A DNA stretch of 36,703 nucleotides from a virus. The position numbers and the translations under genes were made by a program. Shown here piece by piece: positions 1 through 36,703 of the stretch. The stretch lies in IMG/VR virus record IMGVR_UViG_3300027870_000006, positions 1-36,703 of that record. One strand, given 5' to 3'. Numbering within the stretch: the first letter of the stretch is position 1; every line of letters starts with the position of its first letter. The notes beneath the pieces were generated by a model. That model was not told the origin of the DNA and did not search any database. It saw nothing but the letters and a program-made list of their open reading frames with translations.

Positions 1-127
1 GTGTTGCCACGTCTATCACTCCTGGTCTCCTGCTGCTCAAAGAAGCAGCAGGTTAGGGTTAGTACGTGGGTCAGGTTTAGATGGAAATCCTGGGGGTCAG
101 TGGGTCACTTCTGCGTGGAAATCAACA
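1..127. mobile_element. Outer end of an IS21-family insertion sequence (partial)
   Basis: Two copies of the arrangement GTGGGTCA, 8 bases, TGGAAATC lie 34 bp apart (66-89 and 100-123), and the second runs into AACA at 124-127. Tandem end repeats of this form next to a TG...CA terminus are typical of IS21-family ends, where the transposase IstA binds. The istA and istB genes would lie left of the window. A short hairpin (CCTGCTGCT/AGCAGCAGG) lies near 31-52. No coding remnant is recognised with confidence. The exact outer boundary and target duplication cannot be seen from one end. Confidence 0.55.
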
Positions 128-272
128 GCAAGCCCTCAGCTTCGACGATTTCGCTCGGTCACTGAGAACGAATCGGTGATGAAACAAGCGTCCGACGCTC
201 TACGAGCAGAGCTGTTGAAGTAGCACCAAGCCATTGCGAGAGACTGCTATCGAGCGAGTGCAACGACGGCAA

Positions 273-397
273 CGGGCCCTGAGCTGACGGTGGGCTTCAG
301 CCCCCAAAGCGGTCGCTGATTCAAAAAACCGGTATGAACACAGCCAAAATATGATGTGGCATCTCCTCGTCCCTCTTGCGAGCAAACTATAGTTTTG
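273..397. repeat. Imperfect direct repeat, copy 1 (pairs with 1640-1763)
   Basis: This stretch begins CGGGCCCTGAG and ends near CTATAGTTTTG. It matches 1640-1763 along its whole length at roughly three bases in four, with shared blocks such as AAAGCGGTCG, TGATTCAAAAA and CTTGCGAG. It sits in the gene-poor interval 128-576; short ORFs there (for example 376-561) have no supporting features. Each copy lies upstream of a small gene preceded by a CACGTTAG core. It could be a cassette-associated non-coding repeat or the remains of a duplicated cassette. Confidence 0.55.
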
Positions 398-556
398 CCC
401 ATTTGATTTTGCGGGATTACGCTAATTTTTATGCTCGGCTATCTAAACAGCGATCTGCTTGCAACCTAGGCTGCAAGCCACTTCCAGGAGAAATCGGGTT
501 TCCAAAATATCCCACATGGCCCAGGTTTATCCCGTCTGTTCGGCAGGACACATCAC

Positions 557-563
557 GTTAGGC
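557..563. other. attC-type core site (GTTAGGC)
   Basis: GTTAGGC fits the integron R' core consensus GTTRRRY and lies 13 bases before the start codon at 577. In integron cassettes a gene usually starts just after the preceding attC core. The same CACGTTAG core precedes the gene at 1830 (1803-1810), although there the core (GTTAGTC) departs from consensus. The upstream half of this attC is not clear. Confidence 0.3.
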
Positions 564-576
564 GTCGAAGAATCAT

Positions 577-990
577 ATGTTCTCCATCGAAGCAACGAAC
601 ACTAAAAAGTGGCGCTGGATAGCCGGCATCTTCGCGCACCGTGCCGCTGCCGAAGATTTCCTGCTCTTGGTTCCCGAGACAGCTCGTTCAATGCAACACA
701 TCGTTGAGTTGCCCGTAGCCAAGTATCCGGTTTTCGTAATCGAAGATCGGGGGTTTGAATACGGTGACGAAAACTTCGTCAGCGCAAAACTCCAAGGCTT
801 GGTGGTCCATGGCGACGAAGATCACATTCACATGAACGTCTATGCAGTACGCGAGGACTTTGTGCCTGCCCGACCAGGCACCGACAGCATGGGCAGCCTG
901 TTGCATTGGCACATCACTGACTGGACGCTAGTGCCCCCACGGTCGGAGGTATTCAGTGAAGAACTCGCCGAGATCGCACGTGACACCTAA
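577..990 (+). CDS. Hypothetical protein, probable gene-cassette product
   Basis: 137 residues, not recognised. It is a soluble, acidic protein with no signal peptide or membrane segment and several Trp and His residues (WRWIAG near residues 12-17; HWHITDW near 111-117). The ATG at 577 is chosen because it lies 13 bases after an attC-like core and the frame is open throughout; the ribosome binding site is weak. The stop codon overlaps the motif ACCTAAC (985-991), an R''-type attC core, which is the usual geometry of an integron cassette. Nothing supports a specific function. The call as a real gene rests on frame length and cassette context. Confidence 0.6.
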   Translation: MFSIEATNTKKWRWIAGIFAHRAAAEDFLLLVPETARSMQHIVELPVAKYPVFVIEDRGFEYGDENFVSAKLQGLVVHGDEDHIHMNVYAVREDFVPARPGTDSMGSLLHWHITDWTLVPPRSEVFSEELAEIARDT

Positions 991-1038
991 CCCCTTTCGG
1001 AGTGGCCTACGGCCAGCCGCTTAAGTCAAACATTGGTT
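985..1038. other. attC-like recombination site (degenerate)
   Basis: ACCTAAC (985-991) matches the R'' core. A central inverted repeat GGCC-TAC-GGCC follows, then CGCTTAAGTCAAAC, which resembles the L' box of known attC sites. The R' position reads ATTGGTT instead of GTTRRRY, so the site is degenerate and may recombine poorly. Confidence 0.35.
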
Positions 1039-1542
1039 TTGCAAAGACCTGTCGTGACCCCTTCACTCGCCACATTCGCTGAATACTTTCGCCTTGGTCT
1101 GGAGGCTGGACTGCTCCTCTCAGAGGATGCGAACAACTGGGCTATGTCGGTCGTCGAAGAGTTGGCAGAACCGCCAGGGGAGATCATTGAGGCTTCCTGG
1201 AGCCGTGGCGCCGCAATGACCTTGGAGAATCTCGGCACGATTCAAGGCGAACGCGATAGAGTGCTTGCGGCCCATTGGTTGCTGGCAACCCTACGAGAAG
1301 CAAGCCAAACCTCAGACGACGAGCTGCAACGGAAAATAGAGCAAGCGATGCAGATCGCACGAAGCGCTGAACTCGGAGACGATGTGTACTATCGGTTTGA
1401 TGCAATTAACGATACGTTGTCTCTCGCCAGAAGCAATACCTACGGAAGCGTGGCCGAATGTCGCAAGGCACTAGCCGATGCACTCGCAGAATACTCTTCG
1501 CTCCCTGTTCGCAACGAAACCTTACCTGTCCTTCAGGCGTAA
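1033..1542 (+). CDS. Hypothetical protein, probable gene-cassette product
   Basis: Up to 169 residues, not recognised. It is predicted to be largely alpha-helical and soluble, rich in Ala, Glu and Leu, without a signal sequence. The first possible start is TTG at 1033, but this falls inside the preceding attC-like site; TTG at 1039 or GTG at 1054 are better candidates, so the first few residues are uncertain. The N-terminal pattern (FAEYFRLGLEAGLL, acidic residues, DANNWA) resembles small hypothetical proteins that begin with a helical recognition segment, but no family is assigned. The stop overlaps a short attC-like element at 1537-1573. Confidence 0.55.
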   Translation: MVLQRPVVTPSLATFAEYFRLGLEAGLLLSEDANNWAMSVVEELAEPPGEIIEASWSRGAAMTLENLGTIQGERDRVLAAHWLLATLREASQTSDDELQRKIEQAMQIARSAELGDDVYYRFDAINDTLSLARSNTYGSVAECRKALADALAEYSSLPVRNETLPVLQA

Positions 1543-1573
1543 GTACCTACGCCACTTAAGTCAAAGGTTGAGC
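1537..1573. other. Short attC-like site
   Basis: GCGTAAG (R''-like, last base off consensus) overlaps the stop codon of the upstream gene. A perfect inverted repeat GGCGTA/TACGCC follows, then CACTTAAGTCAAA and the core GTTGAGC (1567-1573), which fits GTTRRRY. The box CTTAAGTCAAA is shared with the site at 985-1038. At about 37 bp it is shorter than typical attC sites and may be truncated. Confidence 0.35.
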
Positions 1574-1639
1574 GTCCGCTCTCACTATCGGCCACCGCCT
1601 TTTCTTGGCCGAATTCTGCCCCACGGTGAGGGACGCTAG

Positions 1640-1763
1640 CGGGCCCTGAGCCAACGGTGGGGTTCAGTTCTCAAAGCGGTCGTTGATTCAAAAAGAGGCA
1701 TGACCGCAGCCCGAATGTGCTCCCGCAGCGCCTTGTCCCTGCTTGCGAGAAAGCTATGGTTTG
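1640..1763. repeat. Imperfect direct repeat, copy 2 (pairs with 273-397)
   Basis: Second copy of the ~125-bp repeat described at 273-397, in the gene-free interval 1574-1829. It ends about 40 bp before a CACGTTAG core at 1803-1810, which precedes the gene at 1830. In copy 1 the distance to the corresponding core is about 160 bp, so a segment was inserted or deleted between repeat and core. Confidence 0.55.
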
Positions 1764-1829
1764 TTCAGTGCGCGCTTGTCGGGTTTCGCGGCGAGATAAA
1801 CCACGTTAGTCCTCTCAGAATTCGAATCG

Positions 1830-2252
1830 ATGAATCAAATCTGCATTAAATCGGAGCCCTATAACGGAGACGGAGTTCTAAATCTGCTTGTCTGGGCATC
1901 AAGTGACGGCTTTTCTGGGTTCGCGGAGGTTTATGTGACTCCGCAACACGTAAAGAAATTTGCACTAAGTCTCACTGCTTTCCCCGCTTCTGTTGATGAC
2001 ACTGTAGTTTTCGAATACGGAGATGAATCAGGGGAGTACCCGTATCACCTCTTCATGCGAGCCGAAGTGGTGGACCAGGTTGGACACTCTGCACTGCTGG
2101 TGCATGTTTCTTCGCACGTAAGTAGCCCACTAGTTGCACGAGCGGAGTTGAGAGTTCTGTCTGAGCCCGCTTCAATCAATGAGTTTGGACGTTGTCTCGC
2201 AAGGTGGGTGGATGACCCCTGTGAAGCGCTCGTTTGGAAGCCGAAAGCCTGA
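1830..2252 (+). CDS. Hypothetical protein, probable gene-cassette product
   Basis: 140 residues, not recognised. It is a compact, acidic, beta-rich protein with no signal peptide or membrane segment. Alternating hydrophobic stretches (VLNLLVWAS, GFAEVYV, ALLVHVSSHV) suggest a beta-sandwich or small barrel, as in many immunity-like or cassette-encoded hypothetical proteins, but no family is claimed. The ATG at 1830 lies 23 bases after a GTTAG core. The TGA stop at 2250-2252 falls inside the R'' box of the best attC-like site here, strong support for a cassette gene. Confidence 0.6.
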   Translation: MNQICIKSEPYNGDGVLNLLVWASSDGFSGFAEVYVTPQHVKKFALSLTAFPASVDDTVVFEYGDESGEYPYHLFMRAEVVDQVGHSALLVHVSSHVSSPLVARAELRVLSEPASINEFGRCLARWVDDPCEALVWKPKA

Positions 2253-2306
2253 CCTCTTTATGCCGCCGACGCTGCCTCGCCGCTCGGCTGATATTTAACG
2301 TTAAGC
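2247..2306. other. attC-like integron recombination site (60 bp)
   Basis: GCCTGAC at 2247-2253 (R''-like), a GC-rich centre with GCCGCCGACGC and CGCCGCTCGGC, then GTTAAGC at 2300-2306 (R', fits GTTRRRY). The 60-bp length, order of elements and overlap with the upstream stop codon match classical aadA-type attC sites. R'' has G instead of A at position 5. No integrase gene lies in the window. Confidence 0.55.
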
Positions 2307-2592
2307 GACCGCTTTATTTGTCGCCAATTGCTGCTTCTGGCCGGTAGCAGCCTCAAGTCAGCATCACTGCGTTGGCTGCCTAGGTTCCACTAGTGAAAAC
2401 ATCGTGGCGAGGCTGACGCGCGAGTAGAACATCAGCCACTTACGGTCCAAAGCCTCTTTGAGCAGCCTTTCTTTGACTGAATCCGCGCCAAAGGCTGCGC
2501 CAATCAGTGCCAAAACGCGCGTCGAGCAATTCGCTACGGGCGCATTTGCGCTGCATCAAGTGGGGAGGTGATCGAATTGGCACGGGCGGAGT

Positions 2593-2947
2593 GTGTGGAT
2601 AAGTTTGGGCCTCACTAGCACTGGCGCGGGTTTGCGGGCGATTTGGGGCATTTGGGAATTGCCGTGGGCTTTGGCACGAAATAGGCGGTCCATGTGACCA
2701 GAACGGCCGAAATGGGCGTTTTGCAGGCCATAGTGGCTATAGGGTGCTTGAAAACAGTTCCGGGGCTTTTTTGCCCGTTTTCATTGGAGGCGTCACGCCT
2801 GCCATTCGCTCTAAGCGCTTGACTGGAACAAGTCGATATCCCAAACCAGGTCGCACCTGCTAAGGTCGCACGCTAAAAGTATGTGTGACCAAGAAAATTC
2901 TTTTGAAATCAGTAGCCTTCGTAGGTTGCACTGAAACTTATCCACAC
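2593..2947. repeat. Inverted pair of GTGTGGATAAGTTT (2593-2606 and 2934-2947)
   Basis: A perfect 14-bp sequence occurs in opposite orientations 327 bp apart. Each copy contains TTATCCACA on one strand, which equals the consensus DnaA box. The pair may be the ends of a small non-coding element or two facing DnaA boxes. No replication gene is near, so an origin is not claimed. Confidence 0.4.
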
Positions 2948-2971
2948 AGTGCGACCTTGGCGAGGTCGCAC
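2848..2971. repeat. Cluster of four AGGTCGCAC repeats in inverted arrangement
   Basis: AGGTCGCAC occurs at 2848-2856, 2863-2871 and 2963-2971, and inverted at 2949-2957. The left pair and right pair form ~20-bp imperfect inverted repeats around a ~77-bp AT-richer core. The right pair alone is a perfect 9-bp-arm palindrome with a 5-base loop. This could be a miniature element, a REP-like structure, or regulator binding sites. Confidence 0.4.
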
Positions 2972-3243
2972 CAGTTTTGTCGGTTCTCATAGATCTTGCA
3001 ACTATTCTCGGTAGTAGCAAATACCGCGGCTAGACCACACCACACACGCCTGAACGCGCCGCGGCGCTTGGCCGGTAGTGTTTGCATGCCGCGCTCAGAA
3101 CGGGCGGGCTCACTAGGCTACGATGGCCATCGGCTGCTATCGGCCACGAGCAGACGGTTGACACATTCGCGCAACTGACTGTTTTAGGCTGGCTGAGCTC
3201 ACACAGTCATGTGTCACAGTACAACTGGTGTGATATAGGCGCT

Positions 3244-4116
3244 TTAACAACTTTCTTTAATGGCTTGTGTCGTTTGCTGCAATGGTTGAAGTTTCTTCAA
3301 GACCTCGTTCAGTTCCGCACCAATGCTTACAGTCAAGGGTTGGATGCGGTCATGCTCCTTCTGCATGAACTCGCGAGCGTTGGTTTTTTTAAAAAATTCT
3401 CCTGCGTACCAGAACGATTCCAAAAAGAGACTCCACTTCTCTTCCCGCCTTCCAGTGGCATCTTCGTTTAATTCTGGTCGGACGATACTGCGGTGCTTTG
3501 ACGTGTTGGTCAGGGCACTAAGGTACTTGTAGCCATCGCCAGTTGTGATCTCGCGGAACAAACTACAGAGCCTTTCGTACTCGGGATGCTCAACATCACG
3601 TTGTTGCTCTAGCAGCTTGAGGACCTCCTTGGCATAGATGTCTCTCTCCCTGAGGGGCTTGGGAAGCTTGTCCAATGCCAGAGAGTAGTAGAGCATGTGC
3701 GAGCAGGTATCCGCGACGGCATGCAGGCTCTGGACGAAGGCAACGATGTTTGCTCTTATCTTCAGCATCAGGTAACTGAACTGATCGTAGTCCTCATAGA
3801 CACCCCACAAGCCAGTCTCCTTCAGATTGGATTCGATGTATTCGTTCATCATGTCCAATGCTTCGTGGTAGTGGTAGCGGCAGAACTCAGGTCTATCCGT
3901 CATAGACCTTACGCTCGGGTGCGCCTTCTTCCACTGCGCCGCACCAAATACAGCAGTGATGAGCTTTCCCGTCCCTTCAACGTCCCATCGTGGGCTCTCG
4001 TCTTTAGTGCCAGAATCGACTTCCATTTTGACCTCTACTGGTATGGACACTCTGTAAGTTGTGAGTCGCCCACCTACTCTAGCTGACCATATAAACCTTG
4101 CTCGGAAAGTCTGCAA
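3244..4116 (-). CDS. Helical protein of unknown function, possibly HEPN-like
   Basis: Up to 290 residues. The first start is TTG at 4116, preceded by an in-frame TAG; GTG at 4050 or ATG at 4026 (before EVDSG) are alternatives. The protein looks almost wholly alpha-helical. A hydrophobic helix (RANIVAFVQSLHAVADT) is followed by a conserved-looking NTSKHR segment about residues 205-210. This combination resembles HEPN-type helical proteins, where a polar-His motif can be an RNase site, but the match is by eye only. It lies between the cassette region and the prophage left end, reads in the same direction as the phage early operon, and has lower GC than the phage core. It could be host or left-edge phage cargo. 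Confidence 0.55.
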   Translation of the reverse strand: MQTFRARFIWSARVGGRLTTYRVSIPVEVKMEVDSGTKDESPRWDVEGTGKLITAVFGAAQWKKAHPSVRSMTDRPEFCRYHYHEALDMMNEYIESNLKETGLWGVYEDYDQFSYLMLKIRANIVAFVQSLHAVADTCSHMLYYSLALDKLPKPLRERDIYAKEVLKLLEQQRDVEHPEYERLCSLFREITTGDGYKYLSALTNTSKHRSIVRPELNEDATGRREEKWSLFLESFWYAGEFFKKTNAREFMQKEHDRIQPLTVSIGAELNEVLKKLQPLQQTTQAIKESC

Positions 4117-4195
4117 TTGGCCCTAAAGCAGCAGTACAGCACGAGGCCAGGCATCGGCTATAGGACGGTAGGGATTTGCAACCTTAGGAGAACGA

Positions 4196-4275
4196 TGTAA
4201 AAAGCGTTCTTATTGAATTTGCAATTTCCGGGAGCGCAAAATGTGGCGACATGCAAATTCAGTGCGAACCTACCT
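4196..4275. repeat. Probable prophage left end with transposase-site-like repeats
   Basis: A Mu-type TGT start is possible at 4196. Inside it, TGCAAATTC occurs inverted at 4215-4223 and direct at 4252-4260, with a related CGCAAAATG at 4235-4243. Repeated short sites near the end are expected for a MuA-type transposase. A further TTGCAAATC (minus strand, 4173-4181) lies just outside this choice, so the true end may be somewhat further left. Confidence 0.35.
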
Positions 4276-4280
4276 GTTTA

Positions 4281-4300
4281 AAAGCCTACGCATAGGCTTT
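4281..4300 (-). terminator. Terminator of the phage early operon
   Basis: AAAGCCTA-CGCA-TAGGCTTT forms an 8-bp perfect stem that overlaps the Mor stop codon. Read on the minus strand it is followed by a short T run (TTTT then AAA). It would stop early transcription before the prophage end. Confidence 0.55.
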
Positions 4301-4715
4301 AAAAGAGCACTGCCTGACGCCGATCCACAGGCGCCGTCGCTCCCATGGCCGCCACGATCCGCACGATCTGGCTCTCGGTCAGGTGGTACTCGCAGGCCAG
4401 TTCACGGGCCGTCTTGTGGGTGCGGTAGGCCTCGGCGATGCGGGCGTTCCGCAACTGAATCAGCGCCCGATCGGCCTTGGGCAACTGGAAATGGGACTCG
4501 CCGCCATAAGCCTCGGCAAGCTTTAAAAGGTTGTCCAGACCCATGACGTGCGCGAATGGATGATCGGGCGTCACGCGGTCCGGCGTGGGGATGTAAATGC
4601 GCAGCCCGCCCGTGTGCCTCACCAATGCCATGGTGGCATCCAAACCGACCAGGCGCACGAAATCCTGCAGCAGGGGCGGCAGAAGTTCCAGGGGGACGGC
4701 AGGGCTGTGTGGCAT
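4299..4715 (-). CDS. mor: Mor/C-family transcription activator
   Basis: 138 residues, close to the length of Mu Mor and C. The N-terminal part (residues 1-85) is the dimerisation region, with the pattern LPPLLQDFVRLVGLDATMALVRHTGG that is typical of the family. The C-terminal part carries a helix-turn-helix (RIAEAYRTHKTARELACEYHL, then ESQIVRIVAAM). In Mu, Mor turns on the middle promoter and C the late promoters; here only one family member is seen, last in the early operon, so it probably activates the rightward late genes directly. The gene follows gemA by 6 bases and ends in a terminator hairpin. A rare TTA leucine codon lies inside the TTTAAA at 4522-4527. Confidence 0.85.
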   Translation of the reverse strand: MPHSPAVPLELLPPLLQDFVRLVGLDATMALVRHTGGLRIYIPTPDRVTPDHPFAHVMGLDNLLKLAEAYGGESHFQLPKADRALIQLRNARIAEAYRTHKTARELACEYHLTESQIVRIVAAMGATAPVDRRQAVLF

Positions 4716-4721
4716 ACGCAG

Positions 4722-5216
4722 TTACTTGGCGGTGCCTCGGTGCTGCGTAGAAGCTCCCTGCGCGAGCTTGGCGCGATCCAGCATGGCCTTGAGGGCTTCG
4801 ATGACCTTGGATGCATCCTGCGTGGGAACGAACTTCACATCGGAATAGCCGCTGCCAGTCGTGCGGGTGATGAAGGAGAGCAGTGCAGCCGGACTGGGGT
4901 CGCGCAGGCCCTTGTGTTCACCAATCTTCTTCCACAGCCACTTGATCTTTGCGGCCTGGTCGAAGGGCTGAAACTTCGCGGCCTTGGGAACGTAGCCGAG
5001 CGTTGCCATGTGGTCGAGCACCTCGCGGCGGCCTGCAGCGTCCAGCTCTGCCGAGCTGCCCTTGCCAGTGAGGTTGCGCAGGTGAAACCGGTAGTCGTCG
5101 TCACTCCACTGCAGCGCCGCGCGCCCTTGGTGAATGTGGCCCAGCTCGCGCTTGCGCTGGGTTTCGGAGTTGCCCGCGTTACTGTGGGCGGTGAACTTGC
5201 GTGTGGTGGTTGCCAT
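4722..5216 (-). CDS. gemA: GemA-like regulatory protein (Mu gp16, DUF1018)
   Basis: 164 residues from the ATG at 5216. The frame is open further upstream, but that part overlaps the next gene and is not protein-like. The family hallmark is the N-terminal segment with HIHQGRAALQWSDDDYRFHLRNLTGKGS and later an HMATLGY segment, then KIKWLWKKIGEHKGLRDPSPAALLSFI. In Mu, GemA/gp16 modulates host gene expression and DNA topology during early development; its exact activity is unclear. It is placed directly before mor, as in Mu-like early operons. The C-terminus (SKVIEALKAMLDRAK) is predicted helical. Confidence 0.8.
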   Translation of the reverse strand: MATTTRKFTAHSNAGNSETQRKRELGHIHQGRAALQWSDDDYRFHLRNLTGKGSSAELDAAGRREVLDHMATLGYVPKAAKFQPFDQAAKIKWLWKKIGEHKGLRDPSPAALLSFITRTTGSGYSDVKFVPTQDASKVIEALKAMLDRAKLAQGASTQHRGTAK

Positions 5217-5220
5217 GTCT

Positions 5221-5508
5221 TTAAACGAGGGATGTGAACAGCCCGAGCTGCGGTTCTGCATCGCGGTGCTGGAGGTGGCAGTCGGGACAGAGGTGCCGGT
5301 TCTTGCTGACTTCGCGGGCATGGGCATCGCACAGGGCACGGTCGCATGTGCCGCTGTGGTGGGCAGGATCAGGGCCGTCGCACAGGTAGCCGCTGAAGGC
5401 CATGCACACCTGTTCGCGGCCTTCGATCAGCGCGCGGGCGCCGCACGGTGCTGGCAGCTTGGAGCCCTTCAGATGAACAGTGCCGGTCTTGAAACGGTAG
5501 AAAGGCAT
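5221..5508 (-). CDS. Small cysteine-rich (zinc-ribbon-like) early phage protein
   Basis: 95 residues from the ATG at 5508 (PFYRFKTGTVHLKG follows). Cysteines and histidines are arranged in pairs: C-D-x-x-x-C in the middle (CDRALCDAH) and CPDCH near residue 78, preceded by a Cys in YLCDGPD. This suggests one or two zinc-binding knuckles of the kind seen in small phage early proteins. It probably binds nucleic acid or protein, but no function is assigned. It is separated from gemA by 4 bases; its TAA stop lies in a TTTAAA hexamer. Confidence 0.6.
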   Translation of the reverse strand: MPFYRFKTGTVHLKGSKLPAPCGARALIEGREQVCMAFSGYLCDGPDPAHHSGTCDRALCDAHAREVSKNRHLCPDCHLQHRDAEPQLGLFTSLV

Positions 5509-5536
5509 CAGGTGGGCTCCTGAACAGTCACCGGCT

Positions 5537-5812
5537 TCACTTGAGCAACCTTGGCCGCGCTGCGGCGACAGGCGCAGCTTCGCCCTGGGGCACGCGCACC
5601 TGGTTCGCTCGGACCAGTTTGAACTCGACGCTCGCAGAATCACCTACGGTATAGGTGTCCTGGCCGTCGCTGCGGTAGTAGTCCCAGCGGGCTTCCACCG
5701 CATGCTGCATCAGCTCGGCCACCTTCATGGCCTTGCTGGCCTCCATGAGAAAGCTGCCGTGACCGATGGTGATGAAGGCCATCTGCTGGACAGGCTTGGC
5801 GGCTCGGCTCAT
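5537..5812 (-). CDS. Hypothetical early phage protein
   Basis: 91 residues, not recognised. A mixed alpha/beta pattern (QMAFITIGHGSFLMEASKAMKVAELMQHAVEA, then TYTVGDSASVEFKLVRANQVRVP) is visible, with no membrane segment or signal peptide. The start overlaps the stop of the upstream gene by ATGA, so translation is likely coupled. It is part of the leftward early operon; small proteins in this position in Mu-like phages are mostly accessory and may counter host defences, which is not shown here. Confidence 0.65.
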   Translation of the reverse strand: MSRAAKPVQQMAFITIGHGSFLMEASKAMKVAELMQHAVEARWDYYRSDGQDTYTVGDSASVEFKLVRANQVRVPQGEAAPVAAARPRLLK

Positions 5813-6027
5813 TGCAGCAACTCCCGTGCGGGCAAGCCGTCCACTACGTCGACGTCAATCAAATTGACAGCGACGCCTTCAATCGAATCGGCCAACCTCT
5901 CCAGCTCGTTCACGCAGAACTGATCCAGCTCTTCCCACTGGCGGGCCATGTCCAGCACCTTCTCGCGCATGGTGCGCAGGCGGCGTGTGTGCCTCGATGC
6001 CTGTTGTTTCTTGGTCGGCGTGCTCAT
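5809..6027 (-). CDS. Hypothetical early phage protein
   Basis: 72 residues, not recognised. The N-terminus is basic (KKQQASRHTRRLRTMREK) and is followed by an acidic, helical stretch (DQFCVNELERLADSIEGVAVNLIDVDVVD). The charge split suggests a small DNA- or protein-binding helical protein. The start overlaps the upstream stop (ATGA), and its own stop overlaps the next start. Confidence 0.6.
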   Translation of the reverse strand: MSTPTKKQQASRHTRRLRTMREKVLDMARQWEELDQFCVNELERLADSIEGVAVNLIDVDVVDGLPARELLQ

Positions 6028-6467
6028 GAGCGACCTCCTGCCCGCTCGCGTTCCAGGGCACGGCCTTCCTCTTCACCGGCCACGTAGATGCGCTCCAGCG
6101 CCATGTAAGTGACCGGAGCCGTGGTGTGCAGGACATGGCTACCCATCGTGAGGCCGACGTAGTCACGGTCGAGGTGGCGCTCAACGACGGCGCGAGCACG
6201 TTGCTCGCGGGCTCCTTCAGTTTCGGCGGCTTCGCCTCGCAGAGCAGGACGCACCAGCCAGTTCCAGATGCCAAGTACAGAGGTGACGGTGAAGCCGATC
6301 TGCTGTGCCACGAAGTACCAGTGGTCGTTGTGGGCGCCGAAGATCAGCCAGCCCACGTTACTGACGAACCAGGCCACGAAGGCCAGGCCCGCATAGCGGC
6401 TCTTGGTGGCGACCAGGAATGAACCGAGTAGGCCCAGGGCGGCGGAGAGCATTTCGATGTTTTGCAT
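6024..6467 (-). CDS. Small membrane protein, early phage operon
   Basis: 147 residues. Three hydrophobic segments occupy the first ~70 residues (about 6-22, 26-44 and 50-70, ending GIWNWLV), and a charged cytoplasmic tail follows with basic and acidic clusters (GAREQRARAVVERHLDRD, then GEEEGRALERERAGG). The membrane half resembles small PnuC- or SemiSWEET-like three-helix proteins found in phages and plasmids. Transport is not implied. In a Mu-like early operon a membrane protein may act in superinfection exclusion or in changing host membrane state; this is inference. Confidence 0.6.
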   Translation of the reverse strand: MQNIEMLSAALGLLGSFLVATKSRYAGLAFVAWFVSNVGWLIFGAHNDHWYFVAQQIGFTVTSVLGIWNWLVRPALRGEAAETEGAREQRARAVVERHLDRDYVGLTMGSHVLHTTAPVTYMALERIYVAGEEEGRALERERAGGRS

Positions 6468-6477
6468 GGCTCGTCCT

Positions 6478-6663
6478 TCAAATGTCAGTGGGGCCGATTT
6501 GGATGCGCTGATCGGCAGGAGCGCTTGTGGTGGCTGGTGGCGCAGCGGGTGGAATCAAGCCAGCCGCTTCAAGCGTGGGGCGGCAGCCGTCGCACGTCAG
6601 CTCGTGCCAGGCCACCTCTGTGACCTGGCAGCAGACGCACATCACTTTCGGGTCAGTGGTCAT
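6478..6663 (-). CDS. Small zinc-knuckle-like protein
   Basis: 61 residues. Four cysteines in the first 27 residues form CVCCQV and CDGC pairs with an intervening His (WHELTCDGC), consistent with a small zinc-binding site. The rest is a Pro/Ala-rich tail ending IQIGPTDI. The start overlaps the preceding stop by ATGA. Function is unknown. Confidence 0.55.
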   Translation of the reverse strand: MTTDPKVMCVCCQVTEVAWHELTCDGCRPTLEAAGLIPPAAPPATTSAPADQRIQIGPTDI

Positions 6664-6974
6664 CGCGCGATGCCCTCCCAGCCAAACGCGGGCGATGCTT
6701 CGTCGGCGGCCAGGTCGCCGTGCAGCCAGTCGTGCGCCGTGAGCGCGCAGTCCAGCGTGTTCTGGCTGAAGTCGCCGTCGTCGTTGAGTTCGCCGAAGGT
6801 GTCATGCACCTCGTCCAGCGACATGCCTTCCTGAAGCACCCGAATCTGGGCGTCGATGGCCGCACGGTTGTCGTCGCCGAAGAAGGAGTGGGTCGGCACA
6901 CGCGGATGAACCTGCTTCAGGCGGGCGATCTCCAGCGCGACCTGCTCAGGCGTGGGTTTGATCCGATCCTTCAT
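6660..6974 (-). CDS. Hypothetical early phage protein
   Basis: 104 residues, acidic and helical. It contains VLQEGMSLDEVHDTFGELNDDGDFSQNTLDCALTAHDWLHG, a segment that recurs in small phage and plasmid hypothetical proteins as far as can be judged by eye. There is no membrane segment. It is coupled by ATGA overlap to both neighbours. No function is assigned. Confidence 0.6.
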   Translation of the reverse strand: MKDRIKPTPEQVALEIARLKQVHPRVPTHSFFGDDNRAAIDAQIRVLQEGMSLDEVHDTFGELNDDGDFSQNTLDCALTAHDWLHGDLAADEASPAFGWEGIAR

Positions 6975-7585
6975 ACCGCCGCCATGTCTAAGTTGATGGC
7001 GACGTACTCTCCCCGCGCATCACGCTCGTAGAAGCGGATGTAGGGCTTGGTACTGGCGACCTGCATGCTGTCGCCGATGGCCGTCATCGCACGCTGCCAG
7101 GTCTCGTCCTCGATCTTCAAGCGGCGCAGACCCAACACGCGACCCGTGCTGATCTTTCCGGCCTGGTCGACTTGGAACGCGTCGTTCACCAGCACCTTGA
7201 TGTTGGCGTTGCTGCCCTTGCTCCAGCCCTGGATGCATTCATCGATCAGGGCCTTGGCCGCCATCAAGCGTTCGTCGAAGGCGAGGCTCTCCTGCATCTG
7301 GCGGACCACCTTGAATCGGCCATCAAACGAGATCAGGGTGACGTTGCCCTTCTTGCCACCATGCGTCACGTCGTACTGCGCCAGGCTGCGGCTGATGAAG
7401 TCGGTCACCTCTGCCATGGCTGCGGCCTTGAACTGCGCCAGCTCCGCGTGCTGCTTGATCGCGGCCTGGCAGAGGTCGGAGACGGTGCGGTGGCGGTCCT
7501 TGTCGATGTCCTTGATCTTGGAGACGGGAATCAGGGCGCCGTTGGCATCTTCCCAGTAGCCGTTGGGGATGGTCTTTTCTGTCAT
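6971..7585 (-). CDS. DUF3164-family phage protein
   Basis: 204 residues from the ATG at 7585, with a purine-rich AGAGAAG upstream. Conserved-looking parts are the start (IPNGYWEDANGALIPVSKIKDIDKDRH), the centre (GNVTLISFDGRFKVVRQMQESLAFDERLMAAKALIDECI) and the end (RFYERDARGEYVAINLDMAAV), which are characteristic of the DUF3164 family found in early regions of Mu-like phages. It is a soluble alpha/beta protein. The biochemical role is unknown; position after the replication genes suggests a part in replication or transposition. A 25-base gap separates it from the upstream gene, the longest break in this stretch. Confidence 0.75.
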   Translation of the reverse strand: MTEKTIPNGYWEDANGALIPVSKIKDIDKDRHRTVSDLCQAAIKQHAELAQFKAAAMAEVTDFISRSLAQYDVTHGGKKGNVTLISFDGRFKVVRQMQESLAFDERLMAAKALIDECIQGWSKGSNANIKVLVNDAFQVDQAGKISTGRVLGLRRLKIEDETWQRAMTAIGDSMQVASTKPYIRFYERDARGEYVAINLDMAAV

Positions 7586-7610
7586 GGTCTTCTCTTTCTT
7601 TGGTCTGTGA

Positions 7611-7868
7611 TCAGTGAAGGGATGCGCTGGTGGGGGGCTGCTGCGGAGCAGCGGGCTTGCGAGCGAGCAGTTCTTCGGCGGCAAGGCCGAGCGCGATGCC
7701 CGCGCCCGGAACCATGTGCAGAAGGCCGCAGGCGCTCGCTACATTGATGTAGGTGGTGAGCAGCGCGTTGAGCGCGGTCCCCGGGCAGTCGGCCTCTTTC
7801 ACCAGCGTCATGACACGCTTGGACAAAGCCTCGACTTCGTCAAACTGCTTTTCAGTCGGGGCGTTCAT
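7611..7868 (-). CDS. Hypothetical early phage protein
   Basis: 85 residues from the ATG at 7868, which overlaps the upstream stop (ATGA). It is predicted helical (EKQFDEVEALSKRVMTLVKEADCPGTALNALLTTYINVA), then a more hydrophobic stretch with GAGIALGLAAEELLA and a Pro/Gln tail. It is not recognised. The central hydrophobic stretch is too polar to be a confident membrane helix. Confidence 0.6.
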   Translation of the reverse strand: MNAPTEKQFDEVEALSKRVMTLVKEADCPGTALNALLTTYINVASACGLLHMVPGAGIALGLAAEELLARKPAAPQQPPTSASLH

Positions 7869-8284
7869 GCGGTAGTGCTCCTGTAAGCATTGCGTTTGCC
7901 CTGCATGAGGCTCGGGCAGTTGGTGTGATCCAGCGCGCCCTGGCGGGCGGTGGGCATGGGAGGTGGCACAAACGCGCCTCGCATCGATTGAGGCCGCGTC
8001 GGGGCCGCTGCCGGTCCTGTAGTGGCTGAAGCAGCGCTCGCAGCAGCGGCGATGCCGGGCAACACCGAGCACTTAGGGGTGACCGCGTAGACAGTCCCGG
8101 CACGGTGCAAGGTCTGGCATTCCAGGAACCCGCCCTTGTGCAGCGTCACGAGGATTTCTTCCACCTCGGCCAGGCTGTAGGTCGGGCTCCAGTGGCCGGT
8201 CAAGCGCAGCACGCTCCACCAGCCGCCATCCTTGCGAATGAAGCCCCACAGGGCTGCGCAGTCGAGGGTGAGGCCTTTAGCCAT
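7865..8284 (-). CDS. Probable winged-helix DNA-binding protein
   Basis: 139 residues from the ATG at 8284. The first ~85 residues read as a winged helix: helices ALWGFIRKDGGWWSVLRLTGHWS and SLAEVEEILVTLHKGGFLECQ, then a wing with GTVYAVT. This is followed by an Ala/Pro-rich linker and a basic tail. It may bind phage or host DNA as an early regulator. It is coupled to its neighbours by overlapping stops and starts (8 bases with the upstream gene, ATGA with the downstream gene). Confidence 0.6.
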   Translation of the reverse strand: MAKGLTLDCAALWGFIRKDGGWWSVLRLTGHWSPTYSLAEVEEILVTLHKGGFLECQTLHRAGTVYAVTPKCSVLPGIAAAASAASATTGPAAAPTRPQSMRGAFVPPPMPTARQGALDHTNCPSLMQGKRNAYRSTTA

Positions 8285-8459
8285 GGCTGCGTCCTCCTTG
8301 CACCAGCGTGAGGGTGTGCATGCCCTGGAACCATGCGTAGTCGATGACAGCAAAGCGCAGGGCTTCGCGGCGTGCGATGCCAAATCCGTTTTGCAGGCAG
8401 CGGGCGCGGCGGGTGATCCAGCGCAGCGGGGGGCGTGCGTAGTTGGGCGACGTGCTCAT
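8277..8459 (-). CDS. Small hypothetical early phage protein
   Basis: 60 residues from the ATG at 8459, which overlaps the previous stop (ATGA). It is basic and Arg-rich (RPPLRWITRRARCLQNG) with a hydrophobic C-terminal half (RFAVIDYAWFQGMHTLTLVQGG). It is not recognised. Its end overlaps the next gene by 8 bases, supporting translation as part of the operon. Confidence 0.55.
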   Translation of the reverse strand: MSTSPNYARPPLRWITRRARCLQNGFGIARREALRFAVIDYAWFQGMHTLTLVQGGRSHG

Positions 8460-8683
8460 GACAGGCCCTTCCAGAAGCTGGTGGCACGGGCTGTTGAGCT
8501 GGTCTGGCGGCTGCACAACGCATCCAGCTCAGCACGCAACTGGGCCATGTGCTCGCGGTGCAGGGCGCGCTCACGGTCCATCAGGGTGGCCGTGCTACGA
8601 ATTCGCCGTGCAATCCAGGCTTCGCGCAGGGCGTGCGCCAGGCCCACGGGGCCGCCGATGAGGATGGTCTTTAAAACGTTCAC
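8456..8683 (-). CDS. Small hypothetical early phage protein
   Basis: 75 residues starting at GTG 8683, which overlaps the upstream TGA (GTGA). The same frame is open further upstream but runs inside the upstream gene and looks like shadow. The N-terminus (VLKTILIGGPVGLAHALREAWIARRI) is amphipathic, followed by a charged coiled-coil-like helix (DRERALHREHMAQLRAELDAL). It could be a peripheral membrane or oligomeric protein. Function is unknown. Confidence 0.5.
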   Translation of the reverse strand: MNVLKTILIGGPVGLAHALREAWIARRIRSTATLMDRERALHREHMAQLRAELDALCSRQTSSTARATSFWKGLS

Positions 8684-9105
8684 TGAGCCTCCGTGTGGAT
8701 GGGGATGACCTTGTTGCGAGGTTGGATGGCGCGGGCCAGGGGAGGGGCGCTGGCTGCCTTGTGCGGGCACTGGCGGCAGGCCTGCCAGTGCTTCATGTCG
8801 CGGGGCGTCGCCGGTGCGGCCCGGTGCGCATAGGCGCGGCACTGATCGGCGGTCACCACCTGCTGTTCGCCTGCGGCTTCGTCGGTCAGGTGCGGACACG
8901 GATACCGGCCGAAGGTGTGAATCACCTTGTCGGCAATCCGCGCCGTGCTGGCCTTGCCCTCGCCATACAGGCCACTGCCGTTGAGCACCTGGCTCAGCGT
9001 GGCCGGGCTGATCCCCAGTTGCCGGGCGACCTGGGTGCGCTGTTGCCCCTCGGTGCGCGACTGCAGCAGATCGAACCACTGCTCGTTCATGTAGGAAGGC
9101 GTCAT
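8680..9105 (-). CDS. HTH regulator with C-terminal cysteine cluster
   Basis: 141 residues. A helix-turn-helix of the XRE/LacI kind is visible at about residues 24-45 (TQVARQLGISPATLSQVLNG). The C-terminal half has cysteines in CPHL, QCRAYAH and CRQCPHK, which could bind zinc or an iron-sulfur cluster. It may be an early transcription regulator acting with Ner. An alternative ATG lies 5 codons in (before NEQWF). The start overlaps the preceding gene (ATGA). Confidence 0.65.
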   Translation of the reverse strand: MTPSYMNEQWFDLLQSRTEGQQRTQVARQLGISPATLSQVLNGSGLYGEGKASTARIADKVIHTFGRYPCPHLTDEAAGEQQVVTADQCRAYAHRAAPATPRDMKHWQACRQCPHKAASAPPLARAIQPRNKVIPIHTEAQ

Positions 9106-9764
9106 GCAGCTTCATGTCCTTCACCTTGGCTGTGGGGCGTTGCAGAGCGGGTTTTGCGAAACCGGGCAGGCACGGCGACCGCGTAAGCGAAAGCGGTGGG
9201 ATGCATCTGTCCTGTCTGCGACGGCGGAGGCCAGCGTCCGAGGTCTTTGACCAGCACGTAGCGGATGCGTCCCTCCTCCTTCTTTGCGCCGGTCACCACT
9301 GCATGGGGCGGCAGCTTGGCCCAGGCCGCGAGCAGCGCACCGATCCGCTTGGTCTGCGCGTCGAAGTTGTCCGCTGCATCGATCAGCGTCTCTGCCGCTT
9401 CGACTGCAGTGAGGCGGCGGCGGATGCGCAGCAGATTCCACAGGCGGGTGGGCAGCGCCTGGACATCCGGTGTACTGCCAGGCAGTGACTGGAGTGCTGC
9501 CCGGGCCGCGCGCAGACCATCCGTGGTTGCATGCCAGATACGTTGCTGGCGTGACCTCTGCGGGAGCAGTGAGCGCGATTGCACGAAGCCAGACCGCTGC
9601 AGCGAGGTCAGCGCCAACTCAGCGCTCCCGACGGAAAAATCCAAGTACTCGTTGGTGGCCCACTGACTAACATCCGAAGCCGTAAACGCCTGCGTTGAAC
9701 GCGTGACGTTGGCGCCGATGGCCGCTAGCGCTGGGACAAAAAACCATTGCAGTGCAGCCATCAC
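9102..9764 (-). CDS. Hypothetical early phage protein, possible winged-helix fold
   Basis: 220 residues. It starts ATGATG at 9764, overlapping the MuB-like stop. The first ~80 residues resemble a winged helix (AFTASDVSQWATNEYL, SAELALTSLQRSGFVQSR, QRIWHATTDGLRAARAALQSL). The C-terminal half is unlike known folds and ends in a basic tail. It lies directly after the B gene, a place often taken by replication accessory genes in BcepMu-like phages. Function is unknown. Confidence 0.6.
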   Translation of the reverse strand: MMAALQWFFVPALAAIGANVTRSTQAFTASDVSQWATNEYLDFSVGSAELALTSLQRSGFVQSRSLLPQRSRQQRIWHATTDGLRAARAALQSLPGSTPDVQALPTRLWNLLRIRRRLTAVEAAETLIDAADNFDAQTKRIGALLAAWAKLPPHAVVTGAKKEEGRIRYVLVKDLGRWPPPSQTGQMHPTAFAYAVAVPARFRKTRSATPHSQGEGHEAA

Positions 9765-10495
9765 AACCCCCTGTTCGCAGCCAGGTGGCCGGTGAAGTCA
9801 GCGCAAAGAGGCTTGCCCTTGACGTGGGCCACGTCCACCTCGTTCCAGCTATTGGCCTGCGCCCATGCTTCGATGTTGGCGATTGCGTTCAGGATGTGGC
9901 GCATGCGGCCTTTGCTGTCTCGATGGATTTGTTCCACCAGGGCAGGTGACATGACCACATCGGCCTTGGCCTTGCACACGGTCTGAACGTCGCTCAGGTC
10001 CAGGGGGTGCAGTTGCACCACGCGGGCCACGCGGCTTGCGATGTGTTCGTAGCGCTGAACTATGGCTGGGAAGTACTCCATGCCGACCAGGAACACCATG
10101 GTGCCGGTCACGTCGGAAATATCGCGGATGGTCTCCAGCTTGGCTGCGCTCTTCATGTCGGCCAGGTAATCGGCCTCATCAATGATCAGCGCCTGCATGG
10201 TCTGCGCCAGGTGCTGGGCGATGCGGTTCTCGATGTCTTTGGCCGAGCCGCGCACAGCCAGCCCCAGCTCGGTGGCTATGTCTTCCAGCATGGAGCGTGC
10301 CGTCCATACCCGCTTGGCGCGGATGAAAGCATGACCGTTCTCGCTGGCCCAGCGCTCCGTCAGCTCGCTCTTGCCGATGCCGTACTGGCCCTGAATCAGC
10401 ACCAAGCTCGCCTCGCGGGCACCCCGGCGCGCAACGATCTTCTCGGCTTCCTTGAGCAGCCGGAAGTTGTTGGTTTGCACGAATCCTTTTTTCAC
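9761..10495 (-). CDS. MuB-type AAA+ ATPase, transposition target protein
   Basis: 244 residues from GTG at 10495, with GAAGGGG upstream. The Walker A motif GQYGIGKSE is at residues 35-43 and Walker B LIIDEADYL follows at about 104-112, then a sensor-like region (MVFLVGMEYF) and an arginine-rich segment (RYEHIASRVARVVQL). The C-terminal helical domain ends at about residue 235. MuB-like ATPases form filaments on target DNA, stimulate the transposase and provide target immunity. It is shorter than Mu B (312 residues) and lacks its long N-terminal HTH extension, as in BcepMu-like phages. It lies 65 bases after the transposase gene. Confidence 0.85.
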   Translation of the reverse strand: MKKGFVQTNNFRLLKEAEKIVARRGAREASLVLIQGQYGIGKSELTERWASENGHAFIRAKRVWTARSMLEDIATELGLAVRGSAKDIENRIAQHLAQTMQALIIDEADYLADMKSAAKLETIRDISDVTGTMVFLVGMEYFPAIVQRYEHIASRVARVVQLHPLDLSDVQTVCKAKADVVMSPALVEQIHRDSKGRMRHILNAIANIEAWAQANSWNEVDVAHVKGKPLCADFTGHLAANRGL

Positions 10496-10560
10496 CTTAC
10501 ATTCCCCTTCGTTTGGGTCTCTTCAATCAACTCAGGCACGCTCTGTGACGGTTGCCGCCG

Positions 10561-12786
10561 TCACAGGGCACTCTTAAAACCGGGTCCGTCTTCGCTGCTG
10601 AGACCCGCGTCATCCCACCCCAGGCCCCGCGCCGCGTAGTAGTCGGCCAAGCCCTCATAACCATCGCTTTGCACGTACTGGTGCAGCCAATGCGCGTCGC
10701 TGGCATCCCATCGGTCGCGGTGGCCCATAAGCCACTCGTAGCGGTCGCTGGACGTGTCAAAGAAAGGCCTGCCCGAAGCCGCTTGCACGGCTTCGCCCTC
10801 GGAGGAAGCGTTGAGAGGGAGGGAGGAGAAAACCTCCGGGGTGGAGGGCACGACCACGAATGGCGCGCTGGGCTCCGGCAGGGAAAACTGGGCGGGTTGC
10901 ACCGTGGTCTGCAGCTCGCGCAATGCGAGGTCGATCTGCTGCTCACGGCGCTTGACAGCGGCCTTGACGCGCTTCTCGCGTGCCATGTCGATGACAGGCG
11001 TCGGGAAGAAGTCGCGGCGGCTGGCTTCGAACTTGGCCTCGCAGACGTACTCGCCATCCAGCGTGTAGACCAGCACGAAGCTCGGGTCGTGGATGTCGTA
11101 GCGCACGCTGACTTCGCGGCCATCCACATCGCGGCGCATCAGCTCGGGCGCTGCGTAGGTCTGGTTGAAGAACGTGATCTGGCCGCGCTTGGCTGTGCGC
11201 AGGATGGCGGGCATGAACATCATGCGCAGCTCGAGCTGGGTGAGCAGCTCCTGCTCCTCGACCTTGTATTCGGTGGCCCACATCTCGGCGGGCGTCATGC
11301 GCTTGCCATTCGCAAGCTTGGGCAGCATGCGGTGGCGATGTTCCTGGTTGTACTCATGCACGGCCTGCTCGACCGCGTCGATGAACTGCGGCCAGGTGGG
11401 CACCTTGTTGCTTAGCACTACCACCTCGCCGGTCTGCTGGGCGCGGCGCACGGCGCGCTGCTCCTTCTGCAACTCGGCCGCTACCTTGCGGAAGGTGCCG
11501 CCGTCAACGTCCTTGCCCTGGTACGTGGCGAAGTTGCGTGCGCAGTTGATGCCCACCGTCTGCCACAGGCGCTCAATGCCCCCGTGGCCTTGCGGCTTGC
11601 CAGCAATGCCGGTGCGGTGGTCGATGCCCAGGCGTGCGCAGAAACCGTCAATCGGGCAGTCCATCTGCTTGGCCGTCTCACCTGCGCCGTTATCGCCGTA
11701 GAGGATGGCGGGCACGCCCCAGAGGCTCACGCCATGGCGCAAGGCATCGCCCACCGCGCGGACGTTCTCCGAGAGGTTCACCGACCAGCCCGTAATCATC
11801 CGGCTGCGAGCGTCGATGCACACCGTCAGCTCAGGCGCGAAGGGGGCGCCGTGATCAGGGTGGCGCACCTTGGCTTTAAAAGTATGGCCGTCAATCAGCC
11901 AGCAGTCGTTGGGCTTCAATCCCGAGGTGTCACGCCACCGGAAGGGAAGCTTGGCATCGCGCTGGGCACCAGGTGCATGGCGGGCCTTGATGAGCGCCGT
12001 GTTGGCCTGGTGGCTCTTGCCGAACTTGTCCAGGGCGCGGCGCGCCCGGGCGTACAGCGCCTTCCAGGTGTCGAAGTCACGGCCGAGTTGGCGGGTCACT
12101 TCCTTGGCCGCGCCGGTCAGCTTGCGAAAGCGAGCGTCGCGGCTGTGGAATAGCCCGAGGACCGCCGCCACGTCCTGCTCCACGTCATGAAGCGTGGGCT
12201 CGGGTGCCTGGGCAGGCAGCAGGCCCCACCATCCTTCGGCGCGGTAGATGCCGATGTAGCGCTCCAGGGTGCGGGCGCTGACCTGGTCGGCGCGGGCACG
12301 TTGGTTGGCCTTGCGGGCGGTGGCCTGCAGGTCAGCGCTGGCTTGGCCGCTGGCGAACTGCAGAGCGACCGTGGCGCAAGCGCGTTTGATGCCGTGCAAT
12401 GGCTCCAGGTCGAGCACCAGATTCACCAGGACCATGCGGGCATCGGCAGTTGCCTTGTCGGTGAGGCTGGGCGGGCGGCGGGTCGGCTCTGGCGCGGGAG
12501 CCAGGGGCGCAGGCAGTGGCTTCTCGGGTGGGGCGAAAGACACCATTGGGGCGGTGTCGATCTGAGCCAGGGCGGTGCCTGCCGCCTTCGAAACCGTGCG
12601 GACCGCAATGGCAGCGCGGGTTTCTGCGGGCAAAGCGGTCGTGTTGTATTCCTGGCCGCCGCCGCCTTCGCGGCCCATGCGGGGGCGTGATTCGACTGCT
12701 AGACGGGTGAGGCGTTCGCGGGTGCGGAACTCGGTGCTGGGCATGCCAGGCAGACCAGCGATTTCGCGTGCGGTGAGCCACGTCAT
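10561..12786 (-). CDS. MuA-type DDE transposase
   Basis: 741 residues. The N-terminal Mu-type DNA-binding region (TWLTAREIAGLPGMPSTEFRTRERL) is followed by end-binding helical domains. The rve/DDE core contains Asp299 (LIDGHTF), Asp365 (LYGDNGAG) and Glu405 (GGIERLWQ), matching the D, D, E arrangement of MuA. A beta-barrel region follows (about 505-570, with DREVSVRYDIHDPSFVLVYT) and a charged C-terminal domain that would contact the B ATPase. It catalyses insertion and replicative transposition of the phage genome. The start overlaps the Ner stop (ATGA), so the two are co-translated. TTTAAA at 11875-11880 lies in the TFKA segment next to Asp299. Confidence 0.92.
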   Translation of the reverse strand: MTWLTAREIAGLPGMPSTEFRTRERLTRLAVESRPRMGREGGGGQEYNTTALPAETRAAIAVRTVSKAAGTALAQIDTAPMVSFAPPEKPLPAPLAPAPEPTRRPPSLTDKATADARMVLVNLVLDLEPLHGIKRACATVALQFASGQASADLQATARKANQRARADQVSARTLERYIGIYRAEGWWGLLPAQAPEPTLHDVEQDVAAVLGLFHSRDARFRKLTGAAKEVTRQLGRDFDTWKALYARARRALDKFGKSHQANTALIKARHAPGAQRDAKLPFRWRDTSGLKPNDCWLIDGHTFKAKVRHPDHGAPFAPELTVCIDARSRMITGWSVNLSENVRAVGDALRHGVSLWGVPAILYGDNGAGETAKQMDCPIDGFCARLGIDHRTGIAGKPQGHGGIERLWQTVGINCARNFATYQGKDVDGGTFRKVAAELQKEQRAVRRAQQTGEVVVLSNKVPTWPQFIDAVEQAVHEYNQEHRHRMLPKLANGKRMTPAEMWATEYKVEEQELLTQLELRMMFMPAILRTAKRGQITFFNQTYAAPELMRRDVDGREVSVRYDIHDPSFVLVYTLDGEYVCEAKFEASRRDFFPTPVIDMAREKRVKAAVKRREQQIDLALRELQTTVQPAQFSLPEPSAPFVVVPSTPEVFSSLPLNASSEGEAVQAASGRPFFDTSSDRYEWLMGHRDRWDASDAHWLHQYVQSDGYEGLADYYAARGLGWDDAGLSSEDGPGFKSAL

Positions 12787-13070
12787 GCGCGGCGCTCCTG
12801 TTGCTTGCGAATGCGTCCGGTGCTGGTAACCGTGATCTTCACAGTGCGCGCCTGTGCTTTTGCGCGAGGGGCCAGATAGCGAGAAGGCCAGATTTCGTTT
12901 GCGGGCTTGCCGAGAGCCTTGGCGACGATCTGTTCAGCGGCCCACCAATGGGTTGAGAGAACGCGCTGAAAGTGTGAGTAGCCGTGCTCCTTTGCAAGTT
13001 GACGCAGGCTTACACCTTTCTTTTCGAGTGCGGCTTTCACATCCGCTGGATGCCAATCTGTCTGCGCCAT
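12783..13070 (-). CDS. ner: Ner/Nlp-family DNA-binding regulator
   Basis: 95 residues from the ATG at 13070 (AQTDWHPADVKAALEKKG follows). The frame is open up to 13139, but the extra codons overlap operator-like DNA and lack similarity to Ner. The family pattern is clear: DVKAALEKKGVSLRQLAKEHG, then WWAAEQIVAKALGKPANEIWPSRY. In Mu, Ner is a lambda-Cro-like repressor that shuts down early and repressor transcription. The basic C-terminal tail (TVKITVTSTGRIRKQQERR) is longer than in Mu Ner. No strong ribosome binding site is seen, so the start is set by homology. Confidence 0.8.
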   Translation of the reverse strand: MAQTDWHPADVKAALEKKGVSLRQLAKEHGYSHFQRVLSTHWWAAEQIVAKALGKPANEIWPSRYLAPRAKAQARTVKITVTSTGRIRKQQERRA

Positions 13071-13279
13071 ACATTTTTGTGTGTCCATGGTCATGATCAT
13101 AAACACAAATAAATGTGCGAGCAACCAGTTTTTACACACTTAACTGTGTGGCTGTAAGAATTGGTAGGTTGTGTCTGTTGCTGCTCAGTGTTATCAGGTG
13201 TTCTCCAATCGACGTCTGCATGTTTTAATGTGTCCATGGACACACTAAAATGTTTCGCTGATCTTCTTCGGCGGTAGCT
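13071..13279. promoter_or_regulatory. Divergent early/repressor control region with palindromic operator
   Basis: A 28-bp palindrome at 13223-13250 (TTTTAATGTGTCC then ATGGACACACTAAAA) has one mismatched pair. Its core TGTGTCCATGG (13229-13239) is repeated exactly at 13080-13090, just upstream of ner. A further inverted pair ACACA/TGTGT lies near 13134-13148. A -10-like TAAAAT (13246-13251) lies inside the palindrome, about 30 bases before the repressor start, so the operator would overlap the repressor promoter. These are the likely sites for the repressor and/or Ner. Confidence 0.6.
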
Positions 13280-13984
13280 ATGGACCGACCCAGCAATGAA
13301 CTACGCGACGCTTATGCAGCGTCACTTGGTGATCGAATCCGGTCATGTCGAGGCGCCGTTACGCGCGAGGAGTTCGCGCGTCAGCTCGATCTACACGTGA
13401 ACACCATCGGCAAGTTCGAGCGGGGCATCACCATTCCTGACGCCTTTGCTTTGTTGCGGATGGCGGAGATCGGAAAGTGCCCTGCAGAGTGGCTGCTGAC
13501 AGGGCAGGTGAAGTCGGACAAGGTGGAGCGCAGCCCTAAGGCGGTGGAGGTGGGCGAATACATCTACGTTCCGCATTTCGATGTAGCGATGTCTGCAGGA
13601 AATGGCGTGTTTTGCGATGTCGAACACGTCAAAGCCATGCGCCCGTTTGAGGCCAAGTTCATTCGGCAAGACCTCGGCATAGGTCACAACGAACTGGCAC
13701 TGGTGTCGGTGATCGGGAACTCCATGGAGCCTCTGCTGCGCTCTCGGGACACCACCATGCTGGACCTGCGCGCCAAGGATGTGTTGACGGAGGGCATCCA
13801 CGCGATACGACTTGATGGTGCGCTGATGCTGAAGCAACTGCAACGCTTGCCTGGCAAGGTGTTGAGAGTGAGCAGCTCAAACCCCGAGTACTCTCCGTTC
13901 GAGATCGAAGGCTCTGACGGCGAGTCACACAGAGACTTTTCGGTACTCGGCCGCGTGCGCTGGGGCGGCGTTACTTTCAACTAA
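13280..13984 (+). CDS. Phage repressor, XRE helix-turn-helix plus S24 (LexA-like) peptidase
   Basis: 234 residues. An N-terminal HTH (TREEFARQLDLHVNTIGKFERG, about 28-49) is followed by a LexA/CI-type domain. The cleavage site is probably Ala106-Gly107 in AMSAGNGVF. The catalytic serine is Ser148 in GNSMEPLL and the lysine Lys185 in ALMLKQLQ. Such repressors cut themselves when RecA is activated by DNA damage, which would make this transposable prophage SOS-inducible. It is transcribed away from ner, as in the Mu c/ner switch. The ATG at 13280 follows a GCGGTAG sequence. Confidence 0.85.
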   Translation: MDRPSNELRDAYAASLGDRIRSCRGAVTREEFARQLDLHVNTIGKFERGITIPDAFALLRMAEIGKCPAEWLLTGQVKSDKVERSPKAVEVGEYIYVPHFDVAMSAGNGVFCDVEHVKAMRPFEAKFIRQDLGIGHNELALVSVIGNSMEPLLRSRDTTMLDLRAKDVLTEGIHAIRLDGALMLKQLQRLPGKVLRVSSSNPEYSPFEIEGSDGESHRDFSVLGRVRWGGVTFN

Positions 13985-14101
13985 TGCTAAGCAAAAAGTT
14001 CTTGCCATTTAGACGCAATTAACGGGATTTTTTGCTGCTTCCCACTTTGCTGGCGTGCCAGAACAAGAGTTTATAAATCCAACTTCTGCGTAGGGCAAAA
14101 C

Positions 14102-15898
14102 GTGTTTATCGAACAAGTTCAATTACACCGATTCAAGCAATTTAAATCCGCGAATGTGGAGTTGAATCATGGTCTCTCGCTTCTTGTGGGGGGCAACAAT
14201 GCGGGCAAGTCTTCAATCCTTCATGCTCTTGCAGTTTGGGAGTTTTGCAAGACGATGCTGGCGTTTGTACGAGGCCCTAAGGCTTGGACGATGGGCGGTG
14301 GGGCGCAAGGCATTGGCGTAGGTATGTCGGAGTTCAGTCCAATAAACGTTCCTTCGCTAAAACATCTGTGGACGGATTTAAAGACTCAACGACTCAATGA
14401 GCCTGACGGCTACACATTGAAAATTAGAGTAATTTGGTCATCAGGTGCCAGTGCAAAGAAACATCTCGAGTTCGGCCTATCTCTGACGAACGATCGTCTG
14501 TTTATTAAAACAACTAGTACAAATTTGACGTCACAGGAATTAATTGGCGCAGACCAAAATCCTATCGCAGGTGTTGTGCCCAACATCGCCTATCTTCCGC
14601 CTTTCGCAGGAATTACTGACCGCGAGGCACGCAGTAGCGTCGCAATGAGAAATCGACTGATTGGACAAGGTCTGTCCGGCGGCGTCATCAGAAATGTCCT
14701 CTATGACATGTGGGATAGGAATCGGCAGGAGCGCAAGCGATTGCGTGGGGATAAGCCAAAAATCAGTTCCTCAGCGCTTGCCGGGCTGAGGCAGACTGAC
14801 TCATGGGAACTGCTGATTAAAGCACTAGGAGATCTCTTCGGGATGGGTCTCACGATGGGTGAGTTCGATGACAGGTATCACACCTACCTCAACGTCGAAA
14901 CAATTCGCGGCAAGATGACTGGTCCAGTTATTAAGCGCGCTAAAAATGATGCTTCTCGTGATTTGATGGTAGAGGGAAGCGGGTTCTTGCAATGGCTTAG
15001 TGTCTATGCGCTAGCTCTCTCACCGGATGTAGATGTGGTTCTGCTGGATGAGCCAGATGCTCACCTTCATGCATCTCTGCAAGTTGACTTGGTACGTTAC
15101 CTGTCGGATCTGGCACTTAAGAAAAGTAAGCAGGTGCTGATGGCGACACACTCTACAGAGTTGATAAAAGGTTTTGACTGCAAGTCGATCATGCAAGTCA
15201 AAGGTTCTAAGGCGAAGTATTTGAACGAAGAGGGGCAGAAAATTGGAGTGCTTGCTGGCATCGGCTCTTCATATTCCCCAAGGCTACATCAGCTAACTCA
15301 AGATCGCAAACTGTTGATTGTTGAGGGTACGTTCGATGAAGCTATCCTCCCAATTTTTGCAGAAAAGCTAGGGATTGCATGGCCGAAAAACATTGTTATC
15401 TGGGTGTGGACTGGGGGGCACAAGGAACGTCGGCAGCTATTTGCGCAACTCCAGGCGAACATAGATGGATTGCGGGCCATAAGCATTCGAGATCGCGATG
15501 ACGAAGCCGACGGTGGTGTGGGAGCTGACCTTCTCGATAAAGGCGTCAAAGCGAGCAACGATGGATTCGTCGCTTACAAATGGCGGCGGCGTCACCTCGA
15601 CAACTATCTCATCAGCACACCAGCGATTGCTAGAGCTAGTGGCAGAACTGAGGCGGAAGTACTTCAGTTGTTTAGTGAAAAGCATGCCATCGCACTTCCC
15701 GCTGACTTAACTGTGAGTGATGTAGCTATGGTGATCCGAGACGCGCGGGGTAAAGAGATCATGTCTGTTGGTCCTGACTCAGTTGAATCAGTTCTGAAAG
15801 TGACTCGATACGACGTTGCACATGCAATGCTGCCCGAAGAGGTACCGGTCGATATTGTCACTCTCATAGCGGATATTCGCCATTTCGCGGATCACTGA
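14102..15898 (+). CDS. OLD-family ATP-dependent nuclease (ATPase plus TOPRIM), phage cargo
   Basis: 598 residues from GTG at 14102. The ATPase has Walker A GGNNAGKSS (30-38), Walker B VVLLDEPDAHLH with Asp316 and Glu317, and an H-loop at His350 (ATHST). The TOPRIM nuclease has Glu408 (LIVEGTFDEA) and Asp464-x-Asp466 (RDRDDE). OLD proteins are defence or superinfection-exclusion nucleases; the P2 phage Old protein blocks lambda. No UvrD-like helicase partner follows, so it resembles stand-alone class 1 OLD rather than Gabija. It lies between the repressor and the lysis genes, has lower GC than its neighbours, and a terminator lies downstream (16111). It may be expressed in the lysogen. Confidence 0.88.
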   Translation: MFIEQVQLHRFKQFKSANVELNHGLSLLVGGNNAGKSSILHALAVWEFCKTMLAFVRGPKAWTMGGGAQGIGVGMSEFSPINVPSLKHLWTDLKTQRLNEPDGYTLKIRVIWSSGASAKKHLEFGLSLTNDRLFIKTTSTNLTSQELIGADQNPIAGVVPNIAYLPPFAGITDREARSSVAMRNRLIGQGLSGGVIRNVLYDMWDRNRQERKRLRGDKPKISSSALAGLRQTDSWELLIKALGDLFGMGLTMGEFDDRYHTYLNVETIRGKMTGPVIKRAKNDASRDLMVEGSGFLQWLSVYALALSPDVDVVLLDEPDAHLHASLQVDLVRYLSDLALKKSKQVLMATHSTELIKGFDCKSIMQVKGSKAKYLNEEGQKIGVLAGIGSSYSPRLHQLTQDRKLLIVEGTFDEAILPIFAEKLGIAWPKNIVIWVWTGGHKERRQLFAQLQANIDGLRAISIRDRDDEADGGVGADLLDKGVKASNDGFVAYKWRRRHLDNYLISTPAIARASGRTEAEVLQLFSEKHAIALPADLTVSDVAMVIRDARGKEIMSVGPDSVESVLKVTRYDVAHAMLPEEVPVDIVTLIADIRHFADH

Positions 15899-16110
15899 AA
15901 TCTAATTTGTCCCGCGACTTGCCGCGGAGCCAGCATCACCCGTGATACGCCTATAAATATCATTCAGCTTTAAGGGCAACCTATACCTATGCGTTAACGC
16001 ATTCGATTTAAAAAGCGCTTGAAGGACAGCGTAAGAGTGAGTGGGCGACGCTTTGATGTCGATTGTGGCGTAGTGGCAGAAGGCGCCCACCGCAGTTCAT
16101 AAGCGTCTAA
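15899..16110. other. Intergenic region before the lysis genes
   Basis: AT-richer 212-bp gap between the OLD gene and a terminator. It holds one TTTAAA (16007-16012). A minus-strand ORF (15902-16090) has no recognisable content. A late promoter activated by the Mor-like protein might lie here or just after the terminator, but no promoter consensus is clear. Confidence 0.3.
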
Positions 16111-16140
16111 GGCCAGCAGATGCTGGCCTTAGTTTTTTTT
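16111..16140 (+). terminator. Rho-independent terminator downstream of the OLD gene
   Basis: GGCCAGCA-GA-TGCTGGCC is a perfect 8-bp stem followed by TTAG and eight T residues. Nearly the same sequence recurs at 24073-24100, downstream of the second cargo unit, with only one base changed within the stem-loop and T-tract start. Both are followed by a C-rich GCCCC...CAGTC sequence. Confidence 0.8.
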
Positions 16141-16163
16141 GCCCCGCCCTCGACAGTCGTGGC

Positions 16164-16853
16164 ATGGGAATCACAACATCCTTTTTCGTTGGTGTCTGCA
16201 TGGTGCTGCTTATCGGCATCACCGCAGGGCGCCCCCGCAATGACCGTAGCGCACTTGCGCTCAATCAGCGTGGTCGTGTTTCGCCTCGTGTCCTGGTCGC
16301 AGGCCTATCGGTATCAGCTGCTGCCCTGGTGGGCCTAGTGGCACACGAGGGCTACACCGACAAAGCCGTCATACCCACGCAGGGCGACCGGCCCACCGTG
16401 GGCTTCGGTTCCACCTTCCACGAAGATGGGACGCCTGTAAAGATCGGCGACACCACCACGCCTGTCCGCGCCCTCATCAAAGCGCAGGCGCATATCAGCC
16501 GCGAGGAAGCCCTCTTTCGCAACAGCCTGCCTGGCGTGGCGTTACACCAGGGAGAGTACGACCTGTACATGGACTGGGTTTACCAGTACGGCAATCGCGC
16601 CTGGCTGACTTCTGGCATGCGGCGCGAGTTGCAGGCGGGCAATTACCCAGCGGCCTGCTTTGAACTGCTCCAGTACCGCAAGCTGACCAGCCCACGCCAA
16701 GAGGGCCCAGGCTGGACAGCGAGCAAGCGCGACACGCAAGGCCGTCCGCTTCGCTGGGAGTTCGACTGCAGCACGCCGGGCAACAGAATCTGCATGGGCG
16801 TCTGGACCCGCCAGCAGGCGCGCCACAAGACCTGCATGGAGCTGCAGCAATGA
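16164..16853 (+). CDS. Endolysin, GH24-like lysozyme with N-terminal membrane anchors
   Basis: 229 residues. The catalytic Glu is probably Glu62 in AHEGYTDKA, with Asp75 and Thr78 (QGDRPTVGFGST) as likely partners in the E-D-T triad. Two hydrophobic segments come first (about 5-21 and 43-60); the second, rich in Ala, Val and Ser and immediately before the active site, looks like a signal-arrest-release segment. A start at the ATG 16200 or a later GTG would give one anchor only, so the true start is uncertain. A four-Cys tail may form disulfides in the periplasm. It degrades peptidoglycan during lysis. It is the first gene of the rightward late operon. Confidence 0.8.
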   Translation: MGITTSFFVGVCMVLLIGITAGRPRNDRSALALNQRGRVSPRVLVAGLSVSAAALVGLVAHEGYTDKAVIPTQGDRPTVGFGSTFHEDGTPVKIGDTTTPVRALIKAQAHISREEALFRNSLPGVALHQGEYDLYMDWVYQYGNRAWLTSGMRRELQAGNYPAACFELLQYRKLTSPRQEGPGWTASKRDTQGRPLRWEFDCSTPGNRICMGVWTRQQARHKTCMELQQ

Positions 16854-16957
16854 CAGCCCTCAAGCGCCTTTTGATGGGCCTTGCCGGTCTTCTGCTGATC
16901 GCCTTCCTCGCCCTGTGCCTGGCCGTCATGTGGATGGTCGGCCAACTGCCGCACTGA
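16850..16957 (+). CDS. Small single-pass membrane protein in the lysis block
   Basis: 35 residues. The start overlaps the endolysin stop (ATGA). A basic N-terminus (TALKRLLMG) leads into one long hydrophobic helix (about residues 7-31) and a short tail GQLPH. It could be a pinholin-like or antiholin protein, or a lysis accessory; the gene is too short to decide. Confidence 0.6.
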   Translation: MTALKRLLMGLAGLLLIAFLALCLAVMWMVGQLPH

Positions 16958-16960
16958 GCC

Positions 16961-17560
16961 ATGGCCTCACGTCTACTCATTGCCCTCCTGGCTGGCCTGG
17001 GCCTGGTCAGTGGCGGCTACTGGTGGGGCCACACGGCCACCAACAACGCCCGAGATGCGCAACAGGCCAAGGCCGACCAAAAGGCCCGCGCAACGCTCGA
17101 CAAAGAGACCGCGCGGGCCGACCAGGCCGCCGCCAGCTACCTGCAGGAACACCTCGACCAGGAAGACCGCTATGCCGCTCTCAACACTACTTATCAAGAC
17201 CTTCGCCGTCGTGCTCCTCTTGTTGTTCCTGGCCCTGTGGTTGTTGTCACCCGCAGCGACGCGCCCGGGCCTGAAGCGCCGGGCCCGGACCAGCGGCATG
17301 CGGCTGCAGCTCCTGTCGATGGCGGCCCTGTGCTCACTCTTGCTGCTGTCCGCATGTGGAACGGCGCCCTCACAGGTACCGACCAGGCGGCCGGTGCCTG
17401 CGGCCCTGCTGGTGCCCCCGAAGGCTCCGACGCTGCTTGTGCCAACGGCTCCGGGCTCACCCTCGACGACGCCTGGGCCAACCACACCGCCAACGCCCAA
17501 GCCTGTGCGGCCGACCGCCAGCGCTACCAACACCTAATTGATTTCTTAAACGGAAAGTGA
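16961..17560 (+). CDS. Rz-like inner-membrane spanin subunit
   Basis: 199 residues. An N-terminal membrane helix (about 4-22) is followed by a charged helical stretch (TNNARDAQQAKADQKARATLDKE to about 75), then a Pro/Ala/Gly-rich part and a Cys-containing C-terminus. This is the plan of an i-spanin, which spans the periplasm and, with the outer-membrane Rz1 lipoprotein, fuses the two membranes in the last step of lysis. It starts 3 bases after the small membrane gene. A second protein (Rz1-like, 17298-17537) is encoded inside it in another frame. Confidence 0.7.
   Translation: MASRLLIALLAGLGLVSGGYWWGHTATNNARDAQQAKADQKARATLDKETARADQAAASYLQEHLDQEDRYAALNTTYQDLRRRAPLVVPGPVVVVTRSDAPGPEAPGPDQRHAAAAPVDGGPVLTLAAVRMWNGALTGTDQAAGACGPAGAPEGSDAACANGSGLTLDDAWANHTANAQACAADRQRYQHLIDFLNGK
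17298..17537 (+). CDS. Rz1-like outer-membrane lipoprotein, nested in Rz
   Basis: 79 residues wholly inside the Rz-like gene in another frame. A basic start (MRLQLL) leads into a signal sequence with the lipobox LSAC (Cys20), then a proline- and threonine-rich mature part (about 59 residues). This matches Rz1, the o-spanin that is lipidated and sits in the outer membrane. The frame is open upstream with another hydrophobic stretch, but the ATG at 17298 gives a classical lipoprotein. Confidence 0.72.
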   Translation: MRLQLLSMAALCSLLLLSACGTAPSQVPTRRPVPAALLVPPKAPTLLVPTAPGSPSTTPGPTTPPTPKPVRPTASATNT

Positions 17561-17567
17561 ACTCTCC

Positions 17568-17837
17568 ATGGCAATGGAAAAAGACGAACTGATGCTGCTC
17601 GGAAAAATGGACGGCAAGCTCGACAGCATCACGGCCCACCTGGGCCGCCAAGATCAGCGCATCGACGCGCTCGACCAGCGCATGGAGGAGCGCCACAACG
17701 CCATCGACAAGCGCCTGCGCGTGGTGGAGCAGAAAGCCGCTGTAGCCGGTGCTATCAGCGGCTCGGCCGTGTCCATCGGCATCGCCCTCGCCATCGAAGG
17801 CGCCAAGCAGTGGCTGGGCCGTGGAACCGGACAGTAA
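17568..17837 (+). CDS. Holin-like small protein with coiled coil
   Basis: 89 residues. An N-terminal charged coiled coil (GKMDGKLDSITAHLGRQDQRIDALDQRMEERHNAIDKRL) is followed by one membrane segment (about 60-80, AVAGAISGSAVSIGIALAI). Proteins with this plan are often placed near spanins and may be holins or antiholins. A second ATG at 17574 is also possible. The stop overlaps the next start (TAATG). Confidence 0.55.
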   Translation: MAMEKDELMLLGKMDGKLDSITAHLGRQDQRIDALDQRMEERHNAIDKRLRVVEQKAAVAGAISGSAVSIGIALAIEGAKQWLGRGTGQ

Positions 17838-18334
17838 TGGCCCACGCATCCGAGAAGCGCACGCAGCTTCGGGGCCTGTTTGTTTATCAGCGTCTGCCGA
17901 TGGAGACCGCCTGTAAAAAGGTGGGTGTGCCACGCAGCACCGCGAACCGCTGGAAGCAGGAAGCCGCCGACAAAGGCGACGACTGGGACAACGTGCGCGC
18001 CGCCATGGCGCTGGGCGATGACAACTTCGCAACCCTGAGCAAGAAGCTACTGGAAGACTACCTGGTGCAGCACCAGGCCACCATGGATTTGCTGCGCGAG
18101 GCGACTGACATGGGGCCGATGCAGCGTGCGGAGACGCTCGCCAGCATGAGCGACAGCTTCAACAAGACCATGGCGAGCTTCAAACGGCTGTCGCCCGAGT
18201 TGAACAAGCAAGCCATCCAGCTCGACGTGCTGCAGCGCCTGGTGTCGTTTGCCCAGGCCAAGTTTCCGCAGCACCTCACCGCCATGGTGGAACTGCTGGA
18301 GCCGTTTGGCGAAGAGCTGGCAAAGGTGAAGTAG
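17837..18334 (+). CDS. DUF1804 protein, Mu gp27-like, probable small terminase subunit
   Basis: 165 residues from the ATG at 17837. The N-terminus is a helix-turn-helix (RLPMETACKKVGVPRSTANRWKQEA, about 19-43), followed by helices (LEDYLVQHQATMDLLREATDMG and FNKTMASFKRLSPELNKQ). DUF1804 proteins occupy the place directly before the large terminase in Mu-like phages and probably recognise the packaging site and adjust the terminase. It is 4 bases from the terminase gene. Confidence 0.8.
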   Translation: MAHASEKRTQLRGLFVYQRLPMETACKKVGVPRSTANRWKQEAADKGDDWDNVRAAMALGDDNFATLSKKLLEDYLVQHQATMDLLREATDMGPMQRAETLASMSDSFNKTMASFKRLSPELNKQAIQLDVLQRLVSFAQAKFPQHLTAMVELLEPFGEELAKVK

Positions 18335-18338
18335 CGCC

Positions 18339-20012
18339 ATGGCAAAAACCAGCAGGGAGTTCCTGGACGGCCTGACCGCTTTGGCCGATGGCCTGCGCCG
18401 CCAGATCGACGCCAACCTCGACGGGTGGGACGTCACCCCGCAGGCTATCGCCGAGCGCCGCCTGCAGGTGTTCGACCCGTTGAACGGGTACGAGTACTGG
18501 GACCGCAACTACTTCCCGCACTACGGCCGCAGCGAGCCCAGCGCGCTGCACCAGTACCTCTACAAGCGCCTGCCTGAGATGATCGCTGCGCCCAGCGGCC
18601 AGCGAGACGCCCTGGCCGCTCCTCGCGGTGAAGCCAAGTCCACCAAGGTGAGCATGTCGTTCGTGCTCTGGTGCGTGGTGACCGGCCGCAAGTGGTATCC
18701 CGTGATCATCATGGACGCGTTCGAACAAGCGGCCGAGATGCTGGAAGCCATCAAAGCCGAGCTGGAAGCCAACCCTCGCCTGCAGGGTGACTTCCCCGAG
18801 GCGTGCGGTCAGGGCAAGGTCTGGCGCGCAGGTGTGATCGTCACGGCCAACGGGCGTAAGGTCGAGGCCTTCGGCTCGGCCAAGAAGATTCGGGGCCGCC
18901 GCCATGGTGCCCACCGCCCCGACTTGGCGGTGATGGACGATATCGAGAACGACGAGAACGTCACGACCCCGGCCCAGCGCGACAAGCTGCAGAAGTTCGT
19001 CACAGCCTCGGTGTTGAACCTGGGGCCACCCGACGACAGCATGGACGCCATTCTGGTCGGCACCGTGCTGCACTACGACTCGGTCCTGGCGCGCTTTCTC
19101 AAGAACCCGCTGTGGAATCGGAAGGTCTTTAAAGCCATCATCAAATGGCCCGACCGGATGGACCTTTGGGAGCAGTTCGAAGGGCTGCTGCTCAATGCCG
19201 AGACGCCCCAGGAAGGTGAGACCGCCGCGATGGCGATGTACCACGAGCAGCGGGCAGAGATGGACCTCGGTGCCGTGGTGAGCTGGCCCGCGCTGCGCCC
19301 CATCCATAAGCTGATGATCCGCCGCGCCCGCGAGGGCCACAGCGCTTTCGACAGCGAACAGCAGAACGACCCGGTGGCGGGTGAGGATGCGCCCTTTGCG
19401 CACAGCATCCGCTTCTGGGTGAATCGCCTGGCCGAGTGGGTGTTCTACGGAGCGGCCGACCCCAGCCTCGGCAGGGCTGGCAACAGCCGCGACCCGAGCG
19501 CCCTGGGTGTGGGCGGGTATCAGCGTGTGCTGGGCGTCCTGGACGTGGTCGAAGCCAAGATCAAGAAGCGCACGCCCGACCGGATCATCAGCGACATCAT
19601 CGAACTGCAGCGGGAGTACTGCTGCATCGTATGGGGTGTGGAGAGTGTGCAGTTTCAGGAGTTCCTGCGCACCGAGCTGGTCAAGCGCAGCGCCCAGCTC
19701 GGCGTACCCGTACCGGCGCGTGGGCTGATCCCCATCGCGGACAAGGTGCTGCGCATCGAGAGTCTGCAACCGCACATGCACAACGGCCTGATCCGGCTGC
19801 ACAGCAGCCAGACCACTCTGGTCGACCAGTTCAAACACTTCCCCAAAGCCGACCACGACGACGGGCCCGACATGGTGGTGATGCTGTGGATGCTGGCCGT
19901 CACCGGTGGCGTGGCGGCGGCAGCGCAAGGCGGCAACTCCAATGCGGCCCAGTCAGCGCGCGACAAATACCAGCGCACTGCCCAGCGCATGTTCCGAAGG
20001 GGCGCCCAGTGA
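18339..20012 (+). CDS. Large terminase subunit, Mu gp28-like
   Basis: 557 residues. The ATPase shows a Walker A-like segment AAPRGEAKST (93-102) and Walker B LAVMDD (196-201). The C-terminal nuclease domain carries acidic residues such as Asp in GAADPS and the DHDDGPDM segment near residue 507. The large terminase powers headful DNA packaging into proheads; in Mu-like phages packaging starts near the left end of an integrated copy and takes host DNA. Length and the position between gp27-like and portal genes fit. TTTAAA is at 19128-19133. Confidence 0.88.
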   Translation: MAKTSREFLDGLTALADGLRRQIDANLDGWDVTPQAIAERRLQVFDPLNGYEYWDRNYFPHYGRSEPSALHQYLYKRLPEMIAAPSGQRDALAAPRGEAKSTKVSMSFVLWCVVTGRKWYPVIIMDAFEQAAEMLEAIKAELEANPRLQGDFPEACGQGKVWRAGVIVTANGRKVEAFGSAKKIRGRRHGAHRPDLAVMDDIENDENVTTPAQRDKLQKFVTASVLNLGPPDDSMDAILVGTVLHYDSVLARFLKNPLWNRKVFKAIIKWPDRMDLWEQFEGLLLNAETPQEGETAAMAMYHEQRAEMDLGAVVSWPALRPIHKLMIRRAREGHSAFDSEQQNDPVAGEDAPFAHSIRFWVNRLAEWVFYGAADPSLGRAGNSRDPSALGVGGYQRVLGVLDVVEAKIKKRTPDRIISDIIELQREYCCIVWGVESVQFQEFLRTELVKRSAQLGVPVPARGLIPIADKVLRIESLQPHMHNGLIRLHSSQTTLVDQFKHFPKADHDDGPDMVVMLWMLAVTGGVAAAAQGGNSNAAQSARDKYQRTAQRMFRRGAQ

Positions 20013-20188
20013 CCGAAGACCAACAAAACCTTTTGATCATCCGGGGCCACATGGCAGGCCTGCCAGCCGTAGACCGCAAGGGCATCGAGCTGGCCGCGCA
20101 GAAGCTGCGCGAGGTGATCGTCCACCACAACGACCACGGACGCTTGGCGCTTGCCCTTGTGGGCGCCGAGCTGGCCGCAGAGGACTGA
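20009..20188 (+). CDS. Small hypothetical phage protein
   Basis: 59 residues from GTG at 20009, which overlaps the terminase stop (GTGA). It is compact and helical (LLIIRGHMAGLPAVDRKGIELAAQKLREVIVHHN), with no membrane segment. Small proteins between terminase and portal are common in transposable phages. No function is assigned. Confidence 0.65.
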   Translation: MTEDQQNLLIIRGHMAGLPAVDRKGIELAAQKLREVIVHHNDHGRLALALVGAELAAED

Positions 20189-20191
20189 TTT

Positions 20192-21715
20192 ATGAGCTTT
20201 TATTCCAGACTGCGGGAGGCTGTCGGCTTGGCGCCCGCGTCAGCCTCCGCACCCGTGCCCACGCCAGCGCCTGTCACCGTTCGCGAGAGTGCCTCTGCAC
20301 AGGGCAACGACGACGCGAGCTGGCGCCGCTTGAGCGGCGATAGCCTGTCCAAACAGAACGACCGCGACCTGTCGCCCATGGCGCAGGACCGCATGCAGAA
20401 GGTGGCCGAATACCTTTGGCAAAGCAACCTGCTTGCCAACCGCCTGGTGGAGCTGCCGCTGGCCTATCTGCTGGCCGAGGGGGTGACGCTGCAGTGCAAG
20501 GATGAGGAGCACCAGAAGCTGCTCAACGCCTTCTGGTCGGACCCCATCAACAACTGGCCTTTAAAGCTCACCCCCCGGGTACGAGCCCTGGGCCTGCTGG
20601 GTGAGCAGTGCTACATCGCCAACGTGCGCGAGGGTGACGGCTTTGTGCGTCTGGGTTACCTGGACCCGCGCCAGATCGCCACGGTGGTGACCGACCCGGA
20701 CAACCCCGAGCAGCCCATTGGCGTGGTCACCAAGCGCGACAACCGGGGAAAGAACCACAAATACCGCGTGATCGTGCTGGGTGATGACAGCGACCTGTTC
20801 AGTGCCAACACCGCCCGCATCCGCGCTGACGATTTCACGGACGGCGAGTGCCTGCTGTACCAGCTCAACAAGTTTCCGAACGGCAGCCGTGGCCGCAGCG
20901 ACTTGCTGGGCCAGATCGACTGGCTGGACGCCTATGACGAGTTCCTCTTCAACGAGCTGGACCGCATTGGCTACCTGCGCTCGTTTGTATGGGATGTGAC
21001 GTTGACGGGTGCCGACTCCGATGCGGTCAAGGCATACGAGAAGACCTTCACGCCGCCCGGCCCCAACAGCACCTTCGTGCACAACGACAGCGTGAAGCTG
21101 GAGGCCAAGACCCCCGAGCTGCAGGCCGCCGACACCAGCCAGAGCGCTCGCCTACTGCGCAACCATGTCCTGGGCGGCAGCACCACGCCAGAGCACTGGT
21201 TTGGCGGTGGTGGGGACGTCAACCGAGCCGCTGCTTCTGAAATGGGCGAGCCCACCTTCAAGGTCTACACCGGGCGGCAGAACTTCCTCAAGCTGGCGCT
21301 GGAGGAGATTGGACGCTTCGTACTGTGGAAGGCTGCACAAGCGAGCGGCGCCAAGCCCGACTGGTCTGAAGACGCATGGCAGGTCACTGCGGTGTTCCCT
21401 GAGCTGGTGAACCGAGACGTGGCCAAGTTTGCAGCTGCCATGGCCTCGGCGGTCACTGCTGTCATCCAGATGATCGACGCCGGGCTGCTCACCGAAGAGA
21501 CCGGGCTCAAGATCGTGGCGGACGTGGCGCAGCGCTTCGGCCAGGACTTCGACGCCAAGACCGAGCTGGAGGCGGCGCGCAAGGAGCATGCCGAACGCAA
21601 GAAGGCCAAGGCTGCAGAGGACAGCTTCAACCTGCCAGCCGATCTGCGGGGCGAGTTGCAGGCGGGCCAGGCCAAGTCCAAGGGTGAGCCTGCGCCAGCG
21701 GATGCCCAGGCGTGA
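20192..21715 (+). CDS. Phage portal protein
   Basis: 507 residues. It follows the large terminase and precedes a MuF-like protein, which is the standard portal position. The centre shows alternating beta and helical parts with repeated acidic turns (RQIATVVTDPDNPEQPIG; KDDGECLL-like ADDFTDGECLL) and the C-terminal part is helical and charged. The family (Mu gp29-like versus another portal class) is not settled by eye. The portal forms the DNA entry ring of the head and docks the terminase. TTTAAA at 20560-20565 includes a rare TTA codon. Confidence 0.75.
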   Translation: MSFYSRLREAVGLAPASASAPVPTPAPVTVRESASAQGNDDASWRRLSGDSLSKQNDRDLSPMAQDRMQKVAEYLWQSNLLANRLVELPLAYLLAEGVTLQCKDEEHQKLLNAFWSDPINNWPLKLTPRVRALGLLGEQCYIANVREGDGFVRLGYLDPRQIATVVTDPDNPEQPIGVVTKRDNRGKNHKYRVIVLGDDSDLFSANTARIRADDFTDGECLLYQLNKFPNGSRGRSDLLGQIDWLDAYDEFLFNELDRIGYLRSFVWDVTLTGADSDAVKAYEKTFTPPGPNSTFVHNDSVKLEAKTPELQAADTSQSARLLRNHVLGGSTTPEHWFGGGGDVNRAAASEMGEPTFKVYTGRQNFLKLALEEIGRFVLWKAAQASGAKPDWSEDAWQVTAVFPELVNRDVAKFAAAMASAVTAVIQMIDAGLLTEETGLKIVADVAQRFGQDFDAKTELEAARKEHAERKKAKAAEDSFNLPADLRGELQAGQAKSKGEPAPADAQA

Positions 21716-22635
21716 CACCAGAGCAGAAGCGTTTTGAAGCCGCGCTCAAGGAGCGCCTGGCTGAACGTGCCAGGCTGCTGATCCAGGCCGATCAGCGGGT
21801 GGTGGGCCTGCTGCGGGACGCCCAGCTCCAGATCTCGCTGCAGCTCGCCCAGCAGCCCGCCGACTGGAAGCAATGGCAGCTGACCAGGCTGAAGGATCAG
21901 ATCGCCATCGTCCTGGCCGCCATGGGACAGCAGGCGGGCACCGCAGCCGACCAGGCGCTGCGCGATGCCTGGCAGCAGGGAGAAGACCTGGTCGACAAGC
22001 CGCTCGGCGCAGCGGGACACTCCATCGAGCTGCGCCTGGCCGCCCTGGATGCCCGGGTGCTTGCAGCGATGCGCACCTTCAGCCACGAGCGCCTGAACAA
22101 TGTTGCGGCCGAGGCCCTGGGCAAGATCGGGCAGCAGCTCGGCCTGGTCACGGTGGGGGGCATCACGCCCTTTGAAGCCATCAAGGCGGTCCAGGCCCTG
22201 CTGGAGACCGAGTCGACCAGGCGGGCCACCACCATCGTGCGCACCGAGGTCAGCCGGGCCTTTGCCGTGGCATCCCAGGACCGCCTGGTGCAGGCAGCGC
22301 CCCTGGTGCCTGGCCTGGGCAAGCAGTGGCGTCGCAGCGGGAAGATTCACAGCCGGTGGACGCATGACCTGATGGACGGCCAGGTGGTCGATGCCGGCAA
22401 GCCTTTCTTGGTGCCCAACGCTGGTGGCGGTATCGACAAGATGATGTGCCCTCATGACCCGAAGGCGCCACCCGAACAGGTGATCAACTGCGGGTGTATT
22501 GCGATCCCCTACCTCAAGGGATGGGCCGTGGCCACGCCCGGTGCCAAGCCGTTTTCTGAGCTGGAGCTGAGGCTGGATGGGAGGAAGGCGGCGCTTGACC
22601 AGGCTGCGAAGAAGGCGGGGCGACGAAAGGAGTGA
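21712..22635 (+). CDS. MuF-like minor head protein
   Basis: 307 residues from GTG at 21712, overlapping the portal stop (GTGA). The MuF/SPP1 gp7-like signature lies in the C-terminal half: VRTEVSRAFAVASQDR, then RWTHDLMDGQVVDAGKPF, then CPHDP...PEQVINCGC near residues 245-263. These minor head proteins sit near the portal and assist head morphogenesis. The last residues are basic (AAKKAGRRKE). Confidence 0.85.
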   Translation: MTPEQKRFEAALKERLAERARLLIQADQRVVGLLRDAQLQISLQLAQQPADWKQWQLTRLKDQIAIVLAAMGQQAGTAADQALRDAWQQGEDLVDKPLGAAGHSIELRLAALDARVLAAMRTFSHERLNNVAAEALGKIGQQLGLVTVGGITPFEAIKAVQALLETESTRRATTIVRTEVSRAFAVASQDRLVQAAPLVPGLGKQWRRSGKIHSRWTHDLMDGQVVDAGKPFLVPNAGGGIDKMMCPHDPKAPPEQVINCGCIAIPYLKGWAVATPGAKPFSELELRLDGRKAALDQAAKKAGRRKE

Positions 22636-22801
22636 GGGGCTGGAGCTGTCGCGGGCTACGACGCTTTAAACGTCCCCGGGGCGGCTACCCCTTGGAAATT
22701 TCCCCTGACCCCGTCCGCCGGGCGATTTAAAGCGGGTTTAAAGATGTTGTTGCCTTGCTCGCTCTTTGCCTACTGCCGTAGCATTGGCCGAGGAGGAAAG
22801 A
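22636..22801. other. Junction spacer with clustered TTTAAA sites
   Basis: No gene. TTTAAA occurs three times in 78 bp (22665-22670, 22726-22731, 22737-22742), with GC-rich sequence between. The spacer marks the change from GC-rich head genes to lower-GC cargo. AGGAGGAAAG at its end is a strong ribosome binding site for the next gene. Confidence 0.5.
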
Positions 22802-23287
22802 ATGGAACCACATTGGACAAACTATTTGACGGCGATGATGACCCCTGTTGTCGCTTGCTTCGGGGCATGGATTGCCTATCAGCAATGGATCACAGCACGC
22901 GACAAGCTGCGTCTCGACCTCTATGAAAGAAGAATGGAAGTGTATGGCGCTGCAAGGGCAGCTCTCGCGGCAGTTTTCGCACGAAGCGACCTCACTCCAG
23001 CGGAAGAGTCAACCTATCTACGGGGGGTTGCTGGCGCCCAATGGCTCTACGGGAAAGACGTAACGCAATATCTGCATAAGGAATTCTGGGCAAAGCTGTG
23101 CGACCTGCACAGCATCACTACACAGTTGGACGGTGCTCCCAGCGGCGCCGAGCGCACCACCCTCGTTGAGCAGAGGACGGTGCTTCGAAAGTGGTTCCTT
23201 GACCAGCACGACCGCATGGACAAACTTTTCTATCCGTACCTTGGATTCACTCACCGATCCAAACCCTCATTTGTCGGAGAGCGATGA
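22802..23287 (+). CDS. Single-pass membrane protein, cargo gene 1 of a pair
   Basis: 161 residues from the ATG at 22802, which follows AGGAGGAAAG by two bases; an upstream start at 22766 is less likely. One membrane helix lies near residues 9-27 (LTAMMTPVVACFGAWIAY). The rest is cytoplasmic and charged, opening RDKLRLDLYERRMEVYGAARAAL, a segment seen in many uncharacterised bacterial membrane proteins. The next gene starts one base after the stop (TGA-A-ATG), so the two are probably co-translated. Both are lower in GC and sit between head genes, so this is cargo. The role may be to hold or regulate the nuclease-like partner. Confidence 0.7.
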   Translation: MEPHWTNYLTAMMTPVVACFGAWIAYQQWITARDKLRLDLYERRMEVYGAARAALAAVFARSDLTPAEESTYLRGVAGAQWLYGKDVTQYLHKEFWAKLCDLHSITTQLDGAPSGAERTTLVEQRTVLRKWFLDQHDRMDKLFYPYLGFTHRSKPSFVGER

Positions 23288-23288
23288 A

Positions 23289-24029
23289 ATGGCTGGAGCA
23301 GCACGAAAAAAGATTGATCCCCAAACCCTCCAACTCTTCGACCCAGAAGTAGATCATCCCGAGCACGACGCTATATTGACCACCTTGTTTCGGGATGAAG
23401 ACCGCTTGCTTCGTTTGATCAAACAGCTCCATGGTCTCAGCGATCTCAGACAGCCGCAGGAGACGGACAAATTTGACGTGTGGGATTCGTACAGAAACTC
23501 GTCCCCAGGAGGTCCACATGATGTCGTGACTTGGCTGCAAGCTGTCGAAATGGGAGGAGGAATTCCGCCGCAATGGCAGTCGCTGTCGCCGATACGGAAA
23601 TTCGAGAAGCACCTGGAGTTGCCACTAGAGTTTGGAGATCGATACCCCAGAATAGTTGGCTTTATCGATATGGTCTTAGGCTACGCAACCGTCGGGCCGC
23701 TGTACCTTGTCAAAGATCATTTTGGAAAGTACACATGGCAGTCGGACAAAAAGCAGTGCTATCTTTACATTGAAGTTAAGAGCAGATGGCCGACGGCGGG
23801 GAATCTGCTCAGACAGCTCAACCTCTACGGGAAATGCATTTTTTCCGATTCCAGTTCCGGGTTAATTCGAAAGAAGCTTGTTATCGGGCCTGATGAATCG
23901 ATGCGGGATCTAGTTGAAGCGCATGGATGGTGGCTGGCGAACTTTAAAGCTGACTTGTCCGAGTTCCGGCTGATGCCCCACGGGAAATCGCAGTCACCCA
24001 AAGTAGTCGCGGCCCCAAACCAGTTCTAA
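23289..24029 (+). CDS. PD-(D/E)XK nuclease-like protein, cargo gene 2 of a pair
   Basis: 246 residues from the ATG at 23289. The frame is open upstream but lies within gene 1. The likely active site is Asp127 (VGFIDMVLG) and Glu162-x-Lys164 (LYIEVKSRW), followed by Gln176 in LLRQLNLYG, a pattern typical of PD-(D/E)XK endonucleases. The first ~100 residues are a separate charged, helical domain (HDAILTTLFRDEDRLLRLIKQLHG) that may sense or bind. No close family is recognised. A terminator lies 44 bases on. By synteny with the anchored partner it may be an anti-phage effector. Confidence 0.68.
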   Translation: MAGAARKKIDPQTLQLFDPEVDHPEHDAILTTLFRDEDRLLRLIKQLHGLSDLRQPQETDKFDVWDSYRNSSPGGPHDVVTWLQAVEMGGGIPPQWQSLSPIRKFEKHLELPLEFGDRYPRIVGFIDMVLGYATVGPLYLVKDHFGKYTWQSDKKQCYLYIEVKSRWPTAGNLLRQLNLYGKCIFSDSSSGLIRKKLVIGPDESMRDLVEAHGWWLANFKADLSEFRLMPHGKSQSPKVVAAPNQF

Positions 24030-24072
24030 AGATACTGTTCATTTCGAAGCTCGTTCACTCATCCTTCTCTCA

Positions 24073-24100
24073 GGCCAGCACATGCTGGCCTTAGTTTTTT
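24073..24100 (+). terminator. Terminator downstream of the nuclease-like cargo pair
   Basis: GGCCAGCA-CA-TGCTGGCC is an 8-bp stem followed by TTAG and six T residues. It is a near copy of the terminator at 16111-16140. It separates the cargo pair from the following head genes. Confidence 0.8.
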
Positions 24101-24118
24101 GTGCCCCTCCCGGCACAG

Positions 24119-24166
24119 TCACTCCATCGAAACCGCCGCGCTATTGCGGCCCATCTGATGGAGTGA
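24119..24166 (+). promoter_or_regulatory. Hairpin covering the ribosome binding site of the next gene
   Basis: TCACTCCATC (24119-24128) pairs perfectly with GATGGAGTGA (24157-24166), with an inner CCGC/GCGG stem. The right arm contains GGAG (24160-24163), the likely ribosome binding site, 6 bases before the ATG at 24170. Folding would hide the site, so translation may be controlled. It follows a terminator directly and may also mark a transcript start. Confidence 0.45.
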
Positions 24167-24169
24167 TCA

Positions 24170-24409
24170 ATGTCTGACCCGAACGCCAAAGACCCCGCCG
24201 CTGAAGCCAAGCCAATGACTGCGGCCGAGGCCGCCAAGCGCGTCAAGCGCACCGTCATCGAACTGGTCGACGGCAAGGAAGGGGCCAAGGTATCCCGCCC
24301 TAAGAAGGTGGCTATCGAAGCCTCCGAAGTGCTCTCCTTCCGTGACTACGGCACGCACGTCGTCGTGGTCACCAAGGACGGCCAGAAGCTGACCGACGCG
24401 GACGAGTAA
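24170..24409 (+). CDS. Small hypothetical head-region protein
   Basis: 79 residues, highly charged. The N-terminal half is acidic and Ala/Lys-rich (DPNAKDPAAEAKPMTAAEAAKRVKR), the rest beta-like (VVVVTKDGQK). It lies between the hairpin and the protease-capsid gene. It may be a head decoration or scaffold accessory protein. It is not recognised. Confidence 0.6.
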   Translation: MSDPNAKDPAAEAKPMTAAEAAKRVKRTVIELVDGKEGAKVSRPKKVAIEASEVLSFRDYGTHVVVVTKDGQKLTDADE

Positions 24410-24416
24410 GCCCACC

Positions 24417-26837
24417 ATGAACTGGGCTCAACTCATTGCAGCGCTGGCGGCCTGTGGCGGTCTGCGAACCGGCCAGGCAGTCGAAGCCGCCATGCGCGAG
24501 GCCGCTGCTGCGCCCGAGCGCGACTTCCGCCAACTGATTGACGTGGTGCGCGCCGCGATCTCCGAGCAGGTCAACAGCGGTCGCCTGCCTGAGCAGCGCC
24601 GGTACTGCAGTCTCTCGGCCATCTACAGCGACCGCGCTGTGATCGAGCTGGACGGCAAGCACTTCCAGTACAGCTACTCGTTCAAGCACATCGCGGGCTC
24701 CGACCAGGTCGTGTTGGGCGCGCCCATCGAGGTGGTCGAGCAGTACGTGCCAACCGCACCTGCCGCCGCGCCAAAAGCCGCACCTGGCGCGCCAACGACC
24801 GCCGCATCGGCCGTGCGTGAAGCGCTGGGCGACGAGGTGTTCCGCGAGGCCTCTGACGGCTCCATCGTGGTGACGCTGATCCGCTCCGGCCGCAGCGGCA
24901 ACCGCAACTACTACCCCGACGCCACTCTGCGCGAGGCCGTGTCCATGTTCGAAGGCGTGCGCGTGTTCGCCAAGAGCGACGCGGAGCACATCGCGGGCAA
25001 GGGCAAGGACGTTCGCAACCTCATCGGCGGCATCTACGGCGTGCGCTTTGTCGAGGGCAAGACACCCGACACCGGCTCGCTGGTCGGCACCTTCAAGGCG
25101 CTCGACCCCACCGAGGCAGCGGTGACAAAGATGACCGAGGCCGTGAAGCGCGGGATGCAGAGCCTGCTGGGCCTGTCCATCGATGCGGATGCGCGCACCA
25201 AGCAGCGCAAGGCCGGTGCCGAGACCCTGCGCGAGGCCGTGAAGTTCACCAAGGTGCACTCCGTTGACCTGATTGTCGAACCGGGCGCTGGCGGCGGCCT
25301 GGATCGCCTCACTGAAGCCGCCGCCGACCAACCTCTCAACAACCCCGAAGGAAACGCAATGCCTCTCTGGAAGCAACGCATGCTGGAGGCCATCAAGGCC
25401 AAAGACCCCGCCAAGCACGCCACCATCAACGCCGAGACCATCGGCGACGACGAGCTGGTCAACCTGCACGAAGCCGTGTGCGGCTCCCTAGTGCCGAGCG
25501 CGCCAGGCGCTACCCGCATCGCCGAAGCCCAGGGCGACAACACGCCGCTAACGCGCGCGGACCTGGAAGTGTTCACCCTGCGTGGCGCTGCCCGCGACCG
25601 CATCAGCGCCGCCAAGCTGCCCCAAGCCGCCAAGGACCGCCTGCAGGCGCAGGTCAGCATCGCGGGTGCTGATCGTCTGACCGAGGCCGCCGTGGGCGAC
25701 CTGATCAAGGCCGAGGGCGAGTACATCGCCCGCATGACCGAGAGCGGTGCAGTGCGTGTGCCCATATTCGGCAATGGCTCCATCGTCGTGGGCGACCGCA
25801 GCCTGACGATGCGCGACATGCTCGACGCCTTCTGGGACCCGACCCACAAGGACCACGGCCGGGTTCAGTCTTTCAAGGAGTGCTACATCGAGATGACGGG
25901 CGACCGCCTGGTGACAGGCCGCCTGCGCGAGTGCGATCAGTCGCGCCTGGTCGAGTCGCTCGGTAGCGGCTCGCTCGGCGAAGTGCTGGGCGACAGCGTG
26001 ACGCGCCGCATGCTGGCCGAGTACCGCGCAGCGGTGGACTTCGACGGCTGGCGCCAACTGGTCAATGTGGTACCGGTGTCCGACTTCCGCATGCAGCACC
26101 GCACGCGCTGGGGTGGCTATGGCGACCTGCCCGTAGTGGCGGAGGGAGCCGACTACCAGGCGCTGACCAGCCCGAGCGACGAAGAGGCCACCTACAAGGC
26201 TGACAAGCGCGGTGGCAAGGAAGAAGTGACGCTGGAGATGATCAAGAACGATGACGTGGGTGTGATTCGCCGCATCCCCACGAAGCTCTCTCGCGCCGCC
26301 AAGCGCACGCTTGCCAAGTTCGTGTTCGACTTCCTGCGCAGCAATGCGGTGATCTACGACTCCAAGACGCTGTTTCACGTCGACCACGCCAACCTGTTCG
26401 CGGCTGCGCTGTCGAAGGCCGAGCTGGCTGTCCACCGCCTGGCGATGCTCAAGCAGACCGAGCTGAGCAGCAACGACCGGATCGGCATCGCTCCATCGCG
26501 CCTGGTGGTGCCTGCCGACCTGCAGGAAGCGGCGGTCGACTTGTTCAAGCTGTCCACCAACAACGAGAAAACGTTCATCCAGTCGCTGACGATGAACATC
26601 ATCCCCGTCTGGTACTGGACCGACCCTAACGACTGGTGCACGGCGGCCGACCCGGCCGACATCCCCGGCATCGAGCTGGGCTTCCTGGACGGGCAGCAAG
26701 AGCCCGAGCTGTTCGTGCAGGACACGCCGAACGTGGGCTCGATGTTCGCGGCCGACAAGCTGACTTACAAGATTCGCCACATCTACGGCGGCGCGGTGAC
26801 CGACTTCCGCGCTTTCACCAAGGCCGTGGTGGCCTGA
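24417..26837 (+). CDS. Prohead protease fused to major capsid protein
   Basis: 806 residues. After an unplaced N-terminus (1-110), residues ~140-300 look like a prohead protease: GNRNYYPDATL, then AEHIAGK with a likely catalytic His, LLGLSIDAD with a likely Ser, and VHSVDLIVEPGAGGG at the end. A scaffold-like helical linker follows, then from about 505 a capsid domain (WRQLVNVVPVSDFRMQHRTRW; KLSTNNEKTFIQSLT; DTPNVGSMFAADKLTYKIRHIYG). An internal ATG at 25359 with AAGGAAA before it could give a separate scaffold/capsid product. In Mu these are separate genes (I, Z, T). Confidence 0.82.
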   Translation: MNWAQLIAALAACGGLRTGQAVEAAMREAAAAPERDFRQLIDVVRAAISEQVNSGRLPEQRRYCSLSAIYSDRAVIELDGKHFQYSYSFKHIAGSDQVVLGAPIEVVEQYVPTAPAAAPKAAPGAPTTAASAVREALGDEVFREASDGSIVVTLIRSGRSGNRNYYPDATLREAVSMFEGVRVFAKSDAEHIAGKGKDVRNLIGGIYGVRFVEGKTPDTGSLVGTFKALDPTEAAVTKMTEAVKRGMQSLLGLSIDADARTKQRKAGAETLREAVKFTKVHSVDLIVEPGAGGGLDRLTEAAADQPLNNPEGNAMPLWKQRMLEAIKAKDPAKHATINAETIGDDELVNLHEAVCGSLVPSAPGATRIAEAQGDNTPLTRADLEVFTLRGAARDRISAAKLPQAAKDRLQAQVSIAGADRLTEAAVGDLIKAEGEYIARMTESGAVRVPIFGNGSIVVGDRSLTMRDMLDAFWDPTHKDHGRVQSFKECYIEMTGDRLVTGRLRECDQSRLVESLGSGSLGEVLGDSVTRRMLAEYRAAVDFDGWRQLVNVVPVSDFRMQHRTRWGGYGDLPVVAEGADYQALTSPSDEEATYKADKRGGKEEVTLEMIKNDDVGVIRRIPTKLSRAAKRTLAKFVFDFLRSNAVIYDSKTLFHVDHANLFAAALSKAELAVHRLAMLKQTELSSNDRIGIAPSRLVVPADLQEAAVDLFKLSTNNEKTFIQSLTMNIIPVWYWTDPNDWCTAADPADIPGIELGFLDGQQEPELFVQDTPNVGSMFAADKLTYKIRHIYGGAVTDFRAFTKAVVA

Positions 26838-26929
26838 CCCGCACACACCCAGCGGCGCGAAGGGCGTCTGAACGGCGCCAGGGAGTGGCTCTCCCGCATG
26901 AACACAGCCCGGCCCGCCCCGCAAGGGGT

Positions 26930-26969
26930 GGGTTGTCCAAGGCACCAGACCGGGAGCCTTGGACAACCC
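26930..26969 (+). terminator. Long hairpin after the major capsid gene
   Basis: GGGTTGTCCAAGGC (26930-26943) pairs perfectly with GCCTTGGACAACCC (26956-26969) around a 12-base loop. No T run follows, so it is more likely an mRNA-stabilising or attenuating structure than a full terminator. It lies in the 176-bp gap 26838-27013 between capsid and connector genes, which has no other feature except TTTAAA at 26991-26996. Confidence 0.55.
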
Positions 26970-27013
26970 AGCCGACCGACCCCCACGCGTTTTAAATAGG
27001 ACACCGACCCATC

Positions 27014-27715
27014 ATGGCCTTGGCCGATTTCCAGCAGCTCGTCGCCGACATGGTTTCCGACCAGGACACCGTGATCACGGCCGACAACCGCGACCGCGCC
27101 ATCGAGCAGGCCCGCGTGCGCTACAGCGCGGACTGCGAGCGCGTGCTGGTGGAAGACATCACCTGGCTGGCGGACGGCTTCGACGCACCGCTGCCCATCG
27201 GCTGGACCTTGGGCGCCTATCTGCGCCAGGCCGAGTACCCCATCGGCCACAAGCCGCTCTCGCTGATCGAGCTGGCCGTATATCAGACCCCGAGCGGCCA
27301 GAGCCTGACCGCTGTGGAGCCTTTCGAAGCGGGCAGCGTGGTCCGCGTAACCTTTGGCGCTCCCCACCTTCTGCAAGGCGGTGTGGACCCGCAGGACACC
27401 GTCCCGCTGCAGCACCGCCAGGCGGTGGCGCAGTACGCCGCCTATGTGCTGTGCCAGCAGCTCTCCACCCGCTACAGCGGCGAGCGCGAGACGGCCATCG
27501 GCGCCGACGTTGTCCAGACTGAAACCCGTTCCCGCGCCTATGCCGCCCGGGCCAAGGAATACCGCACGGCCTACTACGTCGGTACCGGCCAGGTCGACCC
27601 CTTTGCCAAGAGCACAGCCAGCGGCAATTCCGGGGGCAGCGGTGCCACTCCCGCTGCTGCCGTGGGCTCCTGGCCAGGCCGCAAACGCGGCCTCCTCACA
27701 CGGGGTGTGCAATGA
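27014..27715 (+). CDS. Probable head-tail connector protein
   Basis: 233 residues, no membrane segment. The N-terminal part is helical (ADFQQLVADMVSDQDTVITADNRDRAIEQARVRY), the typical start of connector or head-completion proteins (Mu gp36-like). It lies directly after the capsid gene and before HK97 gp10- and tail-terminator-like genes. The C-terminus has a Gly/Ser-rich linker and basic tail. The stop overlaps the next start (ATGA). The assignment rests mainly on gene order. Confidence 0.6.
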   Translation: MALADFQQLVADMVSDQDTVITADNRDRAIEQARVRYSADCERVLVEDITWLADGFDAPLPIGWTLGAYLRQAEYPIGHKPLSLIELAVYQTPSGQSLTAVEPFEAGSVVRVTFGAPHLLQGGVDPQDTVPLQHRQAVAQYAAYVLCQQLSTRYSGERETAIGADVVQTETRSRAYAARAKEYRTAYYVGTGQVDPFAKSTASGNSGGSGATPAAAVGSWPGRKRGLLTRGVQ

Positions 27716-28221
27716 CCAGCATGCACCTCTCCGTGGGCGGGCTGGACGCGATCCGGCGCGGGTTCGAACAGGCGCCCGACATGACGCGCCGCGAACTGCT
27801 CGCCGCGATGACCGAGGGCACGCTCCTGGTCGAGCGCGAGGTCAAAGACGGCCTGCCGCGCGTCACGGGCATGACAGCCGCCAGCGTGACCAGCGACGCA
27901 TTCGCTACTGCCTTGGGCGTGCTCGGCACGGTGGGCAGCTCGCAGCCCTCGGCCACGTTCCTGGAGCTGGGCACCAAGCCGCACATGCCACCCATCGAGG
28001 CCCTGGTGCCGTGGGTGAAGGCTGTCCTGGGCGTGGAGCCCAAGCGCGCTCGCAGCGTGGCGTTCCTGGTGGCTCGCAAGATCGCCCGCAAGGGCACCAA
28101 GCCGCGCCGCGTGTTTGAGAAGGCCGCCGCCGCGACCGAGGGCCAGGTGCTGCGCATGTTTGAGAACGCAGCAGGCCGCGTAGCCGCCAACCTGGCAGGC
28201 CAGGCAGGAGGTGGCGCATGA
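27712..28221 (+). CDS. HK97 gp10-like tail/neck completion protein
   Basis: 169 residues. It contains MTRRELLAAMTEGTLLVEREVKDGLPRVTGM, then a central part with SATFLELGTKPHMPPIEALVPWVKAVLG and VAFLVARKIARKGTKPRRVFEKA, typical of the gp10/gpG-like family that completes the neck or tail joint. It is coupled to both neighbours by ATGA overlaps. Confidence 0.75.
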   Translation: MTSMHLSVGGLDAIRRGFEQAPDMTRRELLAAMTEGTLLVEREVKDGLPRVTGMTAASVTSDAFATALGVLGTVGSSQPSATFLELGTKPHMPPIEALVPWVKAVLGVEPKRARSVAFLVARKIARKGTKPRRVFEKAAAATEGQVLRMFENAAGRVAANLAGQAGGGA

Positions 28222-28691
28222 GCACCGTGCAGGCCCACCGCGCCGCCATCGTGGCCGCCCTGTCATCCGTACCCGATATCGGCGTGGTGCACGACCGAGA
28301 ACGCTACGCAAAGGACAACAACGCGTTTGCCTCGCTGTTCCTTCACCAGCCCACGAGCGGCCCGAAGCACCTGCGCGGCTGGACTCTGCGACGTGCTGCC
28401 ACTAGGGAGCACAGCCCCAACGTGCGGCGCACCCTGAACGAGCACACCTGGACGCTGCGCGGCTACATGGCCTTCAACGACGCGGACGCGTCCGAGCTAG
28501 TGCTCGATGACCTGGTCGAGCAATTCCGCGCCGTGGTGCGCAACGACCCCACGCTGGGCGGCGTGTGCCAGCCCGGCCCCCTCGACGACGAGACCGACGG
28601 CGTGCAAGTGACCGACGCGGGCGCCGTGATGTTCGCTGGTGCGCTTTGCAACAGCGTTGTTCTGCAACTCAAGACCTGGAGCTACCTGTGA
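28218..28691 (+). CDS. Probable tail terminator protein
   Basis: 157 residues. The pattern (helical start QAHRAAIVAALSSVPDIG, beta core, then DDLVEQFRAVVRNDPTLGG and VQVTDAGAVMFAGALCNSVVLQLKTW) is that of minor tail or terminator proteins that cap the tail tube. Position between the gp10-like and tube genes supports this. The start overlaps the upstream stop (ATGA). Confidence 0.65.
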   Translation: MSTVQAHRAAIVAALSSVPDIGVVHDRERYAKDNNAFASLFLHQPTSGPKHLRGWTLRRAATREHSPNVRRTLNEHTWTLRGYMAFNDADASELVLDDLVEQFRAVVRNDPTLGGVCQPGPLDDETDGVQVTDAGAVMFAGALCNSVVLQLKTWSYL

Positions 28692-28987
28692 CTGCCACCA
28701 AGACAAAGGCGACCCATGCCACCGATCCAAACCCGCAAGCGCCGAAAGCCCAAGAGGACGGCCAAACCACGCAGCAGGCCGGAACCGCAGCAGCTCCCGC
28801 TGCCGCTGGAACTGCATCTGCCGTGGCGCCTGCCCAAGCGCCCAGCGCGCCCATCCCGCCCGACGAAAACCACGGCCGGGGCGGCCACTACGTCCGCATG
28901 AAGGACGGCCGCCGCGTGCTGTTGGCACGGACCCTGTCCGAAACCGAGCACGCCCAGGCAGAAGCCGCCAAGGCCCAGGCCCAGTAA
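28688..28987 (+). CDS. Small Ala/Pro-rich hypothetical protein
   Basis: 99 residues from GTG at 28688, overlapping the upstream stop (GTGA). It is low complexity in the first half (Thr, Pro, Ala, Gln), then GGHYVRMKDGRRVLLARTLSETEHAQAEAAKAQAQ. It may be a tail or head accessory protein. No function is assigned. Confidence 0.6.
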   Translation: MTATKTKATHATDPNPQAPKAQEDGQTTQQAGTAAAPAAAGTASAVAPAQAPSAPIPPDENHGRGGHYVRMKDGRRVLLARTLSETEHAQAEAAKAQAQ

Positions 28988-29024
28988 GCCGCCCGCCACC
29001 CAATCACCCCAGGAGCACTTGCCC

Positions 29025-29957
29025 ATGTCCGATCCGATCTTCATCAACCAGACCGTCATCCTCGCCAAGGTCGAGGCGGTCAAAGGCACCGACTCGACGC
29101 CGACCGCAGCCGCCAACGCGCTGCTGATCAGCGATGTGACCTTCACGCCCCTGGAAGGCGAAGAGGTCGAGCGCAACAACATCCGTCCATTCTTCGGCGA
29201 CGGCGGCAGCACCATGGTCACGCAGTACGTCAAGCTGGCCTTCTCGGTTGAATATGCCGGAGTGGCCGCTGCTGGCGATGTGCCTGGCTACGAACCCCTG
29301 CTGCGCGCAGGTGGTGCCAGCGTGACCGTCGCTGCAGGGACGGACGTGCGCTTTGCTCCCGTGACGCAGGGCCAGGAAAGCGTGACCGTTTACATCGCGG
29401 TCGGCCCCAACCTGCAGAAGATCACGGCGGGCATGCTGAACGTGAAGCTTTCGGCTGCGGCCAAGTCCATCCCCAAGCTGCAGGTGGAGATCACCGGCAC
29501 TTACAAGGCTGCGACCGCTGGAGCACTGCCAGGCGCGCTCTACACCAAGTTCCAAGACCCATTTGGCGTGAACAAGGCCAATACGACGCTCGACCTGCAC
29601 GGCGTGCCGGTAGCGGCCAGCGGCTTCGAGTTCGACTTCGGCAACGTGGTGGTCAAGCGCGACATGATCAATGTGGACTCCGTGGCGATCACCGACCGCA
29701 AGAGCAAGGGCTCGGTCACCTTCGACAACACGCCCGTCGCCGACAAGAACTGGGTGGAACTGGCCCGCCAGGGCGCTCGCGGCCCGCTGCACCTAAAGCA
29801 CGGCCCCGGCGCCACCAACGTGGTCGAGCTGATCGCTCCCAACGTGCAGCTCGGCAAGCCCACCTTCGGCGAGCTGGACGGCATCCAGACCATCACGACC
29901 CCGCTGCGCTTCATCCCGGTCCTCGGCAACGACGAGTGGGAGATCGTGGTCCGCTGA
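29025..29957 (+). CDS. Major tail tube protein (siphovirus type)
   Basis: 310 residues from the ATG at 29025, 9 bases after AGGAG. It is beta-rich with hallmark pieces TVILAKVEAVKGTDSTPT at the start, FGDGGSTMVTQYVKLAFSVEYAG and IPKLQVEITGTYKAATAG in the middle, and FIPVLGNDEWEIVVR at the end. Such proteins stack as hexamers into the flexible tail tube. There is no sheath gene next to it, so the tail is probably non-contractile, unlike Mu. Confidence 0.78.
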   Translation: MSDPIFINQTVILAKVEAVKGTDSTPTAAANALLISDVTFTPLEGEEVERNNIRPFFGDGGSTMVTQYVKLAFSVEYAGVAAAGDVPGYEPLLRAGGASVTVAAGTDVRFAPVTQGQESVTVYIAVGPNLQKITAGMLNVKLSAAAKSIPKLQVEITGTYKAATAGALPGALYTKFQDPFGVNKANTTLDLHGVPVAASGFEFDFGNVVVKRDMINVDSVAITDRKSKGSVTFDNTPVADKNWVELARQGARGPLHLKHGPGATNVVELIAPNVQLGKPTFGELDGIQTITTPLRFIPVLGNDEWEIVVR

Positions 29958-30012
29958 TCGCGGCTCGCAGTCCCTGTTTCCTCTTCACTTCACTCACAGA
30001 AAGAACCTACCC

Positions 30013-30489
30013 ATGGCAGTCCGCATCTCGGGCCTGAAACCCATCGTCATCTGCCCCGCCACCGTGTACCTGGTGGGCGACAACGGCGAGCAAATCCCCC
30101 ATCACTTCGACGTCGAATTCCGCCGCATGACGACGGTAGAGCGCAATACGTTGAACGAAAAGTACGCCATCGGCTACGACGTGCCGGTGGAGATCGACGC
30201 CGCCGACCCGGACCAGACACCGCGCACGAAGCGGGTTCACCTGTCCAACGCCGAGCTGCTCGATGAAATCGTGGTTGGCTGGGGAAAGATGCTCGATGAG
30301 AACGGCCAGCCGGTGCCTTACAGCCATGCGGAGCGCCTCGCCACCGAGAACGAGTACTCCGGCCTGGAGCAGGCCATGGTGGTGTCCTGGCTGGATCACT
30401 TCTTCTTCAACCAGCGCGAGGCCGCCATAAAAAACTCCAAGGCGCAGTCCGGCACCGCCTCGGCCGGGACGACTCGCGCCGCCACGTAG
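30013..30489 (+). CDS. Tail assembly chaperone, short form (G-like)
   Basis: 158 residues. Positioned directly between the tail tube and the tape measure, the place of lambda G/GT-type chaperones. It contains FDVEFRRMTTVERNTLNEKYA and LLDEIVVGWGKMLDENGQPVPY. Its end holds the slippery sequence A_AAA_AAC (30429-30435), where about-to-be-frameshifted ribosomes enter the -1 frame. The normal frame stops at 30487-30489. Confidence 0.75.
   Translation: MAVRISGLKPIVICPATVYLVGDNGEQIPHHFDVEFRRMTTVERNTLNEKYAIGYDVPVEIDAADPDQTPRTKRVHLSNAELLDEIVVGWGKMLDENGQPVPYSHAERLATENEYSGLEQAMVVSWLDHFFFNQREAAIKNSKAQSGTASAGTTRAAT
30429..30435 (+). promoter_or_regulatory. Programmed -1 ribosomal frameshift site
   Basis: In the zero frame the codons are ATA AAA AAC, giving the ideal X_XXY_YYZ heptamer A_AAA_AAC. 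The -1 frame is open from here to 30830 with no stop. In siphophages the tail chaperone pair is made this way, with the long form in a small fraction. Confidence 0.75.
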
Positions 30490-30830
30490 TCGACGACCAA
30501 CTGCGCGCCACCTGCGTGCTGCTGCGTGTCGACATCGACCAGCTCGTGCCCACCACCCTGCAGAAAGACAAGCCCGATGACTTCGACCTGTGGCCCGAGC
30601 ACTGGCAGGCGTGGGATGTGTACCTGGGGTGCGGCACGCAGTGGCGGTACAGGGCGGTCCCCAGGGGCCTGCAGGCAAGTATCACGGTGTGCGAGGGCCT
30701 GGACTACCAAGGCGTGGAGGTGGTGATGCGGCGCTACCGGGTGCCCGAAGCAAGGTTCGATGAAGTCTTCAGCCAACTGCAGGTACTGGAAGCGGAGACG
30801 GTCGCCATCCGCAACAGCGAGGCCCGATAA
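30435..30830 (+). CDS. Tail assembly chaperone, T-like extension made by frameshift (DUF1799)
   Basis: About 131 residues added after the slip, reading on as LQGAVRHRLGRDDSRRHVV and then LLRVDIDQLVPTTLQKDKPDDFDLWPEHW. The part WPEHWQAWDVYLGCGTQWR is typical of DUF1799. There is no good start codon or ribosome binding site of its own; the first start candidate is a GTG at 30516, so frameshift fusion to the upstream gene (about 273 residues in all) is the likely route. It would bind the tape measure during tail assembly. Confidence 0.72.
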   Translation, partial: LQGAVRHRLGRDDSRRHVVDDQLRATCVLLRVDIDQLVPTTLQKDKPDDFDLWPEHWQAWDVYLGCGTQWRYRAVPRGLQASITVCEGLDYQGVEVVMRRYRVPEARFDEVFSQLQVLEAETVAIRNSEAR

Positions 30831-30833
30831 GCA

Positions 30834-30857
30834 AAAAGGCCGGGAGACCGGCCTTTT
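30834..30857. terminator. Bidirectional terminator between tail chaperone and tape measure
   Basis: AAAAGGCCGG-GAGA-CCGGCCTTTT is a 10-bp perfect stem with A/T runs on both sides, so it could work on both strands. It lies three bases after the chaperone stop and 25 bases before the stop of the small leftward gene. Confidence 0.72.
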
Positions 30858-30882
30858 GAACTGAGGGTGAGGAGGTGGCGGG

Positions 30883-31020
30883 TTACCGCGAGGTCATTGC
30901 CCGCAGCAGCCACAGCGGCACCACCAGGGCAGGCGCAGCCACCCAGGCCCACAGCAGCACCGAGGGGTGCGGGGCAAGCAGTACGAGGCCTATGAGCCAC
31001 AGCGACAGCAACTTGGACAT
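30883..31020 (-). CDS. Small leftward membrane protein within the late region
   Basis: 45 residues from the ATG at 31020, too short for usual gene calling. Two hydrophobic stretches (SLWLIGLVLLA and VLLWAWVAAPALVVPLWLL) make it a candidate two-pass membrane protein. It points opposite to the whole late operon, toward the terminator at 30834-30857. No strong ribosome binding site is visible. It could be a lysogeny-expressed gene or a chance frame. Confidence 0.4.
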   Translation of the reverse strand: MSKLLSLWLIGLVLLAPHPSVLLWAWVAAPALVVPLWLLRAMTSR

Positions 31021-31038
31021 GACGGGACTTTAAAACAA

Positions 31039-34000
31039 ATGAGCGCGGTACGCCAGATCGGCATCAAGATGACAGTGGACGCTCAGTCGGTAACGACTGA
31101 GCTGCCCAAGGTCACGCGCGAGTTTGCGAACATGGGCGCGAGTGCCGAGCAGGCCTCGGCCCGGACCACCCGCAGCCTGGCCCAGGTGCAGATGTCGGTG
31201 CGCGACATCGTGGCGGGGGCGGCGGGCCTGCATGTGATCGGCGGCGGGATCAACGCCATCACCAAGGCGATCACCGAACTGCCGCGCAACGCCTTCGACT
31301 TCTCCAAGAACCTGGAAGTCAGCCAGGTCGGGATGGCGGGCATCCTGGGGTCGATGACTGCCATCAACGGCAAGCAGACCGACTACAACCAGGCGCTGCG
31401 CATCTCCAGTGAGTACATCCGCAAGCTCAATGATGATGCGCTGCGCACGGCGGCCACCAGCTCGGAGCTGACCACCGTGTTCCAGGCCCTGCTGGCGCCC
31501 GGCCTTTCCGCCAGGATGACCCTGGAAGAAATCCGCCAGCTCACGGTGGTGGGCACGAACGCGGTCAAGTCCATGGGTCTGGACGCCACTCAGGTGGTGC
31601 AGGAGTTGCGTGACCTGGTCGCGGGGGGCATCACGCCCGCCAGCTCGACCCTGGCAAGCGCTCTGGGCCTCAAGGACTCTGACATTCAGAAAGCCAAGTC
31701 ATCCAGCGAGGGCCTGTTCACCTTCCTGATGAGCCGCCTGCAAGGTTTCAAAGCCTCCAGCGAAGCGTTCAACGACACGCTGAAGGGCCGACTCGACCAG
31801 GTCAGAGAGGGTGCCACGCGCGTGGCCGCCGAGGGCATGGAGCCGCTGATCCAGGCCTCCAAGAAAGCCCTGGCCGAGGTGAGCGGCCTGTTCACGACGA
31901 TTGACCAGGCGGGCAACGTCACGCTGAACCAGGAGTTGGTGGACGGCATCCGCGCCTATGCAACCGCTGCCGCCCAGGCGATGGAGATCAGCCGGGACGG
32001 CCTAGCCGTGCTGTGGGAGAACCGTAACGCGATCATGGCGGTGGCTGCGGCTTGGGCCTCGGTGAAGCTGGGCAATGTGGTGGCCGAGACGGTAGCGGCC
32101 ATGGCGGCGAAGGCCGAACTGGCGCAGGCATCGCGCCTCGCTGCAGTGCAGGCTGCGGCCGAGGCGGCGGGCAATGTGGAAGTTGTGGCGACGTCCCGCC
32201 AGAAGATTGCCGCCTACCTGGCCGAGCTGGAGGCCAAGGCCGCCAGCGCCCGGGCCGACATGGTCGCCCAGGCGGCGCAGATCGCCACGCTCAACACCAC
32301 GCGCGAGGCCATCGTGCTGTCGCGCGCCGAGGTGGTTGCGAAGCTGGAGTCCGTGCGCGCCACCATGGCCCAGGCCGAGGCGCAGATCGCGGCAGCCCGG
32401 GCGGCCGGTGCGCAGAGCTTCGCCCTGGCGGCGTTGCGAGAGGGCACGCAGGCACTGACAGCAGCACAGGCTCGCCACGCGATGCTGATGACCGAACTGG
32501 CTGCGCTGGGTAAGCAGCAGGCGGGTGTGAGCGCGGCCCTGGCGACCGCCACCGCAGCCCAGACTGCGGCCACGAACGCTGCCTCGGCCGCAGCTGGAAC
32601 GCTGGCAGCGGCCCAGGGCGCAGCATCCATTGCGGGGCGTGCTCTGAGCGGTGCCATTGGCTTCCTTGGTGGCCCCATTGGCGTGGTCACCACAGCATTG
32701 ACGCTGGGGGTCACGGCTTGGACGCTGTGGGGCAATTCCGCTGAAAAGAGCGTTCAAAAGGTCGAGAAAAGCATCTTCGACAACGCTGCAGAGTTCCGTG
32801 CTGAACTGCGCAGCCAGATTGAGTTGCTCGATCGTCGGAATGCTGCCTTGAAGGGCAATCCAGAAATCAAGGAAGACCGCGCTGCGCAGGTGCTGGGGGG
32901 GCTGCAACAAGAGATTGACCGTCTCAAGACGCTGAAGACGGACAACCCAGCGCAAGAGGCCGCACGTATTGCCCAGCTCCAGCGGGCAACTGCGGACTAC
33001 GGCAGGACCGTTGCCGAGGTCAACGAAAAACAGGCCAAGGGCTCTCAAAACCTGACCGTCACCTCCACGGTCGCCCTGCAGGCCTTCGAAAAGACCATCG
33101 ACGGAGCCAAGACCGCCAGCGCAGCGCAGCAGGAATACACCCAAAAGGTGGAAGCCTCCCGCGCCGCTCTGGAGAACCTCAAAGCCTCGGGCGCGGATGC
33201 AGCAACGCTGACTGCGGCTCAAAAGAAGTTCGACGAGTCCGAGAAGGCATGGGCCACGGAGCGCGACAAGAAGATCAAGGAAATGGGTGCGAGCGCGGCC
33301 AGCGCCCACTCCCACGCCATCGACGCACAGATCGCGGCAGTGCAGCAGGGCTACAAGCTGCTGGCGGCCAAGACCGCCGACGCCCTGGATGAAGTGCAGA
33401 CCTTGCGCCAGCTCGACGTCATCAGCGAGTTCGAAGCGGTGCAGCGCAAGGCGGCGCTGCAGCAGCAGGACGTCGAGAACGAACAGAACTCGCTCAAGCA
33501 GAAGCTGGTGCTGCTCAAGAGCAAGAAGGACACCGCCAAAGAACGCGAGACCGTGGAAGGTCAGCTCGCAGAGCTGGAACAAAGGCGCATCAGCCTGCAG
33601 CGCGCGGCAGCGCGTGACATGGAGGTGCTGCTGATCAAGCCGCAGATCGAGCAGGTCAACGCGGTGCGCCAGGGCACCTCTGCGATTCATGATCAGGCTG
33701 CAGCGCTTGAAGCGCAGAACCGCGTCTACGGCCAGGCTGGATCGGCCCTGGTCGACCTGACCATCGTCCAGTTAGAAAAGCAGCGCCTTGACCTGGAGGC
33801 AACCGACAACGTCATCCCCGGCTACATCGAGGCGCTAGAGCGCCAGATCGCCGCCCAAAAGCGCCTGCGCGCAGCCATGGCCGACAAAGAGTCCAAGGAC
33901 TGGGCCAAGGAGCAAGCCGAGAACGCGGTGAAGGCCAACGAGCGCGCGACCGATGCCATCGAGCGCCAGAACGCCCAGCTCGCGCAGTCGCTCACCGACA

Positions 34001-36703
34001 ACATCATGCGCGGGGGCAAGGATGCCGCCGACTACGTCGAAGACCTGTTCCGCACGATGGTGCTGCGCCCGGTGATTCAGGCGATCATGAGCCCGGTGTC
34101 GATGGCGGTGAACGGGGTCATCAACAGCGGCATGTCGGCCATGGGCCTAGTCAGCAATGGCGCCGGTATGTTCAGCGGCCTGACCAGCGGCAGCGGCGTG
34201 ATGGGCACAGTGGGCAACTGGCTGGGCCTCGGTGCTTCCGCAGGCACGACGACGGGCATCGGCATGGGCACCAGCCTGGCGACACCGGGCATGGCCGCGA
34301 TGATCAACCCGGTAGCAGGCACGGGCGCCGGTATCGGCGGGGGCATGGGTGCGCTGCTGTCCAACCCGATCACTTTGGGCCTGGGCGCCATCGCGGTGCT
34401 GGCAATGATCGGCAAAGCGACCAAGGGCGAGACGCGGACCGGCGGGCAGTTCGGCGTGGCCTACGACGACCGCGTGGTGAACAACCGGCGCGGCCAGACG
34501 TACGACTATGTCGGCCAGCAGTACGACCGGGACTTTTCGAACGGCGAACGCGTGGGCCTGACCAATGGCCGTGCGTACCGCATGGAGGGTGATCCGGTCG
34601 AGAACGAGCAGGCCATCCGCGACGCGGTGTCGGGCACCGCAATGACCATCGACGCCATGCTCAAGGCCCTGGGCAGCACGATGCGGCTCTCGGGCTTCTC
34701 TGCAGGCCTGGAGACCAGCTCCAAGGGCCGTGGCGGTGTGTTCGCGGGCGGCAAGTTCAACAACGGGCAAACCTTCGGCGAGTCGGGCCAGGGCGACAAC
34801 TACGCGGGCACGCTGTACGAGCTTTTCAGCACCAACAGCCCTGACTACAAGACGGCGGTCGAGAACCTGACCCTCGATTTAAAGCAGTCGACCATTCAGG
34901 CTCTGCAGGTCGCGGCCAAGGCTGCGGCCGAAGCGGGAGAGGCCTTCCCGCGCTCCATTGCCCGGCAGATAGCGGATGTTGATGCAGAGCGTCTGACTGG
35001 CGAAGCGGCAGATGCACTGCTGCTGTCCATCAACACCACGATCACGGGCGTGGCGCAGTTTCGCGCCTCTCTGGATTCGATTGGGTTGGACAAGCTGGCC
35101 GACATGGCCTTCGACGCGGCGGTGGCACTGGCAGAGGCCTCGGGCGGGTTTGAGAAGCTGCAGAGCAACCTCGCCTCGTTCTACAACAACTTCTACAGCC
35201 CGGAAGAGCGCAAGGCCAACACCGAGCGCTTGGTGCGCGAGCGGCTGGATTCCGTGGGCATCGAGATGCCCAAGACGCGGGAGGAATACCGCAGGCTTAC
35301 CGAAGACGCTATGGCACGGGCCGACGTCGAAGCTGCCAACCGTGAGCAGCTCATTGCCAACGTGGGCAAGGGTGCTGCAGGGCTGACCGGTTCTGCCATC
35401 ACCGTGGCGGACCTGGGCCGATTGGGCCTGAAGGACGTTGACCCGGCACTGATCGGTGGCAAGGCAGACCCGGAGCGCCAGGCGCAGTTGGGCAGCTTCA
35501 TGGACAGCCTGAACGACGTGCTCGACTCCGGCATGTCTGCTGACAAGGTGCAGGCCAGCGTGGCCGAGCTGGTGGGGCTGAACGCCGAGGTGCTGGGCAT
35601 CAGCACGAGTGCCTCGGACACTGCCGCTGCTCTGCTGGAGATGAACGAGGCGTTCGCCTCTCTCTCCGACACGGCCGAGGACACGGCCAAGAAGCAAAAG
35701 GACGCCGCCAAGGCCGCCACCGACGCCGCCTATGCAATTCTCCAGCGCTCACTGAACCTGGCGCTCGATGCGGCCCGCGCGGCCATGGATGTGGCCCAGG
35801 AGCGTGTCGATGCAGGCCGGGCGCTTCGCGACACCCTGCGCGATCCGATTGATGAGCTGGGCGGCCTGGTGCAGAGCACGCGGACCATGGCGGCAACCCA
35901 AGGCAACGCCATCATCAACCAGGCCGTGGAGACCATGCTGCGCTCGGGCTACCTGCCCGAGTCCGACGACATCAGCGCCGCGATCTCGGCTGCACGCAGC
36001 ACCATGGGCACGGGCGACTACAGCAACCGGCTGGACTATGAAGCCGCCCAGCTCACGCTGCGCAACAAGCTGGAGCTGCTGGACGAAGCGGCGGGAGACC
36101 AGCTCTCGGTGGACGAGCTGCAGCTTGAAGAAGCCAGAGCCCAGGTCGACCACCTGGAGCAGCTCGAAAAGACGGCCAAGGAGCAGCTGGACGCGACACG
36201 CGGTGTAGATACGAGCGTGAAGTCGGTGGACGAGGCCTTCCGTGCCTTTGTGGCGTCGCTCAAGAAGGAGTCCGACGGTGCGGCCGGATCGAAGCCCTCC
36301 AGCGGCAGTGGATCGGTCGGCGGTCCCACCTTCGGGCCTGGGGGCGGTGGCAGCACCACAGCCGCCTCGGAGGCCAAGTACAAGACGCCGATCTACCTGG
36401 GCACGGCGGGCACTGGCTATGAGGCCATCACCGACAAAGATCGCATTACCCATCTGGACAAACTGGCCCCCACGTTTCACAAGTACGACGGCACGAACGA
36501 CTTCGTGGGGCTGGCCAACGACATCAAGGCCAACGGCGGTACCGCCAAAGACATAGCTGCCCTGTACGGCTTTTACGAAAGAGATGTTCTCGCTGCGTTT
36601 GATCGCTACGGCATTGCTCACTTCGAAAGCGGCGGCTCTCACCTGGGCGGCATCCGCCTGGTTGGCGAGAACGGCCCCGAGCTGGAAGTGACCGGCGCAT
36701 CCC
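31039..36703 (+). CDS. Tape measure protein, partial (no stop in window)
   Basis: At least 1,888 residues, open from ATG 31039 to the window end. The start (MSAVRQIGIKMTVDAQSVTTEL) and the following VAGAAGLHVIGGGINAITKAI are tape-measure-like. Alanine-rich coiled coils fill about residues 330-1000, a Gly/Met-rich hydrophobic segment lies at about 1013-1130, and more helical repeats follow. The end carries the common tape measure motif VGENGPELEV at about 1875-1884, so the protein probably ends soon after. Tape measures set tail length (about 0.15 nm per residue), giving a long flexible tail. It starts after a terminator, so it needs readthrough or its own promoter. A TTA codon lies in the TTTAAA at 34878-34883. 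Confidence 0.92.
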   Translation, partial: MSAVRQIGIKMTVDAQSVTTELPKVTREFANMGASAEQASARTTRSLAQVQMSVRDIVAGAAGLHVIGGGINAITKAITELPRNAFDFSKNLEVSQVGMAGILGSMTAINGKQTDYNQALRISSEYIRKLNDDALRTAATSSELTTVFQALLAPGLSARMTLEEIRQLTVVGTNAVKSMGLDATQVVQELRDLVAGGITPASSTLASALGLKDSDIQKAKSSSEGLFTFLMSRLQGFKASSEAFNDTLKGRLDQVREGATRVAAEGMEPLIQASKKALAEVSGLFTTIDQAGNVTLNQELVDGIRAYATAAAQAMEISRDGLAVLWENRNAIMAVAAAWASVKLGNVVAETVAAMAAKAELAQASRLAAVQAAAEAAGNVEVVATSRQKIAAYLAELEAKAASARADMVAQAAQIATLNTTREAIVLSRAEVVAKLESVRATMAQAEAQIAAARAAGAQSFALAALREGTQALTAAQARHAMLMTELAALGKQQAGVSAALATATAAQTAATNAASAAAGTLAAAQGAASIAGRALSGAIGFLGGPIGVVTTALTLGVTAWTLWGNSAEKSVQKVEKSIFDNAAEFRAELRSQIELLDRRNAALKGNPEIKEDRAAQVLGGLQQEIDRLKTLKTDNPAQEAARIAQLQRATADYGRTVAEVNEKQAKGSQNLTVTSTVALQAFEKTIDGAKTASAAQQEYTQKVEASRAALENLKASGADAATLTAAQKKFDESEKAWATERDKKIKEMGASAASAHSHAIDAQIAAVQQGYKLLAAKTADALDEVQTLRQLDVISEFEAVQRKAALQQQDVENEQNSLKQKLVLLKSKKDTAKERETVEGQLAELEQRRISLQRAAARDMEVLLIKPQIEQVNAVRQGTSAIHDQAAALEAQNRVYGQAGSALVDLTIVQLEKQRLDLEATDNVIPGYIEALERQIAAQKRLRAAMADKESKDWAKEQAENAVKANERATDAIERQNAQLAQSLTDNIMRGGKDAADYVEDLFRTMVLRPVIQAIMSPVSMAVNGVINSGMSAMGLVSNGAGMFSGLTSGSGVMGTVGNWLGLGASAGTTTGIGMGTSLATPGMAAMINPVAGTGAGIGGGMGALLSNPITLGLGAIAVLAMIGKATKGETRTGGQFGVAYDDRVVNNRRGQTYDYVGQQYDRDFSNGERVGLTNGRAYRMEGDPVENEQAIRDAVSGTAMTIDAMLKALGSTMRLSGFSAGLETSSKGRGGVFAGGKFNNGQTFGESGQGDNYAGTLYELFSTNSPDYKTAVENLTLDLKQSTIQALQVAAKAAAEAGEAFPRSIARQIADVDAERLTGEAADALLLSINTTITGVAQFRASLDSIGLDKLADMAFDAAVALAEASGGFEKLQSNLASFYNNFYSPEERKANTERLVRERLDSVGIEMPKTREEYRRLTEDAMARADVEAANREQLIANVGKGAAGLTGSAITVADLGRLGLKDVDPALIGGKADPERQAQLGSFMDSLNDVLDSGMSADKVQASVAELVGLNAEVLGISTSASDTAAALLEMNEAFASLSDTAEDTAKKQKDAAKAATDAAYAILQRSLNLALDAARAAMDVAQERVDAGRALRDTLRDPIDELGGLVQSTRTMAATQGNAIINQAVETMLRSGYLPESDDISAAISAARSTMGTGDYSNRLDYEAAQLTLRNKLELLDEAAGDQLSVDELQLEEARAQVDHLEQLEKTAKEQLDATRGVDTSVKSVDEAFRAFVASLKKESDGAAGSKPSSGSGSVGGPTFGPGGGGSTTAASEAKYKTPIYLGTAGTGYEAITDKDRITHLDKLAPTFHKYDGTNDFVGLANDIKANGGTAKDIAALYGFYERDVLAAFDRYGIAHFESGGSHLGGIRLVGENGPELEVTGAS

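Follow-up and report, generated by a model that had tools for sequence, protein, structure and literature searches.

A predicted lambda G/GT-type -1 frameshift site in the chaperone/DUF1799 gene pair of a Mu-like phage

The window analysed here, a 36,703-nucleotide stretch of viral DNA (IMG/VR record IMGVR_UViG_3300027870_000006), encodes a DUF1799 domain in a -1 frame that overlaps a tail chaperone ORF, raising the question of how this domain is translated. A preliminary description proposed that ribosomes slip at an A_AAA_AAC heptamer, following the strategy of the lambda G/GT genes, and that DUF1799 is made as the C-terminal part of a tail chaperone. The heptamer in lambda is G_GGA_AAG. Based on comparative analyses of the sequence, we estimate a probability of roughly 0.93 that the pair is expressed by a lambda G/GT-type -1 ribosomal frameshift.

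Layout of the gene pair and its Mu-like setting

The genes are arranged in the order tail protein, chaperone, DUF1799 and tape measure (Table 1), which places the pair between a tail protein and the tape measure, as in the lambda G/GT type. Near the 3' end of the chaperone ORF, the codons at 30427-30435 read ATA AAA AAC, such that the heptamer is in the zero-frame phase required for a -1 slip, and the -1 frame contains no stop codon from 30300 up to the TAA at 30828-30830; both features agree with the preliminary description. The predicted fusion comprises 141 + 131 = 272 residues. A second in-phase heptamer of the chaperone ORF (GGGAAAG at 30282) is unable to make the fusion because a -1-frame stop follows at 30297-30299. 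The word AAAAAAC occurs six times on both strands of the window as compared to 1.9 expected, and by itself it therefore says little. When the codons of the chaperone ORF were shuffled, an in-phase heptamer (XXXYYYZ, where Y is A or T) appeared within the last 20 codons in 0.88% of the shuffles.

Table 1. Coordinates of the gene pair, its neighbours and the Mu-like genes in the window.
Feature	Position	Strand	Evidence or remark
Upstream tail protein	29019..29957	+	phrog_290
Zero-frame tail assembly chaperone ORF (G-like), 158 aa	30013..30489	+	phrog_569, phrog_313, AlphaFold model
Slippery heptamer A_AAA_AAC	30429..30435	+	sequence; in-phase heptamer in 122/124 loci
-1 frame (T-like part), 131 codons, stop TAA 30828-30830	30435..30830	+	DUF1799 at 30573-30800
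Stretch 3' of heptamer, both frames read	30436..30486	+	-1 frame favoured by conservation
Zero-frame stop TAG, 51 nt past heptamer	30487..30489	+	sequence
Tape measure ORF, reaching window end	31039..36703	+	phrog_3519 (5.8e-07) in first 787 aa
Late activator	4299-4715	-	profile match
GemA	4722-5339	-	profile match
MuB-like ATPase	9761-10495	-	profile match
MuA transposase	10561-12786	-	profile match
Mu F-like protein	21712-22635		profile match

The protein encoded in the -1 frame matches Pfam family DUF1799 (PF08809) at 75.2 bits (E 4.7e-21; curated cut-off 26), confirming its original identification. The chaperone matches phrog_569 (4.7e-06) and phrog_313, named 'Tail assembly chaperone' (0.02), the phrog_569 match alone falling within limits of E 0.001 for PHROGs and 0.01 for Pfam; no Pfam family, Phage_TAC_4 (PF08748) included, was matched by this protein. 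Forty-eight of the 60 zero-frame proteins listed were aligned, of which 37 match phrog_569 and seven match phrog_313 at E 0.001, while four match Phage_TAC_4 at E 0.01. All 48 aligned -1 frames match the DUF1799 profile, and the junction residues are at least 90% conserved in both alignments (K-K-L in the -1 frames and K-N in the zero frames). A single PHROGs model, phrog_17368, covers both the chaperone and DUF1799 domains; a natural in-frame fusion was sought with it in 398 genomes, where the two halves were separate matches. AlphaFold predicted the chaperone and the DUF1799 part with pLDDT values of 93.3 and 96.5, respectively. Viral models named 'tape measure chaperone', from Enterobacter phage Ec_L1 and Serratia phage Scapp, are similar to that of the chaperone (E 0.012 to 0.065, probability 0.98-1.00). 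In the PDB, Foldseek found nothing similar to either of the two models at E 0.001 or better. A separate search for relatives of solved structure gave none for DUF1799 at E up to 1. For the chaperone it gave similarities to GpsB and Protein L alone (E 0.018 or worse), and nothing was inferred from these searches.

The neighbourhood of the pair contains additional features. A hairpin, AAAAA-GGCCGG-gaga-CCGGCC-TTTT, is located at 30833-30857 directly 3' of the DUF1799 stop and is terminator-like in both directions; it was spotted by eye and is absent from the hairpin scan output. Between DUF1799 and the tape measure, a minus-strand ORF (30883-31020) encodes a small hydrophobic antisense product of 45 aa, and similar antisense ORFs occupy the same place in seven of 14 relatives checked (L002, L003, L006, L007, L009, L018 and L035). 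Its variation by codon position (0.50, 0.39, 0.56) is only a weak sign of coding, and it is possibly a membrane-peptide moron.

The MuA-type transposase and MuB-like ATPase matches (PF09299, 3.4e-17; phrog_310, 1.6e-138; phrog_296, 2.2e-43) mark the window as derived from a transposable phage. Along with GemA and the late activator, they uphold the Mu-like assignment made in the preliminary description. Its emphasis on the strangeness of the combination with this tail was overstated, as transposable phages with siphovirus tails are already known (PMC4378225, PMC5488378). Elsewhere in the window, an 806-aa ORF (24417-26837) has a C-terminal capsid domain (residues 506-802, PF25209), is also matched by 'major head and protease' families, and looks like a protease-capsid fusion. 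An AAA ATPase (AAA_15, AAA_21) at 14102-15898, near a CI-like repressor, has a weak OLD-like TOPRIM match and could be a phage-borne defence gene.

The heptamer among DUF1799 relatives

The chief support for the predicted frameshift is the conservation of the heptamer in relatives, which the preliminary description had suggested as a check. DUF1799 loci were obtained from virus contigs, named genome contigs, a Pseudomonadota genome sample and four phage records. They number 124, including the window itself and copies, and merging near-identical sequences left 87. To be counted, a heptamer had to lie in a zero frame with 50 or more open codons ahead of it. An in-phase slippery heptamer is present at 122 of the 124 loci, and the two that lack it (L040 and L066) start at a contig end and are not testable there. 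It is found in all 87 testable unique loci, as compared to 2.55 expected from codon shuffling; the sequence is AAAAAAC in 67, GGGAAAC in 16, and GGGAAAG, GGGAAAA, AAAAAAT and AAAAAAG in one each. The virus-contig and named-genome loci were gathered by their likeness to the window (one set is the best 80 of 117), so the fairer set is the Pseudomonadota sample, which was not picked in this way. In it, 30 of 398 genomes matched, and one locus per genome was taken from a total of 39 matches, leaving out nine. The heptamer is present in 30/30 of the loci taken, among which L123 is under the Pfam cut-off and L094 is from the chosen centre.

The DNA and proteins of the window gave no matches when used as queries against named phages, and named relatives were reached via L004 and L002. 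Thirteen named DUF1799 phage records were hand-picked from listings of 671 and 17 records, and ten of them contain the heptamer (AUS531phi, PS-1, GeorgBuechner, CUB19, vB_ThpS-P1, Silvergun, IMM-001, Marilyn, RcWaterboi and Susuwatari). Both the site and the overlap are thus kept in relatives, as in the lambda G/GT type. The other three, KLPN1, KL and EB49, keep the same frame overlap without a heptamer, their junctions reading GCA AAA GTT TAA (KLPN1 and KL) and GCA AAG GTC TAA (EB49), and ribosomes would presumably slip there on a shorter motif (A_AAA or A_AAG). At these loci (L140 and L141 from Klebsiella phages, L144 from an Escherichia phage), A_AAA_G or A_AAG stands in place of the heptamer, and T1-like phages may use a weaker site or one of another kind. 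Since the 671 records come mostly from Klebsiella and Escherichia phages, many sequenced phages may have this form without a heptamer. The orf17/18 pair of phage D3 was set aside; it contains GGGAAAG, yet its second ORF does not encode DUF1799.

Constraint on the -1 frame, stop position and RNA structure

Alternatively, DUF1799 could be translated independently from a start of its own, the GTG at 30516 in the window, next to an incidental heptamer. The pair is annotated as two separate genes in 12 of the 13 named records (KLPN1 has a joined CDS), and the VarioGold table also gives two genes. Moreover, the interval between the heptamer and the DUF1799 core contains an ATG, GTG or TTG of some kind in 71 of the 87 loci. 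However, these candidates are unconserved: the first one shares its position in at most eight loci, 16 loci have none, ATG is present in 40, and ATG accompanied by a Shine-Dalgarno-like motif in ten. No conserved DUF1799 start, which the preliminary description had named as grounds for abandoning its proposal, was found among the 87 loci. Its statement that the domain lacks start signals of its own is nearly correct: the GTG at 30516 opens a 104-codon ORF in the window, but no Shine-Dalgarno-like motif precedes this or either of the other two GTGs (the three lie 27, 37 and 61 codons past the heptamer). In addition, the conserved -1-frame peptide starts at the heptamer, 27 codons ahead of GTG 30516 and ahead of the candidate starts in the relatives, and a heptamer present in 87/87 testable loci is hardly incidental. 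We therefore regard a separate DUF1799 gene as very improbable.

The 51-54 nt directly 3' of the heptamer that are read in both frames were compared among 14 unique members of the window clade (91 pairs). At the first, second and third codon positions of the -1 frame, pairs of sequences differ by 0.235, 0.198 and 0.314, respectively. Amino acid identity, averaged over all pairs, is highest for the -1 frame (0.71), as compared to 0.58 for the zero frame and 0.55 for the third frame. Because the third codon position of the -1 frame coincides with the second of the zero frame, this pattern points to the -1 frame as the constrained one.

The position of the zero-frame stop differs among the relatives. 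In 67 of the 87 unique loci it lies directly 3' of the heptamer, whereas in the window clade (14/87) it is located 51-54 nt past the heptamer, giving the short chaperone a tail of 17-18 residues; in the remaining six it is 3 to 30 nt or 105 nt past the heptamer. The Mu transposase C-terminal domain is present in the virus records of three of 16 relatives (L019, L029 and L011, all in the window clade) and absent from those of L030 and L032, which also have the displaced stop; each of these records is possibly incomplete. The predicted frameshift is accordingly not linked to transposition.

Downstream RNA stimulators are common, but not universal, at lambda G/GT-type sites. At each of the 87 loci, 55 nt starting 5 nt past the heptamer were folded and compared to dinucleotide shuffles. 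The mean z-score is -1.61, with 39/87 loci below -2, as compared to -0.19 (6/87) and -0.14 (2/87) for control stretches downstream and upstream, respectively (paired Wilcoxon p 7e-8 and 8e-9, among related and hence not independent sequences). The window itself has no downstream structure beyond that expected from composition (z +0.69 for 85 nt, +0.68 for 60 nt and +0.61 in the family-wide test). A shared stem in the window clade, GCGCNGUC/GACNNCGC, is not supported, as 88.5% of cells are paired versus 88.2% with shuffled partners; it has one compensatory change and lacks covariation support in this clade. An upstream Shine-Dalgarno stimulator was rejected, since the G-rich stretch preceding the heptamer shows no more pairing to CCUCC than to permutations of that motif, and no specific upstream anti-Shine-Dalgarno signal was found family-wide.

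These data also bear on whether the frames are joined by RNA polymerase slipping on the A-run rather than by the ribosome. A run of six A's could in principle allow such slippage, and the sequence alone does not discriminate between the two processes. Against this, 16/87 loci have GGGAAAC and one each GGGAAAG and GGGAAAA, which contain three to four A's only and fit tandem tRNA slippage better, and the strict phase and the RNA structure 3' of the site across the family likewise argue for the ribosome. Transcriptional slippage thus appears extremely improbable.

Proposed mechanism and relation to known systems

In the ribosomal frameshifting model, most ribosomes would read through to the TAG and produce the 158-aa G-like chaperone. 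A minority would slip back by one base on A_AAA_AAC, with the two tRNAs leaving the codons AAA and AAC to pair anew with AAA and AAA. These ribosomes would produce the 272-aa G-T fusion, whose C-terminal 131 residues contain DUF1799. Judging from lambda, the N-terminal part common to both products would interact with the tape measure protein and the DUF1799 part would bring in tail-tube subunits, and the ratio of short to long forms would matter for assembly. The general mechanism is reportedly treated in Xu et al. 2004. The efficiency of the shift may be low, because A_AAA_AAC is less shifty than A_AAA_AAG in E. coli according to PMC5009743.

The predicted frameshifted DUF1799 chaperone belongs to a well-known type, and a proposed site in phage Loki and the annotated join in KLPN1 precede it. 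Frameshifted tail chaperones are long established, and PMC5009743 describes for lambda G/GT overlapping frames between a tail protein and the tape measure, a -1 heptamer, and a short and a long product. The present pair is predicted from its sequence and differs in having A_AAA_AAC and DUF1799 as its -1-frame part. Klebsiella phage KLPN1 gp36 joins the chaperone and DUF1799 in one CDS, although it lacks an XXXYYYZ heptamer and is not Mu-like in its annotation. Acinetobacter phage Loki gp12/gp13, an annotated join, has AAAAAAC beside the zero-frame stop and a fusion proposed in print (PMC5313236), whereas the DUF1799 profile has no match in its second part. The Pseudomonas Mu-like siphophage PaMx73 is transposable and has a siphovirus tail; a -1 site has been proposed where its tail genes overlap, but that site is T_TTT_TTC, 43 codons ahead of the zero-frame stop (PMC4378225). 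Thiobacimonas phage vB_ThpS-P1, a siphophage with Mu-like head genes, has DUF1799 and an in-phase GGGAAAC-TGA; unlike in the window, the stop directly follows the heptamer, and its paper does not mention a frameshift (PMC5488378). The sequence GGGAAAC adjoining a TGA in KL1 is also in print. In the literature searched, which excluded most subscription papers, DUF1799 was found in one paper, that on VarioGold, and in none together with 'frameshift'; we make no claim of priority for the DUF1799 rule.

At present, DUF1799 is labelled a 'phage-related hypothetical protein' in Pfam and a 'tail length tape measure protein' in PHROGs. A broader proposal is that, nearly family-wide, DUF1799 is the -1-frame half of a chaperone that is made by frameshifting only and is split or mis-started in databases, that an XXXAAAC-stop site is common, and that in the window clade the stop moved 17-18 codons downstream, with RNA structure lost in the window. 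Taken jointly, we give these statements slightly better than even odds. The frameshift model gives DUF1799 a probable function, that of the T part in a frameshifted tail chaperone, together with a simple rule for mending its annotation. The heptamer-stop layout and its shift in the window clade form a comparative set for the ratio of the chaperone forms, and if the proposal is true, natural variation would allow the effect of an adjacent stop and RNA structure on this ratio to be tested.
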